Source: Pseudomonadota bacterium (GTDB lineage Bacteria; Pseudomonadota; Alphaproteobacteria; Acetobacterales; Acetobacteraceae). Taken from it: 51,762 nucleotides of DNA. The stretch spans positions 1-51,762 of the forward strand of contig JAKBBM010000008.1 of NCBI GenBank assembly GCA_021808545.1, given 5' to 3'. Positions 1 to 51,762 of this stretch are shown piece by piece. Position 1 is the first letter of the stretch; each line of letters opens with the position of its first letter. The position numbers were made by a program, and so were the translations under genes. The notes below the pieces were generated by a model that saw nothing but the letters and a program-made list of their open reading frames with translations, made no database searches and was not told where the DNA came from.

Positions 1-1028
1 TTGAAACCGGTGGCGTAGACGATGAGATCGAGTTCATGGAGCACGCCATCGCGTGTGCGTATCCCCTGCGGCTCAATGCCCACGATCCCGTCGGTGACCA
101 GCTCGGCATTCGGATGCTGAATAGCTTTATAATAGCCCGGCGCATGGATGAGCCGCTTACAACCCGCACGATAATCCGGCCGCAATTTCTCACGCAGAAC
201 AGGATCCTTGACGCTGGCTTCCAGATTTTCGCGTGCCACGGCCTCGGTCTGCATCATTGTTTCGGAACCGGCATCGATAATGGCTTCGGTCCAGCCCCAG
301 GCCAGTTCGAGATAAGTTGGGTCATTCTGCACGCTCTTAAGCAGCACCGGATCCGCCCGGAGGGCGTCTCGCTCCGCGTCGGAAAACGGATTATTGGGTG
401 TCGGCATAATCCATTGCGCGGTGCGCTGGAAATGTTTCAACCGGCCCGCGCGCGCGGCAAGAGCGGAGACAATCTGCACACCGGTTGAGCCGTTGCCGAT
501 AATGCCAATACGCCGCCCATCCAGCGGCACCGCGTGATCCCAGCGCGCGCTGTGGAAAGAAGGACCGGCAAAGGATTCCATGCCGGCGATCTGCGGATAG
601 CTCGGATGGTGCAAAACGCCGGTGGCGGCGATGACAATATCCGCCGCATCGCGCGTGCCACGCTTGGTTTCCAACTGCCAGCGCCCATCCTCGAATGCAC
701 AGCGCGTCACCTCCTCGCCAAAAGCGATATGCGCATCAATGCCATATTTGGCGACAACCCGCTCAAAATAAGCCTGAATCTCCGGACCGGGCGGAAAATA
801 GCGGCTCCAATCGGGATTGGGCTCGAACGAATAGGTATAGGCATGGGAGGGAACATCGCAGGTCAACCCGGGGTAGGTGTTTTCCCGCCAAGTCCCTCCG
901 ATTTTCTCTCCCTTTTCATAAATCCGGAAATTGGTGAGGCCAGCCTCGCGCAGTTTAATACCCGCCAGAATGCCAGCCATCCCAGCACCAATTACCACAA
1001 TACGTACACCGTTATGTTTCGTGCTCAT
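1..1028 (-). CDS. Flavin-containing (Baeyer-Villiger-type) monooxygenase, C-terminus cut by window edge
   Basis: This gene is absent from the ORF track because it runs off the left edge. I translated it from the reverse strand starting at ATG 1028 (MSTKHNGVRIVVIGAGMAG). It has an N-terminal FAD Rossmann motif GAGMAG, the Baeyer-Villiger fingerprint FAGPSFHSARW, a second NADPH Rossmann motif GNGSTG and, at the edge, the YATGF motif. Family members use FAD and NADPH to insert oxygen into ketones or to oxidise heteroatoms. About 342 residues are visible of an expected 480-550. The substrate is unknown. It is divergent from a TetR gene with a palindromic operator between them, so it is probably that regulator's target. 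Confidence 0.9.
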   Translation of the reverse strand, partial: MSTKHNGVRIVVIGAGMAGILAGIKLREAGLTNFRIYEKGEKIGGTWRENTYPGLTCDVPSHAYTYSFEPNPDWSRYFPPGPEIQAYFERVVAKYGIDAHIAFGEEVTRCAFEDGRWQLETKRGTRDAADIVIAATGVLHHPSYPQIAGMESFAGPSFHSARWDHAVPLDGRRIGIIGNGSTGVQIVSALAARAGRLKHFQRTAQWIMPTPNNPFSDAERDALRADPVLLKSVQNDPTYLELAWGWTEAIIDAGSETMMQTEAVARENLEASVKDPVLREKLRPDYRAGCKRLIHAPGYYKAIQHPNAELVTDGIVGIEPQGIRTRDGVLHELDLIVYATGF

Positions 1029-1110
1029 TTATTCATCCTTGGCGTTCGCTCTCCGGGGGCGTGCCCCAGGCGCGGCGGTTTTTATCAAGATATAACCGCG
1101 CCCTTACAAC

Positions 1111-1128
1111 TAACTGATTGTTCAGTTA
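1111..1128. promoter_or_regulatory. Probable TetR operator palindrome
   Basis: TAACTGA-TTGT-TCAGTTA is a perfect 7 bp inverted repeat around a 4 bp spacer. It lies in the 159 bp between the divergent monooxygenase and TetR genes. Size, symmetry and position fit an autoregulating TetR operator controlling both genes. Binding is inferred, not shown. Confidence 0.75.
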
Positions 1129-1187
1129 TAGAATTCGCCATCGCCGGTCAAGCCAGATCCCGGGCCATTCACCCCCTTGGAGCGCAA

Positions 1188-1916
1188 ATGCCAGAAAGCC
1201 TCTTGCCAAGCCGCGATGTTGGACTGAAAGCCCACGGCATGAAAAAACGCCTCGCTTTTGCCGACCGCACGCGTTCAATCGTCCAGGCGGCAACGGTTGT
1301 CTTCGCTGAACACGGATTCGAGCGGACGACAACCAAACAGCTCGCTCTGGCGGCCAAGGTATCGCCTGCATTGCTCTACGAACATTTTCCTTCGAAGGAG
1401 GCGCTATACCGCGCCGTACTGCGGCAATTGATCAAGGATCAGGATGCGCTGCTGGCGACATTGGCGGTCCGCCGGCCTGGCGAGGAGCCCGACGGCGCCA
1501 CCGGCCTCATTGTCATGCTGCACAGCTATTTCAGCGCCTGCGTACTCACCAATGCGCGGGACAGGAATGTGACGGCCCACCGTCTGCTGCTCAGGAGTCT
1601 GGCGAGCGACGGCACTTATGCCCGCCTGCTCTACCGGCGATCGCTGCGCAACAATGTCAACGGGCTTGCCACGGCCCTCGACGGCGCGCGCACGCACGGA
1701 CAAATCACCGGCGAGGCGTTTTCCGCGCCGACAGCGGCCGCCTTTATCGAGCATGTGGGATCGATGCTGCTCTCGACCCATTTATCCGACAAGCCCATCG
1801 CCCTTTATACCGAGACAGGGAATGAATTGGTCAAAAAGGCCGTCTTCTTCTGCGGACGTGGGCTGGGGCTCGCAAACGAAACCATCTCACGGATCTACGA
1901 GTTGCGCGGCCTTTAA
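1188..1916 (+). CDS. TetR/AcrR family transcriptional regulator
   Basis: The real gene is the C-terminal part of ORF 534..1916; the upstream part is antisense to the monooxygenase. I chose ATG 1188 because TTGGAG precedes it at 4-5 nt; ATG 1239 (MKKRLAF) is the alternative. The first about 70 residues form a TetR helix-turn-helix: RSIVQAATVVFAEHGFERTTTKQLA then ALLYEHFPSKEALYRAVL. The rest is a helical ligand-binding domain of about 160 residues with no recognised specificity. It is likely a repressor of the divergent flavin monooxygenase and of itself through the 1111-1128 palindrome, and the inducer is unknown. Confidence 0.9.
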   Translation: MPESLLPSRDVGLKAHGMKKRLAFADRTRSIVQAATVVFAEHGFERTTTKQLALAAKVSPALLYEHFPSKEALYRAVLRQLIKDQDALLATLAVRRPGEEPDGATGLIVMLHSYFSACVLTNARDRNVTAHRLLLRSLASDGTYARLLYRRSLRNNVNGLATALDGARTHGQITGEAFSAPTAAAFIEHVGSMLLSTHLSDKPIALYTETGNELVKKAVFFCGRGLGLANETISRIYELRGL

Positions 1917-2046
1917 GCCCCCCGGCACCACGGACTTTGGCGCAAAATCTGGGCTCAATGCCGTTTTGCGCGCGCAGACGGCTGAACTTGACCGATTTTA
2001 GGCGCACCGGCACGAAGGCATCGTTTAATGTCAGTCATCGGGAAAA

Positions 2047-2124
2047 TGGTCGGAGTGAGAGGATTCGAACCTCCGGCCCCTGCGTTCCGAACACAGTACT
2101 CTAACCAGGCTGAGCTACACTCCG
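2047..2124 (-). tRNA. tRNA-Pro (CGG anticodon)
   Basis: Read on the minus strand, the cloverleaf has acceptor arms CGGAGTG/CACTCCG, a D-arm GCTCAGCCTGGTTAGAG, an anticodon arm CTGTG-TTCGGAA-CGCAG with anticodon CGG, and a T-arm GGAGG-TTCGAAT-CCTCT. An A discriminator and CCA are encoded at the 3' end. The C1-G72 pair is typical of bacterial tRNA-Pro. Confidence 0.95.
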
Positions 2125-2265
2125 TCCCGCGAGCGTATAGCCGAACGACCGCTCCGCGCGCAAGAGGGCTTCACAAGAAAGCCTTTCCCCTCATTTTTCA
2201 AACACACATAAAGTGAAATCAATAAGTCCTGGCATTTTATAAAAGCGCCATGATAGGATTGACGT

Positions 2266-3063
2266 ATGTGCGTGATCTGCGACCCGTCCCGGCGCGGGCT
2301 ATTCCGCCTGGCGTTGGGGGCGGCGGCCGGTCTTGCCGCGCCAAGTGCCTTGCGCGCCGTCCCGGCCAAAAAACCTCTCATCATGCTCGATCCGGGCCAT
2401 GGCGGGCACGATCCGGGCGCCATCGCGTCTGATGGCGTGTTCGAAAAAACCCTGACCCTGGCCGCCGGGCTCGATCTGCGCCACGCGCTGCTGCGCACCG
2501 GGCGCTACCGGGTGATGATGACACGCACGCGCGACGTTTATGTCACGCTGGAAGGGCGCGTGGCCGACACAATCCGCGCCGGCGCCAACCTGTTTCTGTC
2601 CTTACATTGCGACCATCTGCCCGAGAATAAGCTGCGCGGCGCCTCGATCTTCACCTTGTCCAACACGGCTTCCGATAAGCTGGCCGCGCGCGTGGCGGCG
2701 GATGAAAACAGCGCTGATACCGACCACAGCCCGATTGCGGGCGTTTCGCCGCGCGTGGCGAATATTCTCGCCAGCCTGGAAACCAGGGCCACCAAGCTCG
2801 GCTCGAACAGCCTGGCCGAGGATATCCGCACATCCTTCCAAGGCGTTGTACCCATGCTGCCAGATCCGCACCGCAGCGCCAATTTCGCCGTCCTGCGCGA
2901 TCCTTCAACCCCCGCGGCACTGCTGGAAATGGGCTGCCTCAGCAACCCGCTCGATGAAAAGCGTCTGCACAGCCCACGCCACAGGCGCGAACTGGCTGAA
3001 AATCTGACCCGTGCGATCGACAGCTATTTCGCCAATTATGCTGGCCACCACATGGCGGGCTGA
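2266..3063 (+). CDS. amiC: N-acetylmuramoyl-L-alanine amidase (Amidase_3)
   Basis: This is a periplasmic zinc amidase that cleaves the amide bond between MurNAc and the stem peptide, as in daughter-cell separation. The N-terminus (residues about 8-34) carries SRRGLF followed by a hydrophobic Ala-rich stretch, which looks like a twin-arginine signal. Catalytic-domain motifs are LDPGHGGHDPGA (zinc ligands H45 and E60), LSLHCDH and ALLEMGCLSNPLDEKRL. There is no AMIN domain, so at 265 residues it is a short form. AGGA precedes the start. It lies 71 bp upstream of mrcA in the order amiC-mrcA-prfB, which is common in alphaproteobacteria. Confidence 0.92.
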   Translation: MCVICDPSRRGLFRLALGAAAGLAAPSALRAVPAKKPLIMLDPGHGGHDPGAIASDGVFEKTLTLAAGLDLRHALLRTGRYRVMMTRTRDVYVTLEGRVADTIRAGANLFLSLHCDHLPENKLRGASIFTLSNTASDKLAARVAADENSADTDHSPIAGVSPRVANILASLETRATKLGSNSLAEDIRTSFQGVVPMLPDPHRSANFAVLRDPSTPAALLEMGCLSNPLDEKRLHSPRHRRELAENLTRAIDSYFANYAGHHMAG

Positions 3064-3134
3064 CAAATATGGCTTGCGGCAAATTCATGCGGCATGTTCT
3101 CGCCGCCTTGCTCCGCAGATGCTAAGAGGCCCGC

Positions 3135-5774
3135 ATGTCCGACCCGAATGACGATTTTTCCGCTGGCCCGCGCATGGTACCGCCCCGCCGTTCACCTGAA
3201 CGCGCATCCAAGCCGCCCCGGCACACGCCGCCGCGGCGACGCAAAAGCCTTGCCGCGCGCATCGGCGGTCTACTCGTCTCCGGCCTGTACCGGGTGGTGT
3301 TTCTGGGCGCCATTCTTATCTTGCTCATCGGCGGCGGCGCGTTCTTTTATTTCTCGGCCGGACTGCCCAGCGTCGAATCGCTAAAAACCTACAAACCGCC
3401 GCTGGAAACCCGCCTCTATGCGAGCAATTTCCAGCAAATTGCCGCCTTTGGCAGCCAGCACAGCATCTATGTGCCCTATGATCAGATCCCGCCGATCGTC
3501 GCCAAGGCCTTCATCTCGGCCGAGGACCGGATGTTCTGGGTCGAGCCCGGCATCAACCCGCTTGCCATCATCCGCGCGGGGTTGGTCGACATCACCCGCA
3601 TCGGCTCCGGTCGGCGGCCGCTCGGGGCGTCCACCATCACCCAGCAAGTGGTCAAGAACATGCTGCTGGATAACCACATCACCTTCGCCACCAAGATCAA
3701 GGAAGCCCTGCTGGCCATGCGCGTCAGCCAGGTGATGAGCAAAAAACAAGTGCTCACCTTGTATCTTAACGAGGTCGATCTCGGCCAGAATTCCTTTGGC
3801 ATCGCCGCCGCGGCGCAAACCTATTTTGACAAACCGCTCAGCCAGCTCGACATCGCGCAAGCCGCCTCGCTCGCGGCCCTGCCCAAGGCGCCCACCACCT
3901 ACAACCCGTTCCTGCACCCCAAAGAGGCGCTGGCCCGGCGCAATTTCGTCATCAGCCGCATGTTGGCCGATGGCGCCATCACCAAGGCCGAGGCCGAGGC
4001 CGCCACAGCCGAGCCACTTTTGCCGCATGCCGAGGGGCCACGCCAAACCGTGCCCGATGCCGGTTATTTCGCCGATGCGGTCAAGGCCGAGCTGGTGCAG
4101 CGTTTTGGCGCGCAAATGGTCAATACGGGCGGGCTGATCGTGCATACCAGTCTGAACCCGAAATTGCAGCGCGCCGCAACCAGGGCCCTGCGTAATGAGC
4201 TGGAGCGCTACGATCATGAATATGATGGCTGGCACGGGCTGATCACGCGTCTGACCGCCCCGGACCTCGCCCAGACCTGGCAGGCGGATCTGGCCAAGCA
4301 GCCAACCCCGGCCGGCATGCGTCCGGGCTGGCGTATTGGCGTTGTGCTGAAGGCCGATGCCCGCGCCGCCACAATCGGCACCACCAACCCCAAAACCGGC
4401 GCGAATGAAATCGGCACCCTGAAGCTGGACAATATGCGCTGGGCCCGCCCGCGCGGGAAAAACGGGCTTGGTCCGCGCCCCACGGCCGTCTCGGATATTT
4501 TCAAGCCCGGCGATGTCATCATGGTCTCGGGCAATGGCGACAAGCTGGCGCCGGAGCAAATCCCACTGGTGCAGGGCGCGCTCATCTCCATGGCCCCGCG
4601 CACCGGCCGCGTGCTCGCCATGGTTGGCGGCTGGAGCCATGATCTCAGCCCCTTCAACCGTGTCATCCAGGCGCAGCGCCAACCCGGCTCCTCGGTCAAG
4701 CCGTTTGTCTACCTCACCGCCATGGAGCAAGGCATCCAGCCCGACGCGCCCGTGCTCGACGCGCCTTTCGTGCAGCGCATGCCCAACGGCACCGTCTATC
4801 GCCCCGGCAATTACGAGGACACATTCCAAGGCCCGGTGCCGATTTTCCACGCGCTGGAGCAGTCGCTCAATCTCGCGACCCTGCATCTCACCCGCGAGAT
4901 CGGGCTCGATAATGTCGCCACCACCTTCCAGAATTTTGGCATCGTGGACCAAATGCCGCCTTATTACCCCTCCGCCATTGGCGCCATAGACACCACTTTA
5001 TGGAAAATGGCCGCCGGCTACGCCGCGTTGGATGAATATGGCCGCCAAGTCACCCCTACCCTGATCGACAGCGTCACCAATCCTGATGGCACGGTGCTCT
5101 ACCAGTCGCCTGGCCAGAGTTGCGATAATTGCGTCAACGGCACGCCCAGCCAGCCGCCGGTGCTCGAACAATCCGGCCGCCAGCTCGCCGATCCAGATTC
5201 GGATTTTCAGATGATCACGATGATGGAAGGCGTGACCAAGCGCGGCACCGGCATACCCGCGGTGAAAAACATTGCCCAACCCGTGGCGGGCAAAACCGGC
5301 ACCACCAATAATTTCAACGATGCCTGGTTCATGGGCTTCACGCCTGGCATCGTCACCGGCTGCTGGATCGGGTTCGACACGCCTTCCAGCCTTGGCAATA
5401 ACGAAACCGGCGGCAATGTCTGCGGGCCGGCCTGGAACAGCTATATGAAAGTGGCGCTGGCCGACCAGCCCGTGATCGATTTCGCCGTGCCGCCCGGCAT
5501 GACCCTGCAAAAAACGCCCGAGCCCGACGGCGCCATGGTCACCGAGGCCTTCAAGCCCGGCCAATCGCCCGGCGCGCAGGCGCAAAACTCCCTGCTCGGC
5601 GGCGCGGATAATCTGACTGGCGCGGATAACGGCCCAGCGCCATCCGGTAACGGCACCGGTACCGGCAACGCCGCGCCTCCTGGCGCCGGTGCAACACCCG
5701 GCACGCCAGCGGTGCCGCCCATGCCGCAATCCGCCCCCTCGGCGATCGATAAGTCGCTCGGCGGTCTGTACTAA
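3135..5774 (+). CDS. mrcA: Penicillin-binding protein 1A, bifunctional transglycosylase/transpeptidase
   Basis: This class A PBP polymerises and cross-links peptidoglycan at the inner membrane. A basic, Pro-rich cytoplasmic tail (1-45) is followed by one membrane segment (about 52-74). The GT51 domain includes catalytic Glu in SAEDRMFW (E130) and LGASTITQQVVKN. The transpeptidase domain has SxxK (S519 in GSSVKPF), SLN, and KTGT (K720). An OB-like insertion lies between the two domains. The last about 60 residues are Ala/Gly/Pro-rich and probably disordered. The 879-residue length is normal for alphaproteobacterial PBP1A. AGAGG precedes the ATG. prfB starts 28 bp downstream. Confidence 0.96.
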   Translation: MSDPNDDFSAGPRMVPPRRSPERASKPPRHTPPRRRKSLAARIGGLLVSGLYRVVFLGAILILLIGGGAFFYFSAGLPSVESLKTYKPPLETRLYASNFQQIAAFGSQHSIYVPYDQIPPIVAKAFISAEDRMFWVEPGINPLAIIRAGLVDITRIGSGRRPLGASTITQQVVKNMLLDNHITFATKIKEALLAMRVSQVMSKKQVLTLYLNEVDLGQNSFGIAAAAQTYFDKPLSQLDIAQAASLAALPKAPTTYNPFLHPKEALARRNFVISRMLADGAITKAEAEAATAEPLLPHAEGPRQTVPDAGYFADAVKAELVQRFGAQMVNTGGLIVHTSLNPKLQRAATRALRNELERYDHEYDGWHGLITRLTAPDLAQTWQADLAKQPTPAGMRPGWRIGVVLKADARAATIGTTNPKTGANEIGTLKLDNMRWARPRGKNGLGPRPTAVSDIFKPGDVIMVSGNGDKLAPEQIPLVQGALISMAPRTGRVLAMVGGWSHDLSPFNRVIQAQRQPGSSVKPFVYLTAMEQGIQPDAPVLDAPFVQRMPNGTVYRPGNYEDTFQGPVPIFHALEQSLNLATLHLTREIGLDNVATTFQNFGIVDQMPPYYPSAIGAIDTTLWKMAAGYAALDEYGRQVTPTLIDSVTNPDGTVLYQSPGQSCDNCVNGTPSQPPVLEQSGRQLADPDSDFQMITMMEGVTKRGTGIPAVKNIAQPVAGKTGTTNNFNDAWFMGFTPGIVTGCWIGFDTPSSLGNNETGGNVCGPAWNSYMKVALADQPVIDFAVPPGMTLQKTPEPDGAMVTEAFKPGQSPGAQAQNSLLGGADNLTGADNGPAPSGNGTGTGNAAPPGAGATPGTPAVPPMPQSAPSAIDKSLGGLY

Positions 5775-5802
5775 CCCGCGCCGGCTGGAGTAGAGAGGGC
5801 GA

Positions 5803-6934
5803 ATGTCCGCTGAATCAGACCAATTGAATGAGCAGATCGGCCGCTCGGTCGCCCTGCTGAGGAGGCATCTTTGACTGGGATGCCGCTGTCCTCAAGCTTG
5901 AGGAACTGAACCACCGCGCCGAGGATCCGAACCTTTGGAACGACGCCGATGCCGCCCAGGCGGTGATGCGCGAGCGCACCCGCCTGTCCTCGATGGTCGA
6001 TGGTGTGCGCAAGCTCGAAACCGAAACGCGTGACGCGCTGGAGCTGATCGAACTGGCCGAGGCCGAGGGCGATGAGACCATGGTGGCCGACGGTATCGCC
6101 ACGCTCGAGCAACTCGCCGCCGCAGTGAAGCAGAAGGAAATCGAATCCCTGCTCTCCGGCGAGGCCGATGGCCGCGATGCCTTCATGGAAATCAATGCCG
6201 GGGCCGGCGGCACCGAGGCGCAGGACTGGGCGCAAATGCTGGCCCGCATGTACACGCGCTGGGCAGAGGCGCATGGCTTCAAGGTCGAAATCCTCGATGA
6301 ATCCGAAGGCGAGCAGGCCGGCATCAAATCCGTATCGATGCAGATTTCCGGCCCCAACGCCTATGGCTGGCTGAAGACCGAGGCCGGGGTGCACCGGCTG
6401 GTCCGCATCTCGCCGTTTGATGCCAATGCACGGCGCCAGACCAGCTTTGCCAGTGTCTGGGTGTATCCGGTGGTGGATGACAGTATCGAGATCGAGATCA
6501 ACCCGGCGGATCTGAAGGTGGATACGTTCCGTGCCTCAGGCGCTGGTGGTCAGCACGTGAACAAGACCGAATCCGCGATCCGCATCACCCACGTGCCCTC
6601 GGGCATCATCGTGGCCTGCCAGACCGACCGTTCCCAGCACCGCAACCGTGCCACCGCCATGAACATGCTGAAGGCGCGGCTGTATGAGCAGGAGCTGCAA
6701 AAGCGCGAAGCCGCCGCCGCCGCCACCGAGGCCGCGAAAACCGAAATCGGCTGGGGCCACCAGATCCGCTCTTACGTGCTGGCCCCCTACCAGCTGGTGA
6801 AGGATCTGCGCACCAATTACGAGAGCGGCAACCCGCAGGCGGTGCTGGATGGCGCGTTGGATCCCTTCATGGCGGCCTCGCTTGCCGCCCGGGTTGGCGC
6901 GACAAGGTCCGAAGCCTCGGCCATGGCCGAGTAA
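5803..6934 (+). CDS. prfB: Peptide chain release factor 2, expressed by programmed +1 frameshift
   Basis: RF2 recognises UGA and UAA codons. The coding sequence is split: ATG 5803 opens a 23-codon reading frame ending CTT-TGA (TGA 5872-5874), and the main frame resumes at GAC 5873. Joined as 5803..5871 plus 5873..6934, it gives 376 residues, the usual RF2 length. The ORF track shows only an internal start at 5963. Key motifs are SPF (RISPFDANARR), the UGA-recognition tripeptide, and GGQ (GAGGQHVNKTES), which triggers peptidyl-tRNA hydrolysis. It follows mrcA closely and ends in a strong bidirectional terminator. Confidence 0.96.
5860..5874 (+). promoter_or_regulatory. prfB +1 programmed frameshift signal
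   Basis: AGGAGG-CAT-CTT-TGA-C: an internal Shine-Dalgarno sits 3 nt before the slippery CTT, with an in-frame UGA followed by C. This is the classic RF2 autoregulatory arrangement, in which low RF2 lets the ribosome pause at UGA and slip +1 into the main frame. Confidence 0.95.
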
Positions 6935-6945
6935 CCACATAAAAC

Positions 6946-6980
6946 CGGGCGGCCCAGACGGAGCCGCCCGTTTTGTTTTC
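6946..6980. terminator. Bidirectional terminator between prfB and the LpxR-like gene
   Basis: CGGGCGGC and GCCGCCCG form a perfect 8 bp stem with a 9 nt loop, followed by TTTTGTTTT on the plus strand. The stem is preceded by AAAAC, which gives GTTTTA on the minus strand. It separates two convergent genes and probably stops both. Confidence 0.88.
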
Positions 6981-7989
6981 AGAACCGGGCCGAGATCGCG
7001 ACCGAGCCGTACTGGAAGGCCGGGGCCGAGCCATGGAATTCCGGTGTCTCGAATGTCTCCACCGCTGAGATTCGCACGCCGCGATAAATAATCGCCCCGC
7101 CAATCTCTAAATCCCCTTGCAGCGGAATCAGCGATGCATGCCGGCTGGCGGTAAAATCATTCCCCTGGATCAACATATTATGCGCCACCACGCGGCCCAG
7201 CGCGCCGGCGAACACGTACCAGACCAGCGGCCGGGTTGGGGTGTAGGCATCGGTGCCAGAGAGCTGCGGCTGGATGAGGGCAGGCCCAAAATCTGAATGC
7301 AGCCCCTGGCCAAAGCGCACAATCCCGCCGGCCTGGGCATAAATTTCAGTATTGCCGGCCTGAGCCGAGATTTGCGGCAACGCCTGCACGCCCAGCCCAT
7401 TGCCGAAATCGAGCAGATCGGCCCGCCAGATGCGCGCGCCGGAAACATCCAGAGTCGGCTCATTATGAAGCTGATAATGCCAGCCGCGATTGGGCGTCTG
7501 GCCGATAATTTCATGAAACCCGTTCTGCACGCTCTGTCCCAGCGCCGCCGGCCCCACAATGCCCACAGCCAGACCCGCCACGCTGCGCGTACTTATCGTG
7601 TCCTGGATCAAGCTGAACCTGACTGACAAATCCCCAGCATAGGGGCGGTCATTCGGGTTGGGATTGTAGAGCTGCGTATCGGTGGGCGTGAAGATCACCT
7701 GTTGCAGGTCGATCTCCATGCGCTGCGTGCCGGGCCCAAAAAACTGGCGGCCAAGGCCGCTGACAAAACCAGGCAGATCCCCCGTTGGGCTCACATAACC
7801 CAGGCGCAGGCCATTTGTATAAAGCTCGTCCGTGCTGGGCACGGAGAGCGCATCATTTTCCAGCTGCGCGGTCACGATGCTCGCCGGATCGGGCGGCGGC
7901 GGCTGATTCTGCGCGCGCGCGGCATAGGGCAGCGCCAACAGGGTAAGAGACGCAAAGGCGACGAAACGAGTACGTGACACGATTTTCAT
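6979..7989 (-). CDS. Lipid A deacylase, LpxR family (DUF2219)
   Basis: This is a predicted outer-membrane beta-barrel hydrolase that removes the 3'-acyloxyacyl group of lipid A in LpxR homologues. It has a signal peptide (1-26, ending ARA-Q). Family motifs are LENDAL (N45-D46, matching the LpxR active-site Asn-Asp), DELYTNGLRLGY, NPNDRPYAG and GFHEIIG (H159, probable catalytic His). It ends in an aromatic beta-strand terminating in Phe (VAISARF), as expected for BAM-inserted barrels. The 336-residue length fits the family. Activity on this organism's lipid A is inferred. It is transcribed alone. Confidence 0.85.
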   Translation of the reverse strand: MKIVSRTRFVAFASLTLLALPYAARAQNQPPPPDPASIVTAQLENDALSVPSTDELYTNGLRLGYVSPTGDLPGFVSGLGRQFFGPGTQRMEIDLQQVIFTPTDTQLYNPNPNDRPYAGDLSVRFSLIQDTISTRSVAGLAVGIVGPAALGQSVQNGFHEIIGQTPNRGWHYQLHNEPTLDVSGARIWRADLLDFGNGLGVQALPQISAQAGNTEIYAQAGGIVRFGQGLHSDFGPALIQPQLSGTDAYTPTRPLVWYVFAGALGRVVAHNMLIQGNDFTASRHASLIPLQGDLEIGGAIIYRGVRISAVETFETPEFHGSAPAFQYGSVAISARF

Positions 7990-8052
7990 GAACCTTTTAT
8001 TCGGAGTGACATGCTGATGTTACAAGATGTCAAGAAACATGCCAGATCCAAA

Positions 8053-8721
8053 TCATGCTTCCAGGCTGGTGCATAAAGCTAAATCGAGCAACCGCTCCAA
8101 GATTTCGGTTTCCTGCGCTCCGGCAATGGCATGCTCGCCATCAATCAAAAAACAGGGCACACCATTGATTCCGAGCTTATGAGCATGCAAATTTTCGGCA
8201 TGCACCAGCTCAATCCCGGTGCCCTCGGCCAGGAATGAAGCCACCGCCGTCTCATTCATTCCCAAATCAGCAACCAGACCCGCCAGAACGGCATGGCTTC
8301 CAATATCCAACCCTTGCACGAAATGGGCGGCGAAAATGCGCCGCACCAGCACGTCGGCCAGCCCTTCCTTCGTGGCCTCGCGCACCAGGCGGTGCGCGTC
8401 CACGCTGCTGGGGGTCCGTCCAATGGCGGAAAAATTGAACACGATCCCTTCCGCCGCCGCCAGCTCGGCAATGGATGTATAAAGGCGCCGGGCGCGGTCT
8501 TCAGCGCCAAATTTGCGAATCAGATAGTCGGCCCGGGCCATTCCCCCACGGGGCATATCCGGGTTCAGCAAAAAGGGCCGCCAGCTTAAGGTAACATCTA
8601 AATCCCGCCGCCGATCGAGCAGCCGCAAAAGGCGCTGCACGCCCAGATAACACCAGGGGCAGACGAAATCGAACACGACCTCAACCACAAGCCGCGCCGG
8701 CAAGGGGGCCAGACTATTCAT
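8053..8721 (-). CDS. DsbA-family oxidoreductase, FrnE/2-hydroxychromene-2-carboxylate isomerase-like
   Basis: This cytoplasmic thioredoxin-fold protein has a CPWC motif (C21-C24 in FDFVCPWCYLG) and no signal peptide. An inserted helical domain contains SSVDAHRLVREA. The C-terminus INGVPCFLIDGEHAIAGAQ has the cis-Pro loop and the typical FrnE ending. I start at ATG 8721 (MNSLAPL), preceded by AAGGA, rather than the track's 8784. The 222-residue length is normal. Homologues are disulfide oxidoreductases or isomerases, and the natural substrate here cannot be told from the sequence. Confidence 0.85.
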   Translation of the reverse strand: MNSLAPLPARLVVEVVFDFVCPWCYLGVQRLLRLLDRRRDLDVTLSWRPFLLNPDMPRGGMARADYLIRKFGAEDRARRLYTSIAELAAAEGIVFNFSAIGRTPSSVDAHRLVREATKEGLADVLVRRIFAAHFVQGLDIGSHAVLAGLVADLGMNETAVASFLAEGTGIELVHAENLHAHKLGINGVPCFLIDGEHAIAGAQETEILERLLDLALCTSLEA

Positions 8722-8830
8722 CGTCCTTGTTTCTACCTCATTCCCATCCCGCGCGCGAGATGTTTGATACCGCCAGCCCCGCACGCGGCCACGCGGGGCT
8801 GGGTTAGACCCTCATATTTGAATCGCGAGA

Positions 8831-9190
8831 CTAATCCTTTGCGCGCAGGGCGTTGGCACGGGCCTGCAAATGGCTGGCCAGCTCATCCAGCCGCCACGCC
8901 TGAATATCGTAAAAAGTCACATAGCCATGATGCGCCGTGTCAATCTGGCTGAAATGCGCGACCACCGGCTTGAAATCGGCCGCCTTGGCCTGCGCCAGGG
9001 TTAAATGCCCATCATGAGTCGTGTTGGCGGCGTAGAACTTCATTAACATCTGCTCGGGCGACCAAACATGATGATGATTCGCCTCCCAGCCAAAATGGCC
9101 CGGGCCGGGCGGCGATGCCTTATCGCTGCTTTGGGCAAAAGCCAAGCCCGGCAACAGCGCAACACAGGAAGCCAGTAGAATACGGCGCAT
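8831..9190 (-). CDS. Small exported EF-hand-like protein
   Basis: The start is ATG 9190 (MRRILLAS), with GGAG 8 nt upstream, rather than the track's 9208. A cleavable signal peptide (about 1-20, ending AFA-Q) is followed by a about 99-residue mature protein with two EF-hand-like helices: NTTHDGHLTLAQAKA and IDTAHHGYVTFYDIQAW. Both loops lack several acidic Ca-binding residues, with Asn, Thr or His in place of Asp. Calcium binding is therefore doubtful. The mature start is His-rich (NHHHVW). Its function is unknown. A perfect 10 bp stem without a U-tract follows the gene (8773-8802). Confidence 0.75.
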   Translation of the reverse strand: MRRILLASCVALLPGLAFAQSSDKASPPGPGHFGWEANHHHVWSPEQMLMKFYAANTTHDGHLTLAQAKAADFKPVVAHFSQIDTAHHGYVTFYDIQAWRLDELASHLQARANALRAKD

Positions 9191-9265
9191 CCGAAAATCT
9201 CCAAACATGAATTGGAATCTCCGGGTACACCGCGATTGTAACCTTCACATCGCGTGCATGTAACG

Positions 9266-9291
9266 AAAAACGGCGCCCAGAGGCGCCGCTT
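9266..9291 (-). terminator. Rho-independent terminator of rpsD
   Basis: On the minus strand CGGCGCC-TCTG-GGCGCCG-TTTTT gives a perfect 7 bp stem, tetraloop and U-run, 25 bp past the rpsD stop. Confidence 0.9.
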
Positions 9292-9315
9292 TCCCAGATC
9301 TCATACGCTGTTGGA

Positions 9316-9930
9316 TTAGCGGGAGTAGAATTCCACCACCAGATGCGGCTCCATCTGCACCGGATAGGGCACATCGGCCAGCTTGGGCGCGCGCATGAAG
9401 CGGCCCTTCATCGCGCGATGGTCAACCTCGATATATTCCGGCACGTCGCGCTCGGCGCTCTGTGCGGCATCCAGCACCACTGCGAGCTGCTTGGATTTCT
9501 CGCGCACCTCGATCACATCCTCATCGCGGACCTGATAAGAGGGAATGTTCACCTTCTTGCCATTGACCATGACATGCCCATGGCTGACGAGCTGGCGCGC
9601 GGCAAATGGCGTGATCGCGAATTTCAGGCGGTAGACCACCGCATCCAGGCGGCGCTCCAGCAGCTCGATCAGGTTTTCGGAGGTGTCGCCCTTACGGCGC
9701 ACGGCCTCCTCGTAATATTTGTAGAACGCCTTTTCGGAGATATTGCCGTAATAGCCCTTCAGCTTCTGCTTGGCCATCAGCTGCACGCCGTAATCGGAGG
9801 GCTTCTTGCGGCGCTGGCCATGCTGGCCGGGGCCATATTCGCGCTTATTGACCGGCGATTTCGCCCGGCCCCATAAATTCACGCCCAGACGGCGGTTAAT
9901 CTTATACTTACTCTCGGTGCGCTTGGTCAC
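9316..9930 (-). CDS. rpsD: 30S ribosomal protein S4
   Basis: S4 is a primary 16S rRNA-binding protein that nucleates the 30S body. The conserved N-terminus [21 protein letters not shown] identifies the start as GTG 9930 (VTKRTES), not the longer ORF from 10029. An AAAGG-like site lies upstream. The S4 RNA-binding domain ([41 protein letters not shown]) is complete. The 204-residue length is typical of alphaproteobacterial S4. It stands alone, which is usual for this class, and has its own terminator. Confidence 0.97.
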
Positions 9931-10041
9931 GGCGCTTGCCTTTCTTGTTAAAATTCCGCCAGTAGTCCTAAATTGCGAATGCAATAAAGGCGGGCGCGAG
10001 CGACCACCGCCCGTCCACGTTCCCGGCAACGAGGCCGCCCT

Positions 10042-13000
10042 TTACCTGCCCCTCCTTGCCGCGTCAACCGGCTGCGGGCGCACCCAACTCTGCGCGATCG
10101 CGGCCAAGGGCAGTACAATTTCGCGCGCGGCCAGTGGCAGAATAATCGCGCCCTTCGCCCCCATCCAGGTTCCGGCATCGCCGGGCGCGCGCGGGTACCA
10201 TCCCTCTTCCAGTCGCGCGCCGCGCATCTCGCCCAGGCAAATGCCAAGCTCGCGCCGGTCCTCTGACTCCGGGTCGGTCTCGGCCGGGGCGCTGGCCGCG
10301 CTTAGCAGGATGAGCCTGCGCACGGGCTGGGCAAAACAAAGCCGTGCGCGGCGTTCGTCCCCGCTGCGCGTAATCTCGGGCACCAGCTCCTGCCCGCCAG
10401 CCACAACGCGCAAGGTGGGGTAAAAACTGGTCGAGAACCCGGCCACCACCGCAATGTCATGCAGGCGGCGGCGAATTTGCGCCAAACGCGGCCCGCCGGT
10501 TACATGCGGCGCGCACGGCTTACGCGCCGGGCAGCGGCGGCCAAGCTCCCGATACAGGGGCCCGCGATTGCCATTGTCAAAATAGGTTTCGCAAGACAGC
10601 CCTTCGGCCAGCACCACATCGTGCCGGTCCAGCTCTATATGATAATAGGTTGTGGCCTGCGCGCTCATATCGCGCAGAATGGTGGCGCCGTTGACCAGAT
10701 GCGTCACCGGCACCAGCACACCATCCACATATACACAATGCAGCGGCGACAGGCGCAGCCGCCGATATGGCTGCCCTTCGCCAAAGGCGCCTGGCATCAC
10801 GATTACTGGCCGTGCGAAGCGCGCCGCCTCTGTTCCCAAATCAAGCGTACGCCAGCCCACCCAGCGCACCGGCCGCCTATCGCCGCGCGCGGTAATCACA
10901 GGGTCGCCCGGACGCAGCGCCTCCACCGACCTATACCCATGGGGGGTCAGAATCCCGGTGCCGCGCGCGAAACAAGGCAGCTCCCCGCCAAGCGTGAGCA
11001 ACGATCCCCCGACCCCGTCGGAAATCACGGTGACCGGTGCCGCGCCCGAATTTTGCAGGCTGAACGAGGCAACCAGGCTGCCCTGCGTATCCAGAACATC
11101 CAGCACGCCATTCGTGCCGCCGCTATAGCTGACCAGCGAGGGCGCCACCCCAACCAAATCGATCGCATCGCCCGCGCCCATATGCTGCACGCCAGCAACC
11201 CCAGCGGCCACATTATCCAGCACCGCCAGCGCATCGGCGCCTGCAAAGCTGAGCGCTGCACCGCTCTCGCCCCCGGCCAGCTCCAATGTGGCGCCCGGGC
11301 CAAGTTCCGCGCCGCCGGCAACAGCCAGACTGCCCGCCACCAGCAACCGCCCGCCTTGGGCCAGCAGCGTGCCCGTGCCCGCCACGGTCTGGGCCACAAT
11401 CTCTCCATTTCCGGCCAGCAAACCATCAAGCTGCAAACTGCCCGCCGCCAATTCGCCCCCGCTGAGGCTAAGGGCGGCCAGCTGCACAGCCCCGCTGGCC
11501 GTCACCAAGCCGGAATCTAGAATCGTGCCCCCAGATTGGCTGAGTACCGCCGCCGCCAGCGTCGCCCCGGGGCCAACCTCGATCAGGCTGCCCGCTTGCG
11601 GCGCCATTGCCCCGGTCATATCAAGCAACGCCGTGCCGCTCAGCTGTATGCTGCCCGCACCAAGCGCGCTTGCGGCGGCGAGCGTGGCATCGCCGCTCAG
11701 GCGCAGCGTGCCATTATCCAGCACAGTGCCCAGCGTTGCGTGCGCGCTGCCATATACCGCCAGCGTGCCGCTGGCCCCCAATGTCGCGGCGGCGGCCTCC
11801 AGCGTGCCGCCCAGTGCGAGCCCCGCCGCGCCCGAGAGACCAATTTGCAGCGACCCGGCGGCGCTGAGCCCGCCCAGAATCGCCGCCTCGCTGCCTGCTC
11901 CCGCTGCGGAAGCCGCCAAAACCATATCCCCGCTCAGGGAAAAATCATGGGTCAGCACATCCAGCCTGCCCGCGCCGCTGGCATCGCCCAGCGTTACCCC
12001 GCCCGCCAGCGCCACCTGCGCGGCGGCGCCAAACACCGCCTGCCCGCCGCCCTCCACCACCAGCGCGGTGCCAGAATAGCCGGTGGCGCGCAGCGCATCG
12101 TTAAATGTCACCAGCCCGCTCACCTGCGCGCCGCCTAGCACGTAGGGCGTTGTTATGTCTGGCATTCCAGCGGCAGGGCCAAAAGCCACCATCTCGGCGC
12201 TGGTGACCGGCCCGCCACCATAGGCGCTGACCGTGCCGGTTCCGCCCGCCGCAATCGTGGCCGTGGCCTGCAGCCCGGCCAGCAGCCCGGCATTGCTGGT
12301 AAAGCTCAGCATATCGGCCAGGCCATTGCCGGTATAGGTCAGCGCGGCCAAATCGGCCTCCAGCGCGCTGATATTCGCCGCCGTCAGAACCAGGCTGGCA
12401 GCCGGGCTCAGCCCGCCCGTCTCCAGCACCCCCTGCCCCACGCTTACGGTCAGCACCAGGCTTTGGGTGCTGCTACCGGGCATATTCAGGCTGATGCCGG
12501 GCAATGGCTGCGCCACCCCGGCACTGGCGGCCAAATTCGCGGCCAGCGAAATGGCGGCTGTGGCCGGGCGCAGAAACACGGTTGAATCCCCAGCCGCATC
12601 GGTGCCCGCACTGGGCACAAGCCAGGCGGCGATGCTGGAGAAAATTGTATAACTATCGGTCGTGCCGCTGGCATCCAGGCCCGACACGTCAAACGAACCG
12701 GCGCCGATATTATAGACGCTGAGGTTGCTCAACCCAGGAAAAATTAGCTCATCGCCCGGGGCGAACCCGGTTACCGTACCCGAGAAAACCTGCGGCCCGT
12801 TAATAACAAAGGCGCCCCCAGCACCGCCCAGCGGGTTGGCATAGCCGCCACCCACCGGCATGGCGCCGACCCCGGCAAAGCTCAGCGTCACGGAATTATC
12901 GATGGTCAGCGGCGTGGTGGTGAAAATGCCAAAGAGCGGCGCTTGCGGCCCCAGCACCATTACGCCGCCGCCACCCACTGCCAGATCTGTGCCGCCGGTT

Positions 13001-14283
13001 AGCAGCCCGGCATCTATTTGCAGCGTCTCGCCCCCCAGGGCGGCAATCGTGCCTGGCCCGGCAATGGTCCCGGCATTGGCGAAATTACCCGCACTCAGCG
13101 TGCCGCCCCCGGCCAGCATGGCGCCGCTGGCCAGCGAAAGTGCGACCACCCCGCCCGTCTGCGCATCACCAACGGCCAGCGTACCGCCGGCAAAATCGAG
13201 CAAGGCCGATCCACTCAGCGCCACCTCGCCGGTAAAGGAGGCGCCATCCCCCACCAGCAGCGTACCGCTCTCTTGCAAACCCACCGCCGCCAGCGCGCCA
13301 AAGTCAAAACTCGTGCCGCCCAGGAAGATGTTGTTATAGGGCGATTCCAGCGCCGCATCGGGCGCAATGGACACAGCCCCGCCACCGCCAACATTGCCCA
13401 GCACAGAGAGCGTGCTCCCAATGCCCATTGTGCCGGTCAGCGTGGCCGGGCCGTCAATCAGCGTGTTATTGCCGGCCGCAAAGGTGCCGCCCAGCGCCGC
13501 CGTGCCCACATTATAGAGGAAAATATTGCCATAGGTCAGTTCGCGCGGCAGCACGCCGCTGGCATTCCACAGCGAATAATCGAGATGCTGCCCCCCAGTC
13601 ACGGTGGGGCCGGCAAATTCCAGCCCGGCGAGCAGTGTGTTCAGCGCGCCGATCTCATCGGCGGTGAAGCCAAGCTGAATGGTGCCCGTGCCAAGCCCCT
13701 TCGCCGCAATGCCGGAAAGCTGATTCACTCCCGGCAATTCCAGCACCCCCGCGCGCACCGAAAGGGTCAGGCTCAGCGTTTCCTCATCCCCCAGCCCCAT
13801 GGCGGCAAGACCGCTGGCAATGGGGTCGGAGAGCAGCATATCAGGCAGCGCGACCAGGCTGTTGGGGTGCAGGGTCACCAAGGTCGCGGGAGCAACAAAG
13901 GCCGGCCCGGTCAGCGGCACCACATCCACGGCCAGGCTGGTCTGCGCGCTCAAAGCCGCGCTATCGGTGGCGGACAGGCTCAGCACATCGCCCGCCGTCC
14001 CCACCGGCTCGGTTAGTTCCAGACTGGCCAGGGCCGCATTCACCTGGGCTTCATCGCCGCGCAGTGTCAGGCTGTTGCCGGTGCCAGACACCGTGGCCCC
14101 GCCCAAACTGCTGGCCGAGAGCAGGGCCGCGCCATTACCGGCCTGCACGCTCACACTCAACTGATCGGTGGGGCTGGGCGCGCTCACGCGCAAACCAGGC
14201 CCCTGACCAAGCGAGGACAGCGTGGCATTGCCGGCCAGCACGGTCAGCGTCGCGGGGGAGGAAATATCGAGCCGGCTGGTCAC
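10042..14283 (-). CDS. Large Ala/Gly-rich repeat protein with C-terminal Hint_2 domain
   Basis: The 1413-residue protein begins at GTG 14283, the first start after an in-frame TAA. No signal peptide is visible. Residues about 1-1090 are repetitive, rich in Ala, Gly, Leu, Ser and Thr, with short beta-type units such as LSGTALLDMTG. Adhesin or autotransporter passenger domains (beta-helix or cadherin-like) look similar. A Hint_2 (hedgehog/intein) domain starts at Cys1104 (PCFARGTGILTPHGYRSVEALRPGDPV) and runs through RLSPLHCVYVDGVLVP and YYHIELDRHDVVLAEG. A about 160-residue tail follows. Hint domains can autocleave at the N-terminal Cys. It is probably surface or secreted, but export route and role are unknown. 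Confidence 0.8.
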   Translation of the reverse strand: MTSRLDISSPATLTVLAGNATLSSLGQGPGLRVSAPSPTDQLSVSVQAGNGAALLSASSLGGATVSGTGNSLTLRGDEAQVNAALASLELTEPVGTAGDVLSLSATDSAALSAQTSLAVDVVPLTGPAFVAPATLVTLHPNSLVALPDMLLSDPIASGLAAMGLGDEETLSLTLSVRAGVLELPGVNQLSGIAAKGLGTGTIQLGFTADEIGALNTLLAGLEFAGPTVTGGQHLDYSLWNASGVLPRELTYGNIFLYNVGTAALGGTFAAGNNTLIDGPATLTGTMGIGSTLSVLGNVGGGGAVSIAPDAALESPYNNIFLGGTSFDFGALAAVGLQESGTLLVGDGASFTGEVALSGSALLDFAGGTLAVGDAQTGGVVALSLASGAMLAGGGTLSAGNFANAGTIAGPGTIAALGGETLQIDAGLLTGGTDLAVGGGGVMVLGPQAPLFGIFTTTPLTIDNSVTLSFAGVGAMPVGGGYANPLGGAGGAFVINGPQVFSGTVTGFAPGDELIFPGLSNLSVYNIGAGSFDVSGLDASGTTDSYTIFSSIAAWLVPSAGTDAAGDSTVFLRPATAAISLAANLAASAGVAQPLPGISLNMPGSSTQSLVLTVSVGQGVLETGGLSPAASLVLTAANISALEADLAALTYTGNGLADMLSFTSNAGLLAGLQATATIAAGGTGTVSAYGGGPVTSAEMVAFGPAAGMPDITTPYVLGGAQVSGLVTFNDALRATGYSGTALVVEGGGQAVFGAAAQVALAGGVTLGDASGAGRLDVLTHDFSLSGDMVLAASAAGAGSEAAILGGLSAAGSLQIGLSGAAGLALGGTLEAAAATLGASGTLAVYGSAHATLGTVLDNGTLRLSGDATLAAASALGAGSIQLSGTALLDMTGAMAPQAGSLIEVGPGATLAAAVLSQSGGTILDSGLVTASGAVQLAALSLSGGELAAGSLQLDGLLAGNGEIVAQTVAGTGTLLAQGGRLLVAGSLAVAGGAELGPGATLELAGGESGAALSFAGADALAVLDNVAAGVAGVQHMGAGDAIDLVGVAPSLVSYSGGTNGVLDVLDTQGSLVASFSLQNSGAAPVTVISDGVGGSLLTLGGELPCFARGTGILTPHGYRSVEALRPGDPVITARGDRRPVRWVGWRTLDLGTEAARFARPVIVMPGAFGEGQPYRRLRLSPLHCVYVDGVLVPVTHLVNGATILRDMSAQATTYYHIELDRHDVVLAEGLSCETYFDNGNRGPLYRELGRRCPARKPCAPHVTGGPRLAQIRRRLHDIAVVAGFSTSFYPTLRVVAGGQELVPEITRSGDERRARLCFAQPVRRLILLSAASAPAETDPESEDRRELGICLGEMRGARLEEGWYPRAPGDAGTWMGAKGAIILPLAAREIVLPLAAIAQSWVRPQPVDAARRGR

Positions 14284-14421
14284 AGCTGGAAGTTATACAA
14301 TCTTAACCATTAAGCAACGCCTAATAAGCAACTTATGCGTGTAAACTGCCTTCACATATTTCCGCCTCATTTATGCCCGCGCCCATTCTCCTTGCTCCAT
14401 TCCGCGCCCATACTAGAGGGC

Positions 14422-16653
14422 ATGAAGACCGTGCATAAAAAACCCCGCGCCAAGGCGCGCCCCGTGGCGGTGGCCCCGCGTTATGCGGCCTTGCCCAGCC
14501 GCGCGGATGTAAAGCGCTTTCTGGCCGAGGCCGGGCACAAGGTGCATCTGCGCGATGTCGCGCGGGCTTTTTCCATAGCGCCTGAGGATAAGAAGGCCCT
14601 GCGCGGAATCATGAAAAGCCTGGAGATGAGCGGCGATGCCGAACGCACGGCCCGCCGGCGCTTTACCGAGGCCGGGCGCCTGCCGGAGAATGCGCTCATC
14701 GAGGTCACCGGCATTGACCGCGATGGCGAGGCCATCGCCCGTCCGGTCGCGTGGGAAGGGCCGGGCCGCCCGCCGGTTATCTTCATGCAGGCCGAGGCCA
14801 AGGGCCAGCCAGCCCTGGCCCCCGGCGCGCGGGTTCTGGCCCGGCTTAAACCTCTGGGGCCGGATAAATATGAGGGCCGCACCATCCGCCGCATCGCCGA
14901 ACAGGCGGGCAGCATTGTCGGGCTGTTCCACCCCACACCGCAAGGCGGGCGCATAGAGCCCACCGACCGGCGCCAGAAAACCGAATGGATTGTGCCGGCG
15001 GGCGAGACGATGGACGCGCGCGAAGGCGAGATTGTGCGCGCCGAGCCGCTGCCCGGCGGCCGTGCCTTTGGCCCAAAGCCCGCACGGATCACGGAAAAGC
15101 TCGGCAGTATAGAGGATGCGCGCGCGGTCAGCCTCATCGCCATCGCGCAGCATGGCATTCCGCTGGATTTTCACCCCACGGCCTTAAAAGAGGCCGACAA
15201 GGCCAAACCCATAGCCCTTGGCCGCCGCACCGATCTGCGCGATTTACCCCTCATCACCATCGATGGCCAGGATGCGCGCGATTATGACGATGCTGTCTTT
15301 GCCGACGCCGAGGAACATGGCTACCGGCTGATCGTCGCCATCGCCGATGTGGCGCATTACGTACGGCCAGGCTCGGCCCTGGACCGTGCGGCGCGCGAAC
15401 GCGGCAATAGCTGCTATTTCCCCGACCGCGTGGTGCCGATGCTGCCCGAGGCCCTGTCCAATGGCTGGTGCTCGCTCAAACCCGACGAGGATCGCGGCTG
15501 CCTGTTCGTGGAAATGCATATCGACGTGCATGGCCATAAGCAGCGCCACCGGTTCGGGCGCGGGTTGATGCGCTCATCCGCGCGCAAAACCTACGAGCAG
15601 ATCCAGGCCGAGTTCGAGCAAAATCCGCAAGCCCATGCCAGCTTATTTGCCGCCCATGCCGCCTTGGCCGAGGCCCGGCACAAGCGCGGCACGCTCGATC
15701 TCGACCTGCCGGAGCGTAAAGTGACATTGTCGGAGGAGGGGCAGGTGGAAAGCGTTGCCCCGCGCCCGCGCCTGACCAGCCACCGGCTGATCGAGGAATT
15801 CATGATCCTCGCCAATGTCTGCGCGGCCGAGGAGCTGGAGCGCCTGCGCCTGCCCTGCATGTACCGCGTGCATGCCCCGCCCAGCCCTGAAAAGCTGGAT
15901 AATCTGCGCTATTTCCTCTCCGGGCTCGACATTTCCCTCCCCCCCGGCGACCAGCTCCACCCGCGCGATCTCGACCGCATCCTGCGCCTGGTGGAAGACA
16001 CGCCGCATGCCAGCATGGTGAACGAAACCATGCTGCGCTCGCAAAGCCAGGCGGAATATGCGCCCGGCAATATCGGGCATTTTGGCCTGGCCCTGCGGCG
16101 CTATGCGCATTTCACCTCACCGATTCGCCGCTATGCCGACCTGCTGGTGCACCGGGCGTTAATTACAGGGCTGAAGCTCGGGCGCGACGGGCTCTCGACC
16201 GAGGACATGGCCGGGCTGGACGACATCGCCCAGCAAATCACCCAGACAGAGCGCCGCGCCACCCTGGCCGAGCGCGATTCCACCGACCGCTACCTTGCGC
16301 TGTATTTGCAACATCGCATCGGAGAGTTGTTCTCGGGCCGGGTTTCAGGGGTGACGAAATTCGGGCTATTCGTCACTCTCACGGAAAGCGGGGCAAGCGG
16401 ATTCCTGAGCATGGCAAATCTGCCGAATGATCGTTGGATGTATGATGAGCCGACCCAAACCCTGTCTGGGCGTCACTCGCGCCATGTCTTTACCCTGGCA
16501 CAGATGCTGGATGTACGTCTGCACGAGGCCCGGCCGGTAACGGGCGGCCTGCTCTTTACCCTGCCTGAGCTGCCCGCGCTGCCCGGCGCGCCAACACCCC
16601 GACGCAAAACAATGCGCGCCAAACCCACGCCCAAGCCAAAGCATAAAAGGTGA
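14422..16653 (+). CDS. rnr: Ribonuclease R
   Basis: This 3'-5' exoribonuclease degrades structured RNA and rRNA fragments. The start is ATG 14422 (MKTVHKKPRAK), preceded by AGAGGG; the track's 14335 start has no support. The order is an N-terminal winged-helix-like region, cold-shock domains, an RNB catalytic domain with the Asp cluster DGQDARDYDDAV, then an S1 domain (GRVSGVTKFGLFVTL). A Lys/Arg/Pro-rich tail (KPTPKPKHKR) follows. The 743-residue length is typical. Its stop overlaps the GTG start of the S41 protease (GTGA), so the two are co-transcribed and probably translationally coupled. Confidence 0.96.
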   Translation: MKTVHKKPRAKARPVAVAPRYAALPSRADVKRFLAEAGHKVHLRDVARAFSIAPEDKKALRGIMKSLEMSGDAERTARRRFTEAGRLPENALIEVTGIDRDGEAIARPVAWEGPGRPPVIFMQAEAKGQPALAPGARVLARLKPLGPDKYEGRTIRRIAEQAGSIVGLFHPTPQGGRIEPTDRRQKTEWIVPAGETMDAREGEIVRAEPLPGGRAFGPKPARITEKLGSIEDARAVSLIAIAQHGIPLDFHPTALKEADKAKPIALGRRTDLRDLPLITIDGQDARDYDDAVFADAEEHGYRLIVAIADVAHYVRPGSALDRAARERGNSCYFPDRVVPMLPEALSNGWCSLKPDEDRGCLFVEMHIDVHGHKQRHRFGRGLMRSSARKTYEQIQAEFEQNPQAHASLFAAHAALAEARHKRGTLDLDLPERKVTLSEEGQVESVAPRPRLTSHRLIEEFMILANVCAAEELERLRLPCMYRVHAPPSPEKLDNLRYFLSGLDISLPPGDQLHPRDLDRILRLVEDTPHASMVNETMLRSQSQAEYAPGNIGHFGLALRRYAHFTSPIRRYADLLVHRALITGLKLGRDGLSTEDMAGLDDIAQQITQTERRATLAERDSTDRYLALYLQHRIGELFSGRVSGVTKFGLFVTLTESGASGFLSMANLPNDRWMYDEPTQTLSGRHSRHVFTLAQMLDVRLHEARPVTGGLLFTLPELPALPGAPTPRRKTMRAKPTPKPKHKR

Positions 16654-18188
16654 TCCGCCCCCTCCTCATCCTATTTGTCTGTATTGTTTTACCCGGCGGA
16701 TTGTTTGGCCGGCGGGCCGAGGCCGCCACAACCCCAGGGTTCAGCACCGCCACCGCCGCCTCGGTCTGGTCGGCGGCTCTTTCCTATATTGAACCGCGCG
16801 CGCTGCAAGCGCTCACCGTCCCGCAAATGACGCTCTGGGGCTTAAACGGGCTGGCCGCACTCGACCCCAACCTCAACACCACCTTGCAAAACGGGCAAAT
16901 CCGCCTCTATGGGCCAGATTCGCTGCTGCGCGCCGTGCCCGCGCCGCCGCCGGCCAATGCCACCGCCTGGGGTCAGGCCGCGGCCGAAATCGCGGCCTCG
17001 GCCTATGCCGCCTCGCCCGCCCTGCGCACAGCCGGCACGCAAGGCATCATTAATAATTTCTTCGACGAACTCTTCAATCATTTCGATCCCTATTCGCGTT
17101 ACGAAAGCCCGCTGCAGGCCGCCTCGGACCAGCTGATGATCGTGGGGCTGGCGGGCACAGGCTTAACGCTTGGGGTGGCGCATGGGCATGTTGCGGTGAC
17201 CAATGTGGCATCCGACAGCCCAGCCGAAGCCGCGGGAATCACTCCTGGCAGCATTGTGCGCGCGGTGGCGGGCCACACCGCCTATCCAGGTGCCATACGC
17301 AGCCTTAACGATGAAATGAGCGGTATCCAAGGCAGCACCCTCACCATTACGCTGGATAATCCCGATTCGTCCCCGCAAACCCTTACCCTCACGCGCGGCT
17401 TCGTCCCGCCGCAAACCGTGTTTTCCGAGCCCGACCCCGCACCCGGAATCGCGGTGCTGCGCATCTCCGGCTTCAACAAGGGCACGGGCGACCAATTCTC
17501 CGCCGCCCTGGGCAAGCTGATGACCAGCACCACCCCACCTTCAGCCTTGGTGCTGGATTTGCGCGGCAACCGAGGCGGGATTTTGCGCCAGGCCGTGCTG
17601 GTGGCGGACACGCTGCTGCCTAACGGCGAGATCACCGCCGCCCAGGGGCGCGACCCGGATGCCGACCAAACTTTTACGGCCGAAGGCGCTGACCTGACCA
17701 ACGGCGCGCCGCTGGCCGTGCTGGTGGATGGCCAAACCGCAAGTGCGGCCGAGATTCTCTCCGCCGCCCTGGCCGATAACCGCCGCGCCGTGGTCATCGG
17801 GTCGGAAACATTGGGCAAGGGGCTGGTGCAAACCGTAACCGCCCTGCCCGATGGCGGCGAATTATTCGTGACCTGGAGTCGCGTGCTGGCGCCGCGCGGC
17901 TGGCCGCTGCAAACGCTGGGCGTGATGCCGCAAATCTGCACCAGCCTGGGCCAGAAGGCCCTGCAAGCGCAGCTCGACGCACTGGCAAAAGGGCATAATC
18001 TCATGGCCTCGGCCCTGGCCCAGTCGCGCGCCGTGCGCGCCCCCGCCAGCGTGAACACCATCCTGTCCGTGCGCGACCAATGCCCCGCCGCCATCGGCAC
18101 CAAGCTCGACCTGTCCGCCGCCAACGCCATTCTGCAGGATGCCAGCGCCTATCAGGCCGCTTTGCTGCCCGCAGCGCCCGCAAACTAA
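16650..18188 (+). CDS. S41-family carboxy-terminal processing peptidase
   Basis: This is a periplasmic or secreted serine protease of the Ctp/tail-specific type. It has a signal peptide (about 1-25, ending AEA-A). A PDZ domain (GLTLGVAHGHVAVTNVASDSPAEAAGITPGSIV) is followed by the S41 core with LDLRGNRGG, the nucleophile segment QTASAAEILSAAL and the general-base Lys in SETLGKGLVQ, so the Ser/Lys dyad is present. The GTG start at 16650 overlaps the rnr stop by 4 bp. The 512 residues include an unusually long C-terminal extension of about 110 residues past the core. Substrates are unknown. Confidence 0.9.
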   Translation: MIRPLLILFVCIVLPGGLFGRRAEAATTPGFSTATAASVWSAALSYIEPRALQALTVPQMTLWGLNGLAALDPNLNTTLQNGQIRLYGPDSLLRAVPAPPPANATAWGQAAAEIAASAYAASPALRTAGTQGIINNFFDELFNHFDPYSRYESPLQAASDQLMIVGLAGTGLTLGVAHGHVAVTNVASDSPAEAAGITPGSIVRAVAGHTAYPGAIRSLNDEMSGIQGSTLTITLDNPDSSPQTLTLTRGFVPPQTVFSEPDPAPGIAVLRISGFNKGTGDQFSAALGKLMTSTTPPSALVLDLRGNRGGILRQAVLVADTLLPNGEITAAQGRDPDADQTFTAEGADLTNGAPLAVLVDGQTASAAEILSAALADNRRAVVIGSETLGKGLVQTVTALPDGGELFVTWSRVLAPRGWPLQTLGVMPQICTSLGQKALQAQLDALAKGHNLMASALAQSRAVRAPASVNTILSVRDQCPAAIGTKLDLSAANAILQDASAYQAALLPAAPAN

Positions 18189-18199
18189 ACAGGGCCATC

Positions 18200-18228
18200 T
18201 TGACGGCCACGGCGCAATTGGGCCATAC
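18200..18228 (+). promoter_or_regulatory. Candidate sigma-70 promoter for rpmG
   Basis: TTGACG, 17 nt, then CCATAC: the -35 is good and the -10 is weak. It lies 26-54 bp before the rpmG ATG in an otherwise empty 65 bp gap. Confidence 0.4.
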
Positions 18229-18253
18229 GGCGCGCTCTGGAGAATTTTGAATC

Positions 18254-18421
18254 ATGGCCAAATCGAACGTTGTACAGATCAAGCTCGTATCCACCGCAGA
18301 TACCGGCTATTTCTATGTGACCAAAAAGAACACCCGCGCGCAGACCGCGAAGCTGGAGTTAAACAAATACGATCCGGTCGTGCGCAAGCACGTCAAATTC
18401 AAGGAAGCCAAGATCAAGTAA
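18254..18421 (+). CDS. rpmG: 50S ribosomal protein L33
   Basis: The gene is too short for the ORF track (55 residues: [21 protein letters not shown]...). It contains the L33 motifs [34 protein letters not shown]. It lacks the CxxC zinc pairs, so it is a zinc-independent (C-minus) form, usual in alphaproteobacteria. GGAG lies 11 nt before the ATG. A strong terminator follows 34 bp after the stop, so it is probably monocistronic. Confidence 0.96.
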
Positions 18422-18455
18422 CGGCCCGCAAGGCTGCCTGTCTGGCTTGCATCCA

Positions 18456-18482
18456 CCCCGGCCCTTAGGGCGCCGGGGTTTT
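18456..18482 (+). terminator. rpmG terminator
   Basis: CCCCGGC and GCCGGGG form a perfect 7 bp stem with a 9 nt loop that can add CC/GG pairs, followed by TTTTCT. It stops rpmG before the convergent thiL. Confidence 0.85.
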
Positions 18483-18496
18483 CTGTCGTCCGGCGT

Positions 18497-19432
18497 TCAA
18501 AAATGCCGCCAACCGGCCGCTGCGAAATCCATCACCGTGCCGGATTCGGACAAAACATGCACGCCCGCCCCGGGCTGGAACACGCCGATCTTGGTCACCG
18601 GCACATCGCCACACGCGGCTTTCAGCGCCTCGCCCTGGCCGGGCGGCACCGCCAGCAGCAATTCGTAATCATCTCCGCCGGTCAGGCGTGCTTCGAGCAT
18701 TTGCGGCCCCACGGCCTGCGCCTGAGGCGAAGCGGGCACCAGCCCCGCCCGAATTACGGCCGACAACCCAGAGGTGGCGGCCAGATGCCCCAAATCCTGT
18801 ACCAGCCCGTCTGACACATCGATGGCGGCCGAGACGATTCCCGCCAGCGCCAACCCCACCCGTGGCTCGGGCAACAACGAGCGGGCGATGAGATAGCCAG
18901 ATGGATCGTTAAGCTTACCCTGGCGCGCCGCCAGCCCCAGCGCCGCATCGCCAATCGTGCCGGTCACCCAAATGCCATCGCCAGCACGCGCGCCGCCGCG
19001 CGGCAGGGCATCCCCTGGCGCCACATGGCCCAAAAGCGTGGCCGATAACGCAATGCCGTGGCGCGATGAGGATGAATCTCCCCCCAGCAAGGTGATGCCG
19101 AATAATTTCTGATCGATTCCCAGCCCCTTGGCGAAGTCCGCAAGCCAGCTTTCCGGTAAAGAAGCCGGCAGCGCCGTGGTCAGCAAATAGCCAAGCGGCA
19201 CCGCCCCCATAGCGGCCAGATCCGAGAGATTGCGGCGCAGCAATTTGCGGGCCACCAAATCCGGCGCATCATGGGAGAGGAAATGCACATCCTGCAGCAT
19301 CTGGTCCACGGTCAGCACCAGTTCGCGCCCGGGCGGCGGGGTCAGCACGGCGGCATCGTCTTGCAATCCCCGCGCCGCCGCCCCCGCTAGCGGCGCGAAA
19401 TACGCCGCGATCCGCGCGAACTCGTCGCCCAT
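18497..19432 (-). CDS. thiL: Thiamine-monophosphate kinase
   Basis: ThiL phosphorylates thiamine monophosphate to the active diphosphate cofactor, using ATP. The N-terminal Mg-binding half has LQDDAAVL, TVDQMLQDVHF, LLRRNLSDLAAMGA and LLGGDSSSS, the family motif usually GGDTTRS. The C-terminal half has AIDVSDGLVQDLGHLA and LTGGDDYELL. The 311-residue length is typical. Its ATG overlaps the nusB stop by 1 nt (TGATG). It is the last gene of the nine-gene rpiB-to-thiL operon. nusB-thiL adjacency is widely conserved. Confidence 0.94.
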   Translation of the reverse strand: MGDEFARIAAYFAPLAGAAARGLQDDAAVLTPPPGRELVLTVDQMLQDVHFLSHDAPDLVARKLLRRNLSDLAAMGAVPLGYLLTTALPASLPESWLADFAKGLGIDQKLFGITLLGGDSSSSRHGIALSATLLGHVAPGDALPRGGARAGDGIWVTGTIGDAALGLAARQGKLNDPSGYLIARSLLPEPRVGLALAGIVSAAIDVSDGLVQDLGHLAATSGLSAVIRAGLVPASPQAQAVGPQMLEARLTGGDDYELLLAVPPGQGEALKAACGDVPVTKIGVFQPGAGVHVLSESGTVMDFAAAGWRHF

Positions 19433-19905
19433 CAGGTGGTGGCAAACTCAGCCGGGCGCAGCAAATGGGCCAACCGATCGAGCACGCCATTGAGCATGCG
19501 CGGCTCATCGCCCGTGAAAAAGCCGTGCGCCACATCCATATATTCGTTGATCACAACCCGTGCCGGCGGCCCCTCTGCCTGCCACAGTTCGGCTCCGCCG
19601 GCGCGCAAGGCCGCGCGCAGCACCGGGTCCAGCCGCGCCATCGGCCAGCTTTCCGGCAGCGCCTCGGCAATCATGTTATCGACCACATCCTGCTGTTGCG
19701 TGGCGGTGCGCACGATACGGGCAAAAAGCGGCACGTCGGCGGCGGGCAACCGGCCTTCCTCCATGCCGCCGGCACCCGGCGGATCGCCTATGCGATGGCG
19801 CACAAACTGGTCGATCACGGTTTCGCCATTCACCCCTGTCTGCTCGGCCTGGTAGAGCGCCTGCACGGCGGCCAAGCGGGCCAGAGTACGCGGGCGGCCG
19901 CTCAT
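19432..19905 (-). CDS. nusB: Transcription antitermination protein NusB
   Basis: NusB binds boxA RNA with S10 (NusE) during rRNA transcription antitermination. The all-helical family pattern is clear: LARLAAVQALYQAEQTG near the N-terminus, then WPMARLDPVLRAALRAGGAEL, then ARVVINEYMDVAHGFFTGDEPRMLNGVLDRLA. The 157-residue length is normal for this class. It overlaps ribH by 4 bp upstream (ATGA) and thiL by 1 bp downstream. ribH-nusB linkage is a standard bacterial arrangement. Confidence 0.95.
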   Translation of the reverse strand: MSGRPRTLARLAAVQALYQAEQTGVNGETVIDQFVRHRIGDPPGAGGMEEGRLPAADVPLFARIVRTATQQQDVVDNMIAEALPESWPMARLDPVLRAALRAGGAELWQAEGPPARVVINEYMDVAHGFFTGDEPRMLNGVLDRLAHLLRPAEFATT

Positions 19906-20378
19906 GCCAAGCTCCGCTTCAAGGCGATCTGCCGCAAGCAGGCCACGGCGGCCTCGGCCCCTTTATTGGCGCCGGTCTCGCGCGAGCGGGCCAAAGCCTG
20001 GGCCAGCGTATCCACGGTCAGCAGCGCCGTGCCCAGGCACAAGCGCCCTGCGGTTGCCACGCGCATCAACCCATCCATGGCCGAGTTGCAAACAAATTCA
20101 TAATGGTCGGTTTCGCCCCGGATCACGCAGCCCAGCACGATATAACCATCATAATCCTTGCTGGCGCCGGCGGCGATTGCCAGCCCCTGGGCCAGTTCAA
20201 ACGCGCCGGAGACGTCCACCACATCAAGCTCGGCCTTGGCCTGCGCCAAAATCTCGCGCGCGGCATCCAGCATGCCATCAACCACATGCTGGTAATAGGG
20301 CGCGCTGATGGCGAGGATTCGCGGCGCTGGCCCCGGCAGCGCGGGGGCCTGCGGGGCGGGGGCGTCAGCCGTGCTCAT
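19902..20378 (-). CDS. ribH: 6,7-dimethyl-8-ribityllumazine synthase
   Basis: RibH condenses the ribitylaminouracil with dihydroxybutanone phosphate, the penultimate riboflavin step, usually as an icosahedral or pentameric shell. Motifs are APYYQHVVDGMLDAA, VSGAFELAQG, YDGYIVLGCVIRGETDHYEFVCN and the C-terminal ARSRETGANKGAEAAVACL. The catalytic His lies in RGETDHY. A Pro/Ala-rich N-terminal stretch of about 25 residues precedes the fold. The gene overlaps ribB(X) and nusB by 4 bp each, indicating tight coupling. Confidence 0.96.
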   Translation of the reverse strand: MSTADAPAPQAPALPGPAPRILAISAPYYQHVVDGMLDAAREILAQAKAELDVVDVSGAFELAQGLAIAAGASKDYDGYIVLGCVIRGETDHYEFVCNSAMDGLMRVATAGRLCLGTALLTVDTLAQALARSRETGANKGAEAAVACLRQIALKRSLA

Positions 20379-21508
20379 ACCCGGCCCTCGATCTGGCGTT
20401 GCTCGACAACATTAAGCCCATATCCTTCCAGCCCCACAATATTGCGCTTGTGGTTGGAGAGCAGGATCATGTTCTTAACCCCCAGCTCCAGCAAGATCTG
20501 CGCGCCAATCCCGTAATCGCGCAGTTCCTGTTGCGGCTTGGCGTTACTGACCATCTGACGGATACGCTCGGAAATCGCGCTCTTGGAGGTTTCGCGGATC
20601 AGCACGGCCACCCCGCGTCCGGCCTGCTCAATTTCCTCTAGCGCGCCATGCAGGCTGGAGAGATGCTCCCCCCCCACCACATCGCTGATCGTATCAACGC
20701 CATGCATGCGCACCAGCACGGGCTCATCACCCGATATATCGCCCTTCACCAGCGCCAGATGTTCAACATGATCCACCTTGCTCTCGAAGGCGACCAGCCG
20801 CCACGCCTTGCCATGGGGGGCTATGATATTACCCTCTTCCACGCGCCGGACCAGCCGCTCATTCATGCGCCGGTAGGCGATAAGATCGGCGATGGTGCCG
20901 AGCTTGAGATTATGACGCTGCGCGAAGGCGACGAGGTCCGGCAGGCGCGCCATGGAGCCGTCGTCATTGATGATCTCGCAGATAACACCAGCGGGAATCA
21001 GCCCGGCCAGGCGGGCGATATCCACCGCCGCTTCCGTATGGCCGGCGCGCACCAAGGTGCCGCCATCGCGCGCCATCAGCGGGAACACATGGCCGGGCGA
21101 GACGATATCGGACCGCCCCAGCTCTGAATTAATCGCTACGGCCACGGTGCGCGCCCGGTCGGCGGCGGAAATACCGGTGGACACACCTTCCTTCGCTTCA
21201 ATGGAAATCGTGAAGGCGGTCTCATGCCGCGTGCCATTGGCCTGGGTCATCAACGGCAGACCCAGCGCCTCGCAGCGCGCTTTGGTCATGGCCAGGCACA
21301 CCAGCCCGCGCGCATGCTTGATCATGAAATTGATCGCATCCGGGGTCGCGAACTGGGCCGGAATCACGAGGTCGCCCTCATTCTCACGGTCCTCGTCATC
21401 GACCAGGATGAAAATGCGCCCCGCGCGCGCTTCCTCGATGATTTCCGCCGGCGAAGCAATATATTCGCGCAGTTCGGCGGATTTATGGGTCGTCTTCAAG
21501 CCATCCAT
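20375..21508 (-). CDS. ribB: 3,4-dihydroxy-2-butanone 4-phosphate synthase fused to a degenerate GTP cyclohydrolase II-like domain
   Basis: Residues about 15-215 form a complete RibB: FILVDDEDRENEGDLV, THETAFTISIE-type core, GHVFPLMARDGGTLVRAGHTEAAVD. The C-terminal about 160 residues resemble RibA (DVVGGEHLSSLHGALEEIEQAGRGVAVLIRE and DYGIGAQILLELGVKNMILLSN). The GCHII zinc site is missing: where cyclohydrolases have the GD-FGS-RCDCG block, this reads MHGVDTISDVVGGE with no Cys. The second domain is therefore unlikely to open GTP, matching the RibBX-type variant described in Proteobacteria. AAGGA precedes the ATG. Functional ribA is presumably elsewhere. Confidence 0.92.
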   Translation of the reverse strand: MDGLKTTHKSAELREYIASPAEIIEEARAGRIFILVDDEDRENEGDLVIPAQFATPDAINFMIKHARGLVCLAMTKARCEALGLPLMTQANGTRHETAFTISIEAKEGVSTGISAADRARTVAVAINSELGRSDIVSPGHVFPLMARDGGTLVRAGHTEAAVDIARLAGLIPAGVICEIINDDGSMARLPDLVAFAQRHNLKLGTIADLIAYRRMNERLVRRVEEGNIIAPHGKAWRLVAFESKVDHVEHLALVKGDISGDEPVLVRMHGVDTISDVVGGEHLSSLHGALEEIEQAGRGVAVLIRETSKSAISERIRQMVSNAKPQQELRDYGIGAQILLELGVKNMILLSNHKRNIVGLEGYGLNVVEQRQIEGRV

Positions 21509-21571
21509 GGCACGTTATCCTTCCTGGCCGCGTTATGGGCGCCGGCCATCTTCCATAATAAGGGTATGTGT

Positions 21572-22186
21572 TTATGCATCCTTAAAACTCAACTGCCGGG
21601 CCACATAGCGGGCCAGCATGTCGATTTCCACATTCACCGCCTCGCCCACAGCCAAGGCGTGAAAATTGGTGTGCGCGGCCGTATGGGGGATGATATTCAC
21701 ACCGAATTCATGCCCCTCCACTTCGTTCACGGTAAGCGAGACGCCGTTGATGGCGATGCTGCCCTTGGGCGCGACAAAGGGGGCCAATTCCTCGGGCAGC
21801 ACGAAGCGCCAGCGGACCGAGCCATGCTCGGGCACCAAGGCGCGCACGATGGCAACGCCATCCACATGCCCCGAGACAATATGCCCGCCCAATTCGTCAC
21901 CCGCCCGCAGCGCGCCTTCGAGATTGATCTTGCTGCCCGGTTTCCAATTGATCAGGGTGGTTTTCGCCAGCGTCTCGGCCGAAACCTCGGTGGCGAACCA
22001 GTCATCTCCCGCCTCGACCACGGTCAGACACACGCCCGAACAGGCAATAGACGCCCCCAAGGGCTTGTTGGCGCCGGCCCAGGGCGCATGATCCGGGGTC
22101 GTGATGACAAAGCGCGCATCCCGCCCTTCGCCCAGCGGTGTGATTGATTTGACCGTGCCGATGCCAGTGATGAGACCCGTGAACAT
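21572..22186 (-). CDS. ribE: Riboflavin synthase, alpha subunit
   Basis: This enzyme dismutates two lumazine molecules to riboflavin. The conserved N-terminus MFTGLITGIGTV fixes the start at 22186; the 48 extra residues in the track ORF are antisense noise over ribD. Two tandem lumazine-binding barrels are visible: residues 1-about 97 with LGASIACSGVCLTVVE, and about 98-200 with LGGHIVSGHVDGVA and GSIAINGVSLTVNEV. The 204-residue length is typical. It starts 2 bp past the ribD stop and is 63 bp from ribB(X), a gap that holds no FMN riboswitch. Confidence 0.95.
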   Translation of the reverse strand: MFTGLITGIGTVKSITPLGEGRDARFVITTPDHAPWAGANKPLGASIACSGVCLTVVEAGDDWFATEVSAETLAKTTLINWKPGSKINLEGALRAGDELGGHIVSGHVDGVAIVRALVPEHGSVRWRFVLPEELAPFVAPKGSIAINGVSLTVNEVEGHEFGVNIIPHTAAHTNFHALAVGEAVNVEIDMLARYVARQLSFKDA

Positions 22187-22188
22187 TC

Positions 22189-23286
22189 CTATCCCGCCCT
22201 TACCGTGAAGTTTGTCAGCATATCCGCCCCGAACGCCTGGCGCGAGACCTGAACAAAGCGCGGCGCCTCCGCCAGCTTGCCAATGCCAAACCCCTGTGCG
22301 GCGGAAAAGCCGTCGCCGCCAATAACACAAGGGGCATGGAACCAGGCCAGCCGGTCCACCAAATGGGCGCGAAGCAGCCCGGCGGCAATGCTGCCGCCGC
22401 CTTCAACCAGAACACGCGTCAGCCCATGCTTGGCCAGGGCTTCCATGCCGGCGCGCAGATCCACGCCCGCACTCGAGGCCGGCAGTTCGATCAGCTTTAC
22501 CCCCGCCGCCGCCAGCGCCTTGCGGCGCAATTTATCCGCCCCGTCGCGATGCAGAATCCAGAGCGGATGTTGCTCCGCCCCGCGCACCAAGCGCGAGAGC
22601 AGCGGCGTGCGCAAATGGCTATCTACCACAATGCGTACCAGGGGGGCGGTGCGGAATCCCTCAATCCGGCAGGTCAGCTCCGGGTCGTCGGCCAGTACGG
22701 TGCCCACGCCAGCCAGCACCGCATCGTGCCGGCCACGCATGGCATGCACCACGCGCCGCGCCTCGGGCCCGGTAATCCATTGCGACTCGCCGCGCGCGGT
22801 GGCGATCCTGCCATCGAGCGAGGAGGCCAGCTTCAACCTCACCAAAGGCCGCCCCTCGCGCACCACCATGGCAAAACCGGAGAGCAGCGCTTCGCATTCG
22901 GCACGCAGAACAGATTCGCTTACCATCACCCCGCCCGCGCGCAAGCGGGCAATGCCTGCGCCATTTACCTTGGGGTGCGGGTCCTGCGCGCCCAGCACCA
23001 CGCGGGCAATACCGGCGGCAATCAGCGCCTCGGTGCAGGGGCCGCTCTTGCCGGTAAAGGCGCAGGGCTCCAGCGTGACATAAGCGGTAGCCCCCTTGGC
23101 CCGCTTACCTGCGGCCTGCAGGGCGCGCACCTCGGCGTGCGGGCGCCCACCTGGGGCGGTAAAGCCGCGCCCGACCACCATGCCGTCCTTCACGATAACA
23201 CAGCCAACCGCCGGATTAGGCGCGGTTTGCCCCAGCCCGCGCCGCGCCAGGGCAAGGGCGGCGCGCATATGCGCCTCGTCGCTCAT
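22189..23286 (-). CDS. ribD: Bifunctional riboflavin deaminase-reductase RibD
   Basis: RibD deaminates and then reduces the pyrimidine intermediate of riboflavin synthesis. The N-terminal deaminase (1-about 145) carries zinc motifs [10 protein letters not shown] and [19 protein letters not shown]. The C-terminal NADPH-dependent reductase (about 146-365) includes [26 protein letters not shown] and [13 protein letters not shown]. The 365-residue length is normal. It overlaps nrdR by 4 bp; the nrdR-ribD-ribE order is strongly conserved in alphaproteobacteria. Confidence 0.96.
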
Positions 23287-23756
23287 GCGGGGTCCGGTGC
23301 TGGCAGGGTGCGCGGCATGCTGCCCAGAAACGCCTCAAAATCCTTGGCCTCGCGGAAATCGCGATAGACGGAGGCAAAGCGGACATAGGCGACCGCGTCC
23401 ACCTCTTTCAGCGTCTCCATCACCAGCTCGCCAATCGCTTCGGAGCGAATCTCGGTCTCGCCGCTCGCTTCCAGCTTGCGCACGATGCCATTCACGATGC
23501 GCTCCTGCCGCTCCTCATCCACCGGGCGCTTGTTCAGCGCCACGCGGATGGAACGGGCCAGCTTGTCGCGGTCAAAGGCGACGCGGCGGCCATCGGTTTT
23601 CAACACCACCAGCTCGCGCAGCTGCACACGCTCCACCGTGGTGAAGCGCTGGCTGCACCCGGCGCAAAAACGCCGGCGGCGGATGGCGCTGCCATCGTCG
23701 GTCGGCCGGCTGTCTTTTACCTGGGTGTCGGCCTCGCCGCAGAAAGGGCAGCGCAT
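23283..23756 (-). CDS. nrdR: Transcriptional repressor NrdR
   Basis: NrdR represses ribonucleotide reductase genes by sensing dATP/ATP. The N-terminal zinc ribbon has [17 protein letters not shown] and [17 protein letters not shown], with both CxxC pairs intact. An ATP-cone domain follows (about 49-139: [21 protein letters not shown]...[11 protein letters not shown]). The 157-residue length is normal. It is 6 bp downstream of glyA and overlaps ribD, inside the long operon. No NrdR-box target is identifiable in this window. Confidence 0.97.
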
Positions 23757-23762
23757 CGCCCG

Positions 23763-25061
23763 TTACCGGTAGATGGGAAAGCGCGTGCAAAGCGCCTTCA
23801 CGCGCGCGCCCACCTCGGCTTCCGCCGCATCGTTGGTGCCATCGTTGGAGCGCGAAAGCCCATCCAACACCTGGCCGATCATCTCGCCGATTTCCTTGAA
23901 CTCGGCCTCACCAAAGCCGCGCGTGGTGGCCGCCGGGGTGCCCAGGCGAATACCCGATGTGATGGCGGGTTTTTGCGGATCAAAGGGAATCGCATTCTTG
24001 TTGGCGGTGATATGGGCGCGCTCCAGCGAGGCTTCGGCTGCCTTGCCGGTGGTGTTTTTGGGCCGCAGATCGACCAGCATCAGATGGCTGTCTGTCCCGC
24101 CGGTGACAATCGCCAGCCCCTGCGCCACCAGCGTTTGCGCCAGCATCTTGGCATTGGCCACCACCGCCTTCTGGTAGGCCGCGAAATCGGGGGTCAGCGC
24201 CTCGCCAAACGCCACCGCCTTGGCGGCGATGACATGCATCAGCGGCCCACCCTGCAAGCCGGGGAAGATGGCGGAATTGATCTTCTTGGCGATGTCCTCA
24301 TGGTTGGTCAGCACCATGCCGCCGCGCGGGCCGCGCAGGGTTTTATGCGTAGTGGTGGTGACAACATGGGCATGCGGCAGCGGGCTGGGGAAAATGCCGG
24401 CCGCCACCAGCCCGGCAAAATGCGCCATATCCACCATCAGATACGCCCCCACCTCATCGGCGATGGCGCGGAAGCGGGCAAAATCGATGAAGCGCGGATA
24501 GGCCGAGCCGCCGGCAATGATCAGCTTGGGCTTATGTTCACGCGCCAGCCGCTCCAACTCCTCGTAATCCAGCAACCCGTCCTCGGCCCGCACGCCATAT
24601 TGCACGGCATTGAACCATTTGCCGGACATGTTGGGGGCAGCACCATGGGTGAGATGCCCGCCAGCAGCCAGCGACATGCCCAGAATAGTGTCGCCCGGCT
24701 TGACCAGGGCAAGCAGCACCGACTGGTTGGCCTGCGAACCGGAATTGGCCTGCACATTGGCGAAACCGCAGCCAAAAATCTTCTTCGCGCGCTCGATCGC
24801 CAGCGTTTCCACCGCATCCGACGGCCCGCACCCGCCATAATAACGCTTGCCCGGATAACCTTCGGCATATTTGTTGGTGAATACCGAGCCCTGCGCGGCC
24901 AGCACCGCGACGGAGACGATGTTCTCGGAGGCGATCAGCTCGATCCCGTCCTGCTCACGCGCCAGCTCCTGGCCGATCATGCCGAAAATCTCGGGATCGA
25001 TCTCGGCCAGCGGGGCAGTGAAGAAACGGTCCAGACGGGGGGAGAGATTCTGCTCGTTCAT
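23763..25061 (-). CDS. glyA: Serine hydroxymethyltransferase
   Basis: This PLP enzyme interconverts serine and glycine and charges tetrahydrofolate with a one-carbon unit. The PLP lysine lies in [16 protein letters not shown]. Other family segments are [52 protein letters not shown] and [13 protein letters not shown]. The 432-residue length is standard. Its ATG overlaps the rpiB stop by 4 bp and nrdR follows after 6 bp. It supplies formyl and methylene folate next to the nucleotide and flavin genes. Confidence 0.97.
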
Positions 25062-25516
25062 GGCGTGGGTTCCGTGGTCTTGTTGAGTTTGGACAGGCGC
25101 CGCTCATGGCGTCCGCCCTCGAATGTGGTGCCAAGGAAGGCGGCGAGAATATCCAGCGCCACCTCCTCGCCGATAATGCGCGCGCCCAGCGCCAGAACAT
25201 TGGCATCGTTATGCGCGCGGGTCAGGCGCGCGGTGGTGACATCATGCACCAGCCCGCAGCGTATCGCGGGGTTGCGGTTGGCGGCGATGCTCATGCCAAT
25301 GCCCGTGCCGCAAACCAGCACGCCATAGGCCGCCCGCTTTTGCGCCACGGCGGCGCACACCGCCTGGGCAAAATCCGGGTAATCCACGCTGGCCGGGCCA
25401 TCGGTGCCAAAATCCAGCACCTCATGCCCGGCATCGCGTAATGCCGTTGCTAGCCTTGTCTTCATATGCACGCCGCCATGGTCGGCGCCGATGGCGATGG
25501 TCAAAGTCTCAATCAT
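25058..25516 (-). CDS. rpiB: Ribose 5-phosphate isomerase B
   Basis: RpiB interconverts ribose 5-phosphate and ribulose 5-phosphate; ribulose 5-phosphate is the direct substrate of the operon's RibB. Motifs are [49 protein letters not shown] (catalytic Cys) and [13 protein letters not shown]-like [15 protein letters not shown] start at ATG 25516 (MIETLTIA) because AAGGGGG precedes it; the track start 25531 is weaker. It is the first gene of the nine-gene operon. Confidence 0.95.
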
Positions 25517-25550
25517 GCGCCCCCTTATCATGCGCGGGGGGCGAGGGAAA

Positions 25551-26816
25551 CTAACCGATGAACAACCCGCCTATGCCGCCCAGCACACCAAAGGCACAGG
25601 TAATGGCGCACACCACCACCACCAGCCACATATATTTACCCTTCAGCCGCTGCGCCTCGGGCAGGGTCACCATGGCCAGCCGCACCAGAAAGCCGAGTAC
25701 GATGGGCAGCAGCAGCGCGTTCATCACCTGCACGCCGACATTGAGCGAGACGAGATTAGGCGCCAGCCCCACCGCCGCGGCCCCGCCAATGACACAGACG
25801 GTATAAACACCATAAAACCATTTTGCCTTCAGCGGATGGAATTCGAGCGAGCGGCGATAGCCCGAAACCTCTCCCAGCCCCCAGGCCAGCGCCAGCGAGG
25901 CGACAATGGCCGCCACCATGCCCGCCCCCAGCACGCCAAGACTGAATATAACGCGCCCGGTTTCAGCCCCCAGATAGGGGGTCATGGCCTGGCTCATCTG
26001 CCCCACGGTGGACAGGCTGGCTTGGGGCATATGCGGGCGGATGGAGGCCGCCGCCGCGATCAGCACCGCCGCCATGACCAGCTGCGTCACCACGGCGCCG
26101 ATCGCCGTATCCCAGCGCGCGGCGCGGAAATGCGATTCTTTGAGCTTTTTATCCGCCACGGCCGATTGCTGGTAAAACACCATCCAGGGCATGATCACCG
26201 CGCCGATATTGGCCGCGACCAGATATTCATAATTCGGGTTCAGCACAGGCACATGGATGGATTGCATGGCGATATGCGCCAGATCCGGCCGCGCGGCCCA
26301 GGCAACAAAGAAAAACGCCAGTTCGAACAGCCCCACCACCATGGCCGCGCGCTCCACCCGCCGGTAAGAGCCGGTGAGCACCACCGCGAGCAGTGCGATC
26401 GCGGCCATGGGCAGCGACACGTAATGCGGAATGCCAAACAGATCCCCCACCCCGGCGACACCTGAGAATTCCGTGAGCAGCGCGCCGATGGTGGCAACCG
26501 CCAGCCCCGCCGCCGACACCCAGGCCCAGCGCGGGCCAAACGCCTCGCGGATCAGCTCGCCATGCCCCTTGCCGGTAAAAATCCCAAGCCGAACAGTGAG
26601 TTCCTGCACGATATACAACACGGGGATAAGGATGAATTGCGGCAGAAGCAGCTTATAGCCCCATTGCACGCCGCTCTGCCCGGCAGTGATGATGGAACCG
26701 ACATCCGTATCGGCCAGCATGACGACAAGGCCGGGGCCAAACACGGCCAGCCAAGGCAGATGGCGGAAGATGCGCCGCGATTTGGCGGTTTCCGGCGGAA
26801 GAGACGTGGTCGACAT
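25551..26816 (-). CDS. NRAMP-family divalent metal transporter, divergent metal site
   Basis: This polytopic inner-membrane protein has about 11 hydrophobic segments and the NRAMP scaffold: GPGLVVMLAD in TM1 and IGAVIMPWMVFYQ in TM6. The TM1 metal motif, normally DPGN, reads DVGS (ADTDVGSIITAG). The TM6 motif, normally MPH, reads MPW. These are metal-coordinating positions in classic Mn/Fe transporters, so ion selectivity may differ, as in NRAMP-related branches for Mg or Al. I chose ATG 26816 (MSTTSLPP); the track start is TTG 26876, and neither has a strong RBS. It is divergent from hemB. Confidence 0.85.
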   Translation of the reverse strand: MSTTSLPPETAKSRRIFRHLPWLAVFGPGLVVMLADTDVGSIITAGQSGVQWGYKLLLPQFILIPVLYIVQELTVRLGIFTGKGHGELIREAFGPRWAWVSAAGLAVATIGALLTEFSGVAGVGDLFGIPHYVSLPMAAIALLAVVLTGSYRRVERAAMVVGLFELAFFFVAWAARPDLAHIAMQSIHVPVLNPNYEYLVAANIGAVIMPWMVFYQQSAVADKKLKESHFRAARWDTAIGAVVTQLVMAAVLIAAAASIRPHMPQASLSTVGQMSQAMTPYLGAETGRVIFSLGVLGAGMVAAIVASLALAWGLGEVSGYRRSLEFHPLKAKWFYGVYTVCVIGGAAAVGLAPNLVSLNVGVQVMNALLLPIVLGFLVRLAMVTLPEAQRLKGKYMWLVVVVCAITCAFGVLGGIGGLFIG

Positions 26817-26841
26817 GGGGGCTGTTCGCGCTCCTACATTC

Positions 26842-26865
26842 TGAAATTGCAATTCATTCTCATCA
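26842..26865. promoter_or_regulatory. Possible Fur/Mur-type site near the NRAMP start
   Basis: TGAAATTGCAATTCATTCTCAT includes the palindrome AATTGCAATT and, on the other strand, ATGAGAATGAATTGCAA, close to Fur-family half-sites. It lies 26-49 bp upstream of the chosen NRAMP start, so binding could block that promoter. Consensus resemblance only. Confidence 0.35.
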
Positions 26866-26909
26866 AAGAGTCGCAAGAAAACCTATCCGGCGCTCTTCAT
26901 TCCGGTTCA

Positions 26910-26923
26910 TTGATCCAGATCAA
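26910..26923. promoter_or_regulatory. Perfect FNR/FixK/Anr-type box
   Basis: TTGATCCAGATCAA is an exact match to TTGAT-N4-ATCAA and is fully palindromic apart from the central bases. It lies between the divergent NRAMP-like gene and hemB, centred 130 bp before the hemB ATG and 100 bp before the NRAMP ATG. It suggests oxygen-responsive control of one or both; hemB is a known Anr/FNR-type target in some bacteria. Confidence 0.7.
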
Positions 26924-26950
26924 ATCAGTAATCTTTATCCCCGCCCGGTT

Positions 26951-26972
26951 TTGCGAATTATTCTCATTTGCA
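26951..26972. promoter_or_regulatory. Possible Fur/Mur-type inverted repeat
   Basis: TGCGAAT-TATTCTC-ATTTGCA is a 7-7-7 inverted repeat with one mismatch, preceded by T. On the minus strand it reads AATGAGAATAATTCG, resembling Fur-family boxes. It lies 75 bp upstream of hemB, in an AT-richer stretch than its surroundings. Confidence 0.4.
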
Positions 26973-27046
26973 TGTTTGTGCTAAACGCATCCTCCCTCAC
27001 TGTCAAGCGCCTCGCCACCAGACCGCAAGCAGGCTAGATTGCCACC

Positions 27047-28039
27047 ATGATCCCGCAAACATTTCCCGCCGCGCGCCCACGCCGCAACCGGTTCGACGAC
27101 GCCACCCGCCGCCTCGTGGCCGAACACAAGCTCTCAGCCGATGATCTGATCTGGCCAATCTTTATCCGCGAAGGCACGGGCGCGCCGCAAGAAGTCGCCA
27201 CCATGCCGGATGTGTTCCGCACGGCGCTCGATGGGCTGGCCCGCCATGTGGAAGAAGCAGCCCGGCTGCGCATTCCCGCCATCGCCCTGTTTCCCGCCAC
27301 ACCGGCGGGCCTTAAAACCCCGGATGGCGCCGAAGCCCTGAACCCGGATAATCTGATCTGCCGCGCGGCACGCCTGTTAAAAGCCGAATTCCCCGAAATC
27401 GCGCTGATCGGCGATGTCGCGCTCGACCCCTATACCGACCATGGGCATGATGGCGTGATTATTGACGATTATGTCGCCAACGATGAGAGTGTGGAAATTC
27501 TCACGCAACAGGCGGTCAACCAGGCGCATGCGGGCATCGACATCATCGCCCCCTCCGACATGATGGATGGGCGCGTTGCCGCCATCCGCGCCGGGCTGGA
27601 TGGTGCGGGCTTCATCAACACCCGCATCATGAGCTACGCGGCCAAATATGCCTCGGCCTTTTATGGCCCGTTCCGCGATGCGATCGGCTCGTCCACCGCG
27701 TTGAAGGGCGATAAGAAAACCTACCAGATGAACCCCGCCAATACCGACGAGGCGCTGCGCGAGGTGGCCATGGATATCGCCGAGGGCGCCGACATGGTGA
27801 TGGTCAAGCCCGGCATGCCTTATCTCGACATCATCCGCCGCGTGCGGGAGCGTTTTGAGATGCCGGTTTTTGCTTATCAGGTCTCGGGTGAATATGCGAT
27901 GATCATGGCGGCGGCGCGCAATGGCTGGCTCGACCATGACCGGGCCATGCTGGAGAGCCTGCTGGCCTTCAAGCGCGCCGGCTGTTCCGGGGTGCTCACC
28001 TATTTCGCCGTGCAGGCGGCACGGCTGATGGAGAAGTAA
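27047..28039 (+). CDS. hemB: Delta-aminolevulinic acid dehydratase (porphobilinogen synthase)
   Basis: HemB condenses two aminolevulinate molecules to porphobilinogen for heme. The two active-site lysines are in SYAAKYASAFYGPFRDA and MVKPGMPYLDIIRRV. The usual Cys zinc cluster is replaced by DVALDPYTDHGHDG, marking the Mg-type enzyme common in alphaproteobacteria. The 330-residue length is standard. Upstream lie the FNR-type box and Fur-like sites, so oxygen and metal control is plausible. The next gene begins directly at the base after the stop codon. Confidence 0.97.
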   Translation: MIPQTFPAARPRRNRFDDATRRLVAEHKLSADDLIWPIFIREGTGAPQEVATMPDVFRTALDGLARHVEEAARLRIPAIALFPATPAGLKTPDGAEALNPDNLICRAARLLKAEFPEIALIGDVALDPYTDHGHDGVIIDDYVANDESVEILTQQAVNQAHAGIDIIAPSDMMDGRVAAIRAGLDGAGFINTRIMSYAAKYASAFYGPFRDAIGSSTALKGDKKTYQMNPANTDEALREVAMDIAEGADMVMVKPGMPYLDIIRRVRERFEMPVFAYQVSGEYAMIMAAARNGWLDHDRAMLESLLAFKRAGCSGVLTYFAVQAARLMEK

Positions 28040-28966
28040 ATGTCTCTGTGGCCCGGCGCGCATCTGCCCAACCTTAACGGCAAAATCGCCATCATCACCG
28101 GCGCCAATAGCGGCATTGGCTTTTACAGCGCGCTGGAATTGGCCCGGGCCGGCGCCACCGTCATTCTCGCCTGCCGCAACACGCAAAAGGGCGAAAAAGC
28201 CGCCGCGCTGATAAATGAAAAAGCCCCGGACCGGGCCATCTTCATGCCGCTCGACCTTGCCGATTTTGCCGCCGTGCATGAATTCGCCGGCAATTTTAAA
28301 GAGCGTTACGGCGCGCTCGACCTGCTGATCAATAATGCCGGAATCATGGCCCCACCCCAGCGCCTGCTCACCGCGCAAGGGCTCGAATTGCAGTTCGGCG
28401 TGAATTTTATCGGCCATTTCCTGCTCACCGCCCTGCTGCTCACCCCGCTGCTCGACGCCCGGGCCCCGCGCGTGATCCAGCTTTCCTCGGTCGCGCACCG
28501 GCGCGGGCGGATCGATTTCGCCGATCTGCAATCCGTGCGCGCCTACCGGGGCTGGACCGCCTATGCCCAATCCAAGCTCGCCATGCTGGTCTTCGCGCAG
28601 GAACTCGCCCGCAGGGCCGATGCGGGGGGCTGGGGCATTCTCTCGCTCGCGGCGCATCCCGGTGTCGCGGCCACGGAACTGGTGGCCAACGGCCCAGGCC
28701 CGGCCAGCGCCATGGCCTGGTTGCTGAAGCTGGCCTCGCCCCTTGTGCGCCAATCCGCCACCGCCGGGGCGTGGCCCATTCTGCTTGCCGCAACAGACCC
28801 GTACGCCCAGCCCGGCGCCTATTACGGCCCGCAAGGGCTATTTGAATTTCGCGGCCGGCCGGGCATCGCCAAGATCGAGCCCGCCGCCTTCAACCTGCAA
28901 ACCGGCGCGCAACTATGGGAGGAAGCCGAACGCCTGACCGGCGAGAGCTTTAAACCCGCCCCGTAA
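28040..28966 (+). CDS. Short-chain dehydrogenase/reductase
   Basis: This is a NAD(P)-dependent SDR of the retinol dehydrogenase/WW-oxidoreductase-like group. It has ITGANSGIGFYSALELARAG (TGxxxGIG cofactor motif), LLINNAGIM (NNAG), a catalytic Ser region VIQLSSVAHRRG and YAQSKLAMLVF (YxxxK). The 308-residue length is typical of this subgroup. GGAGAAGTAA places a good RBS across the hemB stop, so it is co-transcribed with hemB. The substrate is unknown. Its 3' end overlaps the convergent NDUFAF6-like gene by 17 bp. Confidence 0.88.
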   Translation: MSLWPGAHLPNLNGKIAIITGANSGIGFYSALELARAGATVILACRNTQKGEKAAALINEKAPDRAIFMPLDLADFAAVHEFAGNFKERYGALDLLINNAGIMAPPQRLLTAQGLELQFGVNFIGHFLLTALLLTPLLDARAPRVIQLSSVAHRRGRIDFADLQSVRAYRGWTAYAQSKLAMLVFAQELARRADAGGWGILSLAAHPGVAATELVANGPGPASAMAWLLKLASPLVRQSATAGAWPILLAATDPYAQPGAYYGPQGLFEFRGRPGIAKIEPAAFNLQTGAQLWEEAERLTGESFKPAP

Positions 28967-29651
28967 GGGCCGCGCGCAGCACCGCCAAGCGGCGGCGCAA
29001 CATAGTGGCCCCGGGCGCTGCCAGATCGACCCTGGCCAACGCCCCCGGCAATGAAGCCGCCAGCCCGGCGCGCGGGATACGGACATTAAGACACCGCCGC
29101 GCTTGGGCGATCATGTCGGCTTGATCCGTGCCATCGGCCGGCAGCAAAGAGCGCCCTTGGCTTGCAAGATACGGGGCCGCGCGCAAAATACCGGTAATGG
29201 CATAGGCCGTGCCCACATCCTCGATCTCCTGTGACTCCACCCCCAGAACCCTGCCCGCGACTCGCGCAAGCCCGCCGCCCGTGCCACGCGCATAGGCCAG
29301 AAAGGCAGGCAGATCTGGGATGTCTGGGGCCGCCTCGACCTCGCGCGCGGCAATCAACGCCAGCAGATCCGCGCGCGCAAAGCGCCTCGCCGCCAGGGCA
29401 GCACCCAGCGGCGTGGCCAATTCATGCTGGCGCGGGGTCCCCTCCACCACCTCGCGCCACCATTGCAGGCGGATCATCGCCAGCAGCGGTTCACTGGCTA
29501 CTTCGCGGGCACGCGCCAGCTCGTGATTGAACAAATAAAGCAGCGCCAAGGGCGCGCGCGCGGGCCGGGGCGCGAACAAGGTGCAAAAATACCTGTCCGG
29601 ATCGGCACGGCGTAGACGATTAAGCAGCAGAGCATCGCTTGACGGGGGCAT
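28950..29651 (-). CDS. Squalene/phytoene synthase-family protein, NDUFAF6-like
   Basis: The 233-residue protein has the helical squalene/phytoene synthase fold signature (FCTLFAPRPARAPLALLYLFNHELARAREVASEPLLAMIRLQWWREVV and AYAITGILRAAPYLASQGRSLLP). It lacks the Asp-rich prenyl-diphosphate motifs: the first reads NHELARARE. This pattern matches the NDUFAF6/C8orf38 group linked to respiratory complex I assembly, not a terpene synthase. The start is ATG 29651, with GGAG 5 nt upstream; ATG 29654 is adjacent. The track start 29726 would overlap sodB. It diverges from sodB across 55 bp. Confidence 0.75.
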   Translation of the reverse strand: MPPSSDALLLNRLRRADPDRYFCTLFAPRPARAPLALLYLFNHELARAREVASEPLLAMIRLQWWREVVEGTPRQHELATPLGAALAARRFARADLLALIAAREVEAAPDIPDLPAFLAYARGTGGGLARVAGRVLGVESQEIEDVGTAYAITGILRAAPYLASQGRSLLPADGTDQADMIAQARRCLNVRIPRAGLAASLPGALARVDLAAPGATMLRRRLAVLRAALTGRV

Positions 29652-29706
29652 CATCTCTCCATAGCTGTGCATTACCACGAAACAAACCTTGTTCGGAGAG
29701 TGTCCC

Positions 29707-30309
29707 ATGGCATTTGAACTGCCCACCCTGCCTTATTCCTCCAACGCGCTGGCCGCTGTCGGCATGTGCCAGGAAACATTGGAGCTGCACCATGGCAAGC
29801 ACCATAACGCCTATGTCACGACGCTGAACGGCTTTGTGGAAAAAATGCCCGAGCTGCAGGGCAAGAGCCTCGAAGATATCGTGAAATTCGCTCATAACAA
29901 GCCCGAGCTGACCGCGGTGTTCAACAATGCCGGCCAGCATCTCAACCACAGCCAGTTCTGGCTGAGCATGAGCCCGACCGGCGGCAAGATGCCGGGTAAG
30001 CTGGAAGCCAAGATTGTTGAGGATTTCGGCTCCGTCGCCGCCTTTAAGGATGCCTTCAAAACCGCGGGCGCCACGCAATTTGGCTCCGGCTGGGCGTGGC
30101 TTGTGCTCTCGCCCGAGGGCAAGCTGAAAGTCACCAAGACCCCCAACGCCTCCACCCCGCTGGTGACCGGCGAAGGCAAGGTCCTGCTGGTGTATGATGT
30201 GTGGGAGCACGCTTATTATGTGGATTTCCGCAATCGCCGCCCGGATTACATCACCAACTGGCTCGATAAAATCGCCAATTACGAATATGCCGAGGCCCAG
30301 CTTGGTTAA
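29707..30309 (+). CDS. sodB: Superoxide dismutase, Fe type
   Basis: SodB dismutates cytosolic superoxide to peroxide and oxygen. The start is ATG 29707 (MAFELPTLPY), with GGAGAG upstream. Predicted metal ligands are H28, H81, D164 and H168 (DVWEHAYYVDFRNRRPDYI). Gln77 in FNNAGQHLNH and Ala in GSGWAWLVL are Fe-type markers, since Mn enzymes place the Gln near WAWL. The 200-residue length is normal. A very strong hairpin terminator follows. Confidence 0.95.
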   Translation: MAFELPTLPYSSNALAAVGMCQETLELHHGKHHNAYVTTLNGFVEKMPELQGKSLEDIVKFAHNKPELTAVFNNAGQHLNHSQFWLSMSPTGGKMPGKLEAKIVEDFGSVAAFKDAFKTAGATQFGSGWAWLVLSPEGKLKVTKTPNASTPLVTGEGKVLLVYDVWEHAYYVDFRNRRPDYITNWLDKIANYEYAEAQLG

Positions 30310-30342
30310 GCCCCAGGCTTAAGTTTTAAAAGTTTTTGAGGG

Positions 30343-30381
30343 TGTGGGGACTTTTTCCAAAAAGTCCCCACATTTATTTTG
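30343..30381 (+). terminator. Strong sodB terminator with 14 bp perfect stem
   Basis: TGTGGGGACTTTTT and AAAAAGTCCCCACA pair perfectly around CC, followed by TTTATTTTG. It lies 33 bp after the sodB stop, facing the convergent GNAT gene. A related T6-CC-A6 hairpin lies at 41479-41516. Confidence 0.9.
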
Positions 30382-30411
30382 TCCCTTTTTAAACGGGGCG
30401 GCGCCCCCCCC

Positions 30412-30906
30412 TTACAAAACCTTTGCGTAATAATGCACGACATTGCCAGGCGCCGATAAGTCGGCCGGACCGACTTGCTGGAACCGGAATTTGGCATGAA
30501 ACCCCGCCGAGGCTGGGTTGGGCGGATCGCCGTTAATCTCGCACACGGCCCGCGTATGGCCGGCGGCACGGGCGCGCTTGAATAATTCGTCATACAACCG
30601 CCCCGCATGGCCCTGCCCCCGCGCGGCCGGTTCCGTCACCACGCGGTCAATATAAATAAACCGGGGAAAATGCGCCTTGAACCACAGGAAATGCGGTGAA
30701 TCATAATCGGCGTCCTGATCGAAGGCGAGAATGAAAGCCTCTGTTCCATTCATCGTCGCGGCAAAAAAGGCCTGGCCGACCAGATGCTTGAACCGCGCCT
30801 GATCGGCAAAGGGCAGATCCCGCCCTTGCGCGTTATTGAGCGCACGTAGAGTCTCAAGATCCAGATTCTCGGGCGTGAGGAGGCTAAGCATGAAGCCAGT
30901 TTGCAT
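30412..30906 (-). CDS. GNAT-family N-acetyltransferase
   Basis: The acetyl-CoA-binding motif A is visible as IDRVVTEPAARGQGHAGRLYDELFKRARAAG (R/Q-x-x-G-x-G/A). It is followed by the conserved ending AVCEINGDPPNPASAGFHAKFRFQQVG. It resembles the COG3818-type acetyltransferases of about 165 residues. Start choice is uncertain: ATG 30906 has a G-run upstream, and ATG 30891 (MLSLLTPENL) is also possible. The acceptor substrate is unknown. It is convergent with sodB. Confidence 0.8.
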   Translation of the reverse strand: MQTGFMLSLLTPENLDLETLRALNNAQGRDLPFADQARFKHLVGQAFFAATMNGTEAFILAFDQDADYDSPHFLWFKAHFPRFIYIDRVVTEPAARGQGHAGRLYDELFKRARAAGHTRAVCEINGDPPNPASAGFHAKFRFQQVGPADLSAPGNVVHYYAKVL

Positions 30907-31102
30907 CCATGCCCCCCGGTGGAGCAAGTCTTGTTTCTTGGCAATCCAGCCTTGGCTGCCGCTTCCAGCTTGAGGGTGGATTTTTCATTTCGAACAACGA
31001 TCATAAATAATTTTGATTGTTTGATTAAGCCGCTCTCATTATTAAAAAATATACAACAACATGTCCTAATTTAAACTTGGCTCAAGCCCCGCGGTCTCTA
31101 AG

Positions 31103-31122
31103 GTTGAGGATTGTCTCTCAAC
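31103..31122 (+). promoter_or_regulatory. 5' UTR inverted repeat before the DUF4168-like gene
   Basis: GTTGAG-GATTGTCT-CTCAAC lies directly upstream of the AAGGAG ribosome-binding site of the gene at 31134. The small stem could affect translation; no function is shown. The 227 bp upstream of the gene are notably AT-rich and hold no other recognisable feature. Confidence 0.35.
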
Positions 31123-31133
31123 AAGGAGTACCA

Positions 31134-31577
31134 ATGATTTTAGCCAAGAATCTCACGCCATTTCCTATCGCGCGCACCATTCCGCGCCGCGTAATGACCG
31201 CCTTTGGGATGATGGCGGGACTCTCCATGGCGGGCCCGGCTATTGCGCAGACAACAACAGCCCGCCCGTCCCTGCCAGCGCACAACGCGCAGACGGCTCA
31301 CTTCTCCAGCAAAACAATTGAGCGAGCCGGCCACGCCATGAAGGATGTTGAAAAAATCCGGTCGCGCTATTTGCCTGAAATGCAGGCCGCACGGAAGCAC
31401 AACGATACGCAAAAAATGCAGAAGATCAACAAGATCGCGACCCGGGCAGAATAACAAAAACTCGCCGCTAACCGCATTTCTCTAAACAAATACAAAGAGG
31501 TCATCAGCGCCGCTCAAACCGACCCTCGGTTACGCGAACGGCTTCTCAAAGCATACGCTTCGCCTTCAACGAAATGA
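31134..31577 (+). pseudogene. Exported DUF4168-like protein interrupted by an in-frame TAA
   Basis: ATG 31134 has a good AAGGAG RBS. The first 106 codons encode a signal-like N-terminus (ending GPAIAQ) and a helical domain, KDVEKIRSRYLPEMQAARKHNDTQKMQKINKIATRAE, then TAA at 31452. Reading on in the same frame gives QKLAANRISLNKYKEVISAAQTDPRLRERLLKAYAS and a TGA at 31575. This is the normal C-terminal half of a DUF4168-type domain (the YN-I-AAQ-DP-LR pattern). The gene is intact except for one codon, which suggests a recent CAA-to-TAA-type mutation, a sequencing error or readthrough. Its role is unknown. Confidence 0.7.
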
Positions 31578-31724
31578 CATCAACGCCGTGACGAAATAGC
31601 CGGCGGCGGCGAGGGAGCTTCGGCACCGCGCCGCCGTCATGCCCGCATGCCCGTACCGTCCCCAAAAGGATTGAAAGACGCCAGTGGAGACCAATATCTC
31701 GCCGGGACATAAACGGAGATCTTC

Positions 31725-32777
31725 ATGTTCGTCTGCACTGGCTATGGCACACAATCCCCCACAGCCCCCCTGGAACCACTGACCTTCAACCGCCGCGATG
31801 TCGGTGAAAATGACGTCGAAATCGACATTCTCTATTGCGGCGTCTGCCATTCCGATCTGCATTTCGCCCGTGATGAATGGCATTTCACCAAATATCCCGC
31901 CGTGCCGGGCCACGAAATCGTGGGCCGGATCAAGCGCGTTGGCGCTGGCGTGCGCAAATATAAGGCGGGCGATCTGGTCGGGGTGGGCTGCCTGGTCGAT
32001 TCCTGCCGTACCTGCCCCTCCTGCCAAGAAGGGCTGGAACAATATTGCGATGCGGGCATGGCGGGCGGCACCTATGGCGGCATCGAGCGGCAGACCGGCG
32101 AGCCGACCAAGGGCGGGTATTCGGAAAAAATTGTCGTGGATGAAAAATACGTTCTGCGCATACCCGACAATCTTGATCCCGCCGCCGCCGCCCCGCTGCT
32201 ATGCGCGGGCATCACGCTTTATTCGCCGCTCCGCCATTGGCAGGCGGGGCCCGGCAAGAAGGTTGGCATTATCGGGCTTGGCGGGCTTGGCCATATGGGG
32301 GTTAAGCTCGCCCACGCCATGGGGGCGCACACAGTGCTGTTCACCACGTCCCCCGGCAAGGTGGAAGATGGCCGCAAGCTTGGCGCGGATGAGGTGATCA
32401 TTTCCAAAAACGCCGCCGACATGGCCCTGCATAATAACAGCTTCGACCTGATTATCGATGCGGTCTCCGCCAGCCATGATCTTGAGCCCTATTTCGCGCT
32501 ACTCAAGCGCGAGGGGACGATGGTGCAGGTCGGCGCGCCCGAACATCCGCTGCCCATCAATGTTTTTCCCCTGTTGCTCAAGCGCCGCAATTTCTCCGGC
32601 TCGCTCATTGGCGGCATCCGGGAAACGCAAGAGATGCTGGATTTCTGCGGCCAGCATAACATCACGGCCGAGATCGAGCTGATCTCGATGAATTATATCA
32701 ACGAGGCTTATGAGCGGATGCTGAAATCGGACGTGAAATACCGCTTCTGCATCGACATGAATACGCTGAAGGCCTAA
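31725..32777 (+). CDS. Zinc-dependent NAD(P) alcohol dehydrogenase, cinnamyl/YahK type
   Basis: This is a medium-chain dehydrogenase/reductase that reduces aldehydes or oxidises alcohols. The catalytic zinc ligands are in YCGVCHSDLH and PGHEIVG. The structural zinc loop is CRTCPSCQEGLEQYC. The cofactor motif is GLGGLGHMGVKLAHAMG. The segment GGTYGGIERQTGEPTKGGYSE fits the cinnamyl alcohol dehydrogenase-like group, whose bacterial members act on a broad range of aldehydes with NADPH. The 350-residue length is typical. GGAG lies 6 nt before the ATG. The 147 bp upstream hold no clear regulatory site. Confidence 0.92.
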   Translation: MFVCTGYGTQSPTAPLEPLTFNRRDVGENDVEIDILYCGVCHSDLHFARDEWHFTKYPAVPGHEIVGRIKRVGAGVRKYKAGDLVGVGCLVDSCRTCPSCQEGLEQYCDAGMAGGTYGGIERQTGEPTKGGYSEKIVVDEKYVLRIPDNLDPAAAAPLLCAGITLYSPLRHWQAGPGKKVGIIGLGGLGHMGVKLAHAMGAHTVLFTTSPGKVEDGRKLGADEVIISKNAADMALHNNSFDLIIDAVSASHDLEPYFALLKREGTMVQVGAPEHPLPINVFPLLLKRRNFSGSLIGGIRETQEMLDFCGQHNITAEIELISMNYINEAYERMLKSDVKYRFCIDMNTLKA

Positions 32778-32845
32778 CCCTTCGCGCAATAGCCGCCGCC
32801 GCTCCGGCGGCGGCCAAACTTCATGCCAAAAACAACGGAAACGCC

Positions 32846-33844
32846 ATGTCCCGCGCCACCACCCTGCATCTTCCCGCCCGTGAGATTCCGGTGCCCCGTT
32901 CCGTCAGTCCGACCGCGCAGGCCTTCCTGGCTTCGGCCGCCCGGCCCATCCCCCCGCAGCCCGCGCCAAGCGACAAGGCCGCCTGGCGCGATTATATCCG
33001 CGAGTCCGACCAGACAATCCTCACCATGGCCGCCGAAATCGCCAAAAGCGCCGCACGCCAGGAGATGGCCGCACAGATCAGGAGCGAGCCCTTCAGCCTG
33101 GGCGGCGTGCCAGGCTACCGGATCGACCCGCACCCCAACGTGCCGGCCGACCGCATCCTTTATCTCATCCATGGCGGCGCGCTGGTCATGGGGGCGGGCG
33201 AGGTTTGCCGCCTCATGGCCACGGGCACGGCACTCGCCATCGGTGCGCGGACCTATGCGGTCGATTACCGCATGCCGCCAGACCATCCCTATCCCACCCC
33301 GCTGGAAGATTGCCTTGCCGGCTACCAGTTCCTGCTCCAACACCACGATCCAGCGCAGATCGTGGTGCATGGGGGCTCGGCGGGTGGCAATCTCGCCGCC
33401 GCCATGGTTCTGCGCCTGCGCGCGGCAGGCGCCCCCATGCCCGCCGGGATTATCCTGTCCACCCCGGAACTCGACCTCACCGAATCGGGAGACAGTTTCG
33501 CCGTCAATGCCGGGGCGGACATCGTGCTACCCCCATCGCTGATGAACGCCAACCTGCTCTATGCCAACGGGCACGATTTGGCGGACCCGTATCTCTCACC
33601 GCTCTTCGCGGATCTCTCCCAAGGGTTTCCGCCCACCTTGCTCACCGCCGGCACGCGGGATTTGTTCCTCTCCAACGCCGTGCGCATGCATAACGCGCTG
33701 CGCCGCTCCGGCAACCATGCCGAGCTGATCATCGAGGAAGCCATGCCCCATGGCGGCTTTTTCGGCATGGCGCCGGAAGACCACGCCCTGAACGCGGACA
33801 TACGAGATTTCGCCGAACGCGCCTGGAGCGGCCGGCTGCGCTAA
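32846..33844 (+). CDS. Alpha/beta hydrolase, hormone-sensitive-lipase-type esterase
   Basis: The oxyanion-hole motif LIHGGALVMGAG and the nucleophile elbow VHGGSAGGNLAAAMV (Ser in GGSAGGN) mark the HSL/acetylesterase family. The acid residue is probably in DPYLSPLFADLS, and the His in EEAMPHGGFFGM. There is no signal peptide, so the protein is cytoplasmic. The 332-residue length is normal. It begins 68 bp after the alcohol dehydrogenase and may share its transcript. The substrate is unknown, probably a short-chain ester. Confidence 0.88.
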   Translation: MSRATTLHLPAREIPVPRSVSPTAQAFLASAARPIPPQPAPSDKAAWRDYIRESDQTILTMAAEIAKSAARQEMAAQIRSEPFSLGGVPGYRIDPHPNVPADRILYLIHGGALVMGAGEVCRLMATGTALAIGARTYAVDYRMPPDHPYPTPLEDCLAGYQFLLQHHDPAQIVVHGGSAGGNLAAAMVLRLRAAGAPMPAGIILSTPELDLTESGDSFAVNAGADIVLPPSLMNANLLYANGHDLADPYLSPLFADLSQGFPPTLLTAGTRDLFLSNAVRMHNALRRSGNHAELIIEEAMPHGGFFGMAPEDHALNADIRDFAERAWSGRLR

Positions 33845-33845
33845 T

Positions 33846-33877
33846 AAAAAAGCCCCGGCGCGAACCGGGGCTTTTTG
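33846..33877. terminator. Bidirectional terminator between esterase and hpnJ
   Basis: AAAAAGCCCCGG-CGCGAA-CCGGGGCTTTTTG: a 12 bp stem with A-run on the left and T-run on the right works on both strands. It lies 1 bp past the esterase stop and 2 bp before the end of hpnJ. Confidence 0.93.
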
Positions 33878-33879
33878 AT

Positions 33880-35319
33880 TCAGGCCGCCTTGGCGGTGCT
33901 GCGCTCCTTCAGGAAGGCGAAGAACTCCACGCCTTCGCGCAGGCGCCGCACCAGCATTTGCGGCGAGGTCGCCATCTCCTTCAGGATCGACATGATCTTG
34001 GAGGGGCGGAAATAGAATTGCCGGTAAATCTCCTCCACCGCGTCGAAAATCTCCTGATGCGAGAGATGCGGATAATGCAGCGGCGCGATCTGCACGCCAT
34101 GTTCGTCGATCAGCTCCGCATGTTCCACATCCAGCCAGCCCTCGCGCACGGCCTGGTTATACAGGAACGTGCCAGGATAAGGGGCAGCCAGCGACACCTG
34201 AATGGTGTGCGGATTGATCTCCTTGGCGAAGGCGATGGTCTCTTTCAGGGTCTCACGCGTCTCGCCCGGCAGGCCGACGATGAAGGTGCCGTGGATCTTG
34301 ATACCAAGCTTATGGCAATCGGCGGTGAAGCGCTTGGCTACCTCGATGCGCATGCCCTTCTTGATATTATGCAGGATCTGCTGGTTGCCACTCTCATAGC
34401 CCACCAAGAGCAGGCGCAGTCCGTTTTCCTTCAGCACTTTCAGCGTCGCATACGGCACATTGGCCTTGGCGTTGCACGACCAGGTGACCCCCATCTTGCC
34501 AAGCTCGCGGGCAATTGCCTCGGCGCGCGGCAAATCGTCGGTGAAGGTATCGTCATCGAACATGAATTCCTTCACCTGCGGGAACAATTCCTTCGCCCGC
34601 TTGATCTCGGCGATCACGTTCTCCACCGAGCGTGTGCGGTATTTATGCCCGCCCACAGTCTGTGGCCACAGGCAGAAGGTGCAGTGCGACTTGCAGCCCC
34701 GCCCGGTATAGATGGAAATATAGGGGTGCTTGAGATAGCCGATGAAATAATCCTCGATCTTGAGATGCTTCTTGTACACATCCACGACAAAGGGCAGCTC
34801 ATCCATATTCATCAGCAGCGGGCGGTCCTCGTTCTTCACAATCTCGCCTGCCTCGTTCCGCCACCAAATTCCCTTTACATCCTTGAGTTCGGCGCCCTCG
34901 GCGATTTCCTTGATGGTGAAATCGAACTCATTACCGCAGACAAAATCCAGCACCTTGGCGCGCGCCAGCGATTCCTCGGGCTGCACCGCCACCTTGGCGC
35001 CGATGAAGCCGACTTTCAGCTTCGGGTTCAGCGCCTTGAACTCTTCGGCCACCTTCACATCATTGCCAAAGGAAGGGGTGGAGGTGTGGATGATCAGCAG
35101 ATCATGCGTTTTCGCGTGCGGCAGCACGTCAGCCATGGTCAGGCGCGCGGGCGGCGCGTCGATCAGCGTGGAATCGGGCAGCAAGGCGGCCGGCTGGGCC
35201 AGCCAGGTTGGAAACCAGAAGGATTTGATCTCACGCCGTGCCTGATAGCGCGAGCCAGCGCCACCATCGAAACCGTCAAAGGAGGGAGGCTGCAGGAACA
35301 AGGTTTTCAAAATCGTCAT
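33880..35319 (-). CDS. hpnJ: Hopanoid biosynthesis radical SAM protein HpnJ
   Basis: HpnJ is the radical SAM enzyme needed for the cyclitol ether head group of bacteriohopanetetrol derivatives, through ring contraction of the sugar. The N-terminal about 180 residues are a B12-binding-like domain. The 4Fe-4S motif is GRGCKSHCTFC (C209, C213, C216), followed by a SPASM-less radical SAM barrel. I start at ATG 35319 (MTILKTLFLQPPSFDGFDGG), with GAGAGAGA upstream. The 479-residue length fits the family. It is the last gene of dxs-hpnM-hpnI-hpnJ, with a 10 bp gap after hpnI. Confidence 0.92.
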   Translation of the reverse strand: MTILKTLFLQPPSFDGFDGGAGSRYQARREIKSFWFPTWLAQPAALLPDSTLIDAPPARLTMADVLPHAKTHDLLIIHTSTPSFGNDVKVAEEFKALNPKLKVGFIGAKVAVQPEESLARAKVLDFVCGNEFDFTIKEIAEGAELKDVKGIWWRNEAGEIVKNEDRPLLMNMDELPFVVDVYKKHLKIEDYFIGYLKHPYISIYTGRGCKSHCTFCLWPQTVGGHKYRTRSVENVIAEIKRAKELFPQVKEFMFDDDTFTDDLPRAEAIARELGKMGVTWSCNAKANVPYATLKVLKENGLRLLLVGYESGNQQILHNIKKGMRIEVAKRFTADCHKLGIKIHGTFIVGLPGETRETLKETIAFAKEINPHTIQVSLAAPYPGTFLYNQAVREGWLDVEHAELIDEHGVQIAPLHYPHLSHQEIFDAVEEIYRQFYFRPSKIMSILKEMATSPQMLVRRLREGVEFFAFLKERSTAKAA

Positions 35320-35329
35320 GGTCTCTCTC

Positions 35330-36457
35330 TCAACGTTCGCCGGTCTTGCCGGCATCGGCATGCATCATTTGGCCGCGCCAATCCACCTGGCTGCCGGCAA
35401 AGCTTACAATATAGATGAGTGTGGAACAGAAATCCCGCAACAAGAAAAGCCAGCCGGCGCCGGTGGCGGGCATGCGTAAAATGGCATCCACCCGCCGCAC
35501 CGCAACCATGCGCGCCAGCAGTACAGCCAAAAACAGCCCCCACGACCAGAGCGCCCCCTGCGCGAACAGCACCGCCAGCCCCGCCCAGAACAGCGAGAAT
35601 TGCAGGACCGAGGCGCCATAAGCCAGCGGCACCAGGGCGCGGATGGTCCGGGCCCAGCGCAGCTCGTGCCGGAACAAGGCGCGGAAATTACCCTCCGGCA
35701 CGGTGGTCGCGGGAATCACCTGCGCCAGCGTCAGCTTATAGCCAGCGGCCACCACCAACCGGCCCAGCACCTGGTCGTCGGCCAGATTATTGGCCACGGC
35801 CTGCAAGCCACCCACTTCAGCCAGCACAGAGCGGGTCAGCGCCATGGTCACACCCAAACAATCCTGTCGCCCCAATTGGCGCGCCAGCAACGCGCCGGGC
35901 AGGAAATTATACATAATCTGGGCCGCCCCCAGCCTTGTCGCCAAAGCCGGTGTTCCCGGCAGCGCGGTATAGAGCGAGGTCACCAGCCCCACGCTCGGCG
36001 CCTCCAGCGCCGCCACCACACGGTCCAGAAAATAAGGCGGCACATGAATATCGGCATCCGACATCACCAACAGCTCATGCCGCGCCGCGGGCAACATGTT
36101 GATGAGGTTGGAGACCTTGCGGTTGCTGCCATGCAAAGTGCCGTCGACCACCACCACCACCTCACGCGTGGGATAGCGGGCGCGTAAGGCGGCCACCATG
36201 GCCAGCACCGGATCGTTGGGGTCCTGCACGCCAAAGACAATCTGATAATCTGGATAATCGATCAGAAAGAAGGATTCGAGGGCGAGCTCGGTCAATGGAT
36301 CCACCCCGCAAAGCGGCTTGAGGATGGAAACCGGCACACGCACATGCGGCGCGCGGGCTGGCGCGGCGACAAAGCGCTGCAAGAATATCGTGCCAATATA
36401 GTGCTGCGCCGCGCCAATAAGCGCGGCTAGGGCAGCAAGGGCGGCGAATAGCGCCAA
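35330..36457 (-). CDS. hpnI: Hopanoid glycosyltransferase HpnI (ceramide-glucosyltransferase-like)
   Basis: HpnI transfers N-acetylglucosamine to bacteriohopanetetrol. This GT21-type membrane enzyme has an N-terminal hydrophobic anchor, a DxD motif in MSDADIHVPPYFLD, an ADDQVLGRL segment, the (Q/R)xxRW-type HELRWARTIR motif, and C-terminal membrane segments. The start is probably TTG 36457, because GGAG lies exactly 6 nt upstream; the track start TTG 36469 has no such site. The length is then 375 residues. It sits between hpnM (25 bp gap) and hpnJ (10 bp). hpnK, which deacetylates the product, is not nearby. Confidence 0.9.
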   Translation of the reverse strand: MALFAALAALAALIGAAQHYIGTIFLQRFVAAPARAPHVRVPVSILKPLCGVDPLTELALESFFLIDYPDYQIVFGVQDPNDPVLAMVAALRARYPTREVVVVVDGTLHGSNRKVSNLINMLPAARHELLVMSDADIHVPPYFLDRVVAALEAPSVGLVTSLYTALPGTPALATRLGAAQIMYNFLPGALLARQLGRQDCLGVTMALTRSVLAEVGGLQAVANNLADDQVLGRLVVAAGYKLTLAQVIPATTVPEGNFRALFRHELRWARTIRALVPLAYGASVLQFSLFWAGLAVLFAQGALWSWGLFLAVLLARMVAVRRVDAILRMPATGAGWLFLLRDFCSTLIYIVSFAGSQVDWRGQMMHADAGKTGER

Positions 36458-36482
36458 GCCTATCTCCAAAGGACCGGATGGC

Positions 36483-37103
36483 TCACGACGGCGTCCCTGA
36501 CAACGCCGTGATCTTGCGTTTCAGCGCCGCGATCAGTGGCGTGGCGTCCCCAGCCTTGACCAGAGAGGCGAAATCAGAGGCATGCACGGCCACCTGGCTA
36601 ATGGTTCCATCCAATAATACGTCGGTAATCCGCCAGCCATTGGCGTCGTGGGCGACCACATAATCAAGCTCTGTCGCCCCTCCGCCATCGGCGGGCACCA
36701 GCCGGGTCTGCACGATCCGCTTCGCGCCAAGATCTTTTTCCGTAGGCAGAAGCTCGAACTTCAGCCCGTTATCCGCGTTGAATTGCGAGACATAGGAGGC
36801 CACGGTGAATTGCGCGAACAGGCTGGTCAGCTCCTTCTGCTGCGCGGCCGGCAGCGTCCCCCATAGGAATCCAACTGAATTCTTCGCCACTTCCGGCAAA
36901 TCGTAGGTCCGCGCGATCACCGGGGCCAAGGCCGCGGCGCGGGCGTTAAAACTTTGCCCGGCACTTGCTGCCTTCATGGTGGCGGCAAGCGCGTTGTCCA
37001 AGGCCTGTACGGGAATAGCGGCCGGTGGCGGCGGCGCGGCGAGGGCGCCGAGGGGGGCTGCCAGCCCCATCCCCAGCACCAGGATACGGAGAAAATGTTT
37101 CAT
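36483..37103 (-). CDS. hpnM: HpnM / MlaC-family periplasmic lipid-binding protein
   Basis: This is an exported protein of the MlaC/Ttg2 (toluene tolerance) family, whose members carry lipids across the periplasm. It has a signal peptide (MKHFLRILVLGMGLAAPLGALA). Family segments are FNARAAALAPVIARTYDLPEVAK and ELDYVVAHDANGWRITDVLLDGTISQV, the strongly conserved core. I start at ATG 37103 instead of 37184. The 206-residue length is typical. Position between dxs and hpnI favours HpnM, a proposed hopanoid transport component, over a general MlaC. No MlaD/E/F genes are near. Confidence 0.8.
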   Translation of the reverse strand: MKHFLRILVLGMGLAAPLGALAAPPPPAAIPVQALDNALAATMKAASAGQSFNARAAALAPVIARTYDLPEVAKNSVGFLWGTLPAAQQKELTSLFAQFTVASYVSQFNADNGLKFELLPTEKDLGAKRIVQTRLVPADGGGATELDYVVAHDANGWRITDVLLDGTISQVAVHASDFASLVKAGDATPLIAALKRKITALSGTPS

Positions 37104-37122
37104 GCGATGGGTCTGTACCCGC

Positions 37123-39054
37123 TCACTGTGCCGGAATTGCGACCATATCGTGGAGATGATTAACATCCAGTGCCGCCAGGGCATGGGTGACGATATGGCT
37201 GGCGGTCAGCCCAGCCTCGATCATCTGCGCCGCCGGCGTGTTATGGTCGATGAGCCGGTCGGGCAACGTCATCGGCCGGAATTTCAAGCCCTTATCGAAG
37301 GCGCCGCGCCAAGCCAGATGCTGCGCCACCGCCGCGCCAAAGCCGCCGGCGGCCCCTTCCTCAATGGTGATCAGCACCTCATGCTCACGGGCCAGCCGCT
37401 CGATCAATGCCGTATCCAGCGGCTTCATGAAGCGCGCATCGGCCACGGTGCAGGGATAGCCCCGCGCGGCCAGCTCGGCCGCGGCCTTCTGTGCCTCGCG
37501 CAGGCGCGTGCCGTAGGAAAGGATGGCGATCCGCCCGCCTTCCTGCACAATCCGCCCGCGGCCAATCTCCCACGGTGTGCCACGCGCGGGCAATTCCAGG
37601 CCAAATCCCTCGCCGCGCGGGTAACGGAAGGCGGAGGGGCGGTCATTGATCTGAGCGGCCGTGGCCACGCAATGCATCAGCTCCAGTTCGTCGGAGGGCG
37701 CCATCAGGACCATACGCGGCATCGGGCCAAGATAACACATGTCAAACGCGCCGGCATGGGTGGCGCCATCGGCGCCCACCAGCCCGGCGCGGTCCATGGC
37801 AAAGCGCACCGGCAACGACTGCAGCACCACATCATGCACCAGCTGGTCGTAACCGCGTTGCAGGAAGGTGGAGTAGATGGCGCAGAACGGCGCCAAGCCT
37901 TCGGTCGCCATGCCGGCGGCAAAGGTTACGGCATGCTGCTCAGCAATGCCGACATCGAACATGCGCTCAGGGAATCGCTTCTCGAACTTATCCAGCCCCG
38001 TTCCCGGCGACATGGCGGCGGTAACGGCGACAATATTATTGTCCGATTCCGCCTCCGCGATTAGCGCCTTGGCGAACACATTGGTATAGGTCGGCGGGCC
38101 CGGCGGGGCTTTTTTCTGCTCGCCGGTCACGACATTGAATTTGGCGACACCGTGATATTTGTCCGCCGCCGCTTCGGCGGGCGCATAGCCCTTGCCTTTT
38201 TGAGTCACGACATGCAGCAGCACCGGCTCGTCCGTATCGGAGTCGCGCAAATTGCGCAGCACGGGCAGCAGATGGTCGAGATTATGCCCGTCGATCGGGC
38301 CGACATAATAAAAGCCCAGCTCCTCGAACAAGGTTCCGCCGGTCAGGATACCGCGCGCATATTCCTCGGCCCGGCGCGCCGTGCGCTCCAGCTGGCGGGG
38401 GAAGCGCTTGGCCATCTTGGCCGCGAAATCACGCAGAGACATGAAGCTGCGCGAGGAGATCAGCCGCGAGAGATAGGCGCTCATCGCACCCACGGGCGGG
38501 GCGATGGACATATCGTTATCATTCAGGATGACCAGCAGCCGCGACTTCCTGGCCCCGGCATTATTCATCGCCTCATAAGCCATGCCGGCACTCATCGAGC
38601 CGTCCCCGATCACGGCGACGACATTGCGCGGATTCTCCTCATGCTTCAGGTCGCGGGCCACGGCCATGCCCAGCCCCGCGGAAATCGACGTGCTGGAATG
38701 CGCGGCACCAAACGGGTCGTATTCGCTCTCGGAGCGGCGGGTAAAGCCCGACAGCCCGCCCGGCTGGCGCAGCGTGCGGATCCGGTCACGCCGGCCGGTG
38801 AGAATTTTATGGGGATAGCATTGGTGACCGACATCCCAGAGCAGCCGGTCACGCGGCGTATCGAATATTGCGTGGATGGCGACCGTTAGTTCCACCACAC
38901 CGAGCGAGGAGCCCAAATGCCCGCCCGTGGTGGACACGGTGTCGATCGTCTCGGCACGCAGCTCATCCGCCAATTGCCTCAGCTGCTCGGCTGAAAAATT
39001 ACGCAAATCAGCGGGGATCTTTACCCTATCCAACAGCGGGGTCGACGGCGACAT
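37123..39054 (-). CDS. dxs: 1-deoxy-D-xylulose-5-phosphate synthase
   Basis: DXS condenses pyruvate and glyceraldehyde 3-phosphate, the first and often rate-limiting step of the MEP isoprenoid pathway. The TPP motif is [18 protein letters not shown]. Other motifs are [16 protein letters not shown], the catalytic Glu in [15 protein letters not shown], and [16 protein letters not shown] start at ATG 39054, with GGAGGG 8 nt upstream; the track's first codon is TTG. The 643-residue length is normal. It leads dxs-hpnM-hpnI-hpnJ, tying precursor supply to hopanoid decoration. Confidence 0.96.
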
Positions 39055-39357
39055 CAATAAAACCCTCCAACGCGCCGCGCCTGTTTCATCCGCATTATGG
39101 CCCTACCCTTCACTCAAATCCGCCTCACGGCGCCGGTTTCGCCGGACTCGCCGCTGGTTACCCTGTCATTCATGGTCACATAAGCGACCGCAACCGGAAA
39201 TGCCAGCACCTTCCCTGTTCCGCCCCCCTTGCGGGGCGAATATGAACGTTCTTTTTAACCCTAAGCTTGCGAATTGTGGAGGCAATGACCTAATGCTGAG
39301 CAAGAAAGCGCCGCGGCGTGACACACAGGCAACAGAATCGGCAACAGGATCAAGGAC
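39055..39357. other. 303 bp divergent intergenic region between dxs and ispH
   Basis: It must hold promoters for both the dxs and ispH operons. I see an isolated small stem, CGCCCC...GGGGCG at 39221-39238, without a U-tract, and no recognisable operator or riboswitch. The ORF across it (38876..39394) looks like noise antisense to dxs. xseB and ispA, often beside dxs, are absent. Confidence 0.6.
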
Positions 39358-40311
39358 ATGGACGGTTCACCGAATCCGAAGACAATGCGAGTGATTCTCG
39401 CCCAGCCCCGTGGATTCTGTGCCGGGGTGGAGCGGGCGATCGAAATCGTCGAACGCGCGTTAAGCAAATTCGGCCCGCCCATCTATGTACGCCACGAAAT
39501 TGTGCATAACCGCCATGTCGTGGAGGATTTACGTGCCCGGGGGGCTGTGTTCGTGGACGAGCTGAACGAAGTGCCCGAAGGGGCATGGACCGTGTTCTCC
39601 GCCCATGGCGTGGCCCGCAAGGTGGTGAGTGCCGCGGCCGAGCGCTCTCTTCCGGTAATCGACGCGACCTGCCCGCTGGTCGCCAAGGTGCATGCCGAAG
39701 GACGTCGTTATGCCGCCCAAGGGCGCGAGATCGTGCTGATCGGCCATGCCGGCCATGCCGAGGTGGAGGGCACGATCGGCCAGATCGACGGCACCGTCTA
39801 TCTGGTGCAAACGGTCGAGGAGGCCGAAACTCTGGTGGTGAAAACGCCAGAGAAGCTAGCCTATATCACGCAAACCACCTTGTCGGTGGATGACACGCGC
39901 GGGATCATCGCCGCCCTTAAGCGGCGTTTTCCCGCCATTGCCGGGCCAGACGTGAAGGATATTTGCTACGCGACCCAGAATCGCCAGGAGGCGGTGCAGC
40001 ATTTGGCCAAGCAGGTCGATCTGATCCTGGTTGTGGGCAGCAAGAATTCTTCAAATTCAAACCGTTTACGTGAAATCGGGACCGAGCTTGGCCTGCCGGC
40101 CTATCTCATCGACGATGCCGCCCACCTGCGCGCCGAATGGTTCGAGGGGATCACCCGCGTGGGGGTAACCGCCGGGGCCAGCGCGCCCGAAGTGCTGGTG
40201 GATGGCGTGATCGAGGGGCTAAAACAATTCGGCCGGGTCGAGATCGAATTACTGGCGGGCACGCCAGAAGATGTTAAATTCAAACTGCCGGCCGAAGTGG
40301 CCAGCATATAA
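39358..40311 (+). CDS. ispH: 4-hydroxy-3-methylbut-2-enyl diphosphate reductase
   Basis: IspH is the last MEP-pathway enzyme; it reduces HMBPP to IPP and DMAPP with a 4Fe-4S cluster. The cluster cysteines are C21 ([10 protein letters not shown]), C105 (DATCPLV) and C203 ([10 protein letters not shown]). Substrate-binding His residues are in YVRHEIVHN and SAHGV. The catalytic Glu lies in [10 protein letters not shown], and [10 protein letters not shown] is intact. The 317-residue length is standard. It is divergent from dxs and 9 bp upstream of hpnH, so the two form an operon. Confidence 0.97.
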
Positions 40312-40320
40312 GAGGCGAAA

Positions 40321-41472
40321 ATGGGTGTACCGTTGAACCAGGCGATCCGTGTGGGCGCCTATATCCTCAAGCAGCATCTCATCGGCAATAAGCGCTACCC
40401 GCTGGTGCTGATGCTAGAACCCTTGTTCCGCTGCAATCTGGCCTGTTCGGGCTGCGGCAAGATCGATTATCCAAACGAGATCCTCAATCAGCGAATCTCG
40501 GTGGAAGATGCGCTGGGGGCCGCCGATGAATGCGGCGCGCCGGTGGTGGCGATCGCGGGCGGCGAGCCACTATTGCATAAGGAGATGCCCGAAATCGTGC
40601 GTGGTCTGCTCGCCAAGAAGAAGTTCATTTATCTGTGCACCAACGCGCTGCTGCTCGAGAAGAAAATCGACCAGTACAAGCCCGACCCCGCCTTCTGCTG
40701 GGACATCCATCTGGATGGCGACAAGGAGATGCACGATGCCGCGGTGGACCAGGAGGGCGTGTATGAGCGCGCTGTCGCCGCGATCAAGCTCGCCAAATCC
40801 AAGGGCTTCCGCGTTTCCATCAACTGCACCTTGTTCGAGGGAGCGGACCCCGCGCGCGTGGCCAAATTCCTCGACACCGTGGCCGGCCTTGGCATTGATG
40901 GGGTGATGACCTCGCCGGGTTACGCCTATGAGCGCGCGCCCGATCAGCAGCACTTCCTCAACCGCACCCGCACCAAGGAACTGTTCCGCGCCATCTTCCG
41001 TCTCGGCAAAGACAGCAAAAAGCGCGGAATTAACTGGAAATTCAACCAGTCCCCGCTGTTTCTTGACTTTTTGGCCGGCAATCAGACCTACGCCTGCACG
41101 CCCTGGGGCAACCCCACGCGCAACGTGTTCGGTTGGCAACGCCCCTGCTACCTGATTGGCGAAGGCTATGCCAAAACCTTCAAAGAGCTGATGGACAGCA
41201 CCGATTGGGACAAATATGGCGTCGGCAATTATGAAAAATGCGCCGACTGCATGGTCCATTCCGGCTTCGAGGCCTCGGCGGTGATGGATTCGGTCAAACG
41301 CCCCTGGAAGATGGCGGCACTGGCGTTAAACGGCATCCGTACCGAGGGGGCGATGGCCAAAGATATCCCGCTGGATAAAGCCCGCCCGGCGGAATTCGTG
41401 TTCTCCAAGCATGTGGAGGCCAAGATGGCCGAAATTCATGCCAAGAAGCAGACAGTCCTGCCGGCGGAATAA
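40321..41472 (+). CDS. hpnH: Adenosylhopane-forming radical SAM protein HpnH
   Basis: HpnH adds adenosine to diploptene, giving adenosylhopane, the first step of C35 hopanoid side-chain synthesis. The radical SAM motif is RCNLACSGCGKIDYP (C38, C42, C45). The family-specific segments YPLVLMLEPLFRCNLAC, GGEPLLHKEMPEIV and the C-terminal cysteines (TPWGNPTRNVFGWQRPCYLI, CADCMVHSGFE) are intact. The 383-residue length is typical. It is 9 bp downstream of ispH. squalene-hopene cyclase, hpnG and the squalene genes are outside the window. Confidence 0.95.
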   Translation: MGVPLNQAIRVGAYILKQHLIGNKRYPLVLMLEPLFRCNLACSGCGKIDYPNEILNQRISVEDALGAADECGAPVVAIAGGEPLLHKEMPEIVRGLLAKKKFIYLCTNALLLEKKIDQYKPDPAFCWDIHLDGDKEMHDAAVDQEGVYERAVAAIKLAKSKGFRVSINCTLFEGADPARVAKFLDTVAGLGIDGVMTSPGYAYERAPDQQHFLNRTRTKELFRAIFRLGKDSKKRGINWKFNQSPLFLDFLAGNQTYACTPWGNPTRNVFGWQRPCYLIGEGYAKTFKELMDSTDWDKYGVGNYEKCADCMVHSGFEASAVMDSVKRPWKMAALALNGIRTEGAMAKDIPLDKARPAEFVFSKHVEAKMAEIHAKKQTVLPAE

Positions 41473-41478
41473 CTGAAA

Positions 41479-41535
41479 GGGACTCCGCCCCTTTTTTCCA
41501 AAAAAGTGGCGGCCCCAAAAAACTTTTATAGGTTT
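41479..41535. terminator. Imperfect terminator hairpin between hpnH and glycosyltransferase
   Basis: GGGACTCCGCCCCTTTTTT-CC-AAAAAAGTGGCGGCCCC forms a long imperfect stem with the same T6-CC-A6 core as the sodB terminator. CAAAAAACTTTTATAGGTTTTT follows. It lies between two convergent genes. Confidence 0.65.
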
Positions 41536-41544
41536 TTGATTCTA

Positions 41545-42750
41545 TTAAATTAAGTCAGCCACAGGCAAAATGCCGTTGGCGGCCAAGGATTCGCGCATTT
41601 CATCGCCATTCAGCGCCCGCGCGGCAAACGCCTGCCCGCGCGCGCCCAGTCGCGCCCGCAAGGCGGCATCATCGCCCAAGCGGCGCAGCCATTCGGCGGC
41701 ATGGCCAATATCGGGCTCAGCCCAGCGCACATCGGGCAAATGGCCGTACAGCCCACTCTCATCGGCCACCGGCACCAGCTCATACCCCACCAGGGCCGCG
41801 CTGGTTTCATCCATGAATGCCATATTGCCAGACCATCCCGTAGCCACCACCGGCTTGCCCCGCAACATGGCCTCGGCCGGCACCAGACCAAACCCTTCCG
41901 AGCGGTGCAGGCTCAACACAATATCGCTGCTCTCCAACAGCGTATCCACCTGCGCACGGGGCCATGTTTCATTAAAAATCAATATATTATGAGCAGCTTC
42001 GGCGGTAATGCACGCCGCCGCGCGCGGGTCCGCCGCGCCACCTGAGAGTTTCACCACCAGCATCTGGTCCCGCCTGTCGCCAAACGCGCGCTTAAAGGCG
42101 GCAATACCTGCCAGCGGATTCTTGCGCGAAAAACTGGACCCAAGCGAGAGAACCATGCAGGTCACCACCGCATCTTGCGGCAGACCGAACGCGGCACGGT
42201 CAGGCATGGCCGGGGCCACACCGCGCAAGCCCAGCGGGTTGGGCACCATGCGCACCCGCCCGGGCAGCAGCGGCTCCAGCGCCGCGGCAATAAAGGGCGA
42301 GCCCGCCCAGACCTCGTGCACATAGCGTCCACCCTGGCGCCAGATGGACGGCACCACCGGCAATTCCCAGGCCCAGGCGCCAATCACGCGCCGGGTACGC
42401 AAAAAATCCCGCCCAGCGCGGGCCAGCATTAAGGGAATACTGGGGGCGTTCACCACCATCAGCAGAGCGGCATCACCGGCCATTGTGCCACGCGGCCGCC
42501 GGCCAATGCCAAGGTCGATCTCCACCCCGCCATAGCCCAGCTTGGCCGCGGCCCCGGCCAGCAGCCGTGCGGCCTCGCCCACGCCGCTCGCGCGCGACAG
42601 CTCCCCGGCCACCGCCAGCCCCTGGCTTTTATCCGGCGGCACCTTGTCTGCCACGGGGGCCAGCGCGCGCGCCATCATCCCCAACCCCGCCCGGCGGGCA
42701 TTTGGCGGTAACCTGCGCCATATCCTGTGCGCCAGCGACAAACGCTCCAT
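41545..42750 (-). CDS. GT4-type glycosyltransferase
   Basis: The C-terminal half carries the GT-B donor-binding signature SLHRSEGFGLVPAEAMLRGKPVVATGWSGNMAFM (E-x7-E), and a middle segment VVTCMVLSLGSSFSRKNPLAGIAAFKRAF. The N-terminal half has GELSRASGVGEAARLL. It is a retaining, probably cytoplasmic enzyme using a nucleotide sugar. I start at ATG 42750 (MERLSLAHRI), with GGGAGGGCAGG upstream. The length is 401 residues. It is divergent from a second glycosyltransferase across 74 bp. The acceptor is unknown; a surface polysaccharide is a guess from context. Confidence 0.85.
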   Translation of the reverse strand: MERLSLAHRIWRRLPPNARRAGLGMMARALAPVADKVPPDKSQGLAVAGELSRASGVGEAARLLAGAAAKLGYGGVEIDLGIGRRPRGTMAGDAALLMVVNAPSIPLMLARAGRDFLRTRRVIGAWAWELPVVPSIWRQGGRYVHEVWAGSPFIAAALEPLLPGRVRMVPNPLGLRGVAPAMPDRAAFGLPQDAVVTCMVLSLGSSFSRKNPLAGIAAFKRAFGDRRDQMLVVKLSGGAADPRAAACITAEAAHNILIFNETWPRAQVDTLLESSDIVLSLHRSEGFGLVPAEAMLRGKPVVATGWSGNMAFMDETSAALVGYELVPVADESGLYGHLPDVRWAEPDIGHAAEWLRRLGDDAALRARLGARGQAFAARALNGDEMRESLAANGILPVADLI

Positions 42751-42824
42751 CCTGCCCCTGCCCTCCCCCTCACGCGGGGCATTTTCATGTGTCTTGATGA
42801 TATTCAAATCATGAGGCTTCGTTT

Positions 42825-44033
42825 ATGAAAATAACCATGCCAGACCAACTCCCCATCTCCCGGCGCTACGATGCTCTGATGGGGCTTGACGTAAAACGCA
42901 AGGCCGTGCCCCCGTTACCGGCCTCCTCCCGGCCCCGAGTGCTCTGCGCCACCCGTTATGCCGCGCTGGGAGCCAGTTCGCGCCTGCGTCTTGCTCAATA
43001 TCTGCCTTATCTTCGCGGCGCGGGGCTTGATGTCACGCAGCGGGCGTTTTTGTCCGATTCTTATCTTACGGCCCTTTACAAGGGCCAATCCCGCCTGCGT
43101 GCCTCGGCAAGCGCCTATTTGCGAGCCTTTGGCGCGCCCTGGGCCGCGCGCCGGCACGATTTGCTTTGGATTGAAAAGGAATATCTGCCCTGGCTGCCTT
43201 ATTGGGTGGAACGTCTGGCCATTGGCCGCACACCTTATATACTGGATCTCGACGATGCGTGGTCGCTGCGTTACGAGCAAGCCAGCTCGGCCCTGATCCG
43301 GCGTTTGTTTGGCGACAAATTCGGCAAGCTCGTGCGCGGCGCGGCGCTGACCGTCACCGCCAACGAAACCCTGTACCGCTGGGCACAGGCGCAAGGAGCG
43401 GCGCGGGTGCTGCATCTGCCCACCGTGATCGATCTGGCCCATTACCACCCTACCCCGCCGCCTGACGGGGTGTTTACCATTGGCTGGATCGGCACACCGC
43501 TCACCGCCACCTATCTCGCGCAAATCGCAGCGCCTCTGCGGCAACTGGCGGCCGAGGCGCCGCTTAAGCTGCGCATCATCGGCGCGCCCGCGGCACAGGT
43601 TGAGGGCGTGGCGTGCGAAAATCTGCCCTGGTCGGAAGCCACCGAGGCGAAGCTGATCGGCGAATGTCATGCTGGCATCATGCCATTGCCCGACGATGAC
43701 TGGGCCAATGGCAAATCAGGTTACAAGCTGATCCAATATATGGCGATGGCCCGGCCGGCGATTGGCAGCGCCGTGGGGGCCAATAACCAGATCATCCTGC
43801 ACGGACAAACCGGCTATCTCACCCACGCGCCGCAAGACTGGCTAAACACCCTGCGCGCCCTGCGTGATAACCCCGCCCACGCCCAAGCCATGGGCCATGC
43901 CGCGCGCGCACGGGTTGAGCAAACCTATTGTCTGGACGTCACCGCGCCGCTCCTAATCGACAGCATCAACGCGATCCTTGACAATATTGCCGCACATAAG
44001 GCGCGAAACGGGCTTGTAGCGCCGGCAGGCTGA
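42825..44033 (+). CDS. GT4-like glycosyltransferase
   Basis: The 402-residue GT-B protein has an N-terminal RYAALGASSRLRLAQYLPYL segment, and a middle YILDLDDAWSLRYE motif common in surface-glycan transferases. Its C-terminal half has FTIGWIGTPLTATYL then HAGIMPLPDDDWANGKSGYKLIQYMAMARPAIGSAVGANNQII, a variant of the usual donor site. It is encoded opposite the other glycosyltransferase. The 3' end overlaps the convergent sulfotransferase by 68 bp. Sugar and acceptor are unknown. Confidence 0.83.
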   Translation: MKITMPDQLPISRRYDALMGLDVKRKAVPPLPASSRPRVLCATRYAALGASSRLRLAQYLPYLRGAGLDVTQRAFLSDSYLTALYKGQSRLRASASAYLRAFGAPWAARRHDLLWIEKEYLPWLPYWVERLAIGRTPYILDLDDAWSLRYEQASSALIRRLFGDKFGKLVRGAALTVTANETLYRWAQAQGAARVLHLPTVIDLAHYHPTPPPDGVFTIGWIGTPLTATYLAQIAAPLRQLAAEAPLKLRIIGAPAAQVEGVACENLPWSEATEAKLIGECHAGIMPLPDDDWANGKSGYKLIQYMAMARPAIGSAVGANNQIILHGQTGYLTHAPQDWLNTLRALRDNPAHAQAMGHAARARVEQTYCLDVTAPLLIDSINAILDNIAAHKARNGLVAPAG

Positions 44034-45174
44034 GTTTGAAGCTCTCCAGCTTGTAAGGGGAATGCCTTGCATAACCGCCATGGGGGCGGGCATTGAGCAA
44101 CGCGGTCATGGCCGCGCGCGCCACAGCCGACAAAGGCAGACCAAACTGAGCGTAAATCCGTGCCACCATGGCCAGCGGGTCGGCCACCAGCTCATCATAC
44201 TGCACATTCAGCTTGCGCTCTTGCGGCACTTTGGCCGCGTGGTCAAAAGCCAGAAGGCGGTTGGCTCCTTCAATCCAGCGCTCCGAAACCTGCGCGCCGA
44301 TTTCCCCGGCATCTATATTATGCAGGAAGGGCCGGCGCAGCACCTCGGTCAGATGCGCGACCGAGCTGAGCACCGCTATGGGGTTGCGATGCACGACAAC
44401 AAAGCGCGCATCGGGATAGGTTTTTAGAATTGAATCCAAGGTGAATGTGTGGTCTGGGCATTTCAGTACCCAGCGCGCGGGGCGGCCATCTTGCAAAAAC
44501 TGCAGAAACCGCCGGTGAAACGCAAAACCGTCATCATAGCCGTGCGCTTCCAGCCAGGCAAAATAAGAGGGCACACGGTGGGTCGCATCAAAGCGCAGGC
44601 TCTGGAACACATGGGCGAGGATTTCGCTGCATTCCTGCGGACTGTCGGCGCTAATCGGGTGCATATCGTCAAACCCTGGCGCAAGCTGCCCATACAGGCG
44701 CAATTGCCGCTCCACGGCGCGGGCGCGGGCATTGCGCGCGGGGTTGAACCCTGGCGGGCGCGGTCCTGGATAGATGGTCTGCCAGTTGCGCGGCACGAGA
44801 CTATCCGGATCTTGCGCCATCAGCGTATGCAAAAAGGTCGTGCCCGAACGCGGCAGGCCAAGAATAAAAACCGGCGCCGTGATGGGGGCCTGCCCCAGCG
44901 CCGGATTGGCCGCATGCGCATCGTGGATTTTTTGCGCATTGCGCAAAAGCCGCAATATATCCCAACGCAGAGCGAGCTTGCCAAACAAGGTCAGCTTGGA
45001 TTCGGCTCGCACGGCGGCCATGAGCTGCTCCAACCCGGCGCGCGCGGCGATATCTGGCGTGGCATGCGCGGCACGGATCAGGTCGCGCGGCGCAAGGGAG
45101 GGCAGCAGCCTATCGGGCACCAGGGGTTCGGCGATACGAAATCCAGGCCCAATCAACGCAGCAAGACTCGCCAT
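43966..45174 (-). CDS. PAPS-dependent sulfotransferase family protein
   Basis: The 5'-phosphosulfate loop is FILGLPRSGTTFLHTLMAQDP, and the 3'-phosphate-binding segment is ARFVVVHRNPIAVLSSVAHLTEVLR. These are the diagnostic Sulfotransfer_3-type motifs. Family members move a sulfuryl group from PAPS to a glycan, lipid or peptide. The length is 402 residues. It is downstream of gloA by 2 bp, at the tail of the bamA-lpx operon. Its stop lies inside the convergent glycosyltransferase gene, 68 bp overlap. The acceptor is unknown; a surface glycan made by the neighbouring transferases is a reasonable guess. Confidence 0.85.
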   Translation of the reverse strand: MASLAALIGPGFRIAEPLVPDRLLPSLAPRDLIRAAHATPDIAARAGLEQLMAAVRAESKLTLFGKLALRWDILRLLRNAQKIHDAHAANPALGQAPITAPVFILGLPRSGTTFLHTLMAQDPDSLVPRNWQTIYPGPRPPGFNPARNARARAVERQLRLYGQLAPGFDDMHPISADSPQECSEILAHVFQSLRFDATHRVPSYFAWLEAHGYDDGFAFHRRFLQFLQDGRPARWVLKCPDHTFTLDSILKTYPDARFVVVHRNPIAVLSSVAHLTEVLRRPFLHNIDAGEIGAQVSERWIEGANRLLAFDHAAKVPQERKLNVQYDELVADPLAMVARIYAQFGLPLSAVARAAMTALLNARPHGGYARHSPYKLESFKLSLPALQARFAPYVRQYCQGSR

Positions 45175-45176
45175 GG

Positions 45177-45575
45177 TCAGCGCGGCTTGCGTTCGATTAA
45201 TTCAATCTTGTAGCCATCCGGATCCTCGATGAAGGCAATCACCGTGGTGCCGAATTTCACCGGGCCCGGCTCGCGGGTAATCTTCACGCCCGCCGCGCGC
45301 AGACGCTCACAGGTGGCCCGCACATCCGGCACGCCAAGCGCCAGATGCCCAAAGGCAGAGCCGATCTCGTAACGATCAACCCCCCAATTATAGGTCAGCT
45401 CAAGCACGGTGTGGGTCGCCTCGTCGCCATACCCCAGAAAGACCAGCGTATATTTACCGTCCGGCACGTCCGTGCGGCGCAATTCGCGCATTCCAAGCTG
45501 TCCTGCGTAGAAGGCGATGCTCCGTTCCAGGTCGCCCACCCGCAGCATTGTGTGCAGATAGGAAAATTCGCTCAT
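45177..45575 (-). CDS. gloA: Lactoylglutathione lyase (glyoxalase I)
   Basis: GloA converts the methylglyoxal-glutathione hemithioacetal to lactoylglutathione. The two vicinal-oxygen-chelate halves are visible: [29 protein letters not shown] with [24 protein letters not shown], and [19 protein letters not shown]. The metal ligands expected are the N-terminal His, the Glu in VLELTYN, the His in FGHLAL and the Glu in KIELIE. The 132-residue length is standard. It sits 24 bp after lpxI and 2 bp before the sulfotransferase. Confidence 0.95.
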
Positions 45576-45599
45576 GCTTCAGCCTCCGCGCGAGTTAGA

Positions 45600-46418
45600 T
45601 CAAGGCCGGATGCCAAGCAGGAACATACCCGCGGCATCGGCCATTTCGACCATGGATGGTCTATCGGCTAAAATAGTGCTGTCTGCCTCAAATACCACTC
45701 CCCGCAACCCCGCATCACACGCATGGCGGATCGTTTCTGGCCCCATTGTCGGCAAATCCGCCCGCCTCTCCTGCCCCGGCTTGGCGAGCTTCACCAAAAT
45801 CGCGGCTGGGCCCGGCCGGACCAGCAGCGGAATCCGCGCCATCATGGCGTCCGTGCCCTCCACCGCTTCCACCGCCAGAATAATGCCCTGCTGCACCACA
45901 CAGGCTTGGCCAATATCGGCGGCGCCAATGAGCTTCAACGCGCTTACCGCGCGTTCAATATCGGCCATGGCGGCGGCATCGGGGGGCGTACTGGTCAGCA
46001 CGCCTTCTGGGGCCAGCAGCGTGCCCATAATGTCGTGCGCGCCCAAAATCTGGAATCCTTCCTCGGAGAGCACACGCACAATGGCGGCCAGCAGCCCATC
46101 ATCGCCCATGAAAGCCGCGCGCCCCACCCGGGCCAGCAGCCTGGCCCCCTCCGCATCTGGCCGCAGCGACAGGAAAGACGGCCGCTTAACCGGGCCGATC
46201 ATCACCAGCTCGGCACAGCCCCTTGCGCGAAAAGCCTGACACATCGCGCCAATGGCGCCGAGCCGGAAGAATTGATGCGCATAGGGCGCAAGTACGCTGG
46301 GCTCGGCAAAGCCCTCAATCCCGGCGACAAAAACATCCCGCCCCGCCGCGCGCGCGGCCGCCGCCACCTGGCCTGGTAACGGCCCGCCGCCGGCAATAAT
46401 GCCCAAGGCCCCGCTCAC
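45600..46418 (-). CDS. lpxI: UDP-2,3-diacylglucosamine pyrophosphatase LpxI
   Basis: LpxI makes lipid X by attacking the alpha phosphate of UDP-2,3-diacylglucosamine, replacing LpxH in alphaproteobacteria. Family motifs are LGIIAGGGPLPGQVA, MIGPVKRPSF, GDDGLLAAIVRVLSEEGF, VLAVEAVEGTDAMM-like ILAVEAVEGTDAMMAR, and DLPTMGPETI near the C-terminal catalytic Asp. The 272-residue length is typical. It starts 9 bp after lpxA, in the order lpxD-fabZ-lpxA-lpxI. Confidence 0.95.
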   Translation of the reverse strand: MSGALGIIAGGGPLPGQVAAAARAAGRDVFVAGIEGFAEPSVLAPYAHQFFRLGAIGAMCQAFRARGCAELVMIGPVKRPSFLSLRPDAEGARLLARVGRAAFMGDDGLLAAIVRVLSEEGFQILGAHDIMGTLLAPEGVLTSTPPDAAAMADIERAVSALKLIGAADIGQACVVQQGIILAVEAVEGTDAMMARIPLLVRPGPAAILVKLAKPGQERRADLPTMGPETIRHACDAGLRGVVFEADSTILADRPSMVEMADAAGMFLLGIRP

Positions 46419-46427
46419 GGCGAAGTG

Positions 46428-47252
46428 TCAGCCCTCGGCATCCGCCGCGCCGGCGAGATTGGTGAGAATCCCATGCCGGCTTGGCGTGGCGATAAAATCC
46501 AGCATCTGCATCACATAAGGCGCATCGGCATAGGTTTCGCGGGCCGCCCGCACGCGTTCGGCGAACACGCCATCCCCCGCGAACAGGAATTTATAGGCGC
46601 TGTTCAACCGCGTGATCTCGGCCTTCTCCAGCCCCTTTCGCTTCAGCCCAATCAGGTTCAGCCCCAGCAGCTCGGCCCGTGTACCAAACACGCGGCCATA
46701 GGGGATCACATCGCGGGTCACACCGGTTAAGCCGCCAACCATGGCGCCCGCCCCCACGCGCACGAATTGCAGCAAGGCCGCGTTGCCGCCGATCACGGCG
46801 CGCGCACCAATCTCGACATGCCCGCCCAATGCGACATTGTTGGAGATGATCACCCCATCGCCTAGCAGACAATCATGCGCGACATGCACGGTCGCCATCA
46901 GCAGGCAATCCGCGCCGATGCGGGTAATGCCCGTGCCGGTTACGGTGCCGCGATGGATCGAGGCATGTTCGCGGATCTGTGTGCGCGGGCCGATCTCGGT
47001 CTCGGTATCCTCGCCCTTATATTTCAAATCCTGCGGCGCCAGCCCCACCGTACAGAACGGAAATAATTTTACGCCAGCGCCCAGCCGCGTGCGGCCCTCG
47101 ATCGCCACATGCGAGACGAGCTCGACCCCCTCCTCCAGCACCACTTTCGGCCCCACCGTGCAGAACGGGCCGATTTTCACGCCCCGTGCGATGCGCGCCC
47201 CCTCGGCGATGATCGCGCTGGGATGGATATTGCTCTGCACCGTATTCAACAT
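46428..47252 (-). CDS. lpxA: UDP-N-acetylglucosamine acyltransferase
   Basis: LpxA adds the first 3-OH acyl chain in lipid A synthesis. The left-handed beta-helix hexapeptide repeats begin at IHPSAIIAEGARIARGVKIGPFCTVG. The catalytic His lies in VHVAHDCLLGDGVIISNNVALGGHVEIG. The C-terminal helical domain starts near LIGLKRKGLEKAEI. The 274-residue length is slightly above the usual about 260. It is separated from fabZ by 110 bp, where I see no gene or clear terminator. lpxI follows. Confidence 0.96.
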   Translation of the reverse strand: MLNTVQSNIHPSAIIAEGARIARGVKIGPFCTVGPKVVLEEGVELVSHVAIEGRTRLGAGVKLFPFCTVGLAPQDLKYKGEDTETEIGPRTQIREHASIHRGTVTGTGITRIGADCLLMATVHVAHDCLLGDGVIISNNVALGGHVEIGARAVIGGNAALLQFVRVGAGAMVGGLTGVTRDVIPYGRVFGTRAELLGLNLIGLKRKGLEKAEITRLNSAYKFLFAGDGVFAERVRAARETYADAPYVMQMLDFIATPSRHGILTNLAGAADAEG

Positions 47253-47362
47253 GCTCCGCCTGTCTTTGCTCCGTCCGTCCCGCTCTACGCGGCGGCGGGG
47301 TTTGCGGCCAAATCAATCATTATGACCGGATATTGCCTTCAAAACCGCCCTCAAGCCAAGGC

Positions 47363-47854
47363 TTAGACCGGCTTGACCTGCTCCATGATCATTGCCGTGA
47401 TCGAGGCTTCCGCCACCACCGCGCCATCCACCCGGGCCACGCCATTAAAGCGCCAGACATTACCCCGCCTGCGATCCTTGCTCAGGGTCAGGCGCAGCGT
47501 ATCGCCCGGAGTCACCGGCTTGCGGAATTTCGCGTTCTCGATCGACATGAAATACACGACCGGAATGCCCGCCTCCGGCCCCAGCGTGGCGATCACGAGC
47601 CCGGCCGCGGTTTGGGCCATGCTCTCCACGATCAGCACACCCGGCATCACCGGATGGCCTGGGAAATGCCCCTGGAAGAACGGCTCGTTCATCGTCACGT
47701 TCTTGATGCCAACGGCGGAATGGTCCTTGCGCACATCCACCAGCCTGTCCAGCAGCAGGAATGGGTAACGATGCGGGATCATCGTCAATAATTGCTTGAT
47801 GTCGATCAGCTCGACATCAACCGGGGGCATGTCTGGGTTCGTCACGTCGTTCAT
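47363..47854 (-). CDS. fabZ: 3-hydroxyacyl-[acyl-carrier-protein] dehydratase
   Basis: FabZ removes water from beta-hydroxyacyl-ACP in fatty acid elongation, competing with LpxA and LpxD for hydroxyacyl-ACP. The hot-dog-fold motifs are [15 protein letters not shown] and [23 protein letters not shown], with catalytic His and Glu present. The 163-residue length is normal. It is 20 bp after lpxD, matching the lpxD-fabZ-lpxA order of most Proteobacteria. Confidence 0.97.
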
Positions 47855-47874
47855 CGCTCAGCTCTACCTGTATT

Positions 47875-48909
47875 TTATCCCTTGCGCCCGCCCTGGGCGA
47901 GTTTACGGAGGGTCAGCACCTCCCTGAAAAAAGCCTTCGATTTCTGCGCCGGCGAGCCCAGAACCTCTTCGCCGGCCGGCACATCCTGCATCACCCCGGC
48001 TTGCGCGCCCACCCTGGCCCCAGCCCCGATGTGCAAATGCCCGGTCAAGCCCGCCTGGGCCGCGATCATTACGCCGGGGCCGATCTCGGTCGAGCCGGAA
48101 ATCCCGGCCTGGGCGACAATCACGGCATTGGCGCCGACCTTCACATTATGGCCGATCTGCACAAGATTATCGATATGTGCGCCCGGCCCAATCACCGTAT
48201 CCTGGGCCGAGCCCCGATCGATGGTGGTATTCGCGCCAATTTCGGCGCCATCGCCAATCAATACGCGCCCCAATTGCGGCACGGGGGTGAAGCCGGTGCG
48301 GGAAATGGCAAAGCCAAACCCATCCTGGCCAATACGCGCGCCGGGATAGATCGTCACCCGATCGCCCAGCCGCGCATGGCTAATCGTGGTCTGGGCATGG
48401 ATACGGCAGTCACGGCCGATCACCACGCCATCGCCGATGCAGGCCAGCGGCCCGATGCTGGTGCCAGCACCAATCTCGGCCCGCGCGCCAATCACAGCCC
48501 CCGCCTCAATCGCGGCGGTGGGGTCAATGATGGCTGCGGGGTCAATCATCGCGCTGGGGTGAATACCCGGCACCACGGCAGGGCTGGGATGAAACAGCGC
48601 CAGCACCTTGGCCCAGCCGACATAGGGCTCGGGCACCACCAGAACGGCGCAGCCCTGTGGCGCCTTATCCGCGAAATCAGGATGCAGGATCACCGCCCCG
48701 GCCCTCGTTGCGGCCAGCTGCGCCGCATAACGCCGGTTGTCGAGAAAACTCACATCCTGCGGTCCGGCAGCGGCTAACGGCGCCACGCCATGAATCAGCC
48801 GTTGCGGCGTATCTGTCTCGCAGCCCAAAAGGGCCGCGATCTCACCCAAACCATGCGGCCCGGTGCGCGTGAAAAACCGCGCGTCACCGGGTTTGCTCTC
48901 ATCGGACAT
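47875..48909 (-). CDS. lpxD: UDP-3-O-(3-hydroxyacyl)glucosamine N-acyltransferase
   Basis: LpxD adds the second hydroxyacyl chain to the amino group. The N-terminal uridine-binding domain (1-about 105) is followed by a long left-handed beta-helix ([26 protein letters not shown]...). The catalytic His is in [29 protein letters not shown]. The C-terminal helix [14 protein letters not shown] is present. The 344-residue length is typical. It is 8 bp after skp and upstream of fabZ. Confidence 0.96.
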
Positions 48910-48917
48910 AGCGGGTC

Positions 48918-49691
48918 CTATGGCGCGGCCTGGCCGTTGCCTTGCTCCTGCTCTTGTTCCTGCACCTGTTGTTTCAACTCAGGGGTCACCACGCTGGGCG
49001 GGACCTTTACGCTGGGGAGCAGCTTATTCAGCTCGGCCACGGTTTCGTTGGTGATGTCAAAGGCCTTGTCGTCGAGCAGCACCTGTTCGCGATGCAGCAC
49101 CAGATTCATGCCGTGCGCCGTGGCCTCCTGGCGGATAATGGCGATCAACTCACCCTCGATCTGCGACAATGCGGCCTGCCCGGCATTCTGGATCGCCTGG
49201 TTGCGCTCCTCAAACTTGGTCTGGGTCGCCGCGATCTCGTTACGCAGCGCTTGCTCCTTGGCTTCGAGCTGCGAGTCGCTAAGCTTGCCGCGTTCCTTGT
49301 TGATCGCCTGCTGTTCGTCCTGAATCTTGGCGCGCGCGGCTTTGGCGTCATTCGACAGCGCTTCCTGGCGCTGCTGGATCACCTTCTGCACCCCCTGCGC
49401 CGCGGTGGATTTCTGCATCACCTCGGGCACGCTCAGCACGCCGATCACGGCGGTGGGCGGCGGCGCCTCGGCCGGCAAGGGCGGCAGATTGGGCACCTTG
49501 GGCTTCGCCTGCTGTTCAGGCTTGGCCGTCATGGCGGCGGGCAGCTTGGGCGCATGCGCCGCCTCAGGGGTTGGCGCGCTTTCCTTGTGGGTGGGGGGCA
49601 CAAAATAACCGGCGGATTGCGCCCATGCGGCCGGCATGCCGCCCAGGGTTACAAGCGGCAAAGCCAGAAGAATACGGGAAATAGCTGACAC
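48918..49691 (-). CDS. skp: Periplasmic chaperone Skp/OmpH, Pro-rich N-terminal extension
   Basis: Skp holds unfolded outer-membrane proteins for BamA. The signal peptide is [24 protein letters not shown]. Residues about 30-85 are Pro/Ala/Lys-rich and likely disordered. The OmpH core starts at [30 protein letters not shown] and continues as long coiled-coil helices ([22 protein letters not shown]). It ends in the strand [25 protein letters not shown] and a Gln/Glu-rich tail. At 257 residues it is longer than the usual about 160-200. bamA stops at 49692, directly adjacent. Confidence 0.92.
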
Positions 49692-51762
49692 TTAGAACCT
49701 CGTACCAAAAGAAACACGGAATTGCTGGGTCTGGTCGCCCTTCTGTTTCACAACAGGGTCGGCCAGGGAAAGATTGATCAGCCCGAACGGGGTGTTCCAG
49801 GACACGCCCACCCCCACACCCACACGCGGGGCCGAGCTGTCATAAAGCGGCTGGGTCACGCCATTGAGCGAGATGGTCCGCGCGCCCCAGAGCGAGCCGA
49901 CATCGACAAAGGCGAAGCCGGAAATCCCCAGATCGGGCGAGACAGGCAGCGGGAAATGCAACTCGGTCGATTGCGTCCACATATACCGCCCGCCAATCTG
50001 GCTGCCATTTTGCTGCGCGCTCCCCGCCACGCTGGGGCCCACACCGCCATCGGCAAAACCGCGCAGACTGTCGCCGCCCAGGAAGAAACGGTCCTCGATC
50101 TTGTCATGATACCCCATGATGGGCAGCAAATATCCCGCCGTGGCGGAGAATTTCAGCACCCACGCCTTGGAGCCCATCAGATGCTCCAGCGGGATATAAT
50201 AGGAAATATCCGGGCTGATGCGGATATATTTGGCATTGCCCCCCACCCCGGCGAAATCGGTGGTGAGATCGGCCATCAGGCCCGAGGTTGGGTTTTGGTC
50301 ATCATCCAGATAATCGAATGTCAGCGTCTGGCTGATCTGCGACAGGCTGGACGAGCCCTTTTCGCTCTGAATATAAATATTCGTGCTGCTGGCGGTGGGA
50401 ATATCGTAAATATTGCGCTGGCTGAGCGTATAGGTGAAGCTTTGGCGAACATGCGCGTTAAAGCGGTAGCCCAGCCGCAAATCCCCGCCGACCGAGCTTT
50501 CCGAATAAGCATAGGCCTGCGACGCGGCGGTGTAGGAATTCGTCACCGTGCGGAAGGCATCGACCCCCGCGATCAGGTTACGATCGAGGAAATACGGATC
50601 GGTCACGCCCACATTCAGCTGCGTGCCGCGCTGCGCCAGCAACGTGTTGATGGAAGCATTAATACCGGTACCCAGAAAATTATTCTGGCTAAGCCCGGCA
50701 TTGAGCAGCGCGCCCAGGCTGGAGGAATACCCGCCGCCCAGCGAGAACTGGCCGGTCGCTTCCTCGGTCACCTGCGTGTTCAAAATCACCTGCTGCGGCG
50801 TGGAGCCTGGGCTGGTCGTGATTTTCTCATCCTTGAAGAAACCCAAATTCTTTAGCTTCTTCTTAGATTCGTCGATCTTGCTCTGATTATAGGCATCGCC
50901 CGCGGCCACGGTCAGCTCGCGGCGGATCACCTTATCCTCGGTGCGGGTGTTGCCGGTAATGTCGATGCGCTGGATATAAACGCGCGGCCCGTTCACAACA
51001 TTAAGCGTAATCGCCAGCGTCTTCTTGGCCGGATCCGGCTTCACGTCGGGGTTTACCTGGGCAAAGGCATACCCCAAATCGAGGGCGCGCTTGGTCAGCG
51101 CATCCACACCTTCCTGCAGGGCATCGCCATCGAACCATTCCCCCTTGGAGAGCGGCACCAAGCCGCGCAGCTTCTTCTCGCTCAGCGAGCGGATGCCCGA
51201 GACGATCTTGACCGAGCCAACCTTGTAACGCGCGCCCTCGGAAATATCGAAGGTGACATAGAAGGATTTGCGGTCCGGGCTGAGATTGGCGTTGACACTC
51301 CTGATCTGGAAGTTCGCGTAGCCCTTATGCAGGTAGAATTTGTGCAGCAGGTACTCATCGTACTCAATCCGCTTGGCGTTATAGTCGTCGGCGCTGGAAA
51401 GGAACCGCCACCAGGCCGATTGCCGGCTGGAAATAACGTCGCGCAGCGTGGCCTGGCTGAAATGCCGGTTGCCGATGAAGCTGATGCGGCTGATCTGGGT
51501 CATCGCCCCGTCATGGCAGTTGAACACCACATTCACCCGGTTGTCGGGCAGCTTGATGATCTTGGGCGTGACGGTGGCGTTGAAGTGCCCCTTCTGGGCG
51601 TAGAGGTCGAGCAGGGCACTGCGCGCCTTCGCCGCCTCTTCCAGCGTGAACACCGAACGCGGCTTAAGGCTTATGGCGGCCTTCGCATCCTTGTCGGTGA
51701 TCGCCTTGTTGCCGGAGAAGAACACCTGGTCGACAGTCGGGTTCTCGACCACATGCACGATC
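49692..51762 (-). CDS. bamA: Outer membrane protein assembly factor BamA, N-terminus cut by window edge
   Basis: BamA is the core of the BAM complex that folds and inserts outer-membrane beta-barrels. About 690 residues are visible. The first is in the ENPTVDQVFFSGNKAITDKD segment, which aligns with the start of POTRA2, so the signal peptide and POTRA1 lie outside. POTRA2-5 are followed by a 16-strand barrel (FSLGGGYSSSLGALLNAGLSQNNFLGTG). The conserved L6 motif reads LRGF in GGDSLRGFADGGVGP (VRGF in E. coli). The protein ends in FRVSFGTRF, with the terminal Phe. It heads the visible bamA-skp-lpxD-fabZ-lpxA-lpxI-gloA run. Confidence 0.96.
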   Translation of the reverse strand, partial: IVHVVENPTVDQVFFSGNKAITDKDAKAAISLKPRSVFTLEEAAKARSALLDLYAQKGHFNATVTPKIIKLPDNRVNVVFNCHDGAMTQISRISFIGNRHFSQATLRDVISSRQSAWWRFLSSADDYNAKRIEYDEYLLHKFYLHKGYANFQIRSVNANLSPDRKSFYVTFDISEGARYKVGSVKIVSGIRSLSEKKLRGLVPLSKGEWFDGDALQEGVDALTKRALDLGYAFAQVNPDVKPDPAKKTLAITLNVVNGPRVYIQRIDITGNTRTEDKVIRRELTVAAGDAYNQSKIDESKKKLKNLGFFKDEKITTSPGSTPQQVILNTQVTEEATGQFSLGGGYSSSLGALLNAGLSQNNFLGTGINASINTLLAQRGTQLNVGVTDPYFLDRNLIAGVDAFRTVTNSYTAASQAYAYSESSVGGDLRLGYRFNAHVRQSFTYTLSQRNIYDIPTASSTNIYIQSEKGSSSLSQISQTLTFDYLDDDQNPTSGLMADLTTDFAGVGGNAKYIRISPDISYYIPLEHLMGSKAWVLKFSATAGYLLPIMGYHDKIEDRFFLGGDSLRGFADGGVGPSVAGSAQQNGSQIGGRYMWTQSTELHFPLPVSPDLGISGFAFVDVGSLWGARTISLNGVTQPLYDSSAPRVGVGVGVSWNTPFGLINLSLADPVVKQKGDQTQQFRVSFGTRF

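What the first reader, a model, noticed from the sequence alone, without database searches (positions are those of the whole stretch)
10042..14283. Giant Hint-domain repeat protein with no visible signal peptide
A 1413-residue Ala/Gly-rich beta-repeat protein ends in a Hint_2 domain with Cys1104 exactly at the predicted autocleavage junction (ELP-CFARGT), plus a about 160-residue tail. Hint domains in secreted bacterial proteins can self-cleave to release a passenger or C-terminal payload. No Sec or Tat signal, no autotransporter barrel and no adjacent T1SS genes are present, so how it leaves the cell and what the tail does are open.
Basis: partly seen in the sequence, partly recalled or inferred. 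Interest (0 to 1): 0.7.

Follow-up and report, generated by a model that had tools for sequence, protein, structure and literature searches.

The report
Type-I-exported adhesin with Hint cleavage module
An acid-loving bacterium (genus Acidocella) carries a conserved giant surface-type protein that seems to leave the cell through a one-step export pump and ends in a self-cutting domain like that of animal Hedgehog proteins, plus an undescribed partner domain; the domain is a known type, but its role here is untested.

Summary
The gene (10042-14283, minus) encodes 1413 residues with Hint_2 (PF13403, E=4e-43) at residues 1103-1236, nucleophile Cys1104 and a ~160-residue tail. AlphaFold2/Foldseek place the domain beside solved intein-like domains. 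A signal peptide is excluded: an in-frame stop lies 12 nt upstream of the start codon, and all 25 full-length orthologues start alike. It is an Acidocella core gene in fixed synteny (rnr / this gene / rpsD). Export: the genome has one complete type I secretion pair elsewhere, no RTX protein, and several signal-less Hint_2 paralogues; in another alphaproteobacterial family the same domain ends RTX proteins, the canonical type I substrates. The passenger is Cys-free, nearly Lys-free and strongly acidic. Tail: conserved, homologous across families, following Hint, so a partner domain rather than a toxin payload. The intein His-Asn motif is missing, so only N-terminal cleavage (after Pro1103) is expected, as in B-type bacterial intein-like or Hedgehog domains. 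Pro at -1 argues against fast spontaneous cleavage. Cleavage and export remain unproven. Verdict: new variant of a known kind, moderate interest.

The parts
10042..14283 (-). Hint_2 protein gene, 1413 aa, GTG start forced by upstream in-frame TAA
10975..14283 (-). passenger, residues 1-1103: Cys-free, 1 Lys, 73 acidic vs 11 basic residues, predicted all-beta
13504..14283 (-). residues ~1-260: two predicted beta-sandwich (Ig/cadherin-like) domains
   Evidence: AlphaFold2 model and Foldseek hits; boundaries approximate
12559..13503 (-). residues ~261-575: first predicted beta-helix-like stretch, includes GFAPGDELIFPGL motif
   Evidence: boundaries approximate
11278..12066 (-). residues ~740-1002: second predicted beta-helix-like stretch
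   Evidence: boundaries approximate
10576..10977 (-). Hint_2 domain (PF13403), residues 1103-1236
   Evidence: fold; PDB profile match:
10972..10974 (-). Cys1104, predicted nucleophile; invariant in 25 orthologues and in 33 diverse Hint_2 domains; preceded by Pro1103
10738..10749 (-). S1179-P-L-H1182, the [S/T]xxH motif (block B); His invariant
10585..10590 (-). E1232-T1233, at the place where inteins have the terminal His-Asn; Glu invariant
   Evidence: placement against inteins by eye
10045..10521 (-). conserved tail, residues 1255-1413: helix plus beta-sandwich, no Pfam match; follows Hint in relatives
9316..9930 (-). rpsD (ribosomal protein S4), conserved downstream neighbour (24 of 25 loci)
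14422..16653 (+). rnr (RNase R), divergent upstream neighbour (20 of 25 loci)

Best explanation
An Acidocella core surface/extracellular adhesin-like protein. Inferred route: it is made without a signal peptide and exported in one step by the genome's single type I secretion system, read from its C-terminal region. Inferred processing: once outside, the Hint_2 domain folds and Cys1104 attacks the Pro1103-Cys1104 bond (N-to-S acyl shift). The thioester is resolved by water or another nucleophile, so the 1103-residue beta passenger parts from the Hint+tail module. The tail is a partner of the Hint module (export signal, folding partner or acceptor-recognition region), not a toxin. Shown: Hint fold (predicted structure) and conserved nucleophile, no signal peptide, exported-type passenger composition, conservation and synteny, one T1SS pair in the genome, RTX-Hint_2 relatives. 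Not shown: export, cleavage, adhesion.
For: Hint_2 E=3.9e-43; Foldseek best hits are 2LWY (bacterial intein-like domain), 6Y75 (BIL2) and inteins; profile hit to 2LWY E=6e-6. C1104, H1182, E1232 invariant across 33 diverse Hint_2 domains. No signal peptide in 25 orthologues or evident in the complete own-genome paralogues. Passenger: 8 Cys in all 25 orthologues together, none in 17 of them, against 4-7 in each ~300-residue C-terminal part; 1 Lys, 73 acidic vs 11 basic. T1SS: one HlyD over cut-off with an adjacent ABC carrying a C39-like domain just under cut-off; the ABC is in 22 of 23 high-quality Acidocella genomes. The own genome has no RTX repeat, so other substrates are expected. In family f23 (handles unnamed) many Hint_2 proteins carry 7-33 RTX motifs (Pfam 21 and 9 repeats). 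ABC and full-length Hint_2 co-occur in five genomes of the own family and the sixth lacks both. Hint_2 gene 4 kb from the ABC in G324 and 9 kb in L095. Passenger model resembles adhesin, cadherin and Ag43 folds locally.
Against: No Hint_2 gene within ~8 kb of the T1SS genes in 20 Acidocella genomes. Co-occurrence rests on one taxonomic family, so Fisher p=2e-7 overstates it; G319 has the ABC without Hint_2. No recognisable RTX or type I signal in this protein. Pro at -1 is invariant here and, from general knowledge of intein fusions, disfavours thioester formation. Adhesin resemblance is by fold type only (low whole-chain TM scores).
Confidence: 0.5

Rival explanations
1. Same export, but the Hint module no longer cleaves, or does so very slowly: it is kept as a structural C-terminal cap or export module.
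For: Invariant Pro1103 at -1 in 25 orthologues and Pro at -1 in 22 of 38 diverse Hint_2 proteins; Pro at -1 is known to slow intein thioester formation (own knowledge).
Against: Cys1, [S/T]xxH and the C-terminal His are kept across very divergent Hint_2 proteins, which argues for retained chemistry; the Hint part is the best conserved part of the protein.
Confidence: 0.25
2. Hedgehog-like transfer: the tail selects an acceptor and the passenger's C-terminus is esterified or amidated to a surface molecule.
For: N-cleavage-only architecture with a conserved downstream partner domain that follows Hint in several families; Hog = Hint + sterol recognition region is a precedent (PMC2362128).
Against: No acceptor known, no lipid-binding signature; tail is predicted as a beta-sandwich with no clear PDB relative.
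Confidence: 0.12
3. Polymorphic toxin: Hint releases a C-terminal toxin.
For: HINT often precedes toxin domains (PMC3482391).
Against: Tail conserved and vertically inherited, not variable; next gene is rpsD, no immunity gene; no C-terminal His-Asn.
Confidence: 0.03
4. Export by another route (Sec/type V or outer membrane vesicles) or a cytoplasmic function.
For: One autotransporter and one ShlB-like gene exist in the genome.
Against: No Sec signal or barrel in the protein; Cys-free acidic passenger.
Confidence: 0.15

Closest known systems
PF13403 Hint_2 proteins, incl. RTX-Hint_2 proteins; Hint and RTX domains are both over-represented in fast-growing marine Rhodobacteraceae (PMC12487129)
   Same: Same Hint family, C-terminal position; the RTX-Hint_2 proteins seen in family f23 have no obvious signal peptide either
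   Different: No RTX repeats; 159-residue tail with beta-sandwich instead of ~50 residues; single syntenic core gene
B-type bacterial intein-like (BIL) domains (reviewed in PMC7765530)
   Same: Intein motifs kept except the C-terminal one; N-terminal cleavage expected
   Different: Cleavage not shown here; a direct comparison with the published B-type sequences was not possible
Hedgehog C-terminal (Hog) domain
   Same: Hint followed by a partner region; N-terminal acyl shift only
   Different: Tail is a predicted beta-sandwich, not a known sterol recognition region; no evidence of an adduct
Type I-secreted large adhesins
   Same: Signal-less, Cys-free, acidic, repetitive beta passenger; T1SS in genome
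   Different: No RTX repeats; C-terminal Hint module

Membership tests
Pfam Hint_2 (PF13403) | profile score above curated cut-off | tested here: met
   147.8 vs 28.4 bits
HINT superfamily | HINT fold | tested here: met
   predicted model pLDDT 83; Foldseek to 2LWY and 6Y75, TM by target 0.71 and 0.66
HINT superfamily | Cys/Ser at position 1 and TxxH-type motif | tested here: met
   C1104 and [S/T]xxH1182
intein / A-type BIL | C-terminal His-Asn | tested here: not met
   E1232-[S/T]1233 in its place (placed by eye)
B-type BIL | intein motifs kept except the C-terminal motif | tested here: inconclusive
   pattern fits, no published B-type sequence was compared
B-type BIL | N-terminal autocleavage | not testable with these tools
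   needs protein chemistry
Hedgehog Hog domain | sterol/adduct recognition region after Hint | tested here: inconclusive
   a conserved tail exists but has no clear structural match
polymorphic toxin | variable C-terminal toxin domain with immunity gene | tested here: not met
   conserved tail, rpsD next
type I secretion substrate | no N-terminal signal and a T1SS in the genome | tested here: met
type I secretion substrate | RTX repeats | tested here: not met
   none in protein or genome; present in Hint_2 proteins of another family
type I secretion substrate | functional C-terminal export signal | not testable with these tools
   needs secretion assay
autotransporter (type V) | Sec signal and C-terminal barrel | tested here: not met

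The most novel reading that the evidence does not exclude
A bacterial counterpart of Hedgehog processing: after type I export, Hint_2 makes a thioester at Pro1103 and the tail domain directs an external nucleophile (a surface glycan or lipid) so that the giant passenger is covalently anchored to the cell surface.
Probability: 0.1. Interest if true: 0.85.

Novelty: new variant of a known kind. Interest (0 to 1): 0.45.

Why it matters
PF13403 Hint domains are amplified in Acetobacteraceae and in family f23, yet the papers searched describe no function for them. A large catalogue of HINT-processed toxins names type II, V, VII and Tc export, not type I (PMC3482391). A mostly single-copy, syntenic orthologue with a conserved partner domain in cultivated, non-pathogenic acidophiles makes the question testable: do type I substrates self-cleave outside the cell, and is the passenger anchored?

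Tried and rejected
Signal peptide missed by a wrong start: excluded by the in-frame stop and orthologue alignment. Tail as toxin payload: rejected. A domain shared by the glycosyltransferase of the T1SS cluster and the tail of the C3 paralogue: suggested by a GWA motif, not significant, dropped. Hint_2 next to T1SS genes within Acidocella: not found. First genome-contig scan with the full protein found nothing. Literature search for Acidocella plus type I secretion found nothing. The NCBIfam match to a formylmethanofuran dehydrogenase subunit lies far below its cut-off and is read as a beta-repeat artefact.

Full report
What is there. The ORF at 10042-14283 (minus) is real: 1413 residues, GTG start with an in-frame TAA 12 nt upstream. 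Pfam finds only Hint_2, residues 1103-1236, 147.8 bits against a cut-off of 28.4. Named relatives show that the host is an Acidocella.

Conservation. Orthologues exist in about 30 of 37 Acidocella genomes, most at full length (43-58% identity). The window protein and 24 full-length orthologues (25 sequences) align from end to end; all start at the same place without a signal peptide; C1104, S1179-P-x-H1182, H1215, H1221, E1232 and N1239-R1240 are invariant, and the Hint part is better conserved than the passenger. N1239 is not kept in the wider family, so it is unlikely to act as an intein-type Asn. rpsD lies downstream on the same strand in 24 of the 25 loci and rnr lies divergently upstream in 20 of 25; the five without rnr are the most divergent ones. 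rpsD is also the neighbour in Acidiphilium iwatense and a deeper relative.

Hint chemistry. The AlphaFold2 model of residues 1082-1413 (mean pLDDT 83) gives a HINT-like fold followed by a helix and a beta-sandwich. Foldseek's best PDB matches are the Clostridium thermocellum BIL domain 2LWY, the Tetrahymena BIL2 domain and inteins; a profile of 33 diverse Hint_2 domains hits 2LWY at 6e-6, over the first block only. In those 33 domains Cys1, the block B His and the Glu at 1232 are invariant. Where inteins end in His-Asn, Hint_2 has Glu-[Ser/Thr]; I placed this by the H-x(7)-G-x(3) pattern by eye. A review states that B-type BIL domains keep the intein motifs except the C-terminal one and can cleave at their N-terminus (PMC7765530), and Hedgehog uses only the initial acyl shift (PMC7664689). 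The expected product is therefore passenger 1-1103 plus Hint-tail 1104-1413. A caution: Pro1103 is invariant at -1, and Pro at -1 is known from intein work (own knowledge) to slow thioester formation.

Passenger. The AlphaFold2 model (mean pLDDT 82) is nearly all beta: two N-terminal sandwiches, two long helix-like beta stretches and an intervening sandwich (domain names are my reading of the secondary structure). Foldseek hits are adhesins, cadherins and antigen 43, with low whole-chain TM scores, so 'adhesin-like' is inference. The passenger has no Cys, one Lys and 73 acidic against 11 basic residues. Across 25 orthologues 8 Cys occur in all passengers together, 17 of them having none.

Export. 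The ORFs of the window that I scanned include no T1SS (smaller ORFs were not scanned). The genome has one HlyD over cut-off with an ABC beside it on contig C111, followed by Sel1-repeat, glycosyltransferase and ChW-like protein genes. The ABC has a C39-like domain just under the Pfam cut-off. It is present in 22 of 23 high-quality Acidocella genomes, one copy each (G016 has it split over two contigs). The genome has no RTX repeat, so the pump's substrates must be of another kind. In a sample of 387 alphaproteobacterial genomes, the five members of the own family with Hint_2 have a close ABC homologue and the sixth has neither. This supports type I export, but all five are related, and no Hint_2 gene lies within ~8 kb of the ABC in 20 Acidocella genomes. 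Loose linkage is seen in G324 (4 kb) and L095 (9 kb).

Tail. The 159-residue tail has no Pfam match. A profile finds it after the Hint domain in Acidiphilium, Methylobacterium, an unnamed alphaproteobacterium and two other genera of the family. In 61 genomes it occurs only in Acidocella; most of the matches I could place lie in open frames that also match Hint_2. Short-tail paralogues show that the sandwich is an optional addition. It is a Hint partner rather than a variable toxin.

Verdict. The class is known; the syntenic long-tail form and the type I link are the new parts.

Noticed in passing
G000 contig C114 (locus L016), 2-154 and 11675-11806: Partial Hint_2 matches at both ends of an 11.8 kb contig; repeated Hint sequence probably broke the assembly there.
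   Followed up: partly
L063:272-9465 (G000 C111): Conserved Acidocella cluster ABC-HlyD-Sel1-glycosyltransferase-ChW-like protein; the real substrates of this type I system are unknown.
   Followed up: partly
window 28950-41472: Genes of isoprenoid and probably hopanoid synthesis: squalene/phytoene synthase, radical SAM proteins (one with DUF3463), glycosyltransferase, dxs, LytB.
   Followed up: no
window 6979-7989: LpxR-type outer membrane lipid A deacylase (PF09982).
   Followed up: no
window 43966-45174: Sulfotransferase gene overlapping the end of a glycosyltransferase gene on the other strand.
   Followed up: no
L186:5053-8508: A Hint_2 protein of genus g28 with the Hint domain in the middle and a 719-residue C-terminal extension, unlike the others.
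   Followed up: no
G000 C79:49190-49891 and C78:1065-1901: One classical autotransporter barrel and one ShlB-like gene in the same genome.
   Followed up: no
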